Shown here: positions 1-64,000 of the stretch, piece after piece
Layout: each line of letters starts with the position of its first letter
How positions within the stretch are numbered: the first letter of the stretch is position 1
Assembly: GCA_002840565.1 (NCBI GenBank)
Contig: PHBK01000026.1
Span: 1-64,000 of the forward strand
Origin: Deltaproteobacteria bacterium HGW-Deltaproteobacteria-12
GTDB lineage: Bacteria > Desulfobacterota > Syntrophia > Syntrophales > Smithellaceae
Direction: 5' to 3'
DNA: 64,000 bases
The notes under the pieces: generated by a model
What the model was told of the DNA's origin: nothing
The model's input: only the letters and a program-made list of their open reading frames with translations
Databases searched by the model: none
Made by a program: the position numbers and the translations under genes

Positions 1-1
1 A

Positions 2-169
2 GATGAAGAAATTACATTCGATAATGTTGTACGCTGGAAAATGGATCCCCGCTACAGCTCCACAGACCCCTGCACACGCGACCCGGTATATGTCAAGGCG
101 GTTGAAATAGCTTGCGCGGAGTTGGGCGCCGCAAGGCAGGCTCAAATAGATTCACAAGGGAATGAATAG
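2..169 (+). CDS. 3' end of an unidentified protein (partial)
   Basis: An open frame enters from the left edge and stops at a TAG at 167-169, giving 55 residues of a C-terminus (it begins DEEITFDN and ends DSQGNE). It reads in the same direction as the five small genes after it, with a ribosome binding site for the next gene 27 bases on, so it probably belongs to the same element operon. I do not recognise the family. Position beside an SSB gene in an integrative element would fit a DNA-processing protein, but that is inference only. Confidence 0.5.
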   Translation, partial: DEEITFDNVVRWKMDPRYSSTDPCTRDPVYVKAVEIACAELGAARQAQIDSQGNE

Positions 170-209
170 AAACAGAAGCATAAACAATTAACAATAGGAG
201 GCAGCAAAA

Positions 210-398
210 ATGGAAGACAATAAATCAGTAAATAACAGAGTAGATCAAGTAATACCGGACAGTCCTTATCAACCTTCAATTCCACCTATAGGGAAAATCA
301 TTCCTGAACAGCGCTCGGAAACAATTAGTGGCGATTCGATTATGCCCCAGACCCCGGACGCTCAGACTATACCTTCAGGAAATCCGGGCAATTCTTAG
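210..398 (+). CDS. small disordered hypothetical protein
   Basis: This 62-residue protein is rich in Pro, Ser, Asn and Gln, with no hydrophobic segment and no recognisable domain, so it is probably unstructured. The ATG follows a good AGGAGG site at a normal distance. It lies inside the tightly packed plus-strand block of the integrative element; the next gene starts 8 bases after its stop. I do not recognise it. The strong ribosome binding site and packing argue that it is translated. Confidence 0.5.
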   Translation: MEDNKSVNNRVDQVIPDSPYQPSIPPIGKIIPEQRSETISGDSIMPQTPDAQTIPSGNPGNS

Positions 399-406
399 AG
401 GGGGGC

Positions 407-982
407 ATGATGAAGACAGAAAAGCAATTAAGAGCCATGATGAAGGATAAACGCTATTCAGGATCAATCGAGGAGCGCGATCCGGACTATATCCGGGACA
501 TTGAGCTAGGCTTTAAAGCCCTGTACCCCGATGAACCCGCAGAAATTAAGCTCCAAGTGGATGAAACGAAGATTCCCGAAGCGATCAGGAATGAACGCGA
601 TAACAGGAAACTTCAATTTGTTAATTTAACGGCGGCGCTACATGAGGCCAAAGCGCATTTTGCGGCACTTGCGGCTCTCACGGATAAGGTAGAAAGAAGC
701 GGAAGCTTAGCCGAAATTCGCCGGCATTGGCTGGAAATGGAAGACAGCAGACAGTATCTTGAAATTTTATCCGGGCGCTTAAGTGAAGTCTCAAATCTTT
801 CAGGCGCTGCAAACGAAAAATATAATATTGCATTAGAAGCTACGCATCCATGCCAGGGATGCCGGAACTCGCGTCAAGATCGTTTAGGCCGTTTATGCGG
901 CTTAGGTTGGGAAGTCGGCAAGCAAGCAATACCACTTGAAGACTTGAAGGCCTGCCCCGATCCGAAACAAGGCCGGGAATAA
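407..982 (+). CDS. hypothetical mobile-element protein with C-terminal cysteines
   Basis: The 191-residue protein starts with a tandem ATG (407 or 410) behind a GAGGGGGG ribosome binding site. The N-terminal part is charged, the middle (about residues 60-145) looks helical and may form a coiled coil, and the C-terminus has a Cys-X2-Cys pair in the context PCQGCRNS plus two later cysteines, which could bind a metal. I do not recognise the family. Its place between a small orphan and an SSB gene suggests a replication or transfer accessory of the element. Confidence 0.55.
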   Translation: MMKTEKQLRAMMKDKRYSGSIEERDPDYIRDIELGFKALYPDEPAEIKLQVDETKIPEAIRNERDNRKLQFVNLTAALHEAKAHFAALAALTDKVERSGSLAEIRRHWLEMEDSRQYLEILSGRLSEVSNLSGAANEKYNIALEATHPCQGCRNSRQDRLGRLCGLGWEVGKQAIPLEDLKACPDPKQGRE

Positions 983-1059
983 AAGACAAGCCGCGCGGAT
1001 CGGCTAAAGCAAGGCACGCCCTTGCAATCCGCTTCAAACAATAAGGAGTAAATAATAAA

Positions 1060-1398
1060 ATGAATAAGGTGCAACTTGAAGGCAGGCTCGGACGCGATCC
1101 AGAAACCAAATTCACAGCAGGCGCTACGCAAATAACAACGGTCTCCCTTGCCACTTCTAACGATTATAAAGACAAGGCAACCGGACAGTTTATCAAAAAG
1201 CCTTCCAGTTGGCATAACCTTGTGGCCTTCGGAGACGTAGCGAAAGCGCTGGCAGAATACCGAAAAGGAGACGTCATCCACGCTGAAGGCAAGATTCAAT
1301 ATGAAGACTGGATTGACGCTGAAGGCAAAAAGCGGACAGGAACTAAAATAATATGCTTCGCGGCAGAACTTAAAACAACACCTGAAGAGAGGAAATAA
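1060..1398 (+). CDS. ssb: single-stranded DNA-binding protein, short form
   Basis: Binds single-stranded DNA through an OB fold during replication, repair or conjugative processing. The 112 residues open with the family signature NKVQLEGRLGRDPE, followed by the SSW-N-V-FG-A core and GDVIHAEGKI. Chromosomal bacterial SSBs have a flexible tail and an acidic tip (DDDIPF type) that recruits partners; this protein ends at EERK right after the OB fold, so both are missing. The ATG follows AAGGAGT. It sits inside an integrative element and is probably the element's own SSB rather than the host copy. The next gene begins one base after the stop, so translation may be coupled. Confidence 0.9.
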   Translation: MNKVQLEGRLGRDPETKFTAGATQITTVSLATSNDYKDKATGQFIKKPSSWHNLVAFGDVAKALAEYRKGDVIHAEGKIQYEDWIDAEGKKRTGTKIICFAAELKTTPEERK

Positions 1399-1399
1399 T

Positions 1400-1663
1400 A
1401 TGGAAGATGATTTTCCCCGTACCCTTTTAACACCACTAAAACCCGTTATTGAAGACATTGAAAATAAAGAGCCCGAAGCCTTGCCAACTATGGAAGATTC
1501 GATAGAAGATCAAGCAAGCCGCATGAGGTCAGAACGTATCCTTGAAGCAGTTTTGGAGAATCTGGCTGCCGTTGAGCTTGCAAATGCCACAAAGGAAGCT
1601 GTCAAGCCAATAGATACCATAAGTGTTTTAATGGCAGGCAATCCGGGCGTTAAAATAAACTGA
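1400..1663 (+). CDS. small acidic hypothetical protein
   Basis: An 87-residue acidic protein whose ATG lies one base after the ssb stop, with GAGAGGA upstream. It begins MEDDFPR, which resembles the acidic hydrophobic tip that the adjacent SSB lacks, but it is in the +1 frame relative to ssb. A helical stretch rich in Glu and Ala follows at about residues 30-70. No known domain is recognised. Coupling to ssb suggests a partner role, which is unproven. Confidence 0.5.
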   Translation: MEDDFPRTLLTPLKPVIEDIENKEPEALPTMEDSIEDQASRMRSERILEAVLENLAAVELANATKEAVKPIDTISVLMAGNPGVKIN

Positions 1664-1748
1664 TAATGAAGGGCAAGGGATAGGACAGAAACACCCCTGT
1701 AATAGTCTAGCTGAAGCGTTTAACGCATTTCTAAGGAGACATTATCAA

Positions 1749-1931
1749 ATGGACAATACAGAAGCCCCGGCAAGCTGCCCGATTTGCTGTAGCCCGATTA
1801 ATAAAGCCCGGAGCTGGAAAAAGTATTGCTCCCCGAAATGCAGGCTAAAGGCATATCAGATCAGACAGCTTGACGCTATACTGGCACAGGTACGGGAATC
1901 ACTTGTAATGAAAATCAAACAGAAGAAATAA
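1749..1931 (+). CDS. small zinc-finger protein
   Basis: The 60-residue protein contains Cys-Pro-Ile-Cys at residues 10-13 and a second pair Cys-Ser-Pro-Lys-Cys about 15 residues later, followed by a basic helix. This is the layout of treble-clef zinc peptides such as YacG and of many phage or island zinc-finger peptides. The ATG follows AAGGAGA. The last gene of the plus-strand block, it is followed directly by a stretch of RNA hairpins. It probably binds nucleic acid or a protein partner; the target is unknown. Confidence 0.6.
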   Translation: MDNTEAPASCPICCSPINKARSWKKYCSPKCRLKAYQIRQLDAILAQVRESLVMKIKQKK

Positions 1932-1974
1932 AGATAAGTTTTTTGTTCTTTTAAAATCAATTTAAGGTGCGATA

Positions 1975-2094
1975 AAAACCAGCCTGAAATCGGTTTTAAA
2001 TCACGGAAGAAAACAAATTCCGCAAGGGAAGGATGAAACAGCGTATCCTGTCAAAAGCAGGTAGGGAGCCTAACCGAAAGTGGGCGCATTTTTA
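1975..2094 (+). ncRNA. tandem-hairpin RNA element ending in a terminator
   Basis: Five potential hairpins lie within 120 bases. They are AAAACC/GGTTTT (1975-1997), CGGAA/TTCCG (2004-2022), AGGAT/ATCCT (2030-2049), CCTG/CAGG (2047-2061), and a GCCUAAC/GUGGGC stem with a CGAA loop (2068-2085) followed by a T run (2089-2093). The third and fourth stems compete for the same bases, so two folds are possible. The last hairpin can serve as terminator for the plus-strand block. I do not recognise a known riboswitch or ribozyme class. It could be a small RNA of the element or simply a structured 3' UTR. Confidence 0.35.
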
Positions 2095-2604
2095 ATTATC
2101 ACAATGCGGGATATCATAAGATGAAGTAGCCTTTTTCAAAATTACTACTTTCCTTAAATAATCCCTAAGATTTATGTTTTTTGTTGTAAAGACATTCTGC
2201 ACATCCTTCTCATCTATTGGTAGATGGGATGCTAGGAAGGATATAGTTGCTTTGTCAAATTTAGGCATATCATTAATAAGTTTCCATTTTGGATCCCAAG
2301 GTGACATATTTTCTTGTGTATAGAACATTTTGGAATATCTTTCCATCAGTTCAATTGAGACTTGTGACTTGGCTTCCTCTAGACCTTTCTCGATATAATT
2401 TTCCTGTGGGTCAAAGAGTTTGAGAGCATCCTGAGAATAGTATATTTGTTTGCCTGCATACTCTGTCTTGCCATTTTTATCTACGATAATTAAAAAGTAT
2501 TCCATAAGTAGTTTATTCTCAAAATCTTGTGATGTTATAAAAGCAAAAGATTTTACCCATGGATTAATATTGTATAATGCTTCAAAGTTTGGTTTAGCGT
2601 TCAT
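2092..2604 (-). CDS. hypothetical protein
   Basis: A 170-residue soluble protein with no signal peptide, membrane segment or recognised motif. It is rich in Lys, Asp and aromatic residues. The ATG follows GGGGAAAACAA. It is the last gene of a three-gene minus-strand group (RHH regulator, lipoprotein, this gene) and its stop meets the terminator hairpin of the converging block. AT-rich codon use compared with the catabolic genes supports recent acquisition. Function unknown. Confidence 0.55.
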   Translation of the reverse strand: MNAKPNFEALYNINPWVKSFAFITSQDFENKLLMEYFLIIVDKNGKTEYAGKQIYYSQDALKLFDPQENYIEKGLEEAKSQVSIELMERYSKMFYTQENMSPWDPKWKLINDMPKFDKATISFLASHLPIDEKDVQNVFTTKNINLRDYLRKVVILKKATSSYDIPHCDN

Positions 2605-2667
2605 TTGTTTTCCCCATTAGTTTAAAGCTATTTATTTGTCTTTTTCCGTTATTGTTTTGTGATGATC

Positions 2668-2970
2668 CTAATGTTTTGGCATTTTTGAATATAACCAGTC
2701 CCGCGCTTCTTTCTTGCATGTTGATGGTTCCCTACCCAGATCGATGCAATCTTTTTCTTTTTTTTGAACAGCATGACGGCCTGAAAGAGTTAGTGATAAG
2801 CAGGGTGGTTCCATGTCCATAATATCTCCGCTACTATTAACACATCTATATTGATTAAGCTTTGGATCATAAATGGATTTATGTCTTTCAAAGTATGTCT
2901 CTTCATAAGAACAGCCAAATAGTGACAACGATATTATGAACATTATTATTTTAATAAAAATAATTTTCAA
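2668..2970 (-). CDS. small lipoprotein
   Basis: A TTG start at 2970, seven bases after GGGGA, gives MKIIFIKII, then a hydrophobic segment and the lipobox LFGC. Cleavage before that Cys would leave about an 80-residue lipid-anchored protein, Cys- and Lys-rich, with no recognised domain. An upstream in-frame TTG at 2985 exists but lacks a good ribosome binding site. In mobile elements such small lipoproteins are often entry-exclusion or lysis factors; nothing in the sequence decides between these. Confidence 0.55.
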   Translation of the reverse strand: MKIIFIKIIMFIISLSLFGCSYEETYFERHKSIYDPKLNQYRCVNSSGDIMDMEPPCLSLTLSGRHAVQKKEKDCIDLGREPSTCKKEARDWLYSKMPKH

Positions 2971-2995
2971 AGCACAAATCCCCAAAGGTTAGCGT

Positions 2996-3169
2996 TTATT
3001 TCTTCTTTAGTTTTGGCTTTGATAATTCTGAAACTTTCAAGCCTGCTTCAATAAGAAGACGGATGGCTTCAGACCTTGAATTGATGCGATTCTCGAAACG
3101 GTAATCATCAATGCGCGTTAAGAGATAGTCTTCTAGAGCGATTAATATTCTTGGTTTTTCTGTTGGCAT
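2996..3169 (-). CDS. ribbon-helix-helix DNA-binding protein
   Basis: From the ATG at 3169 the 57-residue protein reads MPTEKPRILIALEDYL and then a helix-turn-helix stretch with NSRSEAIRLLIEAGL, the classic Arc/MetJ/CopG ribbon-helix-helix pattern. Such proteins dimerise and insert a beta ribbon in the major groove. It is divergent from the integrase gene, so it is a natural candidate to repress the 3170-3391 intergenic promoters, including that of the integrase. An in-frame start at 3190 would add seven hydrophobic residues and is less likely. Confidence 0.75.
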   Translation of the reverse strand: MPTEKPRILIALEDYLLTRIDDYRFENRINSRSEAIRLLIEAGLKVSELSKPKLKKK

Positions 3170-3290
3170 AATAAGCATATACATCATCATTAATAATCTT
3201 TCAACAAATAACGCCTTGACATAAATGATATAGGTGATATATTAAATATACTCAATCTCAGAGCATAGGAAAATGAAAAATAACTTATTT

Positions 3291-3372
3291 AATAAAACCC
3301 TTGAAGATTCTTTCAGTCGTGAGGCTGGAAGCGGCTCCTATGGCCGTGAGAAGTCTTCCGGGGTTTTTTATT
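3291..3372 (+). terminator. long hairpin upstream of the integrase gene (possible attenuator)
   Basis: AATAAAACCC at 3291-3300 pairs with GGGTTTTTTATT at 3361-3372, and an inner GAAGATT/AAGTCTTC pair extends the stem. The 3' arm contains a run of six T, so RNA read toward the integrase gene would form an intrinsic terminator 20 bases before the integrase start. Two GTGAG repeats lie in the loop. Because it lies between divergent genes it cannot end either of the flanking operons; it may instead damp integrase expression. Confidence 0.55.
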
Positions 3373-3391
3373 AAAGAAAGGAGGCCTTCAG

Positions 3392-4594
3392 ATGGGCACA
3401 ATCTATAAGAGAGGGCGAATATATTGGATTCAGTATTATCGAAACGGAAAGCCTTATCAAGAAACAAGCAAAAGCAAGAAAGAAGATGAGGCCAAGCGGC
3501 TCCTGAAAAAGCGGGAAGGGGAGATTGGCGACGGCAGACTGCCGGGAATCTATTTTGACAAGACAACCTTTGAAGATTTGACGGATGCTATTCTGGATGA
3601 TTACAAGCTTAATAATTTTAAATCCCTTCAGAGAATAGAAATCAGCATTGAACATCTTAAAGAATCATTCAGCGGAATGAAAATTGTCAAGATAGATACA
3701 GACAGAATATCCGCATACATCAAGAAAAGACTTAGCGAAGAAGCCTCAAACGCGACAATCAACCGGGAGCTGACTTGCTATAAAAGAATGCTCATGCTCG
3801 GAACCCGCTGCACCCCTCCGAAGGTCGATAAGATCCCCTATATTGCCAAGCTAAAGGAAGCAGCACCGCGCAAAGGATTCTTTGAGCATGGTGATTTTCT
3901 GGCGCTTCGTGACAAGCTCCCGGATTACCTGAAAGGCTTTGCGACTTTCGGTTATAAAACAGGCTGGCGCAAGTCTGAGATTGCAACCTTGACATGGAGT
4001 CAAGTCAATATGGATCAGGGCATTGTCACACTAAATCCGGGCGAAACAAAAAACGACGAAGGCCGGACGGTATATCTGGACGAAGAATTGAAAGAAGTCA
4101 TTTCCCGGCAATTAGAGAAGAGGAAAAAAGGCGCAAAACTTCTGCCTTGGGTCTTTCCGAATAGTGATTGCAGCGACAGGATCAAGCAATTCGGCAAAGC
4201 TTGGAATACGGCTTGCAAGAATGCCAAGATAACAACCCTACTCTTCCATGATTTGCGGAGAACGGCTGTCCGTAACATGGTTAGGTCTGGAATTCCTGAA
4301 TCAGTTGCTCAGAAGATTTCCGGGCACCGCACAAGATCCGTTTTTGATAGGTATAACATAACCAGCCCCAATGATCTGAAGCAGGCAGCAGAAAGGCAAG
4401 AAGCCTATTTAAAAAGCCAAACCATTACAAAAACCGTTACAATCGAGGATTTAGAGGAGATTCGGGAGGCTGTAGGCTATTTCAAGAGTCCAACTAAGTT
4501 ATTGAAAGTAAAGGAAGATTTAATGGTGGGCGATGCGCGATTCGAACGCGCGGCACCTGGCTTCGGAGGCCAGTACTCTATCCAACTGAGCTAA
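3392..4594 (+). CDS. tyrosine recombinase / tRNA-targeting integrase
   Basis: Catalyses site-specific insertion and excision of the element. The 400-residue protein has an N-terminal arm-binding domain (about 1-60, starting GTIYKRGRIYWIQYYRNGK), a core-binding SAM-like domain (about 60-155) and the catalytic domain (about 165-325). Catalytic residues are visible: Arg193 in TGWRKSE, Lys220, His286 and Arg289 in FHDLRRTA, His312 in SGHRT, and Tyr321 in FDRYNI. The ATG follows AAAGGAGG. The last 23 codons lie within the antisense of the tRNA-Arg gene, so the tail is created by the attachment site, a well-known arrangement. A ribbon-helix-helix gene diverges from it. Confidence 0.95.
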   Translation: MGTIYKRGRIYWIQYYRNGKPYQETSKSKKEDEAKRLLKKREGEIGDGRLPGIYFDKTTFEDLTDAILDDYKLNNFKSLQRIEISIEHLKESFSGMKIVKIDTDRISAYIKKRLSEEASNATINRELTCYKRMLMLGTRCTPPKVDKIPYIAKLKEAAPRKGFFEHGDFLALRDKLPDYLKGFATFGYKTGWRKSEIATLTWSQVNMDQGIVTLNPGETKNDEGRTVYLDEELKEVISRQLEKRKKGAKLLPWVFPNSDCSDRIKQFGKAWNTACKNAKITTLLFHDLRRTAVRNMVRSGIPESVAQKISGHRTRSVFDRYNITSPNDLKQAAERQEAYLKSQTITKTVTIEDLEEIREAVGYFKSPTKLLKVKEDLMVGDARFERAAPGFGGQYSIQLS

Positions 4595-4600
4595 TCGCCC
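4524..4600 (-). tRNA. tRNA-Arg (anticodon CCG), integration target
   Basis: On the minus strand a 77-base cloverleaf starts GGGCGATTAGCTCAG at 4600 and ends with the matching acceptor ATCGCCC, discriminator A and an encoded CCA at 4526-4524. The anticodon stem CTGGC/GCCAG encloses the loop CTCCGAA, so the anticodon is CCG. The T arm has GTTCGAATC. The gene is intact although the integrase coding frame overlaps it. The element lies on the 3' side of the tRNA, as expected when a recombinase inserts into a tRNA 3' end and restores the gene. Confidence 0.95.
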
Positions 4601-4661
4601 GCGAGGCGCTTTGTACTATAGACTGATTTAATACTCAATAAATATTTATCAGGGGAAAATG

Positions 4662-4844
4662 CCCCCGCCAAGAGACTGTGTTGCAATGATAAAAATGTCA
4701 TTCCTAAACCCGGCCTGTATGGGTGAGGAATATTAAGATGATGAAGTTATTAAAGCAAGTTTTCTCGCGGAGTATAATCCGGCGCATGCCGGACTTCAAA
4801 AGGATAATAAAAGGAATTACGACACTGTCCCCCGGGGGCGGGGG
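4662..4844. repeat. MITE-like element, copy A
   Basis: Imperfect terminal inverted repeats bound this 183-base segment: CCCCCGCC...GACTGTGTTGCAAT on the left and ATTACGACACTGTC...GGCGGGGG on the right. The left inner part forms a hairpin (TCATTCCT...ACCC / GGGTGAGGAAT), and another palindrome, CCGGCGCATGCCGG, lies near 4781. The same TIR family and hairpin layout recur at 57697-57835. No transposase is encoded, so it would have to be mobilised in trans. An apparent reading frame across it (4723-5007) is therefore not called as a gene. Confidence 0.6.
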
Positions 4845-4951
4845 TAAAGGGGTTGCACATATTTTTGAAGTGGCCGTACATAATGGTATATTTTACTGTC
4901 CTGTCGGCGCGCCGGTTCGTCGCCTTATCCCGGAGGCAAGCAAGATGATTT

Positions 4952-5122
4952 CCGGCCATCAGACAAACACTGATGGCCGGAGATCATATTTCCTGACGGC
5001 AAATTAATCCCTTATCCCAGTAAAGAAACAGACACCGTCCGATTGTGACAACAAGTGACATGCTTTACATTACCATCGCAGGGAGAAAAAAAGTAAAAAA
5101 CGATAGAAAAGGAGAAAATATT
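4952..5122 (+). promoter_or_regulatory. hairpin plus sigma-70-type promoter module, copy A
   Basis: A perfect 11-bp inverted repeat (CCGGCCATCAG / CTGATGGCCGG, 4952-4980, loop ACAAACA) is followed about 60 bases on by TTGTGA (5043-5048), a 17-base spacer, and TACATT (5066-5071). A ribosome binding site and the ATG at 5123 follow. The segment aligns with 10298-10456, sharing CATCAGACAAACAC, CCTGACGG, ACCG(A)TTGTGA and the promoter spacing. The hairpin lies upstream of the promoter and so could be an operator or the end of an upstream transcript. Confidence 0.6.
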
Positions 5123-5479
5123 ATGAAGGCAGAAAAAAAACAAATTTGTTCTTGCTGTGGAAAAGAGCAGGCAAAGACGGAATGTGATCATTGCGGAGTA
5201 GTGTTGTGCAGAGAATGCAGCAAACTGGAGATATGGGGCAACGGGGCGGAAGATTTGAGTGTCCGCTATTTCTGCCCGACTTGTAAAAACGATCCCGTCG
5301 TTAATCCCTGGGGTGCTCACAGCAACATGCCTGATGGCCCGGCGGAAGAAGAGATCGCCCCGCGTGTTCTGAAAATAAAGAAGATGCGAAAGTCAGCGCC
5401 GAATAAGAAAGAAAAGGCAATTGGACCCGGACGCTACAGCCGTGTGCCATTATATGGAAACAGACACGCGAACCTTTGA
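5123..5479 (+). CDS. small zinc-ribbon protein
   Basis: The 118-residue protein has eight or nine cysteines in CxxC pairs within residues 9-58: CSCCG, CDHCG, CRECS and CPTC, the pattern of a double zinc ribbon or B-box-like fold. A basic tail rich in Lys and Pro follows. I start it at 5123 after AAAGGAG; an in-frame ATG at 5045 overlaps the -35 element. It is transcribed from a module shared with the 39-residue gene at 10457. A nucleic-acid or protein-binding role is likely; the specific function is unknown. Confidence 0.65.
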   Translation: MKAEKKQICSCCGKEQAKTECDHCGVVLCRECSKLEIWGNGAEDLSVRYFCPTCKNDPVVNPWGAHSNMPDGPAEEEIAPRVLKIKKMRKSAPNKKEKAIGPGRYSRVPLYGNRHANL

Positions 5480-5550
5480 GATATGATTGATCGCGTAAAA
5501 GAATATACACTGCCCGCCAGACCAGGCCTGACCTGAACCATTCCGGCTGC

Positions 5551-5721
5551 ATGGCGAAACGGATTATGCAGACGGTGTTTCAGGGGAAGGTCCGGCAGGT
5601 GACGGACAGGAAACCTCTCGTAGGAAAAGCGGCATCCCGAAACGAAATTATCGGGAGCCTGAACAAATACATGTTGCACAGGGACAAGGGAAACATACCG
5701 CCTCTTCGACATCATGTTTAA
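5551..5721 (+). CDS. possible small basic protein
   Basis: A 56-codon frame starts MAKRIMQTVFQGKVRQ and ends PPLRHHV; it is basic and amphipathic. There is no clear ribosome binding site, the frame is open upstream to 5491 without a start codon, and there is no recognised family. It fills an otherwise gene-free gap between 5480 and 5816. It may be a decayed gene or chance. Confidence 0.2.
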   Translation: MAKRIMQTVFQGKVRQVTDRKPLVGKAASRNEIIGSLNKYMLHRDKGNIPPLRHHV

Positions 5722-5816
5722 CGACCGGAAAACTGTTCAACCGGCTGCAAACACAGATGGAAGAGCAGGACATGGCAATCCTTCAACGCTACCCATGTGC
5801 AAAAGGAATAAAAAAC

Positions 5817-6767
5817 ATGGATGGAATTAAAAAAGTTGCAGTCATCGGCACCGGTGTAATCGGTTCGGCTTGGGTATCCCTTTTTGCCCAGAAGGGATAT
5901 GAAGTAATGGCTCAGTCGAGACGGCCTGAAACCAGAGAGAAGGGTTACCGGCAGGTCTGCACAAATCTCGACTTCTTTGTCGGGAAGGGGCTATTGAGCA
6001 ACCAGGAAAGGGAGCAGGCTCTTGGTCGGGTTAAATTTGTTGCAGACATCAGTGAAGCTGTCTGCGAAGCGGACTTCATCGAGGAATGTTCCGGGGAAAC
6101 TTACGAGGTCAAAATACCGACCTTCCAGGAAATGGACCGTTGCTCCCCGCCAACAGCCATTATCGGCAGCAGTTCCTCCGGGTTAAGCATGACGGATATT
6201 CAGAAGCATGTTGTGCACAAAGATCGTTGCATTGTCACTCACCCCTTTAATCCTCCTCATCTTATCCCCCTTATCGAGGTCGTACCCGGCAAGGAAACAT
6301 CGCAGGCGACGATCGATGCCAGCATTAAATTCATGGAACATCTGGGGAAAGTACCTGTTCTTGTAAAAAAGGAAGTCGCCGGGTTTATCGGCAATCGTCT
6401 GGCCGTCGCTCTCTGGCGGGAAGCCATCGACCTTGTGGAAAATGACGTCGCCAGCGTAGAGGACGTGGACAAGGCTCTCTGTGCTGGTCCCGGGCTTCGG
6501 TATGCCCTCATGGGAACTCATATGATCTACCATCTGGGCGGAGGCGAAGGAGGAGGCATCGGCCACTTCATCGACGGCATCGGCAATACGACCTTCTCGG
6601 CCATCTGGCAAGAACTCACGACCTGGAACTACATTACAGACCCCATGAAGGAAAAACTCATCGCCGGAGTCAAGGAAGAAATGAATGGCCGCAGCTTTGC
6701 GGAATGCATAGCCTGGCGCGACGAAAAGCTCTTTGAACTGATCAAGCTCATTTATGGGGGAAAGTAG
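5817..6767 (+). CDS. 3-hydroxyacyl-CoA dehydrogenase family protein (lambda-crystallin / carnitine-dehydrogenase type)
   Basis: NAD-dependent oxidation of a 3-hydroxy acid or its CoA ester. From the ATG at 5817 (AAAGGA upstream) the 316-residue protein opens with the Rossmann motif [13 protein letters not shown]. It has the family signature [15 protein letters not shown] around residues 140-154, the VAGFIGNRL segment, and a C-terminal dimerisation domain with [10 protein letters not shown]. Length and the GPGLRYA motif fit the single-domain lambda-crystallin/L-gulonate/carnitine dehydrogenase branch rather than the butyryl-CoA branch encoded at 26057. It is followed by a CoA-transferase one base after the stop, so it probably acts on an acyl chain activated by that enzyme. 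Exact substrate unknown. Confidence 0.8.
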
Positions 6768-6768
6768 C

Positions 6769-8349
6769 ATGAACAGCAAAGTCATAAGCGTGGATGACGC
6801 AATCGGATTGATCAAGGATGGCGACACAGTTGCTGTCGGGGGTTTTGTAGGCGATGTGCACCCGGAAGAGCTGACCTCGTCGCTGGAAAGAATATTCCTC
6901 GAGACCGGAAATCCCAGGAATCTCACTCTTGTAGGGGCTGCCGGACAGGGCGACGGCAAAGATAAGGGACTCAATCACCTGGCTCATGAGGGCCTGATCC
7001 GTCGCGTGATCCTGGGCTACTGGAACCTGTCGCCGAAACTCGGAAAATTGGCATTGGAAAATAAGATCGAAGCCTACAATTTCCCGCAGGGGGCAATTTC
7101 CTGCCTGTTTCGGGAAATAGCGGGCGGGCGCCTCGGGTTTATTACCCATACAGGGCTCAAGACTTTTGTCGATCCGCGGCAGGATGGCGGAAAGGTCAAT
7201 TCCCGTACAAAAGAGGAACTGGTGGAATTAATCACTCTTAACGGCCGGGAACGACTTTTTTATAAGGCATTTCCGGTCCATGTAGCTTTGGTGCGCGGCA
7301 CAACTGCTGATCTGCAGGGAAATATATGCATGGAAAAAGAATGCGCCTCTCTGGAAATGATGTCAATGGCTCAAGCGGCAAAAAATTCCGGTGGCATAGT
7401 TATCGCCCAGGTCGAGAGGATTTCGGAAAACGGTCATTTTCGGCCTCTGGATGTGAGGATTCCCGGCATCTTTGTTGATGCGGTTGTTGTCGCCAGGCCG
7501 GAAAATCACTGGCAGACTTTTCAGGAAGCATACAATCCCACTTATTCCGGAGAGATCGTTGCGCCGGCACAGAATATCAAAGCAATGGCTTTCACTACAC
7601 GCAAAATAATTAGCCGGCGCGCCGCCATGGAGCTTATTCCCGGCGCCATCGTCAACCTCGGCATAGGGATGGCGGACGGGATCGCTGCCGTGGCCGCCGA
7701 GGAGGGGATGAATAACCTTTTTACCCTTACGGTCGAGTCCGGCCCGATTGGAGGTGTTCCCGCCATGGGAATGAGCTTCGGTGCATCAGCCAATCCGCAG
7801 GCCATAATTGATCAGCCCTATATGTTCGATTTTTACGACGGCGGCGGTTTGACGATGGCATTTCTCGGTATGGCCCAAGCCGACAAAAACGGTAACCTGA
7901 ATGTCAGCCGTTTCGGAACCAGACTGGCCGGGTGCGGCGGATTCATCAACATCACCCAGAATGCTAAAACAGTCATCTTCATTGGAACCATGACCGTCGG
8001 AGCGGAGGTGGATGTGACTGACGGCAGGATGACCATCGTGAAGGAAGGCCGGGATAAAAAACTGATCGAGCGTGTTGAGCAGATCACATTCAGCGGGGAT
8101 TATGCCCGCAAAATCGGTCAACGGGTTCTTTATATTACGGAAAGAGCTGTGTTTGAGCTGCGGGAAGAAGGACTGACACTGGTTGAAACAGCGCCGGGAA
8201 TCAATTTGCAAAAAGATATCCTCGATCAGATGGGTTTCCTTCCGCATATTGCTCCGGATCTGCATTCCATGGATCAAAGAATATTTCTGGAAAAACCGAT
8301 GGGAATTCGGGATGAAATTGCCGGCAGGCAAGTGCAGGGGATTCGGTGA
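6769..8349 (+). CDS. fused family I acyl-CoA:carboxylate CoA-transferase (YdiF / propionate CoA-transferase type)
   Basis: Transfers CoA between an acyl-CoA and a carboxylate through a glutamyl-CoA thioester. The 526-residue chain contains both alpha-like ([11 protein letters not shown] near residue 24) and beta-like halves; the catalytic Glu is Glu323 in [10 protein letters not shown]. Length and fusion match acetate/propionate CoA-transferases of the YdiF/Pct group. The chosen ATG (6769) follows GGGGGA inside the end of the upstream gene; an in-frame ATG at 6754 overlaps that gene more. It is clustered with a dehydrogenase and a GctAB pair, so an activating or CoA-recycling role in an acid catabolic route is likely. 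Confidence 0.85.
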
Positions 8350-8393
8350 CGATTGCTTCATGCGCAGAGGAATGTAAAGATAGGAGGAACAAA

Positions 8394-9398
8394 ATGAACA
8401 TCGCAGAGCAAAGTATGGGACCTCTGTTTACGAGCCCTGATCCGGATGAGGCGCGGAAGTATTTCCGCCAAAAATCCCGTGCTAAGGCAAACAAACTCAT
8501 GAGTTTAAAAGAGGCGGTGGAACGGTTTATCCATAACGGAGATTATCTGGCCATCGGTGGCTTTGGGACCACACGCACCCCTATTGCCGCATGTCACGAA
8601 ATAGTGCGTCGTGGTTTGAAAAACATGGGGTTTGCAGGGCATACATCAACCCATGATTTCCAGGTTCTGGCGGCAGGAGAGGTCTTCGACCGGGTGGATA
8701 TCGCCTATGTCATCGGTCTTGAGGCAAGGGGAATCAGTCCCTGTGCCCGTGCATATATGGAGAGCGGCCGGGTAAGGGTCTGCGAATGGTCTAATTTCAG
8801 CCTGGCTGCGCGTCTGAAAGCCGCCGCGATGGGCATACCGTTCCTCCCGACGCGAAACATGCTGGGGACTGACACGTACCGCTATTCGGCAGCAAAAGTC
8901 ATGACCTGCCCGTTTACGGAAAAAACAATGATGCTCCAGCCGGCGCTGTATCCTGATGTGGCGGTCATTCATGTTCATGAAGCCGACGTTCACGGCAATT
9001 GCCGCATAAGGGGAAGTGTAATTTCAGACGACGATCTGGCCCGCGCCAGCAAAAAACTGATTATTACCGCCGAACGAATTATTACCAATAGCGAGATACG
9101 CAGTGATCCGGACAGAACGGTAATTCCATATTATCTGGTGGATGCGGTCTGCGAAATTCCTTTCGGTGCGTATCCCAGTGCCATGCCTTATGAATATTAC
9201 TCGGATGAAGCGCATCTGAAGGAATGGTTGACAGTTCAGAATAATTCAAAGAATTTTGCGGCCTTTTTAAGACGTAATATCTATGATTGCCCCGATCATG
9301 GAACCTATATCGAAATTAACGGAGGCATCGACAGAATCAAGGAGCTAAGGGCAAAGGAATTGTTGCTCCATAAGGAGGACATAAATGCAGAATTATAA
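8394..9398 (+). CDS. CoA-transferase subunit A, GctA-like (pair 1)
   Basis: Alpha subunit of a glutaconate-CoA-transferase-type enzyme. The 334 residues start at the ATG after TAGGAGG; an in-frame GTG at 8346 lacks such a site. The N-terminal 45 residues precede the core LSLKEAVERFIHNGD-like start, then GGFG near residue 60. The central GHTSTHDFQVL and the HVHEADVHGNC segment are shared almost word for word with the gene at 15615. It overlaps the subunit B gene by 14 bases, implying coupled translation of a heteromer. The related actinobacterial IpdAB proteins are ring-opening hydrolases, so a hydrolase role is possible. Confidence 0.85.
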   Translation: MNIAEQSMGPLFTSPDPDEARKYFRQKSRAKANKLMSLKEAVERFIHNGDYLAIGGFGTTRTPIAACHEIVRRGLKNMGFAGHTSTHDFQVLAAGEVFDRVDIAYVIGLEARGISPCARAYMESGRVRVCEWSNFSLAARLKAAAMGIPFLPTRNMLGTDTYRYSAAKVMTCPFTEKTMMLQPALYPDVAVIHVHEADVHGNCRIRGSVISDDDLARASKKLIITAERIITNSEIRSDPDRTVIPYYLVDAVCEIPFGAYPSAMPYEYYSDEAHLKEWLTVQNNSKNFAAFLRRNIYDCPDHGTYIEINGGIDRIKELRAKELLLHKEDINAEL

Positions 9399-10155
9399 CA
9401 TCATGGAGCTGATGATTTGTGTCGCAGCACGTGAACTCGGAAATGGACGCACTGCAGGAATAGGAGCCGGCGCTCCCTGTGCCGCCGCCATGCTCTCCCA
9501 GAAAACCCTTGCGCCACACCTGGTAATCATGTTTGAGTCCGGCGGGGTTGATCCACTGCTGCCTGAAATACCAATGTCCGTCGGTGACTCCCGGACATTC
9601 TACCGGGCCGTCATGGCCGGAAGCATGTTTGAAATCATGCAAACATGCAGCCGCGGAATGGTCGATTACGCGATCCTGGGCGGTGCGCAGATTGATATGT
9701 ACGGGAATATAAACTCTACAATGCTGGGTAATGATCACTCCAAACCAACCGTTCGTCTTCCCGGCAGCGGCGGTTCCAACGATTTCGCATCTCTTTGCTG
9801 GCGTACGATTATCATGTCGGTTCAGGAAAGAAAGCGCTTTGTCAAGAAGCTGGATTTTGTGACAGCGCCCGGTTGGCTCGAGGGGGGTGACTCCCGGGAA
9901 AAATCGGGGCTGCCGTCCGACAGCGGCCCCTACAGGGTTATCACGAATATGGCCGTAATGGACTTTGAACCGGAAACAAAATTAATGCGCGTTATTTCGA
10001 TCAATCCCGGCTATACATTCGATGAAATCCAGGACAACTGTGAATTTGAACTGCTCAAAGCCCCCAGAATATTTACCACCAAACCGCCCACAGCCACGGA
10101 ACTGAGGATTCTGCGCGATCAGATCGATCCGAGCAGGCATATTATCGGCCGGTAA
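9385..10155 (+). CDS. CoA-transferase subunit B, GctB-like (pair 1)
   Basis: Beta subunit of the heteromer with the preceding gene. The 256 residues contain GIGAGAPCAAAML and the presumed catalytic Glu51 in MFESGG, equivalent to the active-site Glu of glutaconate CoA-transferase. LGGAQIDMYGNINST and RLPGSGGSNDFAS follow. Retention of Glu51 favours transferase over hydrolase chemistry. The ATG follows AAGGAGG within the end of subunit A. No terminator is obvious directly after it; a 300-base stretch leads to the repeated promoter module at 10298. Confidence 0.85.
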   Translation: MQNYNIMELMICVAARELGNGRTAGIGAGAPCAAAMLSQKTLAPHLVIMFESGGVDPLLPEIPMSVGDSRTFYRAVMAGSMFEIMQTCSRGMVDYAILGGAQIDMYGNINSTMLGNDHSKPTVRLPGSGGSNDFASLCWRTIIMSVQERKRFVKKLDFVTAPGWLEGGDSREKSGLPSDSGPYRVITNMAVMDFEPETKLMRVISINPGYTFDEIQDNCEFELLKAPRIFTTKPPTATELRILRDQIDPSRHIIGR

Positions 10156-10297
10156 AGTCAATATTTTCCGGCAGAGGGCATTAATCAAGCGCTACCTTTG
10201 CCGGCGTCGTCGTCGGCTTCCTCAACGTATTAGTAATCTGCCTCGTCGCTTCCTCCTAGCCGCCTCTATATCATCGATGATTTGGAAACGGAATGAC

Positions 10298-10456
10298 CCA
10301 TCAGACAAACACCGATGATGCCGGCGGCAAAAATCCTGACGGGAAATTCATCACTTGTCTCAGAGAATAATCAGACGTAGACCGATTGTGATAAAAAGCA
10401 GTCTGCCTTAGATTATTGTTGCAAGGAAAGAAGACCGTAAAAAAGGAGGCAACATC
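10298..10456 (+). promoter_or_regulatory. hairpin plus sigma-70-type promoter module, copy B
   Basis: This segment aligns with 4956-5122. It has CCATCAGACAAACACCGATG (an imperfect version of the copy-A hairpin), then CCTGACGGGAAATT, then ACCGATTGTGA. The promoter is TTGTGA (10386-10391), a 17-base spacer and TAGATT (10409-10414). AAAAGGAGG precedes the ATG at 10457. Conservation of blocks separated by diverged sequence suggests selected elements rather than a recent duplication. Upstream, 10156-10297 holds no gene that I can support. Confidence 0.6.
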
Positions 10457-10576
10457 ATGAAAAAGACAGACCGAAAGAAAAAGACCGATAATGTCAGAAA
10501 AGCGAAACCAATCGGCAGAAAAACATTGAAGGAATGGATTGATCCCACCTGCACCCCGATGAACATCGTAGAATGA
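10457..10576 (+). CDS. 39-residue basic peptide
   Basis: A short frame behind a strong AAAAGGAGG site encodes a very basic N-terminus (MKKTDRKKKTD...) and ends in EWIDPTCTPMNIVE. It follows the same promoter module as the zinc-ribbon gene at 5123, which also starts with Met-Lys and a charged stretch. The promoter and ribosome binding site argue that it is expressed. Its family is unknown. A hairpin with a T run on the opposite strand follows. Confidence 0.45.
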   Translation: MKKTDRKKKTDNVRKAKPIGRKTLKEWIDPTCTPMNIVE

Positions 10577-10589
10577 TTATGGCGTATAA

Positions 10590-10632
10590 AACACTCTTCT
10601 CTTCAACCTGTGTTTCTTGAAGAGAGGAGTGT
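10590..10632 (-). terminator. intrinsic terminator of the response-regulator operon
   Basis: ACACTCTTCTCTTCAA and TTGAAGAGAGGAGTGT form a 16-bp stem with one G-U pair and a 10-base loop. Read on the minus strand it is followed by TTTTATAC, so it ends the two-component operon whose last stop is at 10669. It may also stop plus-strand transcripts from the small gene at 10457. Confidence 0.7.
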
Positions 10633-10668
10633 CGAGGTGTTATCTGTACTGGAGTTTTCTCTTTCTGG

Positions 10669-11313
10669 TCATTCCATGAGTTTGTTTTGTATTGCGTAAA
10701 GAGTGATTTCCGCGTTGTTTTTCATCTTCATTTTTTCCAGGATGTGCGAGCGGTAGGTGCTGATGGTTTTTACACTAAGGTTCAGGCTTTCCGCTATTTC
10801 GGAAACAGTCTTTCCCGAGGCGAGAAGGAGCATGACCTGATGTTCACGATCGGACAGATATTCATGAGGTGACTTTGTCATATCGGCATCCAGGTAATTC
10901 GCCAGTTTTTCCGCCAGTGATGCGCTTATATAGCGGCCTCCCTGGGATATTTTTCGAATGGCTGTTATCAGTTCATGAGGCGCACTTGCTTTAGTCAGAT
11001 AGCCTGAAGCTCCCGCTCGCAGCGCCCTGATCGCATATTGCTCTTCAGGATAGATGCTCAGAATCAGAACCGGCAGTTTTGGGAAATTCACTTTCAGCTC
11101 CTTCAGGATTTCCAGGCCGTTCTTGCCCGGCATGGAAATATCCAGCAGGACAACGTCGTATTTTTTCTTCTTGAGAAATGCCAGCACTTCCTGACCGTTT
11201 CCCGCTTCATCTGCTACAACCATATCCGGAGTTTCCGAAAGGACCTGTTTGAAGCCGGCGCGGACAATCGGATGATCATCGGCAATGAGAATTCTGATGT
11301 TTTTATCCGTCAT
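10669..11313 (-). CDS. NarL/FixJ-family response regulator
   Basis: Transcription factor controlled by phosphorylation. From the ATG at 11313 (CAGGAG upstream) the 214-residue protein has a receiver domain (about 1-120) with the acidic pocket ADDH and the phospho-acceptor Asp in VVLLDISMPG. A LuxR-type helix-turn-helix (about 145-210) carries LSDREHQVMLLLASGKTVSEIA and VKTISTYRSHILEK. Its start overlaps the stop of the histidine kinase gene by four bases (ATGA), so the two are cotranslated partners. In-frame codons upstream to 11403 overlap the kinase and are not used. Targets are unknown. Confidence 0.92.
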   Translation of the reverse strand: MTDKNIRILIADDHPIVRAGFKQVLSETPDMVVADEAGNGQEVLAFLKKKKYDVVLLDISMPGKNGLEILKELKVNFPKLPVLILSIYPEEQYAIRALRAGASGYLTKASAPHELITAIRKISQGGRYISASLAEKLANYLDADMTKSPHEYLSDREHQVMLLLASGKTVSEIAESLNLSVKTISTYRSHILEKMKMKNNAEITLYAIQNKLME

Positions 11314-13118
11314 ATTTTTTCTCCTGAGTTCCGCAAAGGGATAATGATGGCGACCTTCGTTCCTTTGCCGCATTTTCCGACAATTTTCACCCGGCCTCCC
11401 CACTGGTAAACCCGCTCGCGAATTCCCAGCAAACCAAAGGAACCAGGTTTTTGCATCTGCTCTTCCTCAACTCCTTTTCCGTTATCATTAACGACAAATT
11501 CTAACCGTTCAGCAGTTGCCTTGAGCTTTATGACTACTTTCGTGGCTCCGGCGTGGCGGCTGATGTTGGTCAGTGTTTCCTGAAATATGCGGAATATTGT
11601 TGTCGCCAGATCGGGGTCGAGAACGATATCTTCCGGTTGAAATGATGCCTTGCATGCAATTCCCGTTCTTTTCGAAAAATCATCCGCCTGCCAGCCAATA
11701 GCCGCCGTCAGTCCCAGATGATCGAGCATGCCGGGCCGCAGATCCATGTATATCTTCTTAACCGTCTGCATCGTCATATCGACAAGAGCAGACATGCTTT
11801 GCGCCTTGTCGGCGAGAATTTTTTGTCCGTCGGGTATTTTGTTTTGCAGCAGAATGATTTCCGTATTCAACGCGGTCAAGAGTTGTCCCAGTTCGTCATG
11901 AAGCTCCCGGGCTATGCGGGTTCTTTCTTTCTCACGAACCGACTGCAGGTGCACCGACAATTTGCGCAGCTGTTCACGGGACATTTCCAGCTCCCTCTCC
12001 GCACGCTTCCGGTCGGTAATATTTTCATAAGTAATGACCACACGTTTCTGCTCGAGCCGCCGGCCGATTCTTGCTGCGCTGATCATGCACTCGATATCCT
12101 CACCGCCTTTACGCCGGCAGGGGAATTCGATGCTGACATTTTTCTGCTTCTCCAGGATGGAGTAGAGCATACCGGCGATTCTTTCATAATCCTTGTCCGT
12201 CCGGTAAAGAATACGGGTGCTCCTGCCGATCAACTCAGCGGACGTAAGACCGAATACAGCCTGCACACCGTCGTTGACAAAGATGATCCGGCGGTTTTGA
12301 AGACCGATTACAGCGTGGGGAATTGATTCCAGGATTGATGTTTCCAGAGCGGCCATCTCGGCAAGCTTGTTTCGCGCATGAATCAGTTCTGTAATGTCCA
12401 TGGAGTTACCGAGAATGGCCTTTTTCCCCCGGTAGGGTATCAGGGTGACTGTTTCCATGATCCACCGGATGTCGCCGCTCTTGGTCACAATGCGGAACTC
12501 ATGGGGAGAAAAGCGCGTCTTCCGGAGCATTTTATGAGAGTTTTTATTTACCATCTCCCGGTCGTCGGGATGGACAAGACTAAGCGAATTCATTCCGATG
12601 AGTTCATCAATACTAAAACCGGTAAAATTGGCGGCATGACTGTTAACGAAGGCGAAAAGGCCGTCCTGAACAACATAAACACCGGCCTGGGAATTGTTGG
12701 CCATGGTTTCATAAGCATCTTCAACCTGTTTACTTTCGGTGATGTCTTCGTAGGTGATGACGATATTTTTATCCCTCAGCGTTTCGCCGATTCGGGAGAC
12801 TGTTACGCGGCAGGTTATGTAACGTCCGTTTTTACGCCGGCAGGGGAATTCCGTGCTGAATGTTTTCCTGTCCTCAAGGGTGGAGTAAAGTTCACGGGCA
12901 ATGCGTTCATCATCCTCATCGGTCCTGTAAAATATCCGTGATCTTTGGCCGATCAGTTCCTCAACACGCCAGCCGAAGACAGTCTGAACGCCGTCATTGG
13001 CAAAAATGATATGTCTGTCTTTGAGGCCGATTACGGCATGCGGGATGGATTCCAGGATCGACGCCTCCAGAGCTTCCAAATCGGCAACTTTTTTCCGGGT
13101 CTTAATCTGCTCGATCAT
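11310..13118 (-). CDS. PAS-domain sensor histidine kinase (NarX/DegS type)
   Basis: Senses an unknown signal and phosphorylates the partner regulator. The 602 residues hold three PAS domains (about 15-130, 135-250 and 260-375), then a HisKA_3 dimerisation helix with the phospho-His in RIARELHDELGQLL, and an HATPase domain with NDNGKG and GSFGLLGIRERV. PAS 1 and PAS 3 are internal duplicates: both have SILESIPHAVIGL, NDGVQ-VFG and EFPCRRK. There are no transmembrane segments, so it is cytoplasmic. I prefer the ATG at 13118; a TTG at 13136 would add six residues and has no ribosome binding site. Confidence 0.9.
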   Translation of the reverse strand: MIEQIKTRKKVADLEALEASILESIPHAVIGLKDRHIIFANDGVQTVFGWRVEELIGQRSRIFYRTDEDDERIARELYSTLEDRKTFSTEFPCRRKNGRYITCRVTVSRIGETLRDKNIVITYEDITESKQVEDAYETMANNSQAGVYVVQDGLFAFVNSHAANFTGFSIDELIGMNSLSLVHPDDREMVNKNSHKMLRKTRFSPHEFRIVTKSGDIRWIMETVTLIPYRGKKAILGNSMDITELIHARNKLAEMAALETSILESIPHAVIGLQNRRIIFVNDGVQAVFGLTSAELIGRSTRILYRTDKDYERIAGMLYSILEKQKNVSIEFPCRRKGGEDIECMISAARIGRRLEQKRVVITYENITDRKRAERELEMSREQLRKLSVHLQSVREKERTRIARELHDELGQLLTALNTEIILLQNKIPDGQKILADKAQSMSALVDMTMQTVKKIYMDLRPGMLDHLGLTAAIGWQADDFSKRTGIACKASFQPEDIVLDPDLATTIFRIFQETLTNISRHAGATKVVIKLKATAERLEFVVNDNGKGVEEEQMQKPGSFGLLGIRERVYQWGGRVKIVGKCGKGTKVAIIIPLRNSGEKI

Positions 13119-13335
13119 GTCTGACTCTTTTCCCAATATGTTTGATTAGATATTGCTTTTTGACGGTTAAAATATAGGTAAGTTCCGTTTGCCTGTCAAT
13201 TAATTATTTCCGCATACGGGGGCAAAGCAGACTGCGCCGGCAGGGATTGTGTGGATAAAAGCCCATTCATCAATTAGTTGCAGTTCCTGAATAAATTTGC
13301 TATTTTACAAAAATAGCAGGTAAACACGGTTGATT

Positions 13336-14694
13336 ATGAAAAAAATATATGCCCTGATAATTTTTATATTCATTTTGGTGCTGGCAAATTATTCCTCTGC
13401 CACGGAAATAAGGAATATCCGTTATTGGGCGGCGCCGGATCATACCCGGGTTGTTATCGATGTGGGAAATGAGCCTTCCTTTGAAGTTGCGGAAAGTGAC
13501 AATTTGCTTATTTTAAAATTCCGGGAAGGGAAGAGCGGGCCGAAATTACCCGCCGAAATACTGGTTAACAAGCCGGGGATTAAGAAAGTCATCATTCAAC
13601 CGGAAGCGGAGGGTGCTGTCAGGCTGGAATTTATTCTTGATCAATCTTTAAAAACGCAGGTTTTCAAATTAAAAAAATTTCAGGACAAACCCGACCGCGT
13701 GGTAGTGGATATATTCATCGCGCAGCCTCTCCGAAAAGAAGTGGTGAAGGAGCCATCCTCCAGAATTCAAAAGAAAAAAATTATTGTTATCGATCCGGGG
13801 CACGGTGGTGATGATCCCGGCGCCGTCGGGAAAAAAGGTACTTACGAAAAAAATGTAGTGCTGGCCATAAGCCGGGAAATTAAAAAAGCTGTAAATAAAG
13901 TTCCGGGATACAGGGCGGTGCTTACCCGTGATGGTGATTATTATGTTTCCTTCGACAAAAGGCTGCAGATGGCTAGAGATTTAAATGCCAGCCTTTTTCT
14001 CAGCATCCATGCCGATGCTGCGCGGAATCGCCAAGCCCGGGGGAGTTCCGTTTATTGCCTTTCCACAGGTGCCGCCAGCAATGAGGCCGCCAAACTTCTG
14101 GCTAAGAATGAAAACTTATCCGATATTATCGGAGGGGTTCCCAACGGCGAAGGCAGGACCGACTCTGATCAGATCATTTTAAATATGTTCCAGACCAACA
14201 CAATCAATTTTTCTAAAACTTATGCCTCTAATTTGATGTACCAGCTGGAGCAAGTTAATGGCCTGAAGTACAGAAGTGTTCAGGAAGCTCCTTTTCGCGT
14301 ATTGAAATTGCCGGATATACCGGCGGTGCTGATTGAAACAGCTTACATCTCCAATGCCGAAGAAGAGAAATTATTAAAAAACAGAGATTTCCAGAAAAAG
14401 CTGGCAGCGGCTATCGTCTCTTCGGCAATAGAATACTTATCAGGTGCGGCAACCGTTGCTCAGGGTAACTCAACTTCTGAGGGAAGCTCTAAAGTAGATA
14501 GTCGCGACAGGGAAACAATACCGGGTAAGGTCAATGATGTACAACATGCATCCAGGCTCTACACAGTCAAAAAAGGAGATACAGTTTATTCGTTAGCAAA
14601 GAGTAATTCGATAACAATTGACGAATTACGCAAGCTGAATAATATGCACGAGAATGCTCCTCTATTGCTCGGTCAGAAGATAAAACTGCCCTGA
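13336..14694 (+). CDS. N-acetylmuramoyl-L-alanine amidase with AMIN and LysM domains
   Basis: Cleaves the amide between MurNAc and L-Ala in peptidoglycan, typically at septation. The 452-residue protein has a signal peptide (MKKIYALIIFIFILVLA...), an AMIN domain (about 25-105) for envelope localisation, the Amidase_3 domain (about 140-365) and a C-terminal LysM (about 405-452, YTVKKGDTVYSLA). Zinc ligands and the catalytic Glu are visible in IDPGHGG, the Glu of TYEKN, SIHAD, and IETAYISN. AmiC-type enzymes of proteobacteria usually lack LysM; the fusion is common in deltaproteobacteria. It precedes an exported protein gene by 13 bases. Confidence 0.93.
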   Translation: MKKIYALIIFIFILVLANYSSATEIRNIRYWAAPDHTRVVIDVGNEPSFEVAESDNLLILKFREGKSGPKLPAEILVNKPGIKKVIIQPEAEGAVRLEFILDQSLKTQVFKLKKFQDKPDRVVVDIFIAQPLRKEVVKEPSSRIQKKKIIVIDPGHGGDDPGAVGKKGTYEKNVVLAISREIKKAVNKVPGYRAVLTRDGDYYVSFDKRLQMARDLNASLFLSIHADAARNRQARGSSVYCLSTGAASNEAAKLLAKNENLSDIIGGVPNGEGRTDSDQIILNMFQTNTINFSKTYASNLMYQLEQVNGLKYRSVQEAPFRVLKLPDIPAVLIETAYISNAEEEKLLKNRDFQKKLAAAIVSSAIEYLSGAATVAQGNSTSEGSSKVDSRDRETIPGKVNDVQHASRLYTVKKGDTVYSLAKSNSITIDELRKLNNMHENAPLLLGQKIKLP

Positions 14695-14707
14695 AAGTTA
14701 TAAATTT

Positions 14708-15181
14708 ATGCGATTAGTAACAAAATTTCTCAGCGTTATTACCGTCTTTCTTTCTTTAACCGGAATCGCTCGTACTGATGCCGGTGGAATTTTATTTGAC
14801 TGGCAGCCATTCGTTGTCAATGATAACCTGAAGTTGGGTCAGCCCCGGAATGATTTTCTGCCCAAAGATTTGTTTGTTTCCGAAGCGATGTTGGCAGAGA
14901 TTAATGGTATCAATGGATTGTTGCAAAATAATGGAAAGACGGCGACTGATTCTCCTGATGGAACGACTAAAAAATCTGCTCTGAGCAAAATCAAGGTCAC
15001 ATTTTCCCCGGGTAATTCTTTCATGCTGCCGAACGATGAGATCTACTTAAGAGGTAAGGAAGGAAAGTTTACCCAGGCATCCAGGACGATATCTTCCTTC
15101 TTACGCACACCTTCCCAGGACATGGCTGTCGAAACTTTTAAACTGTTTGAACCGCAAATAAATCTGGGATTTGAATTTTAA
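14708..15181 (+). CDS. exported hypothetical protein
   Basis: A 157-residue protein with a signal peptide (MRLVTKFLSVITVFLSLTG, cleavage probably after a small residue near 25). The mature part has no recognised domain. It ends NLGFEF, an aromatic-terminated strand of the kind recognised by the outer-membrane assembly machinery, although the protein is short for a barrel. It starts 13 bases after the amidase stop and probably shares its transcript, suggesting an envelope role. No clear ribosome binding site is visible. Confidence 0.6.
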   Translation: MRLVTKFLSVITVFLSLTGIARTDAGGILFDWQPFVVNDNLKLGQPRNDFLPKDLFVSEAMLAEINGINGLLQNNGKTATDSPDGTTKKSALSKIKVTFSPGNSFMLPNDEIYLRGKEGKFTQASRTISSFLRTPSQDMAVETFKLFEPQINLGFEF

Positions 15182-15250
15182 TCAAATTACTTGAGGCCAA
15201 ATGAATAAAACGTTGCCGATTACACGTTTGGGGACAACATATTATTTATG

Positions 15251-15305
15251 TGACCGATCAGTCAGTCATTATTTTATTGACAGACAACGATATTTTTCCT
15301 ATAAT
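15251..15305 (+). promoter_or_regulatory. consensus sigma-70 promoter with adjacent palindromic operator
   Basis: TTGACA (15277-15282), a 17-base spacer and TATAAT (15300-15305) match the sigma-70 consensus exactly. Upstream, TGACCGATCAGTCA (15251-15264) is a near-perfect palindrome with one mismatched pair, the shape of TetR-family operators. The predicted start near 15312 leaves a leader of about 300 bases before the GctA-like gene at 15615, in which I see no supportable gene. A perfect promoter usually needs repression, so a regulator should exist, but none is adjacent. Confidence 0.65.
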
Positions 15306-15614
15306 TCATGAAGGAAATACCTTACTCGATCTTCTTTTTATGCTTGATGTATTTAATTTTTATGTTAAAAACCATATGAATTTTTTCAATATGAAAATTA
15401 TTCAGAAGATATCCTCTCAGTATGAAGTACATGTTTGATTCAGTTTTATCTGCTGATTTTACAAAAACAGCAGGGAATAGTGTAGTTGATAATGTTTCTT
15501 GATCAAGCACTTGATACCCGGTCGGATTCATTCACGGTTACATTTTCTAGGTAAATCTGTTTCTTCAGTATCACTTAATCAGAGGGGAAAAACATAATAA
15601 GGAGGTAAAGAGCT

Positions 15615-16607
15615 GTGGATGTAATCGAACAGGGAATAGGTGATATCTTCACCGATCCGGATGCGGATAAGGCGCGTGCCTTTTTCCGGGGGAAATCACG
15701 TAAATTGGAAAGCAAAGTTATGAGCGTTAAAGACGCCGTGGAGAAATATGTCCATGATGGTGATTACTTAACCATCGGCGGTTTCGGCGCAAACAGGGTG
15801 CCAATTGCTGCTTGTCACGAAATTCTACGGCAGGGCAGGAAAAAAATGGGATTTGCCGGTCATACTTCAACCCACGATTTTCAAGTTCTTTGTGCCGGCG
15901 AAGTATTCGATCGCTGCGATGTTGCTTATGTCGTCGGATTGGAAGCCCGCGGACTTTCTCCCAATGCCCGCAGATATATGGAGTCGGGCAAGGTTAAGGT
16001 CTCCGAGTGGAGCAATTATGCCCTTTCGGTGCGGTTTAAAGCAGCCGCAGCCGGTGTTTCTTTTTATCCGGCACGGAATTTAATGGGCACTGATACATTT
16101 AAGTACAGTGCCGGAAAAATAATTGAGTGTCCGTTCACCCATACAAAGTATGTCGCCCTGCCGGCAATTTATCCCGATGTCTCGGTAATTCATGTCCATG
16201 AAGCCGATATCTATGGTAATTGCCGTGTCCGCGGCATAACTGTTTCTGATTTCGATGTGGCCCGCGCCTCCAAGAGATTGATAATTACCTGTGAAAAGCT
16301 GATTTCCAATGATGAAATTCGCCGCGATCCCAGTTACACGGTTATACCCTACTGGTGCGTCGATGCTGTTTGCGAAGTTCCTTATGGCAGTTATCCGGGT
16401 AATATGCTCGGCGAGTATTTCTCCGATGAAGAACATCTGAAAGAATGGCTCAAAGTGGAAAATGATCCGGAAGCATTCAAGGCGTTTCTGGAGAAAAATA
16501 TTTATGGCTGCAAAGACCACTTCGAATACATTCTCAAGAACGGCGGAATGGCTAAAATGCAGATGTTGAGGCAAAAAGAGATGATGTTTATCGGTGCGAG
16601 AAACTAG
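15615..16607 (+). CDS. CoA-transferase subunit A, GctA-like (pair 2)
   Basis: Alpha subunit, 330 residues, starting with GTG after ATAAGGAGG. It is a close paralogue of the protein at 8394: both share the order SVKDAVEKYVHDGDYLTIGG-like core, GFAGHTSTHDFQVL, IGLEARG/VGLEARG, and HVHEADIYGNCR. The N-terminal 40 residues (QGIGDIFTDPDADKA) are also shared, so these two pairs form one subfamily apart from pair 3, which lacks that extension. It is probably expressed from the consensus promoter at 15277. The acid or CoA substrate is not evident. Confidence 0.85.
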   Translation: MDVIEQGIGDIFTDPDADKARAFFRGKSRKLESKVMSVKDAVEKYVHDGDYLTIGGFGANRVPIAACHEILRQGRKKMGFAGHTSTHDFQVLCAGEVFDRCDVAYVVGLEARGLSPNARRYMESGKVKVSEWSNYALSVRFKAAAAGVSFYPARNLMGTDTFKYSAGKIIECPFTHTKYVALPAIYPDVSVIHVHEADIYGNCRVRGITVSDFDVARASKRLIITCEKLISNDEIRRDPSYTVIPYWCVDAVCEVPYGSYPGNMLGEYFSDEEHLKEWLKVENDPEAFKAFLEKNIYGCKDHFEYILKNGGMAKMQMLRQKEMMFIGARN

Positions 16608-16622
16608 AAAGGAGAAATAATC

Positions 16623-17393
16623 ATGCCTGATTACAATACAATGGAACTTATGATTTGTACGGCGTCGCGGGAACTCGAAGACGGTGCGACGGTTGGTGTC
16701 GGGACAGGCGCCCCTTGTGCAGCTGCGATGCTGGCGCAGAAGGTGCATTCGCCGAATTTGACAATCATGTTTGAAGCGGGAGGAGTGGCGCCCTTAATTC
16801 CGGAAATGCCGATTTCTGTCGGCGATTCCCGAACAACCTGGAAAGCCATTATGGCCAGCGGAATGTGCGAAATAATGGAAACAGCCTGTCGCGGAATGCT
16901 GGATTACACATTTCTGGGCGGTGCCCAGATTGATATGTACGGTAATCTCAACTCGACGAGAGTTGGCGCCGACCATCAAAAACCGAAAGTCCGTTTTCCC
17001 GGCAGCGGCGGAGCCAATGACTTTGCTTCCTTCTGCTGGCGTATGATGGTGATGACACCGCAGGATTCCAAGAGGTTTGTGGAAAAGGTGAGCTATATTA
17101 CTACACCCGGCTGGCTTACCGGTGGTGATTCCCGGGCAAAGTCAGGGCTGCCTCTCGGAGCAGGGCCCTACAAAATCATCACCAACATGGCGGTTATGGA
17201 TTTTGAGCCGGAATCAAAGCGTATGCGTATTATCGCTATTAATCCCGGATATTCTGTAAAAGATGTTCAGGATAACTGCGGATTCGAGCTGCTCAAGGCA
17301 GACAAGATCAGTGAAAATCATGCGCCGACAAAAGAAGAGCTGCATATACTGCGTGATGTAATTGATCCGTATCGTTATGTAATCGGTAGATAA
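16623..17393 (+). CDS. CoA-transferase subunit B, GctB-like (pair 2)
   Basis: Beta subunit, 256 residues, the same length as the protein at 9385 and very similar throughout. The presumed catalytic Glu51 lies in MFEAGG (Ala replaces Ser of pair 1). LGGAQIDMYGNLNST and RFPGSGGANDFAS are conserved. The ATG follows AAAGGAG, 15 bases after subunit A. A strong terminator ends the two-gene operon at 17412-17452, so this pair is an independent transcription unit. Confidence 0.85.
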   Translation: MPDYNTMELMICTASRELEDGATVGVGTGAPCAAAMLAQKVHSPNLTIMFEAGGVAPLIPEMPISVGDSRTTWKAIMASGMCEIMETACRGMLDYTFLGGAQIDMYGNLNSTRVGADHQKPKVRFPGSGGANDFASFCWRMMVMTPQDSKRFVEKVSYITTPGWLTGGDSRAKSGLPLGAGPYKIITNMAVMDFEPESKRMRIIAINPGYSVKDVQDNCGFELLKADKISENHAPTKEELHILRDVIDPYRYVIGR

Positions 17394-17411
17394 TTGTGGA
17401 TTTGGCATTCC

Positions 17412-17452
17412 AAGAGAGCCATGGCTGATTAACAGCCATGGCTCTCTTTTTT
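17412..17452 (+). terminator. intrinsic terminator after GctAB pair 2
   Basis: AGAGAGCCATGGCTG and its perfect complement CAGCCATGGCTCTCT form a 15-bp stem with an ATTAA loop, followed by six T. It separates pair 2 from the converging AcuI-like gene, whose stop is at 17458. Confidence 0.9.
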
Positions 17453-17457
17453 GAACT

Positions 17458-18465
17458 TTATGAATTTACATCCACAAGCAGACGCCCGCGAACTTTTCCC
17501 GCCACAAGATCAGCGGCCGCCGCAGGCAAATCGGCCAGCGAAATTGCCTTGGGATTAATTGATTCGAGAGCTTTAGCCGGAAGATCCGCAGCCAGGCGTT
17601 GCCAGGCTATTTTGCGTTTTTCAATCGGGCACATAACCGAATCCACTCCGCGCAAGCTGACTCCGCGCAGAATAAAGGGCATGACGGTTGTAGTTAAATC
17701 GAACCCTCCGGCAAGACCGCAATTGGCAACACAACCCAGGTAATCCATTTCCGCCAGAACCCTGGAGAGGACTTTGCTGCCGACGGTGTCTATTGCTCCC
17801 GTCCAGCGCTGGGTTTCCAGCGGCCTGGGCAGCTCGCTCCATTCCGGCCCTCCCACAAATTCTGCGGCGCCAAGAGAGCGAAGATAGTCGTGCGTATTTT
17901 CCTGCCCCGGAGCTGTAAGTGCGGCTATACGGTAACCAAGTTTTCCCAGGATGGCAACAGCCACGCTGCCGACGCCTCCGGAAGCACCGGTTACCAGAAC
18001 AGTACCCTTATCCGGGGTAATTCCCGCTTCTTCCAGGGTCATCACACAGAGCATTGCCGTAAAACCGGCTGTTCCGATCATCATTGTCTTTTTTGTGTCC
18101 ATTCCGGCAGGAAGAGGAACGAGCCACTCCGACCGGACCCGGGCCTGCTGAGTATAGCCGCCCCAGTAGCGCTCACCGACGCTCCAGCCGGTCAAAACAA
18201 CCTTGTCGCCGCTGCGGTAAAGAGGTGAGGAAGATTCCAGTACGGTACCGGCCAGATCAATACCGGGTATCATCGGAAACTGGCGGACAATTTTACCGAC
18301 ACCGGCAACAGCCATACCGTCTTTGTAATTTAGCGATGAATAATCTACCGCCACAAGGACATCCCCTTCAGGTAGATCATTCACAGTCAGATTTTCAATG
18401 GCCTGACTGGTTTTGCCATTCTCCTGCCTTAAAACAAATGCCTTAAATGTATCCTTTGCTGTCAT
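17458..18465 (-). CDS. AcuI/YhdH-family acrylyl-CoA reductase-like MDR oxidoreductase
   Basis: Medium-chain dehydrogenase/reductase, 335 residues, of the zinc-free YhdH/AcuI family, whose studied members reduce acryloyl-CoA to propionyl-CoA with NADPH. Visible features are the catalytic-domain SSLNYKDGMAV, PMIPGIDLAGTV, the substrate-site GERYWGGYTQ, and the nucleotide motif VTGASGGVGSVAV. The ATG follows GAGGAGGAATT. It is opposite to the flanking catabolic operons and heads a possible operon with the BASS transporter 115 bases upstream, which reads in the same direction. A role in detoxifying acryloyl-CoA or similar enoyl-CoA is the best guess. Confidence 0.85.
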   Translation of the reverse strand: MTAKDTFKAFVLRQENGKTSQAIENLTVNDLPEGDVLVAVDYSSLNYKDGMAVAGVGKIVRQFPMIPGIDLAGTVLESSSPLYRSGDKVVLTGWSVGERYWGGYTQQARVRSEWLVPLPAGMDTKKTMMIGTAGFTAMLCVMTLEEAGITPDKGTVLVTGASGGVGSVAVAILGKLGYRIAALTAPGQENTHDYLRSLGAAEFVGGPEWSELPRPLETQRWTGAIDTVGSKVLSRVLAEMDYLGCVANCGLAGGFDLTTTVMPFILRGVSLRGVDSVMCPIEKRKIAWQRLAADLPAKALESINPKAISLADLPAAAADLVAGKVRGRLLVDVNS

Positions 18466-18580
18466 AATTCCTCCTCGCTGTTATCTTTAATGAACAGATT
18501 ATCTTTAATATCAATGCAGCCGATGATGCTTTCCCAATTCTTATAGCACGGTACTGGGGGGAATGACAAATATATACCGT

Positions 18581-19516
18581 TCATGCTCCAATGGCGCCGT
18601 TTTTTGTCTTAATGTTGTAATGGTAGCGGAGAGGGATAATAAGGCCATAGAATGGTATTACATACATGGCGGCCACTAGTGGTTCCACCGGGCCGAAAAA
18701 CTCAGATGCAAAAACAATCACCAATACATTATTAATATTACCGAACATTACTGTACCGGCCAACTGATTTTCCAGTGAACTTTTCCAGAAGAAGATAATT
18801 CCCATGAAGTAATATATGACCGACAACACTATGCCTACAACAGACGCCATAATGATGATATCGGGTTCTTTTTTAAAAAAATGCGCATAGCGGTAGAAAA
18901 CACCAAGATTGATAATGGCCAGAAATATAAGTGAAAGAGGAAACTGCTTTTTCATCAGCGTTACGAGTAAGCCGGGGATCAGGCGGCGAAGAATTTCAAC
19001 GGCTAAAATAGGGACAAAAATCACCAGTGCCAACATGCGGATCATCCCGAAAAAAGAAAGCTGCACTTGCGAAGAGATAACAATTTTAATGAGAGCAGGC
19101 AACGTGAACGGTGCCAGAGCCGAGGTGAGAACAACAACAACCAGGACAAGAGAGCTGTTCCCTTTGACCAGATTAGAGATAAACGGGGCCACAACTCCTG
19201 TGGATATGCCGGTTAGAAGCAAGGCGGACAAAGCATAGGCCGGGGCAAAATAATTAAAAATAAAAAATAGAATAATTGGCAGAATAAGGAGTTTCATAAT
19301 TGTAAAGGTCATAATCTGCCTGCTATGACCTTTAAGGGCATTCCAAACTGCGGTAAGTTCAATGGAAAGGTAACTGAGAAAAAAAAGAGCCATTGAGCCG
19401 TAGATGGGCAGCGCCTGAAATAAAGAACCGAAATCAGGATAAATAATGGCAATTGACATGGAAGAAACGACCACAAAGACAAGAAAGAAATCATTTACAC
19501 GAAAGGGTAACTGCAT
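18581..19516 (-). CDS. BASS-family (bile acid:Na+ symporter-like) transporter
   Basis: Integral inner-membrane protein of 311 residues with about nine or ten hydrophobic segments. The layout matches the bile-acid/sodium symporter superfamily, with LSYLSIELTAVWNALKG in TM2-3 and the conserved GISTGVVAPFISNLVKGNSS region of the core domain, where family members hold Na+ and the organic anion. Relatives carry bile acids, pantothenate, pyruvate or other organic anions. Context (CoA-transferases, AcuI-like enzyme) suggests a carboxylate substrate. No ribosome binding site is evident before the ATG. Confidence 0.7.
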   Translation of the reverse strand: MQLPFRVNDFFLVFVVVSSMSIAIIYPDFGSLFQALPIYGSMALFFLSYLSIELTAVWNALKGHSRQIMTFTIMKLLILPIILFFIFNYFAPAYALSALLLTGISTGVVAPFISNLVKGNSSLVLVVVVLTSALAPFTLPALIKIVISSQVQLSFFGMIRMLALVIFVPILAVEILRRLIPGLLVTLMKKQFPLSLIFLAIINLGVFYRYAHFFKKEPDIIIMASVVGIVLSVIYYFMGIIFFWKSSLENQLAGTVMFGNINNVLVIVFASEFFGPVEPLVAAMYVIPFYGLIIPLRYHYNIKTKNGAIGA

Positions 19517-19782
19517 GGATGTTTAATAACAGAGAGGACCGGTGTTATCAACACGAAAGTATAGAAAAAAAACATATCTGAGTGTGCAATTTTAAACAAT
19601 AATGGATAATTTTAATCAATACGTCCAACCTGTTGATATCAATAAATCACTTCTTTAAAAGAAAGACGAAATCAAGGAAATGTAGCGTAAAGAATGCATT
19701 ATATTGCCACTTGATGCTAATATGTTGATTAATGCTTTTAAAAAATACATATATTTCAATTAGATAGATAATTATTTTGTTT

Positions 19783-19798
19783 TGGCAGACATCTTGCA
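19783..19798 (+). promoter_or_regulatory. sigma-54 promoter upstream of the BcrCBAD-like operon
   Basis: TGGCAGACATCTTGCA has the -24 GG and -12 GC at the required 12-base distance and matches TGGCAC-N5-TTGCA at nearly all key positions. It lies about 175 bases before the ATG at 19972. The rest of the 455-base gap (19517-19971) is AT-rich and holds no gene that I can support. A sigma-54 activator is encoded at 31904. Confidence 0.65.
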
Positions 19799-19971
19799 GT
19801 GGCTGAATCCGTAATAATAAAATGATGTGAAAGGTCAACTGGTTTAGGCGGGGTCGCTTAAGGTGTAAAATGAGTTTAACTTGCTTTTAATATCGCAATA
19901 TAGAAGTTTAAAAGTACCTCATTAATCTGCCAACTTTTGACTGCAAATAAAAATTAAGGAAGATAAGAGCA

Positions 19972-21111
19972 ATGACGATTAGTAAAGAGTTGGATGAGTT
20001 ATACACCAATAGAGGTAAGCGGGCTCGGGTGCTTCATGATGAGGGGAAGAAGGTCGTCGGTTACTTATGCTGTTTTGTTCCCGATGAGATTATTACGGCT
20101 TTCGATATGATTCCGTACCGGATACAGGGGAGCCAGAGCGAGCCCATTGATCAGGCGGATGCGTTCATCGAGACAACGGCATGCCCCTTTGCCAGAAGTT
20201 GTTTCAATCTGGCCCTGAAGGGTTCCTACGACTTCCTCGACGGCTTTGTGGCACCGCACAGCTGCGATACGATTGAGCGGATGTACCAGATCTGGCGGAG
20301 CAACAAACCGTCACCGTATAATCATATGATTAATGTGCCTCACATGATAGGGCCGAGTTCTGAATCTTTCTACCGGCAAGAACTGGAGTATTTTATTAAA
20401 ACTCTTGAAGACTGGTCGGGCAAGAAACTCGATATGGGTAAGCTCAAGGATGCTGTTAAACTATACAACAAGCGTCGTGCTCTTCTCCGGGAGCTTTACG
20501 AATTGCGAAAAGCCAATCCTCCGTTGGTTTCCGGGACAGAGATTACGAAAATCCTGGTAGCGGGGATGGGTATACCGGCGGCAGAGCATATTGAACTTGT
20601 TAGACAGTTTATTTCTGAAGTGAAAAAAGGCTCACAGCCTGCTGCTGCGGAAGTTCCCCGTATATTTATCTGGGGAAATGAGATTGATGATGTGGCCTTC
20701 ATCAAACTAGTCGAAGACAGTGGCGCGCAAGTGGTGATGGACGATTTATGTACGGGGACGCGGGCTTTCTGGGATGATGTTCCGGAGACAGATGATCCGT
20801 TAGACGGTATTGTCACCCGTTACATTGCTATCCATTGTCCTCGCAGTAATGTTCCCAAGACGGGAAACCGGGAAGAAGATTTGGAAAATCGTTATGGATA
20901 CATCAAGAATTTCGTAAAGGAATGGGGTGTCGATGCGGCAATCTTTTATATTGTCCGTTACTGTGACACCTGTGAGTTGGAGGGACCGGATCTGCGTGAA
21001 TATCTGAAAAGTATAAAATTGCCGGTTCTCATGATTGAGGATGACTACTCGACCTCGACAATCGGGCAGCTCCGTACGAGAATCCAGGCGTTCCTGGAAA
21101 TGATTGCATAA
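19972..21111 (+). CDS. benzoyl-CoA reductase / 2-hydroxyacyl-CoA dehydratase family subunit, BcrC/BzdN-like
   Basis: One of two catalytic Fe-S subunits of an ATP-dependent, radical-forming enzyme of the HgdB/BcrC family. The 379-residue protein has Cys33-Cys34, Cys71 and Cys77 in TACPFARSC, and Cys98 in HSCD, within the region that carries cluster ligands in the family, and a late CDTCE. The first of four genes in the canonical order C-B-A-D (N-O-P-Q), it starts 9 bases before the next gene's ATG. Two distinct ATPase genes follow, which favours benzoyl-CoA reductase over the dehydratases, which normally have one activator. The dehydratase alternative remains open. Confidence 0.8.
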   Translation: MTISKELDELYTNRGKRARVLHDEGKKVVGYLCCFVPDEIITAFDMIPYRIQGSQSEPIDQADAFIETTACPFARSCFNLALKGSYDFLDGFVAPHSCDTIERMYQIWRSNKPSPYNHMINVPHMIGPSSESFYRQELEYFIKTLEDWSGKKLDMGKLKDAVKLYNKRRALLRELYELRKANPPLVSGTEITKILVAGMGIPAAEHIELVRQFISEVKKGSQPAAAEVPRIFIWGNEIDDVAFIKLVEDSGAQVVMDDLCTGTRAFWDDVPETDDPLDGIVTRYIAIHCPRSNVPKTGNREEDLENRYGYIKNFVKEWGVDAAIFYIVRYCDTCELEGPDLREYLKSIKLPVLMIEDDYSTSTIGQLRTRIQAFLEMIA

Positions 21112-21120
21112 GGATAGAAC

Positions 21121-22425
21121 ATGGAAAAAAAAGAACAGGTAAAAACGACGGCGGTGAAGGGCACGAGTACGGCACGTAAGGTGCGGGGTCTTGTTACGAA
21201 TATTTATAAGGTTGCGCAGGAAGCAAAAGCTCAAGGAAAAAAAACAGCCTATTTCATGGTTTCATCTCAATACGATGAATTATTCCGGGCGATGGATATA
21301 GTCCCTATTCCCACAGAGAATTACGCCGGTCTCTGCGCGGCCAAACGCGCTATGGAACCTTTTCTCCAGAAAGCGGAAGCGGATGGGTATTCCCAGGTGC
21401 TTTGCAGCTATGCCCGAATCGGCCTGGGCTTTGATAGTCTGAGAAAAGACCTTGGTGCCACTCCGGAAGGTGCGCCCGATGGCGGTATGCCCGCTCCGGA
21501 TATGATGGTAGGTAGCAGTGGGGTGTGCGATCCCCGGTTTAAATGGTATCAGGCGGCGGGCCGTTTTCTGGATGTGCCTACTCATAGTATCGATGTTGTC
21601 TTTCCACCTGTTGATGCCGACCTTAAAGAAGTTCGTGATCATTACATCAAGTATCAGACAGAGCAGTACCGCGGGCTTATTGCTTTTTTAGAGCGTCAGA
21701 CAGGTAAAAAAATGGACAAAGAAATCCTCTGGGAGAAGATTCGCCTCTGCGACGAAGCATGGCGTCTCTGGAACGAGATAGACCGGCTGCGCATTGCGGT
21801 GCCCTGTCCTATGCCATCCCAGGATCACTTCAGCATCATGGTGGGTGGTCATTTTTATGCAGGTACCCAGGAAGCGGTAGATTTCTATAAGGAACTCTAT
21901 GAAGAAGTTAAATTAAAGGCTGCCAATAAAGTCGGTGTGATTCCCGATGAGAAATATCGTCTTCTTTGGGCTGGAGGGCTTCCTCCCTGGCATACGATGT
22001 GGATTTTTAACTACTTCGAAAGTTTAGGCGCCGTTTTTGTTATTGAAAACGTTTATCGGACGTCTGACCCCGTAGAAGTGCCGTCACATGTCAAAGATCC
22101 TGTGGAATATATGGCCTGGCGGTCGTTTCTTCGGTTAACCAAGCGGCATGAAAAGGCTAAGGCAAATAGCGGTAATCAAAATGTGGAATGGCTGCTCGAA
22201 ATGGTCAACGATTACAAGACGGATGGTGCGGTCTTTCATGCCTGTCGTTCCTGCCGTGCAATGACGGTTGGTCAGATTAATGTCAAGAATATCATGGGGC
22301 GGTATACTCAGATCCCCATGATGCAGCTAACCTCAGACATGGTTGATATTCGGGACTATTCAGAGGCTCAGTGGAAGGCACAGATTGCAGCTTTCATGGA
22401 ATCTTTGGCGTCCCGGAAGAAGTAA
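21121..22425 (+). CDS. benzoyl-CoA reductase / 2-hydroxyacyl-CoA dehydratase family subunit, BcrB/BzdO-like
   Basis: The larger catalytic subunit, 434 residues, in the length range of BcrB. It carries Cys95 in LCSYARIGLG, Cys136 in GVCDPRFKWYQAAGRF, and a C-terminal HACRSC pair near 375. The family positions a [4Fe-4S] cluster beside the acyl-CoA ring or hydroxyl group here. The N-terminal 25 residues are basic and extra. It starts 9 bases after the BcrC-like stop and 26 bases before the BcrA-like ATG, so all are cotranscribed. Substrate cannot be read from motifs. Confidence 0.8.
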   Translation: MEKKEQVKTTAVKGTSTARKVRGLVTNIYKVAQEAKAQGKKTAYFMVSSQYDELFRAMDIVPIPTENYAGLCAAKRAMEPFLQKAEADGYSQVLCSYARIGLGFDSLRKDLGATPEGAPDGGMPAPDMMVGSSGVCDPRFKWYQAAGRFLDVPTHSIDVVFPPVDADLKEVRDHYIKYQTEQYRGLIAFLERQTGKKMDKEILWEKIRLCDEAWRLWNEIDRLRIAVPCPMPSQDHFSIMVGGHFYAGTQEAVDFYKELYEEVKLKAANKVGVIPDEKYRLLWAGGLPPWHTMWIFNYFESLGAVFVIENVYRTSDPVEVPSHVKDPVEYMAWRSFLRLTKRHEKAKANSGNQNVEWLLEMVNDYKTDGAVFHACRSCRAMTVGQINVKNIMGRYTQIPMMQLTSDMVDIRDYSEAQWKAQIAAFMESLASRKK

Positions 22426-22451
22426 ATTTCCCGAAAGGAAAAAGTCAAATA

Positions 22452-23282
22452 ATGACATTTGCCGGTATTGATATCGGGTCCACGATGACAAAGGTGCTCA
22501 TTGTGGATGAACCGGGAGAGACATTGGCGGCGGTTATAGGGCCCACGGGAGTAGAACATCGTCATTTAGCCATCAAGGTCATGGACGAAGCTGTTCAAAA
22601 AGCAGGTCTGAACTTTGATGCGCTCGATTTTATCGTGGCAACAGGATATGGGAGGATCAATTGTCCTTTTGCGGACAAGCAGATTACGGAGATTACTTGC
22701 CACGCCCGGGGTATATATTCATTATTTCCCTATGTTCATACAATAATTGACATTGGGGGACAGGATTCCAAAGGAATAAGACTGAACAGCGAAGGAAAGG
22801 TAGCAAATTTTATCATGAACGATAAATGTGCTGCCGGAACGGGACGCTTTCTGGAAGTAATTGCTGAAACCCTGGGGATCAAACTGACTGACATGGGGGA
22901 GATTTCCCTGACGGCCAAAGGATGTGTTCAGATTTCGAATATGTGCACCGTCTTTGCCGAACATGAAGTTACTTCACGGCTAGCAGAGGGAGCTGCAATT
23001 CCGGAGATTGTCGCCGGTCTTCACGAGGCCATTGCTACGCGGGTTGTCAATATGGTTCGCCACCTGGGCATCGAGCGAGACGTAGTTGTGACGGGTGGCG
23101 GGGCAAAAAACATCGGCCTGATTAAGGCTATTGAAACCAAGGTTGGCTTTCCTGTTTTTGTGCCTCCGGAACCTTTCCTTACGGGCGCCCTTGGAGCGGC
23201 TCTGATAGGCAGAGACCTTGTCAGAAATGGAGCATCTCGTAGCCAGGAACGGAGACTTGAGGGGGTCACGTTTTTCAAATGA
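22452..23282 (+). CDS. ATP-dependent activase/reductase subunit 1 (BcrA/BzdP-like, BadF/HgdC family)
   Basis: Couples ATP hydrolysis to low-potential electron transfer into the catalytic subunits. The 276-residue ASKHA-fold protein has the phosphate motifs GIDIGSTMTKV and IDIGGQDSKG. Cys126 in DKCAAGTGRFLE and Cys165 in NMCTVFAEHE supply ligands for the subunit-bridging [4Fe-4S] cluster. The start at 22452 follows GAAAGGAAA; in-frame codons upstream overlap the previous gene. It overlaps the next ATPase gene by four bases. It is short like the Azoarcus Bzd ATPases, not enlarged like Thauera BcrA. Confidence 0.85.
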   Translation: MTFAGIDIGSTMTKVLIVDEPGETLAAVIGPTGVEHRHLAIKVMDEAVQKAGLNFDALDFIVATGYGRINCPFADKQITEITCHARGIYSLFPYVHTIIDIGGQDSKGIRLNSEGKVANFIMNDKCAAGTGRFLEVIAETLGIKLTDMGEISLTAKGCVQISNMCTVFAEHEVTSRLAEGAAIPEIVAGLHEAIATRVVNMVRHLGIERDVVVTGGGAKNIGLIKAIETKVGFPVFVPPEPFLTGALGAALIGRDLVRNGASRSQERRLEGVTFFK

Positions 23283-24085
23283 GCACGGATAAAAAATATT
23301 ATGCCGGCGTAGATATGGGTTCCGTCTCTATTAAGGCAGTTGTAATTAACGATCACCGGATCGTGGCTTCTCATCTTATGGCCTCCGGAGGGAACTACAA
23401 GAATGTGGCTCAGGATGTTCTGAATAATGTTCTTGCCCAAATTGGCATTACCTATGATCAGCTGTCAGGAATTATTGTTACAGGGCTGGGTGCGGAAAGC
23501 TCTCCCTTTGCCGCTCGTCAGGCCTCCGACATATCCTGCCAGGCTGCTGGCTGTCATCGCCTGTTCCCTTCCGCCAGGACAGTCATCGATATAGGCGGCC
23601 AATTCACCAAGGTGGCCAAGATCTCGTCCGAGGGGCGGGTGGTCGATTTTTTAATGAGTGAGAAATGCGCAGCCGGATCCGGACGTTTCCTACAGGTAAT
23701 TGCCAGGATTCTCCACATTGATTTTGACGATATCGGCCCTCTCTCACTGCAATCGCAAAATCCTGTGGAATTTTCCACGAACTGCGCTGTATTTGCCGAG
23801 TCCGAGACCGTTTCACGCATTGCCGAGGGTGCCCTGCCTGGTGACATCCTGGCCGGTGTCCATCGTTCCATGGCTTCCAAGGTGTCCATGCTCGTCCGGA
23901 GGCTGAAATGGGAGCCAGATGTTGTTTTAACCGGAGGTACGGCCACCGATTCTGGTTTGATTACAGCCATCAATGCTGCCCTGGGAGTAGGGGTTATCGT
24001 TCCGCACGAACCAAGACTCACGGCGGCTTTCGGGGCTGCCTGTCAGGCAGAGGACATTTTGGGCAGGTCTGACGCGGATGAGTAG
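23279..24085 (+). CDS. ATP-dependent activase/reductase subunit 2 (BcrD/BzdQ-like, BadF/HgdC family)
   Basis: Second, diverged ATPase subunit, 268 residues, with VDMGSVSIKAV and IDIGGQFTKV phosphate loops and the cluster ligands Cys130 in EKCAAGSGRFLQ and Cys169 in STNCAVFAESE. Two different BadF-type ATPases in tandem, each with a full Cys pair, is the hallmark of class I benzoyl-CoA reductases (a heterodimer), whereas dehydratase activators are homodimers. The ATGA overlap with the upstream gene supports tight stoichiometry. No ferredoxin gene is in the cluster, so electrons must come from elsewhere. Confidence 0.85.
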   Translation: MSTDKKYYAGVDMGSVSIKAVVINDHRIVASHLMASGGNYKNVAQDVLNNVLAQIGITYDQLSGIIVTGLGAESSPFAARQASDISCQAAGCHRLFPSARTVIDIGGQFTKVAKISSEGRVVDFLMSEKCAAGSGRFLQVIARILHIDFDDIGPLSLQSQNPVEFSTNCAVFAESETVSRIAEGALPGDILAGVHRSMASKVSMLVRRLKWEPDVVLTGGTATDSGLITAINAALGVGVIVPHEPRLTAAFGAACQAEDILGRSDADE

Positions 24086-24178
24086 GCTTGTCTTTGCTGT
24101 AACCTTGATAACGCGGAGACCTGCTAGTCATGAGCGTATTATAAAAATGAATAAACGAGAACAGGAGGAAAAAGATAT

Positions 24179-25123
24179 ATGAAAATTTCAAAGCGTATGA
24201 CAGCTAAGGATGCCGTTGCGAAATTTATCAATGACGGCTCAAATGTAATGGTTGGCGGTTTTTTCCATTCCATATCCTATACTCTTACCCATGAAATAAT
24301 CAGACAGAAGAAAAAGGGCCTGACGATTTCCACAGCGAGTTTCAACGAACATGCAGATCTGTTGATCGGGGCAGGATGTGTGGACAGAATTGATACCTCC
24401 TATATTGGCATGGAGGTGTTTGGAGCATGTGAAAGTTTCCGGAGGTCCATAGAGAAAGGGATTCCGCATAAAGTCGAGCTTGAGGAATATTCGAACTTCG
24501 CAATGATGGCCCGCTACATGGCCGGCGCCCTGGGAATCCCCTATATGCCCGTTAATTCCATGAAGGGTTCCGATATGGTCAAAAATGCCGCGTGGATGGG
24601 CGATAACAAGGTTAAACTCATGAAGGATCCTTTTGGCTCCGGCTTTGAACATGTTTTAGTGCCGGCGCTTCAGCCGGAAATCGGTTATTTCCATGTTCAA
24701 CGCGCTGATGAGGAGGGTAATTGCCAGATGTGGGGCATTTGGGGGGATGCGCCCTGGAGCGAAAGGGCCTGCAAGAAGGTAATAGTTTCCTGTGAGGAGA
24801 TAGTTTCCCGCGAGATCATCGGAAGAGACTGCAATAGAACAATCCTGCCGGGATATAAGGTTGTTGCAGTCGTTCATGCGCCTTTCGGAGCCCACCCCAA
24901 GAACTGTCAGGGTTACTATGATGTGGATCGGCCATTCATCCGCAGTTACATTAAAGCGTCCAAAACAGTCGAAGGTTGGAAGAAATTCATGGATGAATGG
25001 GTTTACGGTGTTGCTGACAGGGACGAGTATCTGAAGAAATATATTAATACTTTCGGCATGCAGGAATTTTTAAATCTGAAAGCACGAGATTTCAATTCAT
25101 CATCCGTGAATTACGGCTACTAA
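24179..25123 (+). CDS. CoA-transferase subunit A, GctA-like (pair 3)
   Basis: Alpha subunit, 314 residues, starting after AGGAGGAAAAAG. It has MTAKDAVAKFINDGSNVMVGG at the N-terminus without the 40-residue extension of pairs 1 and 2, and a diverged core (STASFNEHADLLIGAGCVD in place of the GHTSTHDFQ block). It is therefore a distinct subfamily and probably uses a different substrate. Placement directly behind the radical enzyme genes suggests it loads or unloads CoA for that pathway, or opens a ring in the manner of IpdAB. Confidence 0.82.
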   Translation: MKISKRMTAKDAVAKFINDGSNVMVGGFFHSISYTLTHEIIRQKKKGLTISTASFNEHADLLIGAGCVDRIDTSYIGMEVFGACESFRRSIEKGIPHKVELEEYSNFAMMARYMAGALGIPYMPVNSMKGSDMVKNAAWMGDNKVKLMKDPFGSGFEHVLVPALQPEIGYFHVQRADEEGNCQMWGIWGDAPWSERACKKVIVSCEEIVSREIIGRDCNRTILPGYKVVAVVHAPFGAHPKNCQGYYDVDRPFIRSYIKASKTVEGWKKFMDEWVYGVADRDEYLKKYINTFGMQEFLNLKARDFNSSSVNYGY

Positions 25124-25136
25124 AGGAGGATTTACA

Positions 25137-25916
25137 ATGCCAAATAAATATACAGACTACACGCTGCAGGAAATGCAAGTGGTGGCTGCCGCGAGAGAAA
25201 TCAAGGACGGAGAACTGGTGATAGTTGGAACCGGTATGCCTCTCCTCGCTGCTAATCTGGCACAAAAGACCACCGCACCAAACCTCATTGCTATTTATGA
25301 GTCTGGCGTCTATGACAGCAAACCGATTGTTACACCATCTTCGGTCGTAGATTCCGTTCTCGTCCCCGGCAGCGCCCAGACGGGCGGTCTGATGGAAACG
25401 CTGGGTCCTGTGCATGCAGGCGACGTCGACGTTGGTTTTCTGGGTGGAGCGCAGATAGATAAATATGGCAATCTCAATACTCATGTCATTGGGAATTATC
25501 GTGCGCCCAAAGCACGGCTTCCCGGCAGTGGCGGAGGTAATGACATTGGGGCAGGGTGCAAGCGGACGATCGTCATGATGGCTCCTCATCTTAAGCATCG
25601 CTTCCCTGAAAAGGTCGATTTTAATACTACGCCTGGCTATTTTAACGGAGGCAAGGAAAGAGAAACCTATGGTTTCGTCGGGAAAGGCCCCAGTATTGTT
25701 ATTTCAAACATGGGTATCCTGCGTTTTGACGACGAAACAAAGGAAATGTACCTGGTATCTTACCATCCGGGTGTGACCATTGGGCAGATTAAAGAGAACA
25801 CAGGCTGGGACCTTAAGATTGCCAGGGATGTCCACGAGACGCAACTGCCCGATCCGGAATTCATTCGAATCCTGAGAGATGAGTGCGATCCGTCTGGGGT
25901 ATTCCTGAAAAAGTAA
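25137..25916 (+). CDS. CoA-transferase subunit B, GctB-like (pair 3)
   Basis: Beta subunit, 259 residues, with TGMPLLAANLAQKT, the presumed catalytic Glu in IYESGV, LGGAQIDKYGNLNT and RLPGSGGGND. The ATG follows AAAGGAGG. The Glu is kept, but the residues after it (YDSKPIV) differ from pairs 1 and 2, consistent with another substrate. A 140-base gap with no gene separates it from the 3-hydroxybutyryl-CoA dehydrogenase gene. Confidence 0.82.
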   Translation: MPNKYTDYTLQEMQVVAAAREIKDGELVIVGTGMPLLAANLAQKTTAPNLIAIYESGVYDSKPIVTPSSVVDSVLVPGSAQTGGLMETLGPVHAGDVDVGFLGGAQIDKYGNLNTHVIGNYRAPKARLPGSGGGNDIGAGCKRTIVMMAPHLKHRFPEKVDFNTTPGYFNGGKERETYGFVGKGPSIVISNMGILRFDDETKEMYLVSYHPGVTIGQIKENTGWDLKIARDVHETQLPDPEFIRILRDECDPSGVFLKK

Positions 25917-26056
25917 TAATTGCGAATCGTGACCATGGAAGATTCAGGATCTTCTGATCAAAATTGCTCAAGCTATCTAAATAGCAAGAGGGCATGGCCG
26001 AACTTTTGGACATAAAAAAACCTGAAAGCGTTAATGTCGCTTAGGAGGAAACTGTA

Positions 26057-26914
26057 ATGAGTGAAAAAATTGTTGTCATTGGAGCCGGAACGATGGGCGC
26101 AGGCATAGCTCAGATAGCTATTGAGGCCGGTTATGTTGTTAACATCGTCGATACGGAAATGGATTTTGTGAATCGAGGCATGGGGAATATCAATAAATTC
26201 CTGAAGAAAAAAGTTGAAAAGGGCAAGCTGACACAGGCCCAATACGATGATAATATTTCCCGCCTTTCGGGAACTAATAATACGGCCGAAGCCGTCGTGG
26301 ATGCTGTGATGGTCGTGGAAGCGGTCTTTGAAAAGTTTGAACTCAAAAAAGAAATATTTCAGAAGCTTGATTCTTTGTGTCCGCCCAATGTCATTCTGGC
26401 TAGCAACACGTCGACCCTTAGCATCACATCGATCGCAGCCGTTACCAACAATCCGGCCAGAGTAATCGGCACCCACTATTTCAGCCCTGTTCCGGCCATG
26501 CGGCTGGTGGAGGTTATTCGCGGAAAAGAAACCAGTGATGCGACAGCAAATAAGACCGTTGATATTTGCAAGAATTTTGGCAAGGTGCCTATTGTCGTCA
26601 AAGATATACCGGGCTTCATTGTTAACCGCTTCCTTTGTCTTATTTATAACGAAGCGGCAAACATGATTTCTAATGGCGATGCGGGCGCGAAAGAAATTGA
26701 CGAGGCCATGAAGCTGGGATGCAACTGGCCGATGGGCATCACCGAAATTATAGATTTGGCGGGCGTGGACGTTTGTGGCAACGCTATAGCGGCTATGTAT
26801 CAGATGACGGGGGAAGAGCGCTACAAACCATCTCCCTTGTTTGAAAAGATGATTGCCGGAAAGAAGCTCGGGCGAAAGACAGGAGAAGGCTTTTACAAGT
26901 ACGATACCAATTAG
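26057..26914 (+). CDS. hbd: 3-hydroxybutyryl-CoA dehydrogenase (Hbd/PaaH type)
   Basis: NAD-dependent oxidation of (S)-3-hydroxyacyl-CoA to 3-oxoacyl-CoA in beta-oxidation. The 285-residue protein has the Rossmann motif VVIGAGTMGAGIA, ASNTSTLSITSIA with the catalytic-site Ser/Asn, GTHYFSPVPAMRLVE with the catalytic His, and PGFIVNRFLC. The C-terminal GEGFYKY tail is typical of single-domain bacterial and clostridial Hbd. The ATG follows TAGGAGG. It is followed by a thiolase gene, giving the last two beta-oxidation steps in one operon. Confidence 0.93.
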   Translation: MSEKIVVIGAGTMGAGIAQIAIEAGYVVNIVDTEMDFVNRGMGNINKFLKKKVEKGKLTQAQYDDNISRLSGTNNTAEAVVDAVMVVEAVFEKFELKKEIFQKLDSLCPPNVILASNTSTLSITSIAAVTNNPARVIGTHYFSPVPAMRLVEVIRGKETSDATANKTVDICKNFGKVPIVVKDIPGFIVNRFLCLIYNEAANMISNGDAGAKEIDEAMKLGCNWPMGITEIIDLAGVDVCGNAIAAMYQMTGEERYKPSPLFEKMIAGKKLGRKTGEGFYKYDTN

Positions 26915-26949
26915 AGCCTTCGATGAGCCAAATAAAGAAAGGAAAAGCG

Positions 26950-28170
26950 ATGGAAAGCAGAGAAGTTGTTTTTGTTGAAGCCGTTAGGACGGCATTCGGA
27001 AGACTGGGTGGCAGTCTGAAAGACTTTACGGCAGAGGCGTTGGGGAGCCTTGCCCTGAAAGGTCTCGTTGATAAATCAAAAATATGTGAGAGGGGCGTCG
27101 TGGATTCGGTTTTTGCCGGTTCGGCTTTTCACATGTCCCATGCTATAAGTCCTGCCCGGTGGATTACGCTGGATGCGGGTCTACCGTTGACCACGCAGGC
27201 ATCATTCATAGAGGTTCAGTGCGGATCTTCCATCGATTGCATCAACCATGCTGCCTGGAAAATTGTTTCCAATCATGCTGATACCATAATTGCCGGTGGC
27301 ATGGAATCATTCAGTCAGCTTCCCTTTAAATTTTCTTCGAGTACGGCCCCATACCGCATCACCCCGCCAAGGCTTCTTGATTACCAGTTACAACCAAAGC
27401 CTAAAGAAGGACGAGCTTATGCTCCCTTTGAAATGGGGCTTACGGCGGAGAATTTACAGGCGATGTACGGGATATCACGACAGGAGCAGGATGATTTCGC
27501 CTTTCGTAGTCAGACACTTGCCAAAAAGGCTATGGAGGCAGGTTATTTCGAGGATGAAATCATAACGGTTTCGATATCACAGGGAAAGAAAAAACCTCCC
27601 ATCGAGTTTAGAAAGGATGAACATCCGCGGTTGTCAAGTCTGGAAGATCTTGCAAAATTGCCATCAGCCTTCAAGAAAGACGGTACGGTTACAGCCGGCA
27701 ATTCTTCCGGTCTCAATGATGGCGCATCGTTTGTGCTGATGATGACCAAAGAAAAAGCCCGGGAATATGGATATAAACCAATGGCAAAATGGATCTGTGG
27801 TTCCGAGTATGCAGTTGATCCATCAATCATGGGAATAGCTCCAGCGTATGCTATACCGGTTGCATTGAAACGGGCGGGGCTGAGACTATCCGATATTGAT
27901 GTCCTTGAATGCAATGAAGCCTTTGCGGTCCAAAATCTGGCCGTTATAAGAGAGCTGGAGAAACAAACCGGCGAAAAGGTAAATATGGACAAATGGAACC
28001 CACTGGGTGGTGCTATCGCTTTCGGGCATGCCAACGGTGCCTCCGGCGCCCGGATTGGTATGTTTGCCATGAGGCAGCTAATGCGAACGGGAGGTAAATA
28101 TGGATTGTTTACATCTTGTTGCGGAGGCGGGCAGGGCATCGTCAGCATTATAGAAAATTTACAGAGGTAA
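26950..28170 (+). CDS. acetyl-CoA acyltransferase (thiolase)
   Basis: Cleaves 3-oxoacyl-CoA with CoA to acetyl-CoA. From the ATG at 26950 (AAAGGAAAA upstream) the 406 residues hold the nucleophilic Cys in VQCGSSIDC (about residue 89), CNEAFAVQN, the catalytic His in GHANGASGARI, and the second Cys in SCCGGGQG. The usual GHP-x-GxTG motif is here GHANGASG. It closes the operon that begins at 19972; a perfect hairpin terminator follows 32 bases after the stop. Confidence 0.92.
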   Translation: MESREVVFVEAVRTAFGRLGGSLKDFTAEALGSLALKGLVDKSKICERGVVDSVFAGSAFHMSHAISPARWITLDAGLPLTTQASFIEVQCGSSIDCINHAAWKIVSNHADTIIAGGMESFSQLPFKFSSSTAPYRITPPRLLDYQLQPKPKEGRAYAPFEMGLTAENLQAMYGISRQEQDDFAFRSQTLAKKAMEAGYFEDEIITVSISQGKKKPPIEFRKDEHPRLSSLEDLAKLPSAFKKDGTVTAGNSSGLNDGASFVLMMTKEKAREYGYKPMAKWICGSEYAVDPSIMGIAPAYAIPVALKRAGLRLSDIDVLECNEAFAVQNLAVIRELEKQTGEKVNMDKWNPLGGAIAFGHANGASGARIGMFAMRQLMRTGGKYGLFTSCCGGGQGIVSIIENLQR

Positions 28171-28201
28171 AAATTGGTATCCGGATAACCGAGTTCATAT
28201 G

Positions 28202-28240
28202 AAAATCACACTCCCTACCCGTGGTCGGGAGTGTGATTTT
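28202..28240. terminator. intrinsic terminator after the BcrCBAD-like operon
   Basis: AAAATCACACTCCC and GGGAGTGTGATTTT form a perfect 14-bp stem around an 11-base loop; the T-rich ends make it effective on both strands. The rest of the gap to 28488 holds no gene that I can support. Confidence 0.85.
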
Positions 28241-28488
28241 ATGCTGGAAGAACTATAAACGATTTTCTAACCGGTCGGACCTGCAACAACGGGTGTCTTA
28301 ATGAATAGTGTGTGCGTGCCTATTAGATTTCTTCAAGGCAAGAGCAACAAAAGAGCGAATCTTAATAAAAGCAAACCCGGGAAGGGAGGTGAATCTTGGC
28401 GGACATATCGATAGTTTGGTTGTCAGAATCGCAGTAAGTTGGAAAATGTTACTATGTATCAAAAAGTAAAGGAGAAAATGAGAAAATA

Positions 28489-29802
28489 ATGAAGAGATTT
28501 TGGTTAGTTTTGTTATCACTGGCGCTGGTTATGGCCTTGAGTGCATCGGCCTTCGCGGTTGATGTAAAGTTCAGCGGCGATTTTTATGCCGCTGGTATGT
28601 ATCTGGATAAAACGACTGTTAAGAAAGACACCGCGACAGATGGTCCGAGCACGGCTTTCTATTTTCAGAGACTGCGCTTACAAACGGATTTTATTGTCTC
28701 TCCCGGGCTTTCGCTGACCACGCGTGCCGACATCATGGAAAGAGCTTGGGGTGCGGCAAGAAGCGTGCCCGGCGCTCCTGCCCCGCTGTCTGAGGGAACT
28801 GCTGCAGAAAATCAAAACATCGCTTTTGACAGAGTATATGTCACTTTAGCGACACAAATTGGTTCATTTAGTGCTGGTTATATTCCGAATTCCGGATGGG
28901 GAACAAATTTTGGAAATAACTTCGATCAGCAGGGAGGCGTCTCTTATTACAACTCCATCGGCAAAGTGTGGTTCGGAGCCGCAATAACTAAAGCTTCTGA
29001 AAACAGCCGCACAGCATTAAACGCCGCCGTTAACTACAGTGACGGTGATACCGACCAGTATTATGCTTACGTCGGTTACAGCGATAAAAACTTCACGGTT
29101 GCCGTACTTTATGATTATTGGTTAGATGCATCTACCCGACCCGCTTTAAACTACAAGGCGGCTGCACATTATGTGATCCCCTATTTCACTGCTAAGTTCG
29201 GCCCCATTGCAGCAGAAGGCGAACTGTACTACGTATTCGGCAAGCAGGCAAAAAATGATTCCGGTGTCGGAGATGTTACTATAAACGAAATAAACGTATA
29301 TCTTTCTGCTGTAGCAACATTTGGCCCGGTTTACGTAGGCGGTACCTTTGCTTATGTAATGGGTGATGATCCGACCACAACGGATAAGGCTGAAGGCGGC
29401 TGGGCGGCCGGTGGAGCTGCTTTTAATCCCTGCTTGATTTTATGGAATTACGACCTTACTTTCTGGTCTGGAGCAATTACCGGACACGGTGGTAGCTCTA
29501 ACAGCAATGCAATGAGCAATGCCTGGTTCTATCAAGTCAAAGGCGGTGTAAAACCGACTGATAAGCTGGACATTATGGCTTCTGCCTCATATGCAACTGC
29601 TGATAAAGTTGTTGCCGGCTGGGTTTCCAAAGATTACGGTTATGAAATTGACGTAGTCGGAACTTACAAAATTACCAATAACCTGTCTTATATGCTGGGC
29701 CTTGGTTACCTGATCACCGGCGATTATTTCAAAGGAACAAATAACGCGGCCAAAGTCGCAAATGACTACCTGGTGATCAACAAGCTGACTTTTACCTTCT
29801 AA
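28489..29802 (+). CDS. outer-membrane beta-barrel porin-like protein
   Basis: A 437-residue protein with a clear signal peptide (cleavage after ASAFA, about residue 23), then alternating amphipathic strands rich in Tyr, Gly and Asn throughout and a C-terminal strand ending LTFTF, the aromatic end recognised by BamA. It would form a passive diffusion channel, perhaps with 14-18 strands, in the outer membrane. AAAGGAG lies 14 bases before the ATG, slightly distant. It stands alone between two terminators and beside the catabolic operons, so it may admit their substrate; this is inference. Confidence 0.8.
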   Translation: MKRFWLVLLSLALVMALSASAFAVDVKFSGDFYAAGMYLDKTTVKKDTATDGPSTAFYFQRLRLQTDFIVSPGLSLTTRADIMERAWGAARSVPGAPAPLSEGTAAENQNIAFDRVYVTLATQIGSFSAGYIPNSGWGTNFGNNFDQQGGVSYYNSIGKVWFGAAITKASENSRTALNAAVNYSDGDTDQYYAYVGYSDKNFTVAVLYDYWLDASTRPALNYKAAAHYVIPYFTAKFGPIAAEGELYYVFGKQAKNDSGVGDVTINEINVYLSAVATFGPVYVGGTFAYVMGDDPTTTDKAEGGWAAGGAAFNPCLILWNYDLTFWSGAITGHGGSSNSNAMSNAWFYQVKGGVKPTDKLDIMASASYATADKVVAGWVSKDYGYEIDVVGTYKITNNLSYMLGLGYLITGDYFKGTNNAAKVANDYLVINKLTFTF

Positions 29803-29830
29803 GAACAGCTGTTGAAAGTTTAATCTTTAG

Positions 29831-29863
29831 CCTCGTGAGGAAACCGGCAAATTCCTCATGAGG
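29831..29863 (+). terminator. hairpin after the porin gene
   Basis: CCTCGTGAGGAA and TTCCTCATGAGG form a 12-bp stem with one G-U pair and a 9-base loop, 29 bases after the porin stop. It has no T run, so it may be an RNA-stabilising 3' hairpin instead of a terminator. Confidence 0.45.
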
Positions 29864-29955
29864 ATGAAGAAAGAAGGTTGCTAATTACAAATTCACTAGA
29901 GGAGAGAGATGTTGAACTATTATTTCATCTCCCCAGATAATGTCCTGACAATAAG

Positions 29956-29990
29956 AAGGAGGCTGTCCACAAAAACAGCCTCCTTATTTA
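29956..29990 (+). terminator. intrinsic terminator before the NtrB-like gene
   Basis: AAGGAGGCTGT and ACAGCCTCCTT pair over 11 bp with an 8-base loop, followed by ATTTAAT. It probably ends the porin transcript. From here to 30249 there is no gene that I can support; TTGACG-N17-TATTCC near 30140-30170 is a weak promoter candidate for the kinase gene. Confidence 0.65.
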
Positions 29991-30249
29991 ATCTCTATTC
30001 TTCAAAAAGATTTCTAAATCATATTTTAATGAAAGCTCGCATTAACCGGTCACGGGATGATTTGTTTCTGTTCAGATAAGTAAATGAGATTAAGTGGCAT
30101 TCCATGTAACATGCAGGTGTACATTTGGGTCGTTAGACTTGACGCGGAAATATTTTTGGAGTATTCCTTTAACGCTATTTATTACCTTACATTTATATTT
30201 CTGCACTCGGATATAAAGGTAAATATCAGAATAGACTTTTGAGACATTT

Positions 30250-31917
30250 ATGGCATCGAATAAAGAGCTTTTAAAAAAAAATAATCATCTGAAAGACGAA
30301 CTAGAGAAAAAAGGACTGATGTTGTCCTCGATCTTTAGAATCAATCAGTTGCTGAATCGCACTACCAATCGCGAAAAGGTTCTTCAGGCAATTCTGGATG
30401 AGTCTCATAGAATATTTGGTCTTACACGGTCTTTGATTTTATTGATCAATAAGGCAGAAAACAAGCTGGAAGCCAAGTATTGCATCGGTTTTTCACCCAT
30501 AGAGGAGAAAGTAGCCTTTACCCAGCCTCTCTGCATGAAGACCCAAATATGTCTGGAAACAATAGTCGCGAAGACTGGGAAGCTTATCTATATTAGCGAC
30601 ATTAAAAATGATTCCACCATATTAACTGAATTTGACCGGAGGAAGGAAAAATTCTGGAATAGGGTTTCTTATATCGCCGCCCCGCTGAAGATTAACCGTG
30701 AAATCATAGGTGTTATTGAAGGAGACAGAATCACCCAGAAGTTGGCTCTTTCCAAAAGCGATATGAAATTGTTTCAATCCTTTGCCAATCAGGCTAGCAT
30801 CATTCTGGAAAACGCCCGTTTATTTGAGCAGATCGTGGCAGAAAGGAGATTCACGGAAAATATCCTGGAGAATGTGCCGGCTGGGATATTAACCGTAGAT
30901 AAGTCCAAGAGAATCAATTCGATCAACCGGATGGCGGAGGAGATCCTAAAAAAGAAAAGGCGGAGAGTTTTAGGAAAGCCCTTTTCCCAAATCTTAGAAG
31001 ATGACTTTGTCAATATGCTGAATGACAACATCGATAATCATAACACGCCAAAACATATTGAGGTTGTGAAAAAGGAAAAGAATGGCAGGAAGAAAGTTTA
31101 TGGAGTAACTTCGTCACTCTTGAATAATTTATCTGGTATTGACACAGGTGCAATCATGGTGAGCCATGACGTGACAGATCTCAAGCAGACTGAGGCCATG
31201 TTGTGGCGCTGTGAACAACTCCAATCTCTTGGTCGAATGTCTGCCAGTATCGCCCATGAAATCAGAAATCCATTGGCAAGCATTAACTTCAATGTTCAAC
31301 TCCTGTCCAAAAAAATAATCTACAACAAGGAGATGCAGCGTATATCGAACAACGTTCTGGAAGGGATCGATAGAATCAAAACGACCATCAAACGAACCCT
31401 GGATTTTTCCAAGGATCTTAAGCCATTAATGTCATATGGATACATCTATGATGTCATAGCAGACTCCATTTCTCTCATTGCACCACAACTGAAAACTCAA
31501 TCGATAGAAATAAAAACTGATCTTTGCGCAGGCATCCCCAAATTATTATATGACCATCACCAGCTGCGAACTGTTTTTGTGAATCTGCTGATTAATGCTG
31601 CAGAAGCAATGCCCAAAGGAGGCACTATACTAGTCCAGGGCAGGATAGAGGGGGAAAAGATTTTTTCCGGTGCCAAGTGGCTCCAAATGACTGTAAAGGA
31701 TGATGGGATAGGTATCCCTAAGGAAACTGTTAAAATGGTTTTTGATCCTTTTTTTACGACTAAAAAAGAAGGAACAGGACTGGGTTTATCCATCGTCTGT
31801 AAAATTCTGGAACATCATAACGCATTAATCGAAATCAGGAGCAGGCAGGGCAGAGGCACCGCTGTCCATATAAAATTTCCGTTAATTAAAGGAAGTAACG
31901 GCAATGGCACGTTATAA
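30250..31917 (+). CDS. NtrB-like sensor histidine kinase (GAF-PAS)
   Basis: Cytoplasmic kinase of 555 residues. A short coiled coil leads to a GAF domain (about 30-185), then a PAS domain (about 195-310), a HisKA domain with the phospho-His in SIAHEIRNPLASI (about 335), and an HATPase domain with NLLINAAEAMP, DDGIGIP and GTGLGLSI. There are no membrane segments, so the GAF or PAS domain reads an internal signal, possibly a catabolic acyl-CoA or aromatic. It overlaps the sigma-54 activator gene by 14 bases, making them a cognate pair. Confidence 0.92.
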   Translation: MASNKELLKKNNHLKDELEKKGLMLSSIFRINQLLNRTTNREKVLQAILDESHRIFGLTRSLILLINKAENKLEAKYCIGFSPIEEKVAFTQPLCMKTQICLETIVAKTGKLIYISDIKNDSTILTEFDRRKEKFWNRVSYIAAPLKINREIIGVIEGDRITQKLALSKSDMKLFQSFANQASIILENARLFEQIVAERRFTENILENVPAGILTVDKSKRINSINRMAEEILKKKRRRVLGKPFSQILEDDFVNMLNDNIDNHNTPKHIEVVKKEKNGRKKVYGVTSSLLNNLSGIDTGAIMVSHDVTDLKQTEAMLWRCEQLQSLGRMSASIAHEIRNPLASINFNVQLLSKKIIYNKEMQRISNNVLEGIDRIKTTIKRTLDFSKDLKPLMSYGYIYDVIADSISLIAPQLKTQSIEIKTDLCAGIPKLLYDHHQLRTVFVNLLINAAEAMPKGGTILVQGRIEGEKIFSGAKWLQMTVKDDGIGIPKETVKMVFDPFFTTKKEGTGLGLSIVCKILEHHNALIEIRSRQGRGTAVHIKFPLIKGSNGNGTL

Positions 31918-33274
31918 AATTCTAATCATTGATGACGATAATCTTTTGACAGAATCTATTAAAGATGTCTTGGCGGATAAGTACGATATAATGATTGCCG
32001 GCACGGGTGAAGAAGCCATCAAGATATTGAAAAAAAACCGTTCAGACCTGGCTCTCCTGGATATAATGCTTCCTGGCATTGACGGCATTGAAACGCTCAG
32101 ATTGATTCGTAAGCTTAACATTGATGTGGAGGTAATTATGATGACCGCCCATGAAGACGTCAAATCGGTCATTACCGCCATGAAAATGGGAGCTTTTCAT
32201 TATCTTGTCAAGCCCCTTGATATTGATGAACTGGAAGTGAATATGGAAAAGGCGCTGGAGAATTTGAAGCTGAAACGGGAGCTCAGTGAGATTCGCAGCC
32301 AGAGAGCTTTGGAATTCGATATTAGTAACATCATTGCTCAGAGCTCGGGAATGGTTGCCGCAATGAAAATAGCCAGAACTGTTTCTCAAAGCTACGATAC
32401 GACGGCTATTCTGGAGGGTGAAACCGGAACCGGCAAAGAAGTAATAGCCAAGGTGATACACTATGGAAGTGATCGATGTGAGAAGCCATTTATCAGTATT
32501 AATTGCGGCGCCATAAGCAAAGACTTGGCAGAGAGCGAGCTTTTTGGCTATGAAAAGGGAACATTTACCGGTGGGCTCCAGAGCGGAAAGAAGGGTAAAT
32601 GTGAGATGGCGGACCACGGGACTTTATTCCTCGATGAAATAACCGAATTATTGCCTTCCGCTCAGGTCAAACTCCTGCGGTTCATGGAGGAGCGCGAGTT
32701 TTATAGAGTGGGAGGTACAGAAAAAATTAAAGTAGATGTTCGAGTTATCGCTGCTACGAATCAATCGCTGGAAGAAGCGGTCAGCAAGAAAACTTTTCGG
32801 GAAGATCTTTATTATCGTTTAAACATAGCCAGGATCTTTTTGCCGCCTTTACGGGATCGCAGCGAGGACATAATACCCCTGGCCATGTCCTTCATGAGAC
32901 AGTTGAATGAAAAATTTGGAAAACAGTTTAAAACCATATCGCCGGATGCCAAAAAAATCTTTCTGAATTATCAATGGCCGGGCAATGTACGCGAATTGCG
33001 TAATACGATTGAACGAGTTCTGCTTGTTGAAATGGACAGCCAAATAACGGCGGAGCATCTCCGGTTTTTAAAGAAAACGGCCCCTGTGTTATCGACTCAT
33101 CACGCAGAGAGTAATCAAGTAATGGAGAGTGGCATTCGTTTAAATGAAAATATCGAGAATCTTATCAGGGAGGCCTTGCTGAAATCCGCCGGAAATAAAA
33201 CACTTGCCGCTAAATCGCTGGGTATTACCAGATCACAGCTTCTCTATCGAATCAAGAAAATATCTAATAAATAG
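31904..33274 (+). CDS. NtrC-family sigma-54-dependent response regulator
   Basis: Activates sigma-54 promoters after phosphorylation. The 456-residue protein has a receiver domain with Asp53 in LLDIMLPG, a AAA+ domain (about 145-370) with Walker A GETGTGKE, the sigma-54 contact loop GTFTGG, and Walker B LFLDEI. A C-terminal Fis-type helix-turn-helix holds NKTLAAKSLGITRSQLLYRI. The contact loop differs from the usual GAFTGA at positions 2 and 6 but keeps the essential Phe and Thr. It sits between the three sigma-54 promoters at 19783, 33523 and 35706, which are its natural targets. Confidence 0.93.
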   Translation: MARYKILIIDDDNLLTESIKDVLADKYDIMIAGTGEEAIKILKKNRSDLALLDIMLPGIDGIETLRLIRKLNIDVEVIMMTAHEDVKSVITAMKMGAFHYLVKPLDIDELEVNMEKALENLKLKRELSEIRSQRALEFDISNIIAQSSGMVAAMKIARTVSQSYDTTAILEGETGTGKEVIAKVIHYGSDRCEKPFISINCGAISKDLAESELFGYEKGTFTGGLQSGKKGKCEMADHGTLFLDEITELLPSAQVKLLRFMEEREFYRVGGTEKIKVDVRVIAATNQSLEEAVSKKTFREDLYYRLNIARIFLPPLRDRSEDIIPLAMSFMRQLNEKFGKQFKTISPDAKKIFLNYQWPGNVRELRNTIERVLLVEMDSQITAEHLRFLKKTAPVLSTHHAESNQVMESGIRLNENIENLIREALLKSAGNKTLAAKSLGITRSQLLYRIKKISNK

Positions 33275-33522
33275 AATCAGGTAGGTTGAAAAGGGAAAAA
33301 ATTCTCTGACCACATTATTCAATGAATGAATTTATACAATAATGCATAATTGCCCTCCGTGCATCTAAGCTTCTGATATAATGTCGTTATTTTTATAGCG
33401 CAATCCATTTTTGATTCAATAAACCTGCTAATAATGAATAATATTATTCAGTGCGATGGAAAAAATAAACAGCTTTGATGGAAAAGTATTGTGATTCAGC
33501 GACTTAAGGCGTTAATTCGATG

Positions 33523-33538
33523 TGGCATGTTTAATGCT
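33523..33538 (+). promoter_or_regulatory. sigma-54 promoter upstream of the GldA-like gene
   Basis: TGGCATGTTTAATGCT has GG and GC spaced correctly for -24/-12, 42 bases before the ATG at 33580. It is almost identical to the promoter at 35706 (TGGCATGTTTAGTGCA). The AT-rich 305-base gap (33275-33579) also contains repeated TTCAATGAATGAA-like and ATCATTCAATAAT motifs that may be activator sites. Confidence 0.75.
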
Positions 33539-33579
33539 AATAGTATCATTCAATAATAAAACGGAAGGAGGAAACAGCA

Positions 33580-34680
33580 ATGGCGAGGGTATTGATATCA
33601 CCGGTTAAATATATCCAGGGAGAAGGGGAGCTAACTAAAATAAAGGACCATATTTCGCATTTGGGGAATACTTTTTTTTTCATTGCCGGTTCCAATGCTA
33701 TGGCAAGCACGAAAAACATCATTGAAGAAAGCTTCAAGGATAGCAGTGCAAAATTAGTGTTTGAGAAATTTCACGGTGAATCTTCCCGCTCTGAAATAAG
33801 CAGGTTAAAAGAAATTTACAATGCAAATAAATGTGATGTGGTGGTGGGGGTAGGTGGCGGTAAAGCGCTCGATACCGCTAAGGGAGTTGTCTACTATGTA
33901 AATTGTCCCTTGGTTATAGTACCGACCATTGCCTCTACAGATGCACCTACCAGTTCACTGGCCGTTCTTTATACCGATCAGGGTATCTGGGACGGGTGGG
34001 TTGCGCTTCCCAGAAATCCGGAAATTGTTCTGGCTGATACGAGAATTATTATCAACTCGCCTATGCGATTTTTTATTGCCGGGATGGGAGATGCTTTAGG
34101 TACGTATTTTGAAGCAATGGCCAATGTCAAATCCGATAAATTGAATTTCGCAGGCGGCAAAATAACTAAAACAGCGATGGGTATTGCCAAGCTCTGCTAT
34201 GATGTACTAATGGAAAATGGCGTAAAAGCCAAAGCGGCAATAGAAAACAAGATTGTAAATGATGCTGTGGAAAATGTGGTGGAGGCAAACATATATTTAA
34301 GTGGCGTGGGTTTTGAGAGTACCGGTTGTGCTTGTGCCCACGCAATTTATAACGGTTTTACTGCCCTTTCTGATCATCATAAAAACTGGCATGGAGAGTA
34401 TGTCGCATTCGGTACTCTGGTACAGGTAATTCTGGAAAACAGTCCCCTGCGTGATGAGGTATTAAAGTTCTGTGTGGATGTCGGGCTTCCTGTTACATTA
34501 AAAGATCTTGGCTATGAAAATATTAGTAATGAAGATCTGATGAAAGTTGCAGAAACAGCCTGTGCAGAAGGTGGATTTATGCAGAATGAACCATTTGTCA
34601 TCGATAAAAAGATGACCTATGACGCGATCTTGGCAGCGAATGCTTTAGGATATAAATATAAAGCTAATAAAGCACTCTAA
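33580..34680 (+). CDS. glycerol-dehydrogenase-like iron-containing alcohol dehydrogenase family protein
   Basis: NAD-dependent alcohol or polyol dehydrogenase. The 366-residue length equals that of bacterial GldA. It shares GldA landmarks: SPVKYIQGEGEL at the N-terminus, GVGGGKALDTAKG for NAD, PTIASTDAPTSSLAVLYT, and the metal ligands Asp in GMGDALGTYFEA, His in CAHAIYNG and His in NWHGEYVAFG. It starts behind AAGGAGG and a sigma-54 promoter, and is followed by a KduD-like dehydrogenase. GldA relatives oxidise vicinal diols, so a diol or hydroxyketone of alicyclic ring metabolism is a plausible substrate; glycerol itself is equally possible. Confidence 0.85.
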   Translation: MARVLISPVKYIQGEGELTKIKDHISHLGNTFFFIAGSNAMASTKNIIEESFKDSSAKLVFEKFHGESSRSEISRLKEIYNANKCDVVVGVGGGKALDTAKGVVYYVNCPLVIVPTIASTDAPTSSLAVLYTDQGIWDGWVALPRNPEIVLADTRIIINSPMRFFIAGMGDALGTYFEAMANVKSDKLNFAGGKITKTAMGIAKLCYDVLMENGVKAKAAIENKIVNDAVENVVEANIYLSGVGFESTGCACAHAIYNGFTALSDHHKNWHGEYVAFGTLVQVILENSPLRDEVLKFCVDVGLPVTLKDLGYENISNEDLMKVAETACAEGGFMQNEPFVIDKKMTYDAILAANALGYKYKANKAL

Positions 34681-34741
34681 TATAAATCGATACAAGGGTA
34701 GATGTAACCGAAAGACAATAAATCAGGTGAGGTGGATTGTG

Positions 34742-35500
34742 ATGAACATGTTTGATTTGACCGGGAAGAAGGCAATAGTGACCGGGGGCGCCAGCGGTTT
34801 AGGCAGAGGTTTGGTAGAAGGATTACACGAAGCGGGCGCTGAGGTGGCGATTATTGATATAACTGACCAGGTTGATGCAGTAGCCAATGAAATTTGTAAA
34901 TCCGGTGCGAAAGCTTTTGGCGTAAAAGGCAATTTAAGGGATAGAGAACAGTTGAGACAGGCGTTTCAAGCAGCAGTAGCTAAACTTGGTGATACTGTGG
35001 ATATTCTTGTAAATTGCGCAGGCATTCAAAGACGGAATCCTTGTTTGGATTTTACCGCACAAGATTGGGACGATGTAATTGAAGTTAACTTAACGGCGAC
35101 ATTTTTATTAAGTCAGCTTGCCGGGAAAATCATGGCGAAAAAGAATAAGGGAAAGATTATCAATATCGCTTCAGTGCTCAGTACTTTTGGCGGTTATACT
35201 GTTCCTGCTTATGCCTCTACCAAAGGTGGTGTAGCGCAATTAACAAAGGCATTTTCCAATGAACTGTCGTCCATTGGAATAAATGTTAATGCAATAGCCC
35301 CGGGTTATATGGCCACCCCTTTAAACACTGCACTTATTGAAGATAAAGAAAGAAACGCTAAAATATTGGCACGAATTCCTGCTGCCCGCTGGGGGACCCC
35401 GGATGATATGAAAGGTCTGGTCGTCTTTCTTGCATCCGACGCCTCTAATTATGTCAATGGCGCTATAATTCCGGTCGATGGCGGATATCTGGGCTGCTGA
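34742..35500 (+). CDS. SDR-family oxidoreductase (KduD / gluconate 5-dehydrogenase-like)
   Basis: Classical short-chain dehydrogenase of 252 residues with the cofactor motif TGGASGLGRG, NCAG, the catalytic Ser in IASVLS and the YASTK motif (Tyr-x3-Lys), then APGYMATPLN and a C-terminal VDGGYLG. The run of motifs (RWGTPDDM, ASDASNYVNGA) resembles KduD. The ATG at 34742 follows AGGTGAGGTGG; the in-frame GTG at 34727 is less suited. It is paired with the GldA-like enzyme in a two-gene sigma-54 operon, suggesting successive oxidation of two hydroxyl groups on one substrate. Confidence 0.85.
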   Translation: MNMFDLTGKKAIVTGGASGLGRGLVEGLHEAGAEVAIIDITDQVDAVANEICKSGAKAFGVKGNLRDREQLRQAFQAAVAKLGDTVDILVNCAGIQRRNPCLDFTAQDWDDVIEVNLTATFLLSQLAGKIMAKKNKGKIINIASVLSTFGGYTVPAYASTKGGVAQLTKAFSNELSSIGINVNAIAPGYMATPLNTALIEDKERNAKILARIPAARWGTPDDMKGLVVFLASDASNYVNGAIIPVDGGYLGC

Positions 35501-35565
35501 TGGACAAAATTGTAGAAACTTATGCAAAAATGGATAATTTCAAACAGGGTCCATATTTAAAATAA
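35500..35565 (+). CDS. possible 21-residue coupled peptide
   Basis: The SDR stop overlaps an ATG (TGATG) that opens a 21-codon frame, MDKIVETYAKMDNFKQGPYLK. Such overlap is typical of translational coupling, so it could be a real peptide or the stub of a lost third gene of the operon. No further gene lies between 35566 and the sigma-54 promoter at 35706. Confidence 0.2.
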   Translation: MDKIVETYAKMDNFKQGPYLK

Positions 35566-35705
35566 TAAGCAATATCAGGTACATGACGTCCGGCTTTTTT
35601 GGCAAGGGCACATAGTGAATAAATAACATATTGAATGAATGATAAACGTGAGCAAGAGTTTCTGAAATACTAAAATATTCAATGGCTTATAATGGGAATT
35701 CATTT

Positions 35706-35721
35706 TGGCATGTTTAGTGCA
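35706..35721 (+). promoter_or_regulatory. sigma-54 promoter upstream of the NuoG/E/F-like and hydroxylase operon
   Basis: TGGCATGTTTAGTGCA has the -24 GG and -12 GC 12 bases apart and matches the promoter at 33523 in 14 of 16 positions. Initiation near 35731 would give a leader of under 20 bases to the ATG at 35749. A GAATGAATGAT motif near 35632, related to motifs in the 33.3 kb gap, is a candidate activator site. Confidence 0.75.
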
Positions 35722-35748
35722 ATCGCCTAATGAACATATAAGGAATGC

Positions 35749-36438
35749 ATGTTTAGTAAACAAAGCGAAAATACATTGATGGGGAATGTTATGAAGCAAA
35801 TAAAGGTACAAATAAATGGCAAGGCAATAAGCGGTCATGAAGGGATGACCATCCTTGAAGCAGCAGATCAAGGGGGGATTCATATACCAACCCTATGTCA
35901 CAGACCAGAATTAACGCCCAGCGGTGTTTGCCGTGTCTGTGTGGTGGAGGTGAAAGGTGCCCCGCGCCTGGTGGCGTCCTGCCACACCCCCATAAGCGAG
36001 GGGATGGTTATCGTTACTAATTCGCAGCCTGTGATGGAAGCCAGAAGGGCTGTGGTGGAGCTGTTGCTGACCGGACACACCGGCTCATGTGTCGTTGATT
36101 CGGAAGCTCACAGCTGCGAACTTCATAAGCTGGCTGCGGAACTGGAAGTCGGACAGCCCCGATTTCAGGTGAAAAAACCGAGATTCTATCCGGTCGAAGA
36201 AGCAAATAAAAGTGTCAGGCGGGATATGTCGAAGTGCATTCTTTGCGGGCGTTGTGTAAGGGCTTGCCGGCAGATCGCAAAAAAGGACATTCTCGCCATA
36301 GCCTACAGGGGTTTTGCCACGAAGGTTGTGGTCGACTGTGACGGATCTCTTAATAAAAATGAGTGCATAGACTGTGGAGTGTGCATCGACTTTTGTCCCA
36401 CGAGTGCTCTGAACAAACCGGCCAAAGGAGTATTGTAA
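35749..36438 (+). CDS. NuoG/HoxU-like iron-sulfur electron-transfer subunit
   Basis: Electron-transfer subunit of a NADH-linked module. It has an N-terminal [2Fe-2S] domain (PTLCHRPELTPSGVCRVCVVEV, then SCHTP), a His-Cys cluster region (HTGSCVVDSEAHSCEL), and two C-terminal [4Fe-4S] motifs (CILCGRCVRAC and CIDCGVCIDFC). At 229 residues it equals the N-terminal part of NuoG/HoxU without the catalytic domain. The ATG at 35749 follows AAGGA; an ATG at 35791 gives the more usual family N-terminus and is equally plausible. It opens an operon with NuoE- and NuoF-like genes and a molybdenum hydroxylase. Confidence 0.88.
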   Translation: MFSKQSENTLMGNVMKQIKVQINGKAISGHEGMTILEAADQGGIHIPTLCHRPELTPSGVCRVCVVEVKGAPRLVASCHTPISEGMVIVTNSQPVMEARRAVVELLLTGHTGSCVVDSEAHSCELHKLAAELEVGQPRFQVKKPRFYPVEEANKSVRRDMSKCILCGRCVRACRQIAKKDILAIAYRGFATKVVVDCDGSLNKNECIDCGVCIDFCPTSALNKPAKGVL

Positions 36439-36439
36439 T

Positions 36440-36871
36440 ATGAGTGATAGCAAGCCAAACATGACGAGGGAAAGTCTTCTCTCAATGATTAGTGAAGAGC
36501 AATGCAAGCGCGGCTTCGTTTCTAATGAAGCCATTGTATCTATGGCACAGAAACTGGGGATCTCCGTAGGAGAAGTATACGGTGTCGTTACTTTTTATGC
36601 CTATTTCTCGCTGAAGCCGCAAGGCAAGCATATTATCCGGGTATGTAAAAGTGTGCCTTGTCATTTGAAGCAGTCTGAGATGGTGGTTTCCTGGATAAAG
36701 GCTCATCTCGGAATCGAACCCGGGCAAACAACGTCTGACGGCAGATTCTCCTTAGAACTGGCCAATTGTATAGGAGCCTGTGACCAGGCACCAGCCATGT
36801 TGATAGATGACGTGGTCTACGGGAATCTCACCCAGGCAAAGGTTGCCGAGATTCTGAAATCATCTGAATAA
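36440..36871 (+). CDS. NuoE-like [2Fe-2S] subunit
   Basis: The 143-residue thioredoxin-fold subunit passes electrons between the FMN subunit and other clusters. Ligand cysteines are in VCKSVPC and, after about 40 residues, NCIGACDQAP. VYGVVTFYAYFSLKP is a family signature. It starts one base after the NuoG-like stop, behind AAGGAG. With the genes on both sides it forms a soluble trimer like those of NAD-dependent hydrogenases and formate dehydrogenases, or the BamGHI subunits of class II benzoyl-CoA reductase. Confidence 0.92.
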   Translation: MSDSKPNMTRESLLSMISEEQCKRGFVSNEAIVSMAQKLGISVGEVYGVVTFYAYFSLKPQGKHIIRVCKSVPCHLKQSEMVVSWIKAHLGIEPGQTTSDGRFSLELANCIGACDQAPAMLIDDVVYGNLTQAKVAEILKSSE

Positions 36872-36889
36872 GCCAATGGAGGTTTGAGC

Positions 36890-38149
36890 GTGTCTATAAA
36901 AAGAATTTTAACCGAGAATTTTGGCAGTATCGATCCAAGTGATATCAATAGCTATAAAGCAAAGCAGGGTTTTAATGCTTGGCGAAAAGCCAGAGAAGAA
37001 ATGACCCCGGAAGCAGTGATCGAAGAAATAAAACAATCGGGCTTGAGGGGACGAGGCGGTGCTGGATTTCCCTGCGGCATTAAATGGGAGTTGGCCAGAA
37101 AGTCAAACGGAGACAGGAAATATCTCATCTGCAATGCTGATGAAGGCGAAGTTGGTACCTTCAAAGACAGGTATCTTATCGAAAACGATCCGTTCAGCCT
37201 CATCGAAGGGATGGCTATTGCAGCTTATGCCGTTGGTGCAAGCCATTCATTCATCTATCTTCGCACAGAATACCGCTATCTGCGGGATGTGTTGCAAAAT
37301 GCCATCGAGCAGGCCAAGCAGTCCGGATTTCTACAGGATCTGAGCATTGAGATCAGAGAAGGAGCAGGCGCCTACATTTGCGGCGAAGAATCGGCGCTGA
37401 TGAACTCTATCGAAGGCAAACGGGGAGACGCGAGGTTCCGCCCCCCCCTGCCTCCCGTCAGCGGGCTCTTTGGCATGCCGACGGTTATTAATAATGTGGA
37501 GACCTTTGCCAATGTGCCTTTGGTTATTCGCAACGGAGCCAGATGGTATAGCAAGATCGGCACTAAGGATAGCAAGGGAACCAAGTTGTTCTGTGTCAGC
37601 GGAGATGTTGATAGACCAGGCATCTATGAACTGGAACTGGGCAGCAGTCTTAAGCAACTGGTGATCGATCTGGCCGGGGCTAAAAACGTTAAGATGGTGC
37701 AAGTAGGTGGTTCCACCGGCAGGGTGATCCCTTTATCCGGAATTGACGTCCCCCTGGCCTACGAATCCGTTATGGGATCCGGAGCCGTTATCGTTTTTGA
37801 TCAAAGTCGGGACATCGTGGATTTCCTGCATCGGACAATGGAGTTCCTCAACGAAGAGTCATGCGGCCAGTGCACGCCTTGTCGGGAAGGAACAGAAGCA
37901 ATGATGGAAGTTTTGGGTCGATTGGTAAATGGTGAAGGGGTACAGGGTGACCTTGATGCGTTGGAAGAGCTGGCAGGGCCAATGAAGTTGGCTTCTCTTT
38001 GCGGCTTGGGGCAGGCGGCGCCGATCCCGGTGATCGATTGTCTGCAGCACTTCCGGGAAGAGTTCGAAGGCAGGGTCCGTTATTCGGTGTTTCTCAGAAG
38101 CCTGAAAACAATTCAAGCAGGAACTTCTGACGCTTCTAAAATTGTATGA
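36890..38149 (+). CDS. NuoF-like NADH-binding FMN/[4Fe-4S] subunit
   Basis: The NAD(H)-binding diaphorase subunit. It has the FMN/NADH glycine-rich SGLRGRGGAGFPCGIKW, NADEGEVGTFKDR, GAGAYICGEESALMNSIEG, and the [4Fe-4S] ligands in ESCGQCTPCREG plus a Cys about 40 residues later in SLCGLGQ. GTG at 36890 lies seven bases after GGAGG and gives 419 residues; a TTG at 36884 is too close to it. The protein lacks the long ferredoxin-like tails of HydB/NfnB types, so simple NAD(H) exchange with the hydroxylase is the likely role, not bifurcation. Confidence 0.92.
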   Translation: MSIKRILTENFGSIDPSDINSYKAKQGFNAWRKAREEMTPEAVIEEIKQSGLRGRGGAGFPCGIKWELARKSNGDRKYLICNADEGEVGTFKDRYLIENDPFSLIEGMAIAAYAVGASHSFIYLRTEYRYLRDVLQNAIEQAKQSGFLQDLSIEIREGAGAYICGEESALMNSIEGKRGDARFRPPLPPVSGLFGMPTVINNVETFANVPLVIRNGARWYSKIGTKDSKGTKLFCVSGDVDRPGIYELELGSSLKQLVIDLAGAKNVKMVQVGGSTGRVIPLSGIDVPLAYESVMGSGAVIVFDQSRDIVDFLHRTMEFLNEESCGQCTPCREGTEAMMEVLGRLVNGEGVQGDLDALEELAGPMKLASLCGLGQAAPIPVIDCLQHFREEFEGRVRYSVFLRSLKTIQAGTSDASKIV

Positions 38150-38162
38150 GAGGGAATAAGAT

Positions 38163-38765
38163 ATGAAAGAAGATAAAGCAAAGTTTCTGTGTCCTTATTG
38201 TGGGGACAAATTCGATAGTTATGAAATGCTTAAATCACATGCCGTTAAGGTGCACGCAGGGGAACCTGCTCCGTTACCGGAAGGAATGATCCGGCTTAAG
38301 ATAAATGGTAAAGACTTCAGGTTGCAAGTAGAGCCGGAATGGACACTGAACTTCCTGATTCATGATGTTATGGGGTTGACATCGCCAAAGATGTTTTGTG
38401 ATCGCGGCGCCTGCGGTTCGTGCACAGTGATCATGAACGGGCGGCCGATTTTGTCCTGTATGACATTGGCGATTGAATGCGATGGGAAATCAGTGCAAAC
38501 GGCGGAGGGTATTGCAGCCGAAAATCATCCCCTGATACCAGCCTACGTGGAACATCATGCCATGCAGTGTGGTTATTGCACACCTGGTTTTGTGACAACC
38601 GCGAAAGCCCTGCTGGATAAAAACCCGGAACCTTCTCTGCAACAAATACAAGAGGCGTTGGGTGGTAATCTTTGCAGGTGCGGTACTTATCCTCAGCATC
38701 CCAAGGCCATTATGCAGGCAGCTAAAGAACTTAAGGTGAAGGCGAAAGGGGGACACAATGGCTAG
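38163..38765 (+). CDS. molybdenum hydroxylase [2Fe-2S] subunit with N-terminal C2H2 zinc finger
   Basis: Small iron-sulfur subunit of a xanthine-oxidase-family enzyme, 200 residues. Residues 10-31 form a C2H2 finger: Cys10-X2-Cys13-X12-His26-X4-His31. From residue 42 the standard subunit follows. Cluster II ligands are Cys79, Cys84, Cys87 and Cys99 (plant-type ferredoxin fold). Cluster I ligands are Cys136, Cys139, Cys171 and Cys173 (CGYCTPGF and CRCGTYP). Family members such as HcrC, CoxS or NdhS begin directly with the ferredoxin domain, so the finger is extra. It overlaps the large-subunit gene by eight bases. Confidence 0.92.
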   Translation: MKEDKAKFLCPYCGDKFDSYEMLKSHAVKVHAGEPAPLPEGMIRLKINGKDFRLQVEPEWTLNFLIHDVMGLTSPKMFCDRGACGSCTVIMNGRPILSCMTLAIECDGKSVQTAEGIAAENHPLIPAYVEHHAMQCGYCTPGFVTTAKALLDKNPEPSLQQIQEALGGNLCRCGTYPQHPKAIMQAAKELKVKAKGGHNG

Positions 38766-41199
38766 CAGTGAAAAAGATAAAGCAAAAGAATTGCTTGATA
38801 ATTTGAGATTTGACAAATATCCGCTGCCCGAGGAAAGGCAAAAGAGTATTGGCAGCAGAACCGTCCGACGTTTGGATGGTGTTGAAAAAGCAAGCGGATA
38901 CGCGAATTACACAATGGATGTTCAGCTCCCGGGTATGCTTTATGCGCGATTTCTGACGTCACCCTATCCGCACGCGGCTATTAAAAGCATGGACTGCAGC
39001 AAGGCTGAAGCTTTGCCCGGCGTGAGGGCGATCCTCAGATACGATGATCCGGAAATACAGGTTAAAGAAGATTTAGGCGGGCACGGTGTCTCTCCAAAAT
39101 TACCTTTGCCCGGAGTGGCCCATTTTCAGGGGGAAGAGATAGGCGCGTTCGTTGCCGCCGATTCGGAAGAAATTGCGGATGAAGCTTTAAGACTGATTAA
39201 AATTGAGTGGGATGTGCGCCCGTTTGTCCTGACGGTAGAAGATGCCATGAAAGATGGTGCTCCTTTGGTCAATCCGGAGGAATTTCCAGAGAGCAATATA
39301 GAGGCGGTTCACGAGGCGGGACGCGGCAACGTTGAGCAGGGATTTAAAGAGTCCGATGTTGTTTTTGAATTTACTTCCCGAAAATTGCTGCACACCTATA
39401 TAAGCCCTGAACGTCCCTGCGGTGTTTGGCGTTGGAATGGTGAGTATCCGGAAGTATGGTGCAAGCAGCAACGCCCCCACATTGTAAAGAGGGCAATCGC
39501 TTCGTGGTTCGGAGGTATCCCCCATAACCGGATAGAACTCCATATTCTTTATCAAGGGGCAAGTTTCGGCGGATGGTCTCAATACGGCTGGAACCAGGGA
39601 GGTAATTACTGTGCGGCAGTTTTGTCAAGGCGAACCGGTAGACCGATCAAATGGTCTTTTACCCGGCGTGAGGATTTTTATGGTGGATCCATGGATGAGG
39701 GCATCTACCATTATAAAGTGGGGGCGAAGAAAGATGGCACCATCATGGCGGTCAGTGGGGAGGCGATTTATGCCAATCCCGCATGGGGTGGACAGGGTCC
39801 TGTTCTTCATCTGGAAGAATGCACCAAAATCCCTAACCTTTATGGCAAGAGAACACTTGTCTTCGTCAACAAAGGACCGAATACGGCGGTGCGCTGTGAG
39901 CAGCTTCCCAATACGCATACTCTGACATTAATACACGATCATGTTGCTTCTGAGCTGGGGCTTGATCCCATGGAGGTGGCACTGAAAAACGATGGTGTGC
40001 ACGGGCATGATATGGCGGAATGGGGCCGTAAAGCCAAGTTAGACCTTGGGTTTCCGGAGACAGATAGCCTCAGGGAGTGTATCAAAGCCGGTAAAAAATC
40101 GATCGATTGGGAAAAGAAATCGCATGCCCCGGGAACTAAGAAGCTGCCCAACGGCCGGATGCATGGAATAGGCTTCACTTGGAACCATGAATGGGAAGAT
40201 TCGGCAAGTTCATCTGAGATAGCCATGCGCCTGGAACGTAATGACGGAACCTTGAGAATTCTTGCCATGCGTTGTGATAATGGTGTCAATGCCGAAACAT
40301 CCTACTGTCAGGTAGCAGCAGATGAATTAGGCATGAAAATCGAAGATGTTTTCTTCAGACCTCAGACTGATGTTGGTTTTTTCACTGGAACACCCGATTC
40401 ATCCACCAACATGAGTGTCAATGGATTTGCTGTCAGGCATGCGGCGCGAATGTTAAGGGAAAAGATTTTAAAGGCGGCTGTCAGCCCTCGTGCGGTTACG
40501 CAGCGAGGTAGTTATCCCCCTTTCTTTCCTGATTGCAAACCAGAGGATCTGGATATTAAGGATAGCGTAATTTTTCTTAAAAAGGATCCTTCAAAAAAGT
40601 TGACACTGGCTGAGTTTGTGGGACCTTCCGGAGACCAGGGTGCGTTTGCTTTTTACGAACTTTACGGAACTGAAAGGACACCTTTTACTGAGCCGATGTT
40701 CACGCACAGTTACCACGTGCAGGTAGGCGCCTATAAAGGTGGCGTGAGGCCACGGTTTATCCGGCAATGCCATTTCATGGAAGTGGAAGTAGACACAGAA
40801 ACTGGTGAGATTATTGTGACAAAGGTTGTCAATGTAAATGATGTAGGTAAGGCGATAAACCCTATGGCCTGTGAAGGTCAGATGTATGGTGGTACCTACA
40901 TGGGAGTAGGACGGGCCCTTTGGGAAGAAATGATCCACGATCCGGCGACCGGCGTTTTGCTGAACGGAAATTTGTTGGATTATAAAATTGCGACAATTGA
41001 GGATTGCGGGCCGATAGATACTGTCTTGAAAGAATCCCGGTTGGGCTTTGGTCCTTACGGGTTAGTAGGTATCGGTGAAAATACTCCGACAATGATTCCA
41101 GCTTTACTGGGTCCTGCGGTGTTTAACGCTATAGGTGTCTGGATCGATGATTATCCGATCACGCCGGACAAGGTATTAAAAGCTTTGGGAAAGAGATAA
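38758..41199 (+). CDS. molybdenum hydroxylase large (molybdopterin) subunit, 4-hydroxybenzoyl-CoA reductase-like
   Basis: Catalytic Mo subunit of the xanthine oxidase family, 813 residues. Typical landmarks are VRRLDGVEKASGYANYTMD near residue 35, GASFGGWSQYG for the Mo-binding glycine loop, and the active-site base Glu774 in VGIGENTPT near the C-terminus. ERPCGVWRW and KRTLVFVNKGPNTAVRCEQ fit the molybdopterin domains. The FAD subunit in the same operon carries the extra [4Fe-4S] loop of 4-hydroxybenzoyl-CoA reductase, so reductive dehydroxylation of an aromatic CoA ester is the favoured reaction. An oxidative hydroxylation is the main alternative. Confidence 0.88.
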   Translation: MASSEKDKAKELLDNLRFDKYPLPEERQKSIGSRTVRRLDGVEKASGYANYTMDVQLPGMLYARFLTSPYPHAAIKSMDCSKAEALPGVRAILRYDDPEIQVKEDLGGHGVSPKLPLPGVAHFQGEEIGAFVAADSEEIADEALRLIKIEWDVRPFVLTVEDAMKDGAPLVNPEEFPESNIEAVHEAGRGNVEQGFKESDVVFEFTSRKLLHTYISPERPCGVWRWNGEYPEVWCKQQRPHIVKRAIASWFGGIPHNRIELHILYQGASFGGWSQYGWNQGGNYCAAVLSRRTGRPIKWSFTRREDFYGGSMDEGIYHYKVGAKKDGTIMAVSGEAIYANPAWGGQGPVLHLEECTKIPNLYGKRTLVFVNKGPNTAVRCEQLPNTHTLTLIHDHVASELGLDPMEVALKNDGVHGHDMAEWGRKAKLDLGFPETDSLRECIKAGKKSIDWEKKSHAPGTKKLPNGRMHGIGFTWNHEWEDSASSSEIAMRLERNDGTLRILAMRCDNGVNAETSYCQVAADELGMKIEDVFFRPQTDVGFFTGTPDSSTNMSVNGFAVRHAARMLREKILKAAVSPRAVTQRGSYPPFFPDCKPEDLDIKDSVIFLKKDPSKKLTLAEFVGPSGDQGAFAFYELYGTERTPFTEPMFTHSYHVQVGAYKGGVRPRFIRQCHFMEVEVDTETGEIIVTKVVNVNDVGKAINPMACEGQMYGGTYMGVGRALWEEMIHDPATGVLLNGNLLDYKIATIEDCGPIDTVLKESRLGFGPYGLVGIGENTPTMIPALLGPAVFNAIGVWIDDYPITPDKVLKALGKR

Positions 41200-41211
41200 G
41201 GAAGATTGAAT

Positions 41212-42189
41212 ATGAAAAAATTTGCACATTTTAATGCCAAGACTTTAGACGAAGCGGTTTCAATTCTCGAGCGCTACCGAGGCAAGGCGAATGTCATTGC
41301 CGGCGGGACGGATTTGCTGGGCCAGATGAAGGACCGGATTCTACCGAACAATCCGGAGGCCTTGGTGAACATCAAAAGCATTCCCGGACTTGATATAATC
41401 ACTGAGCAAGGCGGTTTCTTAAAAATAGGAACATTGGCTTTGTTGGAAGATATCGCCCACAATGCTGTCATTAAGAGCAAATACTCAGCCTTGGCTGAAG
41501 CCGCCCGCAGAACCGCTTCACCCCATATCAGGGAGATGGGTACGATCGGCGGCAACATATGCCAGGACATTCGATGCTGGTATTACCGAAACCCTGACAA
41601 CCGTTTCCCCTGCCTGCGAAAAGGCGGAGGAAGATGTTATGCCTTGGATGGTGACAAACGATACCACTCGATATTCGGGGGAAGCGTAAAAGAGGGATGT
41701 TTAGCAGTGCATCCGAGTGATACAGCACCGGCTTTGGTGTCATTAGGGGCCTACGTGCAAACCACAAAAAGAAAAATTCATATCGATGATTTTTTCCAGG
41801 TGGAGATTTCCAGAACTACTGTGTTGGATGATAAAGAAATCGTTACGGAGATTCAAATTCCTGAGCCGGCAAAGAACAGCAGGAGCGCCTTCCTGAAATA
41901 TGCCTTCAGAAAATCTATCGATTTTCCTATTGTTAATTGTGCCGTATCCGTTACCAGCGCAGGCGGGCAAGTGGAAAGTGCCAGAATATGTTTGAATGCC
42001 GTTTTCGTGAAACCGTATCGAGCAACGAAAGCTGAAGAGTACCTGATAGGGAAAAAAATAACCAAAGCAAATGCCGAACGCGCCGGTAAGGCTGCCGTAG
42101 ATGATGCCAAGTCATTTGAGGAAAATGATTATATGGTTAATGCAGCTAAAGCCCTTGTTACCAGAGCTGTTCTGTCCTGTGCGGAATAG
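41212..42189 (+). CDS. molybdenum hydroxylase FAD subunit with extra [4Fe-4S] loop (HcrB-like)
   Basis: FAD subunit of 325 residues. The FAD motifs are ANVIAGGTDLLGQMK and TIGGNICQDIRC. Between residues 120 and 165 an insertion holds Cys122, Cys134, Cys142 and Cys163, closely matching the spacing of the four ligands of the extra [4Fe-4S] cluster in HcrB of 4-hydroxybenzoyl-CoA reductase, which reverses the usual electron flow. The ATG at 41212 follows AAGGAAG; a TTG at 41206 is in frame. Its gene is last of the three hydroxylase genes and is followed by an ABC importer. Confidence 0.9.
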   Translation: MKKFAHFNAKTLDEAVSILERYRGKANVIAGGTDLLGQMKDRILPNNPEALVNIKSIPGLDIITEQGGFLKIGTLALLEDIAHNAVIKSKYSALAEAARRTASPHIREMGTIGGNICQDIRCWYYRNPDNRFPCLRKGGGRCYALDGDKRYHSIFGGSVKEGCLAVHPSDTAPALVSLGAYVQTTKRKIHIDDFFQVEISRTTVLDDKEIVTEIQIPEPAKNSRSAFLKYAFRKSIDFPIVNCAVSVTSAGGQVESARICLNAVFVKPYRATKAEEYLIGKKITKANAERAGKAAVDDAKSFEENDYMVNAAKALVTRAVLSCAE

Positions 42190-42197
42190 GATGTCAA

Positions 42198-43070
42198 ATG
42201 TATGATATTGGGATAATCAGTCAACAAATTTTAAATGGTCTCATTACGGGTAGCGGCTACATTCTGGTTGCTCTTGGGCTTACATTGATTTTCGGTGTCT
42301 ATCGTATAATCAATATGGCTCATGGTGCAGTTTATATGTGGGGCGCTTTTTTCTGTCAGATATTTGCGACCAGATTAGGGCTCAATTTTTATTTAGCTAC
42401 AATCATTGCCATGGTTCTGGCCGGATTTCTTTCCGTTTTCCTGGAAAGAATCGTGTTCCGAAAAGTGAAGGGTCAGGCCGACTGGGTGGCTTTGGTGGCA
42501 GGTTTGGGTATCTATTATACCCTGGAAAATTTGGGCTGGATCGTCTTGGGTCCCAGAGAGCTTCACGTTTTTGCCGATGCCGCCACACATACAGTCAGGT
42601 TCGCCGGTTTCTATGTTAACTTACAAAAATTGATTCTGGCAGCTATCTGCCTGGTCATAGTTGTGGGCATGGTAGTGGTACTCAAAAAGACCAGTGTGGG
42701 CCGCGCCATCCGGGCGGCAAGTTCAGATTCAGAAGCCGCCTTACTGGTGGGAATTAACACAAATCTTATATCCACGGTGGTCTTCTTTCTGGGCGGTGCC
42801 TTTGCCGCTGTTGCCGGTAGCTTGCTTGGGTCTCTTAGTTCGGTAGCGCCGGCTATGGGTTTTGCTCCAATGATCATGGCCTTTGTCATCGTTGTTTTTG
42901 GAGGCATGGGAAGTATTCTGGGTACAGTAATAGCCGGACTGATGGTTGGTGTAATTCAAAATCTCCTGGCTTATACCGTAGCTCCCAGCTTTGCTTATGC
43001 CTTCACGATGCTGATCCTGCTGGCCATTTTTATTGTAAAACCGACAGGTCTTTTTGGGGAGGTGAAGTGA
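42198..43070 (+). CDS. livH: branched-chain-type ABC transporter permease (LivH family)
   Basis: Inner-membrane permease of 290 residues with about eight hydrophobic segments. GSGYILVALGLTLIFGVYRIINMAHGAVYMWGAF is the family's N-terminal signature (spread over residues 13-46), and VVFGGMGSILGTVIAGL is the C-terminal coupling region. In catabolic clusters this family often imports aromatic or other carboxylates rather than Leu/Ile/Val. It starts 8 bases after the FAD subunit and overlaps livM by one base. Confidence 0.92.
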   Translation: MYDIGIISQQILNGLITGSGYILVALGLTLIFGVYRIINMAHGAVYMWGAFFCQIFATRLGLNFYLATIIAMVLAGFLSVFLERIVFRKVKGQADWVALVAGLGIYYTLENLGWIVLGPRELHVFADAATHTVRFAGFYVNLQKLILAAICLVIVVGMVVVLKKTSVGRAIRAASSDSEAALLVGINTNLISTVVFFLGGAFAAVAGSLLGSLSSVAPAMGFAPMIMAFVIVVFGGMGSILGTVIAGLMVGVIQNLLAYTVAPSFAYAFTMLILLAIFIVKPTGLFGEVK

Positions 43071-43999
43071 TGCCCAAAAAGAATTTTATAATCTTTGCAG
43101 TGCTGGTGATAATCTATGCCATTGTTCCGGTTATAGCACCGGAAAACATCGTTCATCTGATGGCCAGAACCGGTATCTGGATTATCGTAGCAGCGGGTTT
43201 GAATCTGCTTACCGGTTACATGGGATATGTATCATTCGGCAATGCCGCATTTGTGGGCATTGGATCCTATTGTGCCGCACTTATGGCAGAGCATTTAGGT
43301 TTTTCCTTCTGGATAGTCTTGATTATCGCTCCGATTCTGACTGCATTTGTCGGCCTTTTGTTGGGAAAGGCTCTACTCAGACTGTCAGGTATATATTTTT
43401 CGATCGGGACCCTTATTTTAGGAGAAATACTGTTTTCAGTCTATTACAACTGGACTCCGGTCACAGGCGGATTTATGGGCCTCAACGTAGAGGAGGTATC
43501 GGTTTTCGGCGTGCAATTCGGATTAATCCAGTGGTACTACTTAGTACATTTAACGTTACTGGTTGTTACAGTTGCTCTCTACTTTCTCGTTAAATCTCAG
43601 TTCGGCAAAGAACTTATAGCCATACGGGAAAATGAATCCCTGGCGGAATCCCTGGGAGTTGACGTTAAAATGAGAAAATCCCAGTGTTTTGCCTTGACCT
43701 GCCTTCTTGCGGGATTAGGTGGAGTGCTCTATGGGTATTACATGCGTCATATTGATCCTGGTTCCTTTGCCATGGCCGCTTCCACGGAATTCATAACAAT
43801 TGTTATTATTGGAGGTTTAGCCACCCTTCAAGGTCCATTCATCGGAGCGTATATACTCATTGCTTTGTCACTTTATCTCGAAGTGTTGGGTAGTTGGCGC
43901 ATGGTTATATATGGTTTGATCATTGTTTTGGTGATGCTCTATGCCAGGGGCGGGATTGCCGGAGCGTTTAAAACTATTTTAAAAAAAATCAGGACATAA
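43070..43999 (+). CDS. livM: branched-chain-type ABC transporter permease (LivM family)
   Basis: Second permease, 309 residues. Signatures are AAGLNLLTGYMGYVSFGNAAFVGIG at residues 45-69 in the N-terminal half and ENESLAESLGVDV with VIIGGLATLQGPFIGAY in the C-terminal half. About nine transmembrane segments. The ATG overlaps the livH stop (TGATG). It forms a heterodimeric channel with LivH. Confidence 0.92.
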   Translation: MPKKNFIIFAVLVIIYAIVPVIAPENIVHLMARTGIWIIVAAGLNLLTGYMGYVSFGNAAFVGIGSYCAALMAEHLGFSFWIVLIIAPILTAFVGLLLGKALLRLSGIYFSIGTLILGEILFSVYYNWTPVTGGFMGLNVEEVSVFGVQFGLIQWYYLVHLTLLVVTVALYFLVKSQFGKELIAIRENESLAESLGVDVKMRKSQCFALTCLLAGLGGVLYGYYMRHIDPGSFAMAASTEFITIVIIGGLATLQGPFIGAYILIALSLYLEVLGSWRMVIYGLIIVLVMLYARGGIAGAFKTILKKIRT

Positions 44000-44003
44000 A
44001 TAG

Positions 44004-44771
44004 ATGAATTTACTTAAAGCTGAAAATATTTCCAAATCGTTTGGTGGGCTTAAAGCAATAAATGATGTGTCTTTTGAAGTCAGGAAAGCGGAGATCCTTG
44101 CATTGATCGGACCGAATGGTGCCGGAAAAACCACTTTGCTCAACCTGATAACAAACTTTATTAAGCCCGACAAAGGGCATGTGGTTTTTTGCGATCAGAG
44201 CATTGACGGTAAACCGCGGCATACCATAGTCAAACTGGGCATAGCACGAACCTTTCAGACGCTTACTGTTTTTGAAAACCTTACGGCGGCAGATAACATA
44301 ATCATCGGTCACTCGGCCCGGACCGGTCTAGACCTCGGGAGCATCTGGAACGTAACTGCCTACCATAAGAAAAGACAAGAAAAGAAAGAAAGTTTTTCCA
44401 AAGTACTCTATGACTTAATAGAGTTTGTCAACTTAAATAAGAAGTACATAAATTGGCCGGTGAATGAGCTGTCAATCATCGATAAAAAAAGAGTGGCTAT
44501 TGCTTGTGCATTGGCCTCAGAGCCTAAATTATTGCTGTTGGATGAGCCTCTGGCCGGACTAAATCAGACCGAGGCACAGGAAATATTGGATTTAATGAGA
44601 AAGACAAAAGCAGCAGGTACTTCCATACTCCTAATAGACCATAATCTGGAAGCAGTTATGAGTGTGTCAGACAGGGTGATGGTTCTGAATTTTGGTGAAT
44701 TTGTCTGTGAAGGAACTCCTTCCGAGATTATCTGTCATAAAAAGGTTCGAGAAGTGTATTTAGGGGAATAA
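44004..44771 (+). CDS. livG: ABC transporter ATPase (LivG family)
   Basis: Cytoplasmic ATPase, 255 residues. Walker A is GPNGAGKTTLL and Walker B LLLLDEPLAGLN. LivG signatures include GIARTFQTLTVFENLT. The usual LSGGQ signature is altered to VNELSIIDKKRVAIA, so the C loop lacks the SGG core, which is unusual. It is followed two bases later by livF. Confidence 0.9.
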   Translation: MNLLKAENISKSFGGLKAINDVSFEVRKAEILALIGPNGAGKTTLLNLITNFIKPDKGHVVFCDQSIDGKPRHTIVKLGIARTFQTLTVFENLTAADNIIIGHSARTGLDLGSIWNVTAYHKKRQEKKESFSKVLYDLIEFVNLNKKYINWPVNELSIIDKKRVAIACALASEPKLLLLDEPLAGLNQTEAQEILDLMRKTKAAGTSILLIDHNLEAVMSVSDRVMVLNFGEFVCEGTPSEIICHKKVREVYLGE

Positions 44772-44773
44772 TC

Positions 44774-45478
44774 ATGTTGAGCGTAAAAAATCTTTCTATA
44801 AAATATGGACATACTGAGGTTCTGCACAATCTGAATCTGAATATTGAGAGAGGCGAGATCGTAACTTTGTTTGGTCCGAACGGATCAGGAAAGTCTACTC
44901 TATTGCGAAGCATTTGCGGGTTAATGCCAATCGCGAGCGGAGAGATCATCTTTGAAGATAAAAAATTAAAAGACTGCTCGACATCCGATATCGTGCGAAT
45001 GGGAATTTCCCAGGTTCCGGAAGGGCGCAGGGTCTTTTATGAAATGACGGTTCTGGAAAATCTTTTGGTAGGCGGTTATCTCCATAATAACAAAGAAAAT
45101 AATAAAAAACTGGACGAAGTGTTTAAAATATTTCCAAGATTGGAAGAAAGAGCAAAACAGAAAGGAGGGACTTTAAGCGGGGGAGAACAGTCTATGCTAG
45201 TTGTCGGCAGGGCTTTAATGAATAAACCAAAGTTACTTATCATGGATGAGCCTTGTTTGGGGTTGGCTCCGATTATTGTGAAAAATCTTGCGGAAACCAT
45301 AAAACGGGTAGTTCAAAGCGGCTTAACAGTACTGCTTGTAGAACAGAATTCCAAGTTTGCTTTGAGTTTAGCCATGCGCGGTTATGTTATCTCGAATGGG
45401 AAAATCGTCGCAGAAGGGACAACTGAGAACTTGATGTCTAGGGAAGAAGAAATAAGAAAGGCGTATTTGGGTGCTTGA
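44774..45478 (+). CDS. livF: ABC transporter ATPase (LivF family)
   Basis: Second ATPase, 234 residues. Walker A is GPNGSGKSTLL, the signature is GGTLSGGEQSMLVVGRAL and Walker B is LLIMDEPCLGLAP. ISQVPEGRRVFYEMTVLENL is the LivF family marker. It has a complete C loop, so with the altered LivG the pair may have one fully canonical ATP site. Confidence 0.93.
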   Translation: MLSVKNLSIKYGHTEVLHNLNLNIERGEIVTLFGPNGSGKSTLLRSICGLMPIASGEIIFEDKKLKDCSTSDIVRMGISQVPEGRRVFYEMTVLENLLVGGYLHNNKENNKKLDEVFKIFPRLEERAKQKGGTLSGGEQSMLVVGRALMNKPKLLIMDEPCLGLAPIIVKNLAETIKRVVQSGLTVLLVEQNSKFALSLAMRGYVISNGKIVAEGTTENLMSREEEIRKAYLGA

Positions 45479-45573
45479 GGAAGATGAATTAAGATTGTGC
45501 AACTTATCTTTTCATCAAGCGGCGCGTTTAATTGCTTAAACATGAAACCAAAGGAAATTGAAAGGAGCAATGT

Positions 45574-46947
45574 ATGTACGTAAGAAGTGAAAGATTGAAA
45601 AATTGGTTGGCTGGGCTAATGCTTTTAGTAATGGTGTTGTGTCCGCTATCTGTGGCTAAGAATGCCAATGCGGCCGAAGCTCAACCAGAGACATTCAAAG
45701 TCGGCCAAATTTTGACCCTGAGCGGTCCAATGGCTGTTATGGGCCTTCTGGAAAAAGATGGGTTAATGATCGCCATTGAAGACTTAAACAAAAATGGCGG
45801 AGTCATGATCCAGGGCAAGAAACGGCTCATCGAACCAATATTTTATGATGATGAAGCCAGCCCGAAGAAGGCCGTTGATGCAGCATACAGCTTGATCAAT
45901 AAAGATAAGGTAAAAGTTATCGTTGGCCTCAGAATGAACGAAGCAATCGAAGCTGTTCAGCAAATTACTGAAAAAAAGAAAATATTTGTTATCACCTGCC
46001 TAGCCTCCTATCCCGGAGTATTTCTTGGTAAAAAATACGGCGTACTGTTAGGCGATTCCGGTTGGACGGAAGCCGTCTCTATGGTAAGGTTTTTAACGGA
46101 TAAACCGGAGAAGTTGATAAAGGCCGGTATAGATCCGAAAATTGATAAGAGATACGACTTCAGAAATAAGAAAATTGCTTATTGGGGAAGAGATGAAATG
46201 TACTGTGTTTATTCCGATCTGGGTGCCAAAGATGCAATTGCAGAGTTCGGAAAAAAACTGGGTTTGAAGTACACCGGCGGAACAATGTATCCTATTGGAA
46301 CAACCGATGTGTCTCCCTATGTACAGCGCATGATGGCTGCGAAACCAGACATCATCTACAACGGTCTTTACCTATATGAAGAAGAGCTCAAGTTGATGAG
46401 AGCTCTTAAAGAAATGGGTTATGATCTTGGGCCCAATGGCAACTTGCTGATGATCAATACCAACGACGATTTCAATCATGCCCATATTATGGACCCATTG
46501 TTGAAAGAAGGGTTCAACCTGAAAGGAAACTTATCTACTGGTCAGGATATGCCTGATGAAATAGCACCAAACTATCCAATACGTGCCGCATTTATCAATA
46601 AAATGATGGCCAAACATAAGCGCATGCCCAGTCTACTGGAAGACGGTGGCTATGATCAAATGTTGTTTTTGGCTAAAGCCGTGGAGAAAGCTAACACTTT
46701 GACAGACACAGACAAAATCAAAGCTGCGATGCTGAGCCTTTCCGTTGATGGTGTTAGAGGTCCGAATCAACAGTTTGTTACACCTAAAAACGTGCCCGCA
46801 CTGGGCAAGTATGTAAATCAGGCTAATTTGCCTCATTATGCCCGCGTTGTTGTTGATAAAAACAAGGTTAAGTATCTCGGATGGTCTTATGGTCCGGAAC
46901 TGTACTGGGGTGCAGGTGTTGGTGGCAGTAAAGTTCTTACAAAGTAA
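45574..46947 (+). CDS. branched-chain-type ABC transporter substrate-binding protein
   Basis: Periplasmic type I binding protein, 457 residues, with a long signal peptide (basic start, hydrophobic core WLAGLMLLVMVLCPL, cleavage near ANAAEA). The mature protein opens FKVGQILTLSGPMAVMG, as LivJ-type and aromatic-acid-binding proteins do, and has EDLNKNGGVMIQGKKRLIE and DDEASPKKAVDAA. It is about 80 residues longer than LivJ. Adjacent to a molybdenum hydroxylase, it probably binds the pathway's acid substrate. The ATG follows AAAGGAGC. A terminator follows 32 bases after the stop. Confidence 0.9.
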   Translation: MYVRSERLKNWLAGLMLLVMVLCPLSVAKNANAAEAQPETFKVGQILTLSGPMAVMGLLEKDGLMIAIEDLNKNGGVMIQGKKRLIEPIFYDDEASPKKAVDAAYSLINKDKVKVIVGLRMNEAIEAVQQITEKKKIFVITCLASYPGVFLGKKYGVLLGDSGWTEAVSMVRFLTDKPEKLIKAGIDPKIDKRYDFRNKKIAYWGRDEMYCVYSDLGAKDAIAEFGKKLGLKYTGGTMYPIGTTDVSPYVQRMMAAKPDIIYNGLYLYEEELKLMRALKEMGYDLGPNGNLLMINTNDDFNHAHIMDPLLKEGFNLKGNLSTGQDMPDEIAPNYPIRAAFINKMMAKHKRMPSLLEDGGYDQMLFLAKAVEKANTLTDTDKIKAAMLSLSVDGVRGPNQQFVTPKNVPALGKYVNQANLPHYARVVVDKNKVKYLGWSYGPELYWGAGVGGSKVLTK

Positions 46948-46979
46948 CTATAAGATTAGTTAGTGTTATATTGGAAATT

Positions 46980-47020
46980 GGAGCCATCCCGTAGTTATTT
47001 TATTCCGGGATGGCTCCTCT
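46980..47020 (+). terminator. hairpin terminator after the ABC importer genes
   Basis: GGAGCCATCCCG and CGGGATGGCTCC form a perfect 12-bp stem with a 14-base loop, followed by TCTTAT. The weak T run may let some transcription through to the MoaD-like gene. It also overlaps an upstream in-frame start of that gene, which argues for the start at 47037. Confidence 0.7.
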
Positions 47021-47036
47021 TATAAGAATAACGTGC

Positions 47037-47318
47037 ATGAAGATCACTGTGAAATTTCATTCCAAGTTCCGTAAAGTCTTCCAGACTGATAAAACAATGA
47101 TTGAACTGCCGGAGAGTGCAACGGTGCGGAATCTTCTAGAGGCTATTTGTAACAGTTCATTACAGAGAAAAACAATTTATGCACCAGGCGGTGTTGAACT
47201 GAGACACGATGTTCTTATTACCAAAAATCGCATGTTCATTTTCCACATGAAAAGGCTGGAAACAGAACTCAAAGACGGGGACGAAATAGAGATCCTTTAC
47301 CCGGCAGGCGGTGGCTGA
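47037..47318 (+). CDS. MoaD/ThiS-like ubiquitin-fold sulfur carrier
   Basis: A 93-residue beta-grasp protein ending in Ala-Gly-Gly-Gly; the Gly-Gly tail is where an E1-like enzyme adenylates and thiocarboxylates such carriers. It begins MKITVKFHSKFRKVF, and DGDEIEILYPAGGG is the MoaD-type end. In molybdopterin synthesis MoaD donates sulfur with MoaE, but no MoaE gene is adjacent; the E1-like partner follows 29 bases on. It may be a carrier dedicated to the cofactor of the neighbouring hydroxylase. Confidence 0.85.
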   Translation: MKITVKFHSKFRKVFQTDKTMIELPESATVRNLLEAICNSSLQRKTIYAPGGVELRHDVLITKNRMFIFHMKRLETELKDGDEIEILYPAGGG

Positions 47319-47347
47319 AAGAAAATTGAATCCTGGATGGCGGATTG

Positions 47348-48196
47348 ATGGAGATTCCAAAAGAAAACCTTTCCACATTTCAACTCCCGGACGGTGAGCA
47401 GGGATATACGGTTGAACTTTCAGTTCTCAAAAAACTGATCGGAGATTCCGCGAATGACCTCAGAGCGGCGATGGTTGCTTGTCTGGAAAAGGGGATATGG
47501 CCAACATGCCTGTTATCCAATCGGGGCGTTTTCTCTCTTTCCGACCAAATTAAATTATTGCAATCCGGTGCTGCAATTATTGGTGCTGGCGGACTGGGTG
47601 GTACAGTTGTTCATGGCTTGGCCAGGCTCGGCGTCGGCAGACTAAGTATCTGCGATGGTGATGCGTTTGAGGAAAGCAATCTCAATAGACAGCTACTCGC
47701 AAGATTGGATCGTTTGGGAATGAACAAGGCGCGGTGTGCAGCGGATGAAATTGCCCTCATCAACCCGGCGATAGAGGTTACTGTGTTTGATGTATGGGCG
47801 GACGAAACTACTCTTTCCGAAATTCTTGAAGGCTGCCAAATAGCAGTTGACTGTCTTGATAATATGACTTCCCGTTATCATCTGCAGTCTGCTTCCGAAC
47901 TCATGGGTATTCCGCTAATACATGGTTCACTCGGCGGAATGGAAGGATTTGTGATGATCATTCGGCCAGGAGAAGCAGGACTCACCAAGCTATATGGACC
48001 GGAGACCGGCGCCGCAACTTTGAGAGACGATCTGGATCTTGGATTCCCTTACTTTACACCGGCAATGGTAGCAAGTCTGCAGGTCAAACTGGCTGTGATG
48101 ATGCTGATCGGGCGCCAGGAAAATGGTGCTGAGAAGGTATTTCACATTGACATGAACATTCCAGCGATTAATCATTTTGATCTGTCCAACTCATAA
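47348..48196 (+). CDS. MoeB/ThiF-like E1 adenylyltransferase
   Basis: Activates the C-terminal Gly of the upstream MoaD-like protein by adenylation. The 282-residue protein has an N-terminal extension of about 75 residues, then the nucleotide motif AAIIGAGGLGGTVV, CDGDAFEESNLNRQLL with the Arg and Asn that contact ATP, and VDCLDNMTSRYHLQ. The two CxxC zinc motifs usual in MoeB and ThiF are absent, as is a rhodanese domain. ATG at 47348 is chosen over a TTG at 47345. The pairing with a Gly-Gly carrier is the main evidence for function. Confidence 0.85.
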   Translation: MEIPKENLSTFQLPDGEQGYTVELSVLKKLIGDSANDLRAAMVACLEKGIWPTCLLSNRGVFSLSDQIKLLQSGAAIIGAGGLGGTVVHGLARLGVGRLSICDGDAFEESNLNRQLLARLDRLGMNKARCAADEIALINPAIEVTVFDVWADETTLSEILEGCQIAVDCLDNMTSRYHLQSASELMGIPLIHGSLGGMEGFVMIIRPGEAGLTKLYGPETGAATLRDDLDLGFPYFTPAMVASLQVKLAVMMLIGRQENGAEKVFHIDMNIPAINHFDLSNS

Positions 48197-48215
48197 CGAA
48201 CGGAGGCAAAAGGCT

Positions 48216-48269
48216 ATGTTTAAGAATGGTAAAAAAGATTCATCTTTTCAAGTAGAGGGCAAAGACTGA
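48216..48269 (+). CDS. possible 17-residue peptide
   Basis: A GGAGG site precedes an ATG and the frame MFKNGKKDSSFQVEGKD. It lies in the gap between the E1-like gene and the PadR regulator gene. The good ribosome binding site is the only support; it could be a leader peptide or chance. Confidence 0.2.
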   Translation: MFKNGKKDSSFQVEGKD

Positions 48270-48295
48270 AAAAAAATTGCGGGAACATTCTATGT

Positions 48296-48307
48296 TGGAA
48301 TATTCCA
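48296..48307. promoter_or_regulatory. palindrome upstream of the PadR gene (candidate operator)
   Basis: TGGAATATTCCA is a perfect 12-bp palindrome 27 bases before the PadR ATG. PadR proteins usually repress their own operon from such a site, so this is a candidate autoregulatory operator. No clear -35/-10 pair is visible next to it. Confidence 0.35.
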
Positions 48308-48334
48308 GGTCAGAATTAATTAAGGTTTACGCAG

Positions 48335-48889
48335 ATGAGAAATCAAGAAACAACTGAGCTTGTCATACTGGGAGTCTTAATGAAAGACGCTATGCATGGT
48401 TATGAGATTAATAAATTCATGTCGGAATATTTGGATAATGTCTGGCATATCAGCACCAGCCAGATATATTTGATTTTGCAGCGATTGGAAAAAAATAAAA
48501 TGGTGACGGAAACATTCACTTTTCAGGAAAATTGGCCGTCGAAAAAAACATTTACTATCAGTGCAGAGGGGAAGAACAAATTTCTGGAGTGGGTTCGGCG
48601 GCCGACCAGACATGTTCGTAATATAAGGTCAGATTTTCTGGCCAAGTTGTTCTTCTTCAATCATCTTAAACTTCAGGACGGATTTGGTTTGGTCGAGGCG
48701 CAGATAGATCTACTAAAGGATTTGAGGGAAAAGGTTGATTATGAATGGAAGCATCAGGAAAGTGAATATAGAAAAGTTGTTCTGGGATTTAAACTGGGCC
48801 AGTTCGATGCCTGTATCAACTGGCTAAAATCGGATGTCGGAAGCTATATCAGAAGTTTTCCTGGGAAGGCAACGGTAATGAGTGATTAA
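48335..48889 (+). CDS. PadR-family transcriptional regulator
   Basis: A 184-residue regulator with the PadR winged helix at residues 5-85 (LVILGVLMKDAMHGYEI, WHISTSQIYLILQRLEKN, and the wing KKTFTISAEGKNKFLEW) and a C-terminal helical dimerisation domain (about 95-175) of the PadR_C type. Known members respond to phenolic acids or drugs. It overlaps or abuts the MobA-like gene downstream, so it probably controls the molybdenum maturation genes in response to a pathway compound. Confidence 0.9.
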   Translation: MRNQETTELVILGVLMKDAMHGYEINKFMSEYLDNVWHISTSQIYLILQRLEKNKMVTETFTFQENWPSKKTFTISAEGKNKFLEWVRRPTRHVRNIRSDFLAKLFFFNHLKLQDGFGLVEAQIDLLKDLREKVDYEWKHQESEYRKVVLGFKLGQFDACINWLKSDVGSYIRSFPGKATVMSD

Positions 48890-48917
48890 AAGTCTTAGCG
48901 GGCTGGAAGAGATTCAA

Positions 48918-49556
48918 ATGATGAAATACCGGGGAAAAAATAGCCCTTTGAAGGTTCGGATAAGTGGCGTTGTATTGGCAGCCGGTGAATCCAGCCGGAT
49001 TGGCGGGACTAAACAGTTGCTCGCATTTCGCGGCTCCACAATTCTTGGCCGGGTAATTGAGAATGCCAGAGAATCTTTACTCGATGAGATCATTGTAGTG
49101 CTCGGACATGATGCAACTGAAATCCGGACTCGAGTTGATTTTGCCGGAGTTCAAGTAGTCCTGAATGATGACTATAAACAAGGGCAGAGCAGTTCCCTGA
49201 AAATGGGATTGAATAATGTGTCCGGCGGGTCTCGTGCCGCAATGTTCCTGTTGGGCGATCAGCCCTTGGTTGATGAGCGTGTGATCAACAAAATGATTCG
49301 GGCATATGAGGAATCATTAAGCCCCATTGTGATACCGGTGTTTGCGGGGCGGCGGGGCAATCCGGTGGTTATAGGCCGTGAATTATTCGGCGATCTTGCA
49401 ATTGCTGCCAAAGATGATGCCGGAGCCCGGGTTCTATTTAATCAAAATGCTGGTCTAATCCACTATGTGGAGATGGACAGCAGTTTTATCCATGCGGATG
49501 TGGATACACCGGAAGACTACAACAATCTAATAAATAATATTAAGAACGGTCGGTAA
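48918..49556 (+). CDS. MobA/MocA-like molybdenum cofactor nucleotidyltransferase
   Basis: Adds CMP (MocA type) or GMP to the molybdenum cofactor. The 212-residue protein has VVLAAGESSRIGGTKQLL for nucleotide binding, LGDQPLVDERVI for the metal-binding Asp, and FAGRRGNPVVIG with DAGARVL, the MocA signatures. XO-family enzymes of bacteria usually carry the CMP form, matching the hydroxylase upstream. ATG at 48918 or 48921 follows GGAAGAGA; an in-frame GTG at 48882 overlaps the PadR gene. Confidence 0.88.
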   Translation: MMKYRGKNSPLKVRISGVVLAAGESSRIGGTKQLLAFRGSTILGRVIENARESLLDEIIVVLGHDATEIRTRVDFAGVQVVLNDDYKQGQSSSLKMGLNNVSGGSRAAMFLLGDQPLVDERVINKMIRAYEESLSPIVIPVFAGRRGNPVVIGRELFGDLAIAAKDDAGARVLFNQNAGLIHYVEMDSSFIHADVDTPEDYNNLINNIKNGR

Positions 49557-49577
49557 ATTGGAAGGGAAAATTCTAAC

Positions 49578-50597
49578 ATGAAGCAAATTAAGGTCGAAGA
49601 AGCTGTCGGAACTATTCTGGCTCATGACTTGACGGAAATCATACCGGGTGTATCAAAAGGTGCTGCATTTAAGCGGGGGCATGTGGTCAAGGCGGAAGAT
49701 ATTCCTGCATTGTTGAGAATAGGCAAGAAGCACCTCTATGTATTTGAAATTGACGAGGATCAACTCCATGAGGATGATGCGGCCCTGCGGATAGCGCGTG
49801 CGCTTTGCGGGGATAATCTGAAATGGACCGAACCAAGGGAGGGCAAGTCGAAAATCATTAGTAATACAGATGGATTGATAAAGATAAATGTCAGCACTCT
49901 GCTGCGGATTAATTCTATTGGTGAAATAATTGTATCAACCATCAAGACAGGAATGCCCTGCAGAAATAATCAAGTCATAGCCGAGACACGCATCATTCCG
50001 TTGGTAATTGCCCGCAGCAAGATGGAAGAACTGGAAAGTGTTGTCTTTGAAACGGGACCGATACTTAAGGTTCTACCCTATACCAGACGTTTGGTCGGGA
50101 TTGTGGTGACCGGCTCTGAAGTTTATGAGGGGCTCATCAAAGATGAATCGGAGAGGTTCATTGTTCCCAAACTGAAAGAATACGGCTGTGAACTTGTGGA
50201 GAAAATCATCGTAACAGATGACTACAGCATGATTGCACAGGCCATTGAGAAATTAAGGAATTCAGGCTGTGAACTGATTCTGACGACAGGGGGCCTTTCT
50301 GTTGATCCCGACGATGTAACACGCATCGGTATCCGGGAGTCCGGCGCAGAGATTATCTCTTATGGCGGGCCCATTCTCCCCGGGGGAATGTTCCTGAATG
50401 CGCGGCTCGGTGATGTGCCTGTTCTAGGCTTGCCGGCCTGTGTATTTCATAGTCTGCGCACCGTCTTTGACCTTATGCTGCCGCTGATTTTGGCCGGAGA
50501 ACAGCCAAGTTATGATGATATCGCAGCCATGGGTCATGGCGGTTTGTGCATGAAATGCGAAGTATGCCATTTCCCTGCCTGTTCGTATGGAAGATGA
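49578..50597 (+). CDS. MoeA/MoCF-type molybdopterin-binding protein
   Basis: A 339-residue protein with a C-terminal MoCF_biosynth domain (about 165-300): GIVVTGSEVYEG, the ILTTGGLSVDPDDVTR motif and GLPACVFHSLRTVFDL. The N-terminal part is not the MoeA linker fold but a specific domain found with this type. It ends in four cysteines, GGLCMKCEVCHFPACSYG, likely a metal site. Such proteins occur beside XdhC and MocA in molybdenum hydroxylase clusters and probably act in cofactor insertion or sulfuration. Confidence 0.82.
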   Translation: MKQIKVEEAVGTILAHDLTEIIPGVSKGAAFKRGHVVKAEDIPALLRIGKKHLYVFEIDEDQLHEDDAALRIARALCGDNLKWTEPREGKSKIISNTDGLIKINVSTLLRINSIGEIIVSTIKTGMPCRNNQVIAETRIIPLVIARSKMEELESVVFETGPILKVLPYTRRLVGIVVTGSEVYEGLIKDESERFIVPKLKEYGCELVEKIIVTDDYSMIAQAIEKLRNSGCELILTTGGLSVDPDDVTRIGIRESGAEIISYGGPILPGGMFLNARLGDVPVLGLPACVFHSLRTVFDLMLPLILAGEQPSYDDIAAMGHGGLCMKCEVCHFPACSYGR

Positions 50598-50667
50598 GAT
50601 TAGCTTGGAAGTGCGGGGTTATAATTAATTCGATCATTGATAAACTTGGAAGAAAAAGGATGTTCTT

Positions 50668-51672
50668 ATGAACAATGATGATATGTACGGCAAAGCCCTG
50701 GAGTGGATGAATAAGGGTCGCGAAGTTGCGCTGGCCACGGTGGTTAAAACCTGGGGGTCCAGTCCGAGACCGGTGGGAAGCCAACTGGTTATGGATCAGA
50801 CGGGTGCTTTTGAAGGGTCGGTGTCCGGTGGATGTATCGAAGGTGCAGTGATCACCGAAGGACTCGAGGTGCTAAAAAGCGGAGAGCCCAGGGTGCTTAA
50901 CTTCGGCGTGACTTCAGCGCAGGCCTGGGAGGTAGGATTGGCCTGCGGTGGAGAGATTTCTATATACCTCGAGAAGGTTACATCGAAAAGGTTGCTTGAA
51001 GAAATGGAGTCTATGCGCAGGAAAAATCAAGGTGTCTGTGTCATAACCGATCTTGAAAACGGAGAAAAGAAGCTATTGCCTATCGATGGCGGCGAAAAGA
51101 TTTATACGCTTTTCCCGGATTTCAGAAAAATTATACAAGAGGCAGTGAAAACAGAAAATAATATCATCCTTATCAGTAAAGGGCATCAGCACTTTTTGCA
51201 TTTTTTTCTGCCTGCTTTTGAAATTATCATTGTCGGAGCAGTGCACATTGCTCAGCCATTGGTACAGATTGTCCGCAGCATCGGATATAAGGTGACGATT
51301 ATAGATCCTCGAGAATCTTTTGCCAATAAAGATCGTTTCCCGGACGTACCGATTATTATTCAATGGCCGGACGAAGCACTCCCGGGGCGCCTGCATTCAA
51401 GAGTGGCCTTGGTTACCCTGACCCATGATCCTAAACTGGACGATCCGGCTCTGATCGAAGGATTGAAATCGGATGCATTTTATATCGGTGCATTGGGAAG
51501 CAGGTCTACCCATGCTGATCGTCTATCACGGCTTTCAGCAGCCGGTTTTTCCAAGGATAGCCTGGAGCGTATTTGCGGTCCGGTAGGCCTGAGAATCGGG
51601 GCGATCGGACAGGGGGAAATTGCCATATCTATTATTGCGCAGATTATTCAAAAGAGACGCCTTGCTGTTTGA
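50668..51672 (+). CDS. xdhC: XdhC/CoxI-family molybdenum cofactor insertion protein
   Basis: Binds molybdenum cofactor, supports its sulfuration and delivers it to XO-family enzymes. The 334-residue protein has the XdhC N-terminal domain (REVALATVVKTWGSSPRPVGSQ; GSVSGGCIEGAV; LACGGEISIYLE) and the C-terminal Rossmann domain (IIVGAVHIAQPLVQI, VALVTLTHDPKLDDPAL, YIGALGSRSTHADR, GPVGLRIGA). The usual GAGHV motif is GAVHI here. Cys in SGGC and ACGG match the conserved pair. Its cysteine desulfurase partner is probably the gene at 54414. Confidence 0.93.
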   Translation: MNNDDMYGKALEWMNKGREVALATVVKTWGSSPRPVGSQLVMDQTGAFEGSVSGGCIEGAVITEGLEVLKSGEPRVLNFGVTSAQAWEVGLACGGEISIYLEKVTSKRLLEEMESMRRKNQGVCVITDLENGEKKLLPIDGGEKIYTLFPDFRKIIQEAVKTENNIILISKGHQHFLHFFLPAFEIIIVGAVHIAQPLVQIVRSIGYKVTIIDPRESFANKDRFPDVPIIIQWPDEALPGRLHSRVALVTLTHDPKLDDPALIEGLKSDAFYIGALGSRSTHADRLSRLSAAGFSKDSLERICGPVGLRIGAIGQGEIAISIIAQIIQKRRLAV

Positions 51673-51704
51673 GCGTATATTAAATTACAGCAAGAGAGGT
51701 ATTT

Positions 51705-52559
51705 ATGAAGATGGTTAAATTCGTTTTTACTGTTATTATTCTATGTGTTTTTGGCATCATCCCGGTAAAATCTTTCGGGGAGGAGTTGCTTGTTTTTGCT
51801 GGTGCCGCCAGTAAACCGCCAATGGAAGAAATTGCAACTGCATTTGAAAAGAAAACAGGCGTAAAGGTAAATATCATTTTTGGCGGGTCCGGTTTTGTCC
51901 TTGCCCAGATGTCCCTTGCAAAAAAAGGGGATATCTATTTGCCGGGTTCATCGGATTACATGGAAATAGCAAAAAAGAAGCAGTTTGTTTTTCCAGAGAC
52001 AGAGAAATATGTTGTATATCTCGCACCCGCAATCAATGTACAAAAGGGTAATCTCAAAGGCATAAAGCAGCTTTCTGATCTTGTTAGGCCGGGCTTGCGG
52101 GTGGCCATTGCTAACCCGGAAGGGGTTTGTGTTGGATTATACGCAATAGAAATTATAGAGAAAAATCTTAATTCAGAACAAAAGGCAGCGTTCAGGAAAA
52201 ATCTTGTAAATTATACGGAAAGCTGTGAAAAAACAGCAACAGCTATTTCATTAAAGACAGTTGATGCTGTTCTAGGCTGGAGGGTTTTTCAACACTGGGA
52301 CCCGGAAAGAATTGAGACTGTTCCGTTAAAGAAGCATGAAATAGTAAGAGTCGGATATATCCCTATTGCAATTTCACAATTTACGAAAAATAAGGCACTT
52401 TCTCAAAAATTAATAGACTTTATCCTTTCCGATGAAGGTAAAGCAACTTTCAGGAAATACCATTACTTCATGAGTCCTGACGAGGCCTTTGAATGGATCG
52501 GGCAGAAGAAGCCTGTGGGTGGAGGTTATACGGTGCCTGAGGACTGGCTTAAGAGATGA
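51705..52559 (+). CDS. modA: molybdate/tungstate ABC transporter binding protein (ModA/WtpA family)
   Basis: Periplasmic oxyanion-binding protein, 284 residues, with a signal peptide ending near KSFGEE. The mature N-terminus LLVFAGAASKPPMEEIATAFEKKTG is the ModA start with Ala-Ala-Ser in place of Ala-Ala-Ala/Ser for oxyanion contacts. GGSGFVLAQMSLAKKGDIYLPGSSDYM follows. It is the first of modABC; the stop overlaps the permease start by four bases. Molybdate versus tungstate cannot be separated by eye. Confidence 0.9.
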   Translation: MKMVKFVFTVIILCVFGIIPVKSFGEELLVFAGAASKPPMEEIATAFEKKTGVKVNIIFGGSGFVLAQMSLAKKGDIYLPGSSDYMEIAKKKQFVFPETEKYVVYLAPAINVQKGNLKGIKQLSDLVRPGLRVAIANPEGVCVGLYAIEIIEKNLNSEQKAAFRKNLVNYTESCEKTATAISLKTVDAVLGWRVFQHWDPERIETVPLKKHEIVRVGYIPIAISQFTKNKALSQKLIDFILSDEGKATFRKYHYFMSPDEAFEWIGQKKPVGGGYTVPEDWLKR

Positions 52560-53332
52560 GCTTCAAACGCCTAGCCATAACATTCAGCTTTGTTACGTTT
52601 TTATTGTATGTGACCCTGATTCTTTCGCTCCTTTACTTTTACAGGGGATCGCTATTCCTGGAGATACTTTTTTCAGAAAGGACTTTATTTTCCATACAGT
52701 TAAGCATTGTTACCGCCACCATAGCCACGATTTTGTCTATACTTTTAGCCATTCCAACTGCATATGCACTTTCCAGGTATAATTTTTTCGGAAGGCAATT
52801 TGTTGATACGGTGCTTGAACTTCCCATGATTGTCTCGCCTGTAGCCCTTGGTGCCATGGTCCTGATATTTTTTAATACCCCTGCAGGTCTGGCGATTCAG
52901 GAGCGGGGGATGCAGTTTGTGTTTACCGTTTACGGTATAATCATCGCACAGTTTATTACCACGGCAGGTATAGCAACCAGGCTTGTAAAAGCCGCTATGG
53001 ATGAAATTCCCCGGAGATACGAAGAGGTGGCGAAAACACTCGGAGCTTCGCCTTCAAAGGCGTTTTTTAACGTGACTCTTCCCTTGAGCAAAAACGGAAT
53101 TATTGCCGCTTCAATACTGACATGGGCAAAAGCGCTTGGTGAGTTCGGTGCCACAATCACCATTGCCGGTTCCATGGCCATGAAGACCGAGACCATTCCT
53201 GTGGCTATTTTTATGAGACTTGCCAGCGCCGATATTGAGGGTACTGTTGTTCTTGTACTTATATTGATAGGGATAGGGCTGAGCATTTTATATGCTGTGA
53301 GGCTGTTTACGGCAAAAAAACCGTATGCCTGA
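52556..53332 (+). CDS. modB: molybdate/tungstate ABC transporter permease
   Basis: Permease, 258 residues, with six hydrophobic segments and the EAA loop in EVAKTLGASPSKAFFNVTLPL, followed by AKALGEFGATITIAGS, the ModB family motif. It overlaps modA by ATGA. It forms the channel with the ATPase encoded 35 bases downstream. Confidence 0.92.
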   Translation: MSFKRLAITFSFVTFLLYVTLILSLLYFYRGSLFLEILFSERTLFSIQLSIVTATIATILSILLAIPTAYALSRYNFFGRQFVDTVLELPMIVSPVALGAMVLIFFNTPAGLAIQERGMQFVFTVYGIIIAQFITTAGIATRLVKAAMDEIPRRYEEVAKTLGASPSKAFFNVTLPLSKNGIIAASILTWAKALGEFGATITIAGSMAMKTETIPVAIFMRLASADIEGTVVLVLILIGIGLSILYAVRLFTAKKPYA

Positions 53333-53367
53333 ACCTCAAACGTTGAAAACATTTAGAACGAGGAAGC

Positions 53368-54417
53368 ATGTCACACATAGAATTAAAACATATCAGTAAA
53401 TACGTTCTTAATGATGTGAATCTGGAGATTAAAAATAAAGAGCTACTGGTGCTTGTTGGCCCCAATGGGGCAGGGAAGTCCACACTGCTCAACGTTATAG
53501 CTGGCCTTACAGATTACAAAGGCGAAGTGTTTTTCGATGAGAAAAAGATTGATCAGATACCCCCGTATAAAAGAGGGGTAGGGTACCTTTTCCAGGACCT
53601 GGCACTTTTCCCCCATCTAAATGTATCTTCCAATATTGCCTATGGGTTGATTGTTCAGGGCTATCCGGAAAAGGTAATAAAAAAGAGGGTTGATGCATTA
53701 CTTGATGCACTCCATATCGGAGGTCTTAGAGATAGGTATCCCCATAATCTGAGTGGGGGAGAAAAACAGAGGGTTGCAATTGCCAGGGCCATTGCCCCTT
53801 TTCAGAAGATATTGCTCCTCGATGAACCCTTGTCGGGTCTTGATCCCCAGACAGCGAAATATTTGAGAACAGAGTTGTGCGCTCTTTTGAAGAGATTGGA
53901 GGTTACATCTGTTTTCGTGATCCATGATCTTCTGGGGGCTGAAGAAATTGCCGACAGGATTGCTATCCTTTATAAAGGACAAATTGAACAGCTGGCGACG
54001 CCGAAGGATATTTTTTTTAGTCCCAGGACGGATAGAGTCTCAGAATTTATCGGTATGCCCAACATACTGAATTGCGATCAATGCAATATTTTATCAACGG
54101 GTCTTGTAGAAGTCGTTTCGGGAGGTATGAGCATTATCCTTCCCTATGAAGGGAGCAGTATAAAAAAGCTTGCAATCTCGCCCCACGATATTTACATCTC
54201 AGATACGAAACCACCCGGCCCCGCCCTTAACCGCTATAAAGGAATTATTACCGAAATATTGCCTATAAATTCTACCATAAGGCTGCGTGTTGCCATCGGC
54301 AGCAATAATCTCCTCACCGAACTGCAAAAAAGCACATTCGATGAGATGATCCTTTCTGTAGGGAAAGAAGTTAACGTTATTGTCAAACTCCGCAGATTAA
54401 GATATGTTGAGCCATGA
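53368..54417 (+). CDS. modC: molybdate/tungstate ABC transporter ATPase
   Basis: ATPase, 349 residues. Walker A is GPNGAGKSTLL, the Q loop LFQDLALFPHL, the signature NLSGGEKQRVAIARA and Walker B ILLLDEPLSGLDP. A C-terminal regulatory domain of about 110 residues, resembling a TOBE/MOP fold, follows from residue 240. Its stop overlaps the cysteine desulfurase start by four bases, linking metal import with sulfur supply in one operon. Confidence 0.92.
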   Translation: MSHIELKHISKYVLNDVNLEIKNKELLVLVGPNGAGKSTLLNVIAGLTDYKGEVFFDEKKIDQIPPYKRGVGYLFQDLALFPHLNVSSNIAYGLIVQGYPEKVIKKRVDALLDALHIGGLRDRYPHNLSGGEKQRVAIARAIAPFQKILLLDEPLSGLDPQTAKYLRTELCALLKRLEVTSVFVIHDLLGAEEIADRIAILYKGQIEQLATPKDIFFSPRTDRVSEFIGMPNILNCDQCNILSTGLVEVVSGGMSIILPYEGSSIKKLAISPHDIYISDTKPPGPALNRYKGIITEILPINSTIRLRVAIGSNNLLTELQKSTFDEMILSVGKEVNVIVKLRRLRYVEP

Positions 54418-55673
54418 GACCATTGGGAAAGACAGAAAGATTTGATGTTGAACATGTGGTTCGGAATTTTTCCATGTTCAGATCGCCTGTAGAGACAGCT
54501 CCTTTTTACTATCTCGACAATGCTGCCATGACCCAGACCCCGGATTGTGTCATTGAGGCCATGTATAAACATGAAAGAGGGTGGCGTGCCAATATAAAAC
54601 GGGGTTTGTACGGCCCGGCAGAAGAAGCTACACAGGCCTATGAGGACGCACGACAAACTGTGGCCCGCTTTCTCGGTACTTCGGATCCGCATGAGGTCGT
54701 CTTCACGAGTGGCGCGACCTCAAGTATTAACATGCTGGCTTTGATTCTCGGATATGGGATGCGTCCGGGTGATGAAGTCCTGCTTTCTTTGCTGGAGCAC
54801 CACAGCAACATTGTTCCGTGGCAGTTGCTCAGCGATCGGACCGGTGTGATCTTGAAATTTCTTCCAGTTAAAGAAGATGGGTGTCTTGATCTGGCAAGGC
54901 TTGGTGCCTTTATAAATGAGCGCACGAAGCTGGTTGCGTTAACCCACGGATCGAACGTGAGTGCTGCGATTACTGAAGTCGCCGCCATCGTGCAGTGTGC
55001 GCATCAACATGGAGCTAAGGTCATGCTGGATGGTGCCCAGATGGCGCCGCACGGGCCAATCGATCTTGACGCTCTGGATGTTGATTTCTATGTTTTTTCA
55101 TCCCACAAGGTATACGGGCCCACAGGGGTTGGAGTATTATGGGGTCGCAGGGAATGCCTTCAGGAGATGCAACCTGCTTTTGGCGGTGGCGAGATGATAG
55201 ATGCCGTCACTCTCCAGAAGAGCTCCTATGCCAGCGTCCCGCATCGTTTTGAAGCAGGTACTCCTCCCGTTACACAGGTGATCGGTTTGGGTGTTGCTTT
55301 GGATTGGCTTATGCATCAGGACATAAGCGGCATGAAAAAGCATCTTTCCGGTCTTGCCGAAAGAATTATTGCCGGCCTGGCAACCATAGATAAAAAGTCA
55401 GGTCTTATCAACATTTTCGGTCCAGCCCTGGGAAAAGAACGCCTTCCGTTAGTTTCTTTCAGCATAGATGGTGCTCATCCGCATGACATCTGTCAGATGA
55501 TGAGTGATCGTCATGGTGTGGCTTTACGGGGTGGTCATCACTGTGCCCAGCCCTTGCATGACCACTGGGGTATACAAGGAAGCACTCGGGTTTCCCTGGC
55601 CATATACAATCGTGTAAATGATGTTGATGCCTTTCTCAACGGGATAGAAGACTGCATTGGTTTGTTTTGCTGA
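54414..55673 (+). CDS. sufS: SufS-type cysteine desulfurase
   Basis: PLP enzyme that removes sulfur from cysteine and holds it as a persulfide. The 419 residues show YYLDNAAMTQTPD, TSGATSSINML, EHHSN (His130), the PLP Lys232 in FSSHKVYGPTGVG and the persulfide Cys377 in RGGHHCAQPLH, the type II (SufS/CsdA) signature. Translational coupling to modC and the downstream SufU-like gene place it in the molybdenum island; it may sulfurate the cofactor through XdhC, build the hydroxylase Fe-S clusters, or both. Confidence 0.92.
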   Translation: MRPLGKTERFDVEHVVRNFSMFRSPVETAPFYYLDNAAMTQTPDCVIEAMYKHERGWRANIKRGLYGPAEEATQAYEDARQTVARFLGTSDPHEVVFTSGATSSINMLALILGYGMRPGDEVLLSLLEHHSNIVPWQLLSDRTGVILKFLPVKEDGCLDLARLGAFINERTKLVALTHGSNVSAAITEVAAIVQCAHQHGAKVMLDGAQMAPHGPIDLDALDVDFYVFSSHKVYGPTGVGVLWGRRECLQEMQPAFGGGEMIDAVTLQKSSYASVPHRFEAGTPPVTQVIGLGVALDWLMHQDISGMKKHLSGLAERIIAGLATIDKKSGLINIFGPALGKERLPLVSFSIDGAHPHDICQMMSDRHGVALRGGHHCAQPLHDHWGIQGSTRVSLAIYNRVNDVDAFLNGIEDCIGLFC

Positions 55674-55699
55674 ACAAAGAGATATAAAGGGAAATATTG

Positions 55700-56161
55700 A
55701 TGGATGATGCCGTCTACAATAATTTGATAATATCTTTATCGAAAGAGCTTAAATATGCAGGACAAATAGATTGTCCTGATTGTGAAGCAACCCTCAACAA
55801 TCCCCTGTGCGGTGATCGGGTGACAATTCAGATCTGTGTAGCGGATAAACATATTATTGACTTTCGACATCAGGTGCGAGGATGCATACTATGTAAGGCA
55901 TCCGCTTCACTTCTTGCCTCACGTGCATGTGGGATGACGCTAATGGATATTATTGAATTGAGAAAATCACTCACCGAGGTTATAAAGCCAAAATCGGAAG
56001 AAGTTGTTTTTCAGGCCTGCCATGAGATTTTCAGGCCAGTGCGTAAGCATCGAAGCAGGCATTCCTGTGTGCTGTTGCCATATGATGCCTCAATTCAGGC
56101 TCTTTCGTCGCTCGTTGTTCATGACGAAAATAGACTTGATGTTCCGGTGAAAAATATCTAA
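55700..56161 (+). CDS. sufU: SufU/IscU-like scaffold or sulfur-transfer protein
   Basis: A 153-residue IscU-fold protein. It has NPLCGDRVTIQI with the first Cys and Asp, GCILCKASASLLA with the second Cys, and a last Cys in RHSCVLLP. An additional N-terminal CPDC pair precedes the core, which is unusual. SufU proteins have Ser-x-Ser where this one has a second Cys (CILC), so a changed metal site is possible. ATG at 55700 follows AAAGGGA. It is the natural acceptor of sulfur from the desulfurase 26 bases upstream. Confidence 0.85.
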   Translation: MDDAVYNNLIISLSKELKYAGQIDCPDCEATLNNPLCGDRVTIQICVADKHIIDFRHQVRGCILCKASASLLASRACGMTLMDIIELRKSLTEVIKPKSEEVVFQACHEIFRPVRKHRSRHSCVLLPYDASIQALSSLVVHDENRLDVPVKNI

Positions 56162-56174
56162 AAGAACTGGCATT

Positions 56175-57692
56175 ATGAAAAAGTTTATATTTACACCAAA
56201 AGATATCAGGGAAATTAAAGCATCAGGTATGCATCCGGCCGACGTGGAAAAGCAGTTGGCTCTCTACCGGCGCGGTTCCAATTACCTCAAACTGCATCGG
56301 CCATGCGTTCTTAAAGATGGAATTGTTTCTCTTTCTCCTGCCCAACGGAAAAAATTAATTGATATTTACGACAGGGAATCCGATAGATACAAATTAATCA
56401 AATTTGTCCCGGCCTCCGGCGCGGCCAGCCGCATGTTTACCGAGTGGTTTTCTGCTATCGGAAAAGGAGGATTCGGCTCCGGAGATCTCGACCGGAAATT
56501 CTTCCGGGATTTAAAGAAATTCCCCTTTTACTCCCGTATTTCCGAAAACAACACCGGTGCCGAATTTTTGGCGAAAAAGGACATCAAAGGTTTGCTGGAA
56601 TTTATTTTAGGGTCAAACGGTCTCAATTATGGAAATTTGCCCAAGGCCTTAATACCATTTCACCGGTATGCAGCAGGAGAATCAAGGACTGCCCTCGAAG
56701 AGCATCTTCGAGAAGCAACCGGGTATATCTGCGGCGGCGGCGTCAGTTCTTTGCATTTTACCATATCCGCCGAACATAAGCAGGCCATTGCAAAATATCT
56801 GCAGAAGTTAATTGCGCAGCATGGAGGCACAGGCGGGGGAAAATATAAAGTTGCTTTGTCCCTTCAGTCTGTTTCCACCAATATGATAGCTGCTGCTGAA
56901 AACAATCTGCCGCTGAGGGACGCAGCAGGAGAGCTTGTTTTCCGGCCGGGTGGTCACGGCGCATTGCTGGACAATCTGAACAATCTGGATGCTGATTTTA
57001 TTTTTATCAGAAACATCGATAATATTGTGCCGGAGCTGCTTTCAGAAAAAAACCTTCCTTTCCGGAAGATGCTGGGCGGGATGGCATTGCAGATATCGCA
57101 GATGAATTTTGCTTTTTTGCGCAGCCTGGCAGCAGAGGCGGATTATCCGGAGATCGATAAGATAGTTGCGCACTGCTCGCAGACGCTGAACATTGTTTTC
57201 CCGCAGAGTTTTGCAGGGATGTCGAAAAAGAAGAAATCCCAAATCCTTTTTTCATTATTAAATCGCCCGCTGCGCATTTGCGGTATGGTGAAAAATATTG
57301 GAGAGCCCGGTGGCGGCCCTTTCTGGGTGGTAGAGAAGGACGCGACGCAAACACTGCAAATTGTGGAAGGCGGGCAGGTCGATAAAAGCGATCCCCAGCA
57401 GGCGGCGATCTGGGCGCAGTCCCGATATTTTAATCCGGTGGATATGGTCTGCTGCATCAAAGATTATCAGGGAGATAAGTTCATTCTGGATAACTACGTC
57501 GATAAAAATGCTTATCTGATTACGACAAAGAATGAAAAAGGCGTCAAGTTCAATGCCCTGGAAATGCCGGGCCTCTGGAACGGTTCCATGGCCTACTGGA
57601 ATACAATGTTTGTGGAGCTTCCCTTAAAAGTATTTAATCCGGTGAAGACGGTGTATGACCTGCTGCGCCCGCAACACAGAACAACCTCTTAA
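56175..57692 (+). CDS. DUF4301 family protein
   Basis: A 505-residue soluble protein of unknown function. Recognisable family features are FVPASGAASRMF near residue 75, FRPGGHGALLDNLNNLDADFIFIRNIDNI around 255-285, and VEGGQVDKSD with STYFNPVD-like sequence near 410. The PGGHGAL and DNIV segments resemble sugar nucleotidyltransferases, to which the family is thought to be related. It starts 13 bases after the SufU-like gene but is followed by a repeat, so its tie to the molybdenum island may be only positional. Confidence 0.75.
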   Translation: MKKFIFTPKDIREIKASGMHPADVEKQLALYRRGSNYLKLHRPCVLKDGIVSLSPAQRKKLIDIYDRESDRYKLIKFVPASGAASRMFTEWFSAIGKGGFGSGDLDRKFFRDLKKFPFYSRISENNTGAEFLAKKDIKGLLEFILGSNGLNYGNLPKALIPFHRYAAGESRTALEEHLREATGYICGGGVSSLHFTISAEHKQAIAKYLQKLIAQHGGTGGGKYKVALSLQSVSTNMIAAAENNLPLRDAAGELVFRPGGHGALLDNLNNLDADFIFIRNIDNIVPELLSEKNLPFRKMLGGMALQISQMNFAFLRSLAAEADYPEIDKIVAHCSQTLNIVFPQSFAGMSKKKKSQILFSLLNRPLRICGMVKNIGEPGGGPFWVVEKDATQTLQIVEGGQVDKSDPQQAAIWAQSRYFNPVDMVCCIKDYQGDKFILDNYVDKNAYLITTKNEKGVKFNALEMPGLWNGSMAYWNTMFVELPLKVFNPVKTVYDLLRPQHRTTS

Positions 57693-57696
57693 AATT

Positions 57697-57835
57697 GCCC
57701 CGGCATTCGAGGCTGTGTCGCAATAGAAAATTGTCATTGCGAACGCACGATAGTGCGTGTGGCAATCCATATATTATTAATGGCTTACGAGATTGCTTCG
57801 CTCATTGCATTACGACACAGGCTCATTCGCCGGGC
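57697..57835. repeat. MITE-like element, copy B
   Basis: A 139-base segment bounded by GCCCCGGC...GAGGCTGTGTCGCAAT and ATTACGACACAGGCTC...GCCGGGC. Inside is ATTGC..ACGCAC-GATA-GTGCGT..GCAAT, a long imperfect hairpin of the same design as copy A at 4662. A further ATTCGCCGG/CCGGCGAAT inverted repeat extends rightward to about 57863. The rest of the gap to 58014 holds no supportable gene. Confidence 0.65.
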
Positions 57836-58014
57836 AAGCATGGGCAGCATGTCCGGCGAATGCCTGATTGCGCTTCATCGGAAATAATCAAAATACTAAT
57901 ACCTGCTACAATAGAATGTGCAATAAAGATAAGCACAGGGAGGTTGATAATCGACCAGACAGAAATACATGATAGAAGATTACAGTGCGGAAACTGATGT
58001 GACTTTTCGCAGTC

Positions 58015-58371
58015 TCATAAACTGAGCACACCCCTGGAGATGCGCCATCTGTCAGGAGAGGCAGGATTGGAGGCATCGGCATCCTGATAACGACTGAAAT
58101 TATCGTACCGTTCAGAAATCCACTGTTTTATTTTGATGTCTGATAATGTGCGTTCGTCCCTGTTCTTGCTAAGATAATCGTCAATGGATTCCTCCTTGAT
58201 AATTATCTCGATCTTCTTGGAACGCTTGTTTTGTCCTTGGGGGACGTTGTCTCGTTTCCAGTCGATCTGTATTAAATAATCACTGCCGGAGAGGCGTGAA
58301 CCAACCCAGGCATTTGCCGGGAAAAGCGGCTTTATAATCCGAATCCAATGATCCAGTAAATCTTCAGTCAT
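58015..58371 (-). CDS. hypothetical protein
   Basis: A 118-residue soluble protein with mixed charge, no signal peptide and no membrane segment. It has DHWIRIIKPLFPANAW at the N-terminus and a Lys-rich centre (KRSKKIEIIIKEESIDDYL). AGGGGAAAG lies 13 bases before the ATG, a little distant. I do not recognise the family. It faces the DUF4301 gene across the repeat and diverges from the cold-shock gene, so it is its own transcription unit. Confidence 0.5.
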   Translation of the reverse strand: MTEDLLDHWIRIIKPLFPANAWVGSRLSGSDYLIQIDWKRDNVPQGQNKRSKKIEIIIKEESIDDYLSKNRDERTLSDIKIKQWISERYDNFSRYQDADASNPASPDRWRISRGVLSL

Positions 58372-58599
58372 GGCGGCTAAATCTTTCCCCTACTAAAAAG
58401 ATATTTATTTTTTGTTGCATACACATGCTATGCTCTTTGCCGGGGAAGTCAACTTAATTTATCTTATGTCTGTATTTGCATGAACCGTAAATATTATTTT
58501 CAGAAAGCATAAACATCGTAAAGCACCGCTTTATATGAGGAAGCGTAATGCATTTTCGTAAGTATTGTGCGCCCGAAACCTCATCTATTCAAATAAAGC

Positions 58600-58628
58600 T
58601 TGACTATTATGAGCTATTGTCGTACTGT
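58600..58628 (+). promoter_or_regulatory. sigma-70-type promoter of the cold-shock gene
   Basis: TTGACT, a 17-base spacer and TACTGT lie about 170 bases before the csp ATG, leaving the long 5' UTR usual for cold-shock genes. The remaining gap 58372-58599 shows no gene. Confidence 0.45.
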
Positions 58629-58704
58629 CCGGTCAACTTCGGATATTTAGAAATAAAGATGCGAAGGAAAGAGTTGGGTTTAGACATTTTGAAGCACGTA
58701 GGTT

Positions 58705-58742
58705 AGCTACCGGGTACTTTAGGGTCTTGGTGGCTTTTTTTA
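58705..58742 (+). terminator. hairpin with T run in the cold-shock leader (possible attenuator)
   Basis: AGCTACC and GGTGGCT form a 7-bp stem with one G-U pair, around a 17-base loop, followed by seven T. It lies inside the predicted csp leader, between promoter and start codon, so it would act as a premature terminator or temperature-dependent switch if real. Confidence 0.45.
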
Positions 58743-58798
58743 TTTCTGTCATTGTGCTGATTCAACTTTTGAAAATTTATGAAAGGAGGATTAGATCT

Positions 58799-58999
58799 AT
58801 GTCAGAAGGTAAAGTAAAATGGTTCAATGAAGGCAAAGGTTTCGGGTTCATCGAGAATTCTGAAGGCGGAGACGTATTTGTTCACTTCAGCGCGATTCAG
58901 GCCAGCGGCTTCAAGACACTGCAGGAAGGCGCGAGCGTCAGTTTCGATATTGAGAAGGGACCCAAAGGCCCGTCGGCAGTCAATGTGAAAGCACTGTAA
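58799..58999 (+). CDS. csp: cold-shock protein (CspA family)
   Basis: A 66-residue OB-fold RNA chaperone with the two RNA-binding motifs KGFGFI and VFVHF. It starts at 58799 after AAAGGAGG; in-frame upstream codons belong to the leader. The protein lacks unusual insertions. A small lysine-rich gene follows after a terminator. Confidence 0.97.
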
Positions 59000-59019
59000 T
59001 CAAATGCTGCTAACAGAAG

Positions 59020-59060
59020 AGGCACTCCATCAACTCAGTTTGCTGGAGTGCCTTTCTATT
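59020..59060 (+). terminator. intrinsic terminator after csp
   Basis: AGGCACTCCA and TGGAGTGCCT form a 10-bp stem with a 14-base loop, followed by TTCTATTT, 20 bases after the csp stop. Confidence 0.85.
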
Positions 59061-59108
59061 TAAATCTGTTCAGTGATACCTGGAAGAAAGGCAGAGAGGC
59101 ATTAGAAA

Positions 59109-59264
59109 ATGGGAAAACCAATGTACAACTTCGGGAAAAACGCAAAAGAAAAAGCAAAGCAGCAGAAACAAATGGATAAGGCTGAAAAACGCCGGATAGC
59201 CAAACAAAGTAGGGATAATATAAAGTCGAGCGAACTGAACGAAGACACAAACAATGCCGAATAG
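59109..59264 (+). CDS. small lysine-rich protein downstream of csp
   Basis: A 51-residue frame starting MGKPMYNFGKNAKEKA, nearly all charged, rich in Lys, Gln and Asn, likely a single helix with a disordered tail. AGAGAGG lies nine bases before the ATG. Small basic proteins next to cold-shock genes are familiar in deltaproteobacteria, and may bind RNA; the function is unknown. It was recovered from the sequence because it is shorter than most gene cut-offs. Confidence 0.55.
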   Translation: MGKPMYNFGKNAKEKAKQQKQMDKAEKRRIAKQSRDNIKSSELNEDTNNAE

Positions 59265-59353
59265 GACTGGCTGGCGGTCATTACAACTGCTGTGATTCTA
59301 TGACCATTATGGAAATGGAATCGTAAACCATTAATAACTAGAGGTGAGTTCAA

Positions 59354-59545
59354 ATGTGGGAAGTCGTAACATCTAACGGTAACAATATTAAAAGTGATAG
59401 ACAGAAAGTACTGGGGGGATGGATTGTCAGAACATTTAAATCAGACGCCTACGGTCGCAGGGAGGAGCAATCTTTTGTCAGTGACCCCGCGCACGAATGG
59501 AAGGTGTACAAAGAACCATTTAAAACAAAGACGAAAGTCCTGTAA
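59354..59545 (+). CDS. small hypothetical protein
   Basis: A 63-residue protein starting MWEVVTSNGNN, with WIVRTF and EHWK-like aromatic positions suggesting a small beta-rich domain, and a basic C-terminus. AGAGGTGAG precedes the ATG. The family is unknown to me. The stop is followed by the end of a converging gene at 59605. Confidence 0.5.
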   Translation: MWEVVTSNGNNIKSDRQKVLGGWIVRTFKSDAYGRREEQSFVSDPAHEWKVYKEPFKTKTKVL

Positions 59546-59604
59546 TTAATTATCCGTCAAGGCAATACAGGTTAAAACAGCTAAAATAATGCGATTTATC
59601 CCGG

Positions 59605-60579
59605 CTAAATAATCCAGCGTTCGCAATCCTCTCTGGCTGCGGCTTTAGTATTAATCGCTGTTGATGTACTTCCGCTTTCGCACATTACCCTGGCTTCCTG
59701 ATCATCCGGAGCATCACTGTAACGAACACATAAGGCAGCCGCCGTGCCGACGATAAATTCATCGCCGCCATAAGGCACCAGAACCTGCGGCCCGGGAAAA
59801 TCAGCCATATAAAGAACAAGATCATTTTCCTGCACCAGTGTTTGCATGGCGTTGTTGTCTGCTTTATTTCGCCCCACAATAATCTTGGAGTTTTCATTGA
59901 TCCGGAAATGACGGCCGTATTTGAGCAATTCGATATCACGAATCGAACGATCTTCTGCGTGGGAAAATAAATCACGCAGGCGCCTGGTGAATATCGCGTC
60001 AGTTAGCAGGCAGCCTCCGGCCGGAGGTGCATAATTGCTGATGCCGAAATCCAGCGCCAGTTGCATCTGCGGTTTGCGGCCGCGGCCCGAAATCGCCAGT
60101 AAGCGGGAGCGGTCAATCTTGCCTTCCCGTTCGGCTTTGATCGGCTCCAGAAGCAAAGCGGAAAGCGGCCGCAGTATATAATCAGGATAGCCCGAATTTC
60201 TGGCTACAACAAAAAGAGATTGTTTGTTTTGCGACATCGGACGCTGGCCGAGTACTTCTCCGGTAATAATAAAATCCGCACCGGTTTCTTCCATTTTTTT
60301 TCCGGCAAACTTCAGCATCAGGGTGTGACAGTCAATGCAGGGATTCATGTTTTTGCCGTAGCCGTAACGCGGCGATTTAAGCATGGCCAAGTGGTCGGCC
60401 GTGAAATTGTCCACGATCAGCTGCAGATTAATTTGGCGGGCGGCTTCCCCGGCCTTTTTGGCAGTGAAAAAAGGTGTTTCGAAAGTAAGTCCCAAGACTT
60501 CAATATTCTGCCTGCGGACAACTTCTGCCGCCAGTATGCTGTCCAATCCACCCGAAAAAAGAGCAATTGCTTTAGTCAT
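59605..60579 (-). CDS. PP-loop ATP pyrophosphatase with C-terminal NFACT-R-like domain
   Basis: A 324-residue protein related to tRNA thiolation enzymes (ThiI/MnmA type). The PP-loop is ALFSGGLDSILAAE near residue 7. MNPCIDCHTLMLKFAGK and the later GGCLLTD supply cysteines that could form a catalytic or cluster site. The C-terminal 120 residues (KYGRHFRINENSKIIVGRN onward) resemble the NFACT-R (DUF814) RNA-binding domain. The combination suggests tRNA sulfur modification. The start has no strong ribosome binding site. Confidence 0.78.
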   Translation of the reverse strand: MTKAIALFSGGLDSILAAEVVRRQNIEVLGLTFETPFFTAKKAGEAARQINLQLIVDNFTADHLAMLKSPRYGYGKNMNPCIDCHTLMLKFAGKKMEETGADFIITGEVLGQRPMSQNKQSLFVVARNSGYPDYILRPLSALLLEPIKAEREGKIDRSRLLAISGRGRKPQMQLALDFGISNYAPPAGGCLLTDAIFTRRLRDLFSHAEDRSIRDIELLKYGRHFRINENSKIIVGRNKADNNAMQTLVQENDLVLYMADFPGPQVLVPYGGDEFIVGTAAALCVRYSDAPDDQEARVMCESGSTSTAINTKAAAREDCERWII

Positions 60580-60691
60580 TAAATATGTCCATTCGTACTT
60601 TTCGTGAAAATAAAATGCGCCCCGGACATCTATCCTGAGCGCTGAAAAAAATAATTTTGTTATTACTCCGGCAAATACACATATACACGGT

Positions 60692-60755
60692 TGTCATGCC
60701 GGGCTTGATCCGGCATCCAGTACTGTTCTGGATTCCGGCTTCCGCCGGAATGACA
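60692..60755. repeat. short interspersed palindromic repeat
   Basis: TGTCATGCCGGGCTTGATCC...GGATTCCGGCTTCCGCCGGAATGACA is a 64-base imperfect palindrome ending in TGTCAT/ATGACA-like arms. This sequence type occurs as a dispersed intergenic repeat in many proteobacteria. It fills much of the gap between the PP-loop gene and the LysM gene. Confidence 0.7.
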
Positions 60756-60791
60756 GTATGGACATTTATTGCTGCCGGATTAATAAATATA

Positions 60792-62465
60792 TCAGTATCT
60801 GGCAAAACCGGCCTGCCATAATTCGCTGATCAGACCCCGTAATCCGTCATCAATTGCAAAATCAACTACATACAGGTCTCTGTCTGTTTTGATTTTCATC
60901 CCCGTAAAACCGAAAGTGAACGGCGCCTGGTTTTTATCCACACCGGAGAATGTAAAATAACCGTAAGTGGAAGGAATGGCTAGAGCAGGTAAAATCTTTT
61001 CCATGATAATTTTGGGAGAGTCGGAGCTGTCAACAGAGATCAATCCGTAGCCTCTTTGCTTGAAGATATTGATAAATTGCTCCGGCAGACTGCGCGAATA
61101 AATAATATATTTTTTATCGGCATGCTCAATCAATACGTCGGATTTGATGGACAGGTTAAATCCGTCTTTTTCCACGTTGAATACTTTGACGTCAGCATCC
61201 TTATTGGCGGTGAAACCTAAATGGGTAACCAGGGCATGCGTAAAATCTTTAGCCGTTGTTGCCGGGAAAACAGGCAGAGGAGAGAGTGAATAAATCTCTT
61301 CGGGTCTGCCGGCAAGACCTTTTTCCGCATCTATCTCCGTTATAATCAGGCCGTTTTTTCGAGCGTAGTTTTTAATTGCTTTGGGCAATAAGGAGTTATT
61401 TTCCGGCACAAAGCGCAGTGCCTGAATTGAGGTACGGTTCTGTCGGGAGTCTGTTTTGGCAATCTGCCAGTCCACTACAACTTCAACCGGGAGAACGCTG
61501 CCTGTTGACAGGGGTGTATCTCTCTTGGTCATGCTGTAGTCTTTGGTTGCGGCGATAATTTTTCTTAAAATGGCGATAACGTCATCTTTTTTATCCACTT
61601 TAACTATGGAGAAGTTTTTCCAGTTTTCGCGAATCAGCTTTTTCAGATTATCATGAAGGCGATTTTCCCAGTCGAGAAATACGGTAGTTTTATCATCAAA
61701 TTCGATGACCGGAATTTTTGCACAGTCAATGGTAACCTGTCCGGTTTTGGCAATGGGCAGATAGTAGTTTCCTGATGATAAAACGGAGGCGTTCATCTGG
61801 GTTAATATCTGTTTGATAACGGCGAGCTTAACCGCCGGTGACATAGCTATATTTTCTTTGATTTTAGTTGCTTCCTGCGGTTGAGGTTGACTTTCGGCAG
61901 GAATTACTTTGACCTGCTCGGCAATGTTTAGTTCTTGTCCGGCGTCTGTTTTTACGGGAAGTTTTATAACCTGTCCGGCATAGATTTTATTGGCGTTGGA
62001 GATCCGGGGGTTCATTGATTTGATTAGCTTAACGGTCTTCAGATGTTCGGTCCTGATTTTTAATTCCCGTTCGATAATTGTTATCAAACTATCGCCTTTT
62101 TTAATCCTGTAGGTTTTTGTCCCGGCAGGCGCGTTGGCATTTGTTGCCGCGGCAGAAGAGCTTTTGCCGGGCAGTTTGAGGATTTGTCCCGCATAAAGTT
62201 TGTTGAGATCTTCGATTTCGGGATTGAGCTGTCGAATAATGCGGTAATTATCAGGGATGTCACTCTCGGTGATTCCGGGCATTTTTCTGATGATAGCGGA
62301 AATGACATCTCCTTTTTTGACTTTATAAAGTCGGACATTTTGTTTGGAAACAGCGGTTTTTTTAAGTGATATTTGTGCCGTGTCTTCTTTAGCCCAGGAA
62401 GGTTGGCAAAGAAATGCAGCTAACATAAAAACAGCAATTATTACTAAGGTATCGCGCTTTATCAT
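60792..62465 (-). CDS. exported protein with two LysM domains
   Basis: A 557-residue exported protein. The signal peptide ends at PSWAKE (about residue 25). Two LysM repeats follow, about residues 45-98 (YKVKKGDVISAIIR) and 117-172 (YRIKKGDSLITIIE), which bind peptidoglycan glycans. The C-terminal 370 residues have no recognised domain but contain repeated beta-rich blocks with Asp and Lys. In LysM proteins of this size the last part is often a binding or hydrolase module. No catalytic motif of a known peptidoglycan enzyme is visible. Confidence 0.85.
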   Translation of the reverse strand: MIKRDTLVIIAVFMLAAFLCQPSWAKEDTAQISLKKTAVSKQNVRLYKVKKGDVISAIIRKMPGITESDIPDNYRIIRQLNPEIEDLNKLYAGQILKLPGKSSSAAATNANAPAGTKTYRIKKGDSLITIIERELKIRTEHLKTVKLIKSMNPRISNANKIYAGQVIKLPVKTDAGQELNIAEQVKVIPAESQPQPQEATKIKENIAMSPAVKLAVIKQILTQMNASVLSSGNYYLPIAKTGQVTIDCAKIPVIEFDDKTTVFLDWENRLHDNLKKLIRENWKNFSIVKVDKKDDVIAILRKIIAATKDYSMTKRDTPLSTGSVLPVEVVVDWQIAKTDSRQNRTSIQALRFVPENNSLLPKAIKNYARKNGLIITEIDAEKGLAGRPEEIYSLSPLPVFPATTAKDFTHALVTHLGFTANKDADVKVFNVEKDGFNLSIKSDVLIEHADKKYIIYSRSLPEQFINIFKQRGYGLISVDSSDSPKIIMEKILPALAIPSTYGYFTFSGVDKNQAPFTFGFTGMKIKTDRDLYVVDFAIDDGLRGLISELWQAGFARY

Positions 62466-62595
62466 ATTTATTTTCCGCCCGTTGAGATGTAGGGGACTGG
62501 TAGGGTATTTACTTTAATTGGCAATAAAAGTCAAACACTTATCCGGCAGACAGATGTGGGAAGCGGCAAAGTTGGCGTCGTCAGGCGACGGAGCA

Positions 62596-63465
62596 TCAAA
62601 CTACTTTTTTCATCGCAGCAATAGCGACTTCAATTTGATCGTCCGATGGTTCCCGGGTTGTTATTTTTTGCAGCATCAAGCCCGGCCAGCTGAGAAATTG
62701 CACCCATTGCCAGTTGGAGTGCTTTCCGGTGAAACGGATGGCTTCATAGGAAATACCGGAAACGACGGGCAGGAGGATAATTTTATAAAGTACCCGATGC
62801 AGGAAATCCGGGCGGCCCAGAAGAGAAAAAACGATAATGGAGACAATCATCACGAAAAGAATAAAGCTTGTTCCGCAGCGGGGATGCCTGGTGGAGAAAT
62901 CTTTCACATTTTCCACCGTCAGTTCCTGACCGTGTTCCCAGGCGAAAACTGTCTTATGCTCCGCGCCATGGTACATATAGACCCGCCGCATATCCTCCAT
63001 CAAGAGGGTGCAGGAAAGAAAGCAGACAAAAATTCCCAGGCGGACGCATCCTTCCAGGATGTTCAAAAGAATCAAATTGGAAATAAAAGGTTTCATTTGC
63101 GTGAAAAAGAAAGCCGGAACGACGACAAAGAAAAATAAGGCAACGGCGAAGCTGATGAAGACGGAAAGCGCCATTTCCCAGCTCTTCGGCTTTCTTTCTT
63201 CTTCCGACAGGGCCACATCTGCCGAAAACATCAGACATTTCATGCCTATGAACATCATTTCAAACAAAGTGACGGTGCCCCGGATAAACATGAGGCCGAG
63301 TAATTTATAACGTTTTGTCAGCGGAATGTGCTCCCGTTCCTGAAAAACAATTTCTTTATCCGGTCTTCTGACCGCCGCCGCAATTTTGTTGCCGTGGCGC
63401 ATCATTACACCCTCAATGAGGGCCTGCCCTCCGGCGATATCTTCAGGATTAGGCTTATTGGCCAT
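62596..63465 (-). CDS. DUF1385 / YqhQ family membrane protein
   Basis: A 289-residue protein with GGQALIEGVMMRHGN near the start and YHGAEHKTVFAWE in the middle, the two signatures of the DUF1385/YqhQ family; conserved His and Glu residues suggest metal binding. Four or five hydrophobic segments lie at about 95-130, 140-165 and 205-250. The ATG follows GAGGAAAC. Relatives are widespread and often near prfA or rpmE; the biochemical function is unknown. Confidence 0.88.
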   Translation of the reverse strand: MANKPNPEDIAGGQALIEGVMMRHGNKIAAAVRRPDKEIVFQEREHIPLTKRYKLLGLMFIRGTVTLFEMMFIGMKCLMFSADVALSEEERKPKSWEMALSVFISFAVALFFFVVVPAFFFTQMKPFISNLILLNILEGCVRLGIFVCFLSCTLLMEDMRRVYMYHGAEHKTVFAWEHGQELTVENVKDFSTRHPRCGTSFILFVMIVSIIVFSLLGRPDFLHRVLYKIILLPVVSGISYEAIRFTGKHSNWQWVQFLSWPGLMLQKITTREPSDDQIEVAIAAMKKVV

Positions 63466-63624
63466 TAGTTGTTTCCTCGAAATGATTTAAGAAATTTTGT
63501 GGGGGTTACTTATAGTATTTGAAGATACGTGTCAAACGATGATTTAGTTTAGGTTACATAATTGGTAGTTGCAAGATCAAGCTTCAATGATATAATGCCG
63601 CACGTTAAGAAAAGGAGGAGAACA

Positions 63625-63843
63625 ATGGCTGCCCAGGATTTATCCGCCGCGTTTATTAAGGAATATCAGGAACGTTTCGAGAAAAAAATAAAAGAAAATG
63701 AAATTGCTGTTCTGGAGCACTGGAAGGCGCAATTGGATAAGGTCGTAAGTTCCAGGCCCGACAGCATTGCCTCACTGCAAATGCAGATAAAAAAAACAAC
63801 GGATATGATGGCCAACCGCATTACTCTGTTAAAGAAAGAATAA
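63625..63843 (+). CDS. small helical hypothetical protein
   Basis: From the ATG at 63625 (AAAGGAGG upstream) this is a 72-residue, wholly helical, Lys/Glu-rich protein, probably a coiled coil, with LEHWKAQLDKV in the centre. It has no known domain. The HD-domain gene begins one base after its stop, suggesting coupled translation. Confidence 0.65.
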   Translation: MAAQDLSAAFIKEYQERFEKKIKENEIAVLEHWKAQLDKVVSSRPDSIASLQMQIKKTTDMMANRITLLKKE

Positions 63844-63844
63844 G

Positions 63845-64000
63845 ATGGATAGCATCGCTGATTTTTTATTTGAAGTAGGAATGCTCAGTAAGACGCCCCG
63901 CAGCGGTTATCAATTTCTAGGCAGCGGCAAAGAGTCCGTGGCCGAACATATTCTGCGGACAATATTTGTCGGTTATACCTTATGCAAACTGGATCCGGCG
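63845..64000 (+). CDS. HD-domain hydrolase (5' part only)
   Basis: The first 52 residues of a protein that runs off the right edge. FLFEVGMLSKTPRSGY and ESVAEHILRT match the start of YfbR/HDDC2-type HD phosphohydrolases, whose first metal-binding His is the one in VAEH. Relatives are 5'-deoxynucleotidases. The HD motif itself lies outside the window. Confidence 0.75.
   Translation, partial: MDSIADFLFEVGMLSKTPRSGYQFLGSGKESVAEHILRTIFVGYTLCKLDPA

What the first reader, a model, noticed from the sequence alone, without database searches (positions are those of the whole stretch)
38163..38765. C2H2 zinc finger fused to a molybdenum hydroxylase iron-sulfur subunit
Residues 10-31 form a textbook C2H2 finger (Cys10-X2-Cys13-X12-His26-X4-His31) placed before an otherwise complete [2Fe-2S] subunit with all eight cluster ligands. 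Known XO-family small subunits start directly with the ferredoxin domain. The finger could dock the NADH module or a maturation factor, or bind nucleic acid. It is in frame, shares the gene's start signal, and there is no sign of frameshift.
Basis: partly seen in the sequence, partly recalled or inferred. Interest (0 to 1): 0.68.

Follow-up and report, generated by a model that had tools for sequence, protein, structure and literature searches.

The report
Zinc-fingered subunit of a molybdenum enzyme
The small iron-sulfur subunit of a molybdenum enzyme in this anaerobic bacterium really does begin with a zinc finger, and the same finger turns up in a rare, apparently undescribed branch of this enzyme family spread over several bacterial phyla, where it most likely works as a clip that holds the enzyme's protein parts together.

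Summary
ORF 38163-38765 (200 aa) is a complete xanthine-oxidase-family [2Fe-2S] small subunit with all eight cluster cysteines, preceded by a classical C2H2 finger (C10-X2-C13-X12-H26-X4-H31). It is the only zf-C2H2_4 match in the 4-Mb genome, and AlphaFold2 gives it a confident beta-beta-alpha fold. It is not a one-off: it marks one rare, discrete subfamily found in Desulfobacterota, Chloroflexota, Bacillota, Acidobacteriota and others. C10, C13 and H31 are invariant in 55 of 55 aligned members (chosen for having the finger), H26 in 53. In the window's branch (group A) all 20 loci with enough sequence upstream sit behind NuoG-, NuoE- and NuoF-like genes; none of 22 finger-less small subunits do. 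A second branch (group B) keeps the finger without NuoGEF: most have a GltD-like NAD(P)H module inserted in the FAD subunit, but a few Tat-type members have neither. Docking to an NADH module is therefore plausible for group A but not a general explanation; nucleic-acid binding is unlikely (neutral to acidic finger). Best reading: a structural zinc knob for protein docking within the oxidoreductase complex. No earlier description was found in the held literature. Zinc binding and docking remain untested.

The parts
38163..38765 (+). MoS: XO-family [2Fe-2S] small subunit with N-terminal C2H2 finger, 200 aa
38184..38255 (+). C2H2 finger, residues 8-31; ligand codons C10 38190-38192, C13 38199-38201, H26 38238-38240, H31 38253-38255
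   Evidence: Pfam zf-C2H2_4, genome scan, AlphaFold2, ligand conservation
38256..38285 (+). Linker, residues 32-41; in group A P37 and G41 are each 29 of 30
38289..38711 (+). Two-domain [2Fe-2S] part (residues 43-183): Fer2-type domain then Fer2_2, eight cluster cysteines
35749..36438 (+). NuoG/HoxU-like subunit, 229 aa (Fer2_4, NADH-G_4Fe-4S_3, Fer4 domains)
36440..36871 (+). NuoE-like subunit
36884..38149 (+). NuoF-like subunit (FMN/NADH), 421 aa; matches bifurcating-type HydB subunits but starts near their residue 104-151 and its match ends at residue 398-400, so it lacks their N- and C-terminal domains
38758..41199 (+). MoL: molybdopterin-binding large subunit; best PDB match 4-hydroxybenzoyl-CoA reductase alpha
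41206..42189 (+). FAD-binding medium subunit with a cysteine-rich loop as in aldehyde oxidase 5y6q_B and 4-hydroxybenzoyl-CoA reductase beta
48882..51672 (+). Cofactor maturation genes: MocA-type cytidylyltransferase (48882-49556), MoeA-like (49578-50597, by reading), XdhC-family factor (50668-51672)
   Evidence: for the first and last; (translation read by eye) for MoeA-like
19565..56133 (.). About 36.5 kb block carrying the operon, absent at the same site in a same-genus genome (G003)

Best explanation
MoS is the [2Fe-2S] subunit of an XO-family molybdenum enzyme, in a subfamily marked by a structural zinc finger at the N-terminus. Shown: the finger exists, its ligands are under strong selection, and in this branch it travels with a NuoG-E-F-like diaphorase encoded just upstream. 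Inferred: the finger binds one Zn(II) and is a small rigid protein-docking knob next to the N-terminal, plant-ferredoxin-type domain of MoS, helping to hold the MoS-MoL-FAD core to its electron-transfer partner, so that electrons pass between NAD(H), FMN, the NuoG-like clusters, the MoS clusters and molybdenum. In the other branch the same knob would contact a different surface, such as a GltD-like module on the FAD subunit or an assembly factor.
For: Ligands C10, C13, H31 55/55 and H26 53/55 while most other finger positions vary; ligand codons change only synonymously among 28 group A genes (TGT/TGC, CAT/CAC). Confident bba model in both branches (finger blocks at pLDDT 90-93; 96-97). All 20 group A loci with at least 5 kb upstream have NuoG, NuoE and NuoF; 0 of 22 finger-less small subunits do. 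Two near relatives without NuoGEF, L059 and L061, also lack the finger. Finger net charge averages -0.5 (group A) and -1.1 (group B), which suits a protein contact better than a nucleic-acid contact. MoS lies 13 nt after NuoF and overlaps MoL by 8 nt, one tight operon. A zinc site that may act as a hinge is known in a NuoF homologue, HydB of HydABC (PMC9499530); the window NuoF lacks that C-terminal part.
Against: The finger is not tied to one partner: 21 fingered loci with enough sequence upstream have no NuoGEF (15 with a GltD-like insert, 6 without one seen), and at least one Tat-type member keeps an intact finger with a plain FAD subunit (L151). L044/L045 keep NuoGEF although H26 is replaced. 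Association was counted over related loci, so the Fisher value (4e-4) overstates independence. No complex model could be run, and no metal binding is shown.
Confidence: 0.5

Rival explanations
1. The finger is a handle for a maturation or quality-control factor (XdhC-type chaperone, Fe-S or sulfur donor, or Tat proofreading factor) that acts before the subunits assemble.
For: It is kept across members with different electron partners, including Tat-type ones that would be assembled before export. The window's block carries MocA- and XdhC-type maturation genes.
Against: Finger-less relatives in other genomes manage without it; no maturation gene was tested for co-occurrence with the finger; in the group A branch the finger follows NuoGEF.
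Confidence: 0.22
2. The finger is a purely internal structural cap: it packs on MoS itself or on MoL/FAD, stabilising the core heterotrimer or its dimer, and has nothing to do with the electron partner.
For: The common factor of all fingered members is MoS-MoL-FAD, not NuoGEF or GltD. The finger is predicted with high confidence in the monomer.
Against: Does not explain why the finger is missing in L059 and L061, which lack NuoGEF but keep MoL and FAD.
Confidence: 0.22
3. The finger binds nucleic acid, making the subunit a moonlighting regulator of its own operon.
For: C2H2 finger similar in sequence to DNA-binding fingers in the PDB.
Against: Single finger, neutral to acidic, present also in proteins with Tat signals, and the window's block has a sensor kinase and sigma-54-type regulator of its own (translations of 30250-33274, read by eye).
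Confidence: 0.04
4. Artefact: a chance fusion, wrong start or frameshift.
For: None found.
Against: Same architecture in dozens of other genomes with well-placed starts; ligands invariant with synonymous codon changes.
Confidence: 0.01

Closest known systems
XO-family (molybdenum hydroxylase) small subunits, e.g. CoxS/CutS, HcrC, NdhS, PaoA
   Same: Fer2 + Fer2_2 architecture, eight cysteine ligands, partner large and FAD subunits; AlphaFold model overlays 1n62_D, 3hrd_H, 1rm6_C
   Different: None of the matched solved XO-family chains covers the N-terminal finger
4-hydroxybenzoyl-CoA reductase (HcrABC)
   Same: Best PDB match of MoL and second best for the FAD subunit
   Different: All three subunits score far below the NCBIfam equivalog cut-offs; paired with NuoGEF-like genes; finger
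NAD-dependent modular enzymes using NuoE/F/G-like diaphorases (HoxEFU hydrogenase, NAD-dependent formate dehydrogenase, HydABC)
   Same: NuoF-, NuoE- and HoxU/NuoG-like subunits as a plug-on NADH module
   Different: Catalytic core is an XO-type molybdenum enzyme; NuoF lacks the HydB C-terminal domain that carries a Zn site in HydABC (PMC9499530)
Prokaryotic zinc fingers of the Ros/MucR family
   Same: Bacterial Cys2His2 zinc fingers; Cys-Asp-His2 variants occur in both (PMC5745721)
   Different: Ros87 is a 58-residue DNA-binding domain of bbbaa topology (PMC5745721); here a ~24-residue bba finger fused to an enzyme subunit

Membership tests
XO-family [2Fe-2S] small subunit | Fer2-type domain followed by Fer2_2 with 4 + 4 cysteine ligands | tested here: met
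   Fer2_2 E 2.3e-26, eight cysteines invariant
XO-family [2Fe-2S] small subunit | Encoded with a molybdopterin large subunit and a FAD subunit | tested here: met
   MoL at 38758, FAD at 41206
Classical C2H2 zinc finger | C-X2-C-X12-H-X3-5-H with hydrophobic core positions and bba fold | tested here: met
   spacing exact, F17 and L23 largely conserved, EE 8-9, EE 16-17, helix 20-31
Classical C2H2 zinc finger | Score over the curated Pfam cut-off | tested here: inconclusive
   24.2-26.1 bits against 27, full-length match to the 24-position model
Classical C2H2 zinc finger | Binds zinc | not testable with these tools
   needs ICP-MS or Co(II) spectroscopy
4-hydroxybenzoyl-CoA reductase | Equivalog cut-offs TIGR03193/03194/03195 | tested here: not met
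   132.7/257.8, 307.8/994.55, 153.4/404.55 bits
NuoEFG-type NADH diaphorase module | Complex1_51K + NADH_4Fe-4S, thioredoxin-like 2Fe-2S, NuoG N-terminal Fe-S domains | tested here: met
NuoEFG-type NADH diaphorase module | Physically part of the molybdenum enzyme complex | not testable with these tools
   only gene order and co-occurrence available
Ros/MucR regulators | ~58-residue DNA-binding zinc finger domain | tested here: not met
   finger of ~24 residues runs after a 10-residue linker into the [2Fe-2S] domain; no Ros/MucR family in the Pfam hits

The most novel reading that the evidence does not exclude
A conserved zinc finger is a general plug in an undescribed subfamily of molybdenum hydroxylases, letting the same kind of catalytic core be wired to exchangeable NAD(P)H modules: a NuoGEF diaphorase in one branch and a GltD-like module grafted into the FAD subunit in another.
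Probability: 0.25. Interest if true: 0.7.

Novelty: new variant of a known kind. Interest (0 to 1): 0.5.

Why it matters
C2H2 fingers are usually thought of as eukaryotic nucleic-acid binders; here one is kept across several bacterial phyla as a fixed part of a redox enzyme. It marks a testable subfamily of molybdenum hydroxylases, part of it wired to NADH modules, and it could show how anaerobes mix and match catalytic cores with electron-transfer modules.

Tried and rejected
Chance, wrong start or frameshift: rejected. Unique fusion in one genome: rejected by dozens of relatives. Finger as a general feature of XO small subunits: rejected; in 395 genomes of the phylum the group A subfamily stands apart in score (at least 330 bits; a mixed band at 247-261 bits; all others at most 201), and no small subunit fetched from 99 genomes of the same genus, family and order had it except the own one. 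Strict finger = NuoGEF rule: rejected by group B. Plasmid hits with apparently longer matches (L173, L174): no finger on reading. Published description: five searches aimed at a fingered or NuoEFG-linked molybdenum enzyme found none. Surveys of 299 and 301 genomes around a Bacillota and a Chloroflexota member found strong matches in 4 and 1 genomes, the starting genomes included. My own Tat regex also flagged several Bacillota rows that show no twin-arginine signal in the N-termini; those flags are not used.

Full report
What is there. The ORF at 38163-38765 (+) encodes 200 aa. Residues 8-31 match Pfam zf-C2H2_4 over its full length, and residues 43-183 are the two-domain [2Fe-2S] subunit of the xanthine-oxidase family. 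The finger has the classical spacing C-X2-C-X12-H-X4-H with a mostly conserved aromatic at 17 and leucine at 23. All eight cluster cysteines are present. The gene starts with a plausible ribosome site, 13 nt after the NuoF-like gene and overlapping the large-subunit gene by 8 nt.

More than chance. Across all six frames of the 4-Mb genome this is the only zf-C2H2_4 match (E 1.2e-4). AlphaFold2 predicts the beta-beta-alpha finger with blocks at pLDDT 90-93, and a group B relative gives the same fold with 96-97. Foldseek overlays the rest on known small subunits such as CO dehydrogenase and nicotinate dehydrogenase; those matches align about 150 columns, too few to include the finger.

Relatives. 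A scan of genome contigs returned 79 loci. The full N-termini show the finger in most of them, from bacteria labelled Desulfobacteraceae, Syntrophaceae, Dehalococcoidia, Oscillospiraceae, Acidobacteria, Spirochaetes and Sedimentisphaerales. In 55 aligned members picked for having the finger, C10, C13 and H31 are invariant and H26 is 53 of 55; the two exceptions, L044 and L045, have Asp at that position. Because these rows were chosen for having the motif, the fairer evidence is the spread of other positions against the fixed ligands, the purely synonymous codon changes at the ligands, and the phylum survey below. Some relatives have Asp in place of the second Cys (L060, L063, L066, L069, L106, L107). 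A Cys-Asp-His2 site binds zinc in a Ros87 mutant (PMC5745721), so these may still be working fingers. pN/pS over the finger is 0.38 against 0.17 over the Fe-S part, with pS near saturation in both.

How rare. In 395 genomes of the phylum, 212 have a match to the profile, but only 7 genomes hold group A members (8 loci, at least 330 bits, matched from model position 1-4). A second band at 247-261 bits, from three genomes, is mixed: six loci were fetched, three fingered (L150, L151, L152) and three finger-less (L147, L148, L149). All remaining matches are at or below 201 bits. No small subunit fetched from 99 genomes of the same genus, family and order has the finger except the own one. Other phyla are similarly sparse.

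Tree. A tree of the Fe-S part joins the fingered loci and a few finger-less ones in a supported clade of 75 rows (97/88), outside which lie five finger-less small subunits and then all the other XO small subunits sampled. The intact-finger label needs at least six changes on the tree; L059 and L061 are finger-less within or next to group A. The root is not established, so I do not claim when the finger was gained.

Neighbours. In group A every locus with at least 5 kb upstream (20 of 20, including L044 and L045 with the altered finger) has NuoG-, NuoE- and NuoF-like genes upstream, in order NuoG-E-F-MoS-MoL-FAD or with MoL before MoS; 0 of 22 finger-less small subunits have them. Fisher p = 4e-4 for intact finger against NuoGEF over 68 loci, but these are related sequences. 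Group B has the finger without NuoGEF: 15 of 21 have an inserted Fer4_20 + Pyr_redox_2 (GltD-like) module in the FAD subunit; L151 and L076 have a plain FAD subunit, and in the rest the FAD gene is cut or missing at a contig end. L070, L075, L151 and L152 have a Tat-like N-terminus and an intact finger; L066 has a Tat signal over Pfam's cut-off with the Asp variant. L059 and L061 have the GltD-like insert and no finger. So the finger is linked to NuoGEF within one branch but not across the subfamily.

Mechanism. Zinc binding and docking are inferred. The finger is neutral to acidic (mean net charge -0.5 and -1.1), single, and occurs also in proteins with Tat signals, so nucleic-acid binding is unlikely. 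A structural protein-contact knob fits best. For group A the likeliest contact is the NuoGEF-like module; for the subfamily as a whole, an internal or assembly contact is about as likely. I therefore give the docking reading 0.5 and the two main rivals 0.22 each. The reaction catalysed is unknown: the large subunit is nearest in the PDB to 4-hydroxybenzoyl-CoA reductase, but the NCBIfam cut-offs for that enzyme are not met.

Setting. The operon lies in a block of about 36.5 kb (19565-56133) with 2-hydroxyacyl-CoA-dehydratase/benzoyl-CoA-reductase-like genes and two activases, a thiolase, LivHMGFK-like transporter genes, MocA- and XdhC-type maturation genes, and what read as ModABC genes. At the same site a same-genus genome (G003) has the stretches matching window 18513-19564 and window 56133 onward separated by only 156 bp; no tRNA and no direct repeat of 12 bp or more marks the ends. 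The flanking gene at 62596-63465 is 86-92% identical in three same-genus genomes, so the contig belongs to this lineage.

Novelty. Searches of the held open-access library found no description of a zinc finger on a molybdenum hydroxylase subunit; subscription papers are mostly missing, so this is not proof of novelty.

Noticed in passing
window 19565-56133: A ~36.5 kb catabolic block, including this operon and its own molybdenum cofactor genes, is absent at the same site in a same-genus genome (G003), with no tRNA or direct repeat at the ends. Gain here or loss there is not settled.
   Followed up: partly
L103:12945-15284; L061:10406-12781: The FAD subunit carries a ~400-residue Fer4_20 + Pyr_redox_2 (GltD-like) module inserted inside FAD_binding_5, a fused NAD(P)H module.
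   Followed up: partly
L103:10569-12932; L066:10563-12953: Group B large subunits read GISH where group A reads GIGE near the C-terminus, so the position of the usual XO-family catalytic Glu appears changed; compared by eye only.
   Followed up: no
L060, L063, L066, L069, L106, L107: Finger variants with Asp in place of the second Cys, like the Cys-Asp-His2 sites of Ros/MucR relatives.
   Followed up: partly
L044:5418-6014; L045:9995-10591: Two NuoGEF-linked members have Asp in place of the first zinc His; in L045 a His sits one residue earlier. Whether they still bind metal is unknown.
   Followed up: no
L147, L148, L149: Finger-less small subunits 62-64% identical to the window's, from the three genomes that also hold fingered group B members.
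   Followed up: no
window 19972-24085: Two dehydratase/benzoyl-CoA-reductase-like subunits with two separate activases next to CoA-transferase and thiolase genes; they score below every benzoyl-CoA reductase equivalog cut-off, so the ring or acyl substrate is unknown.
   Followed up: no
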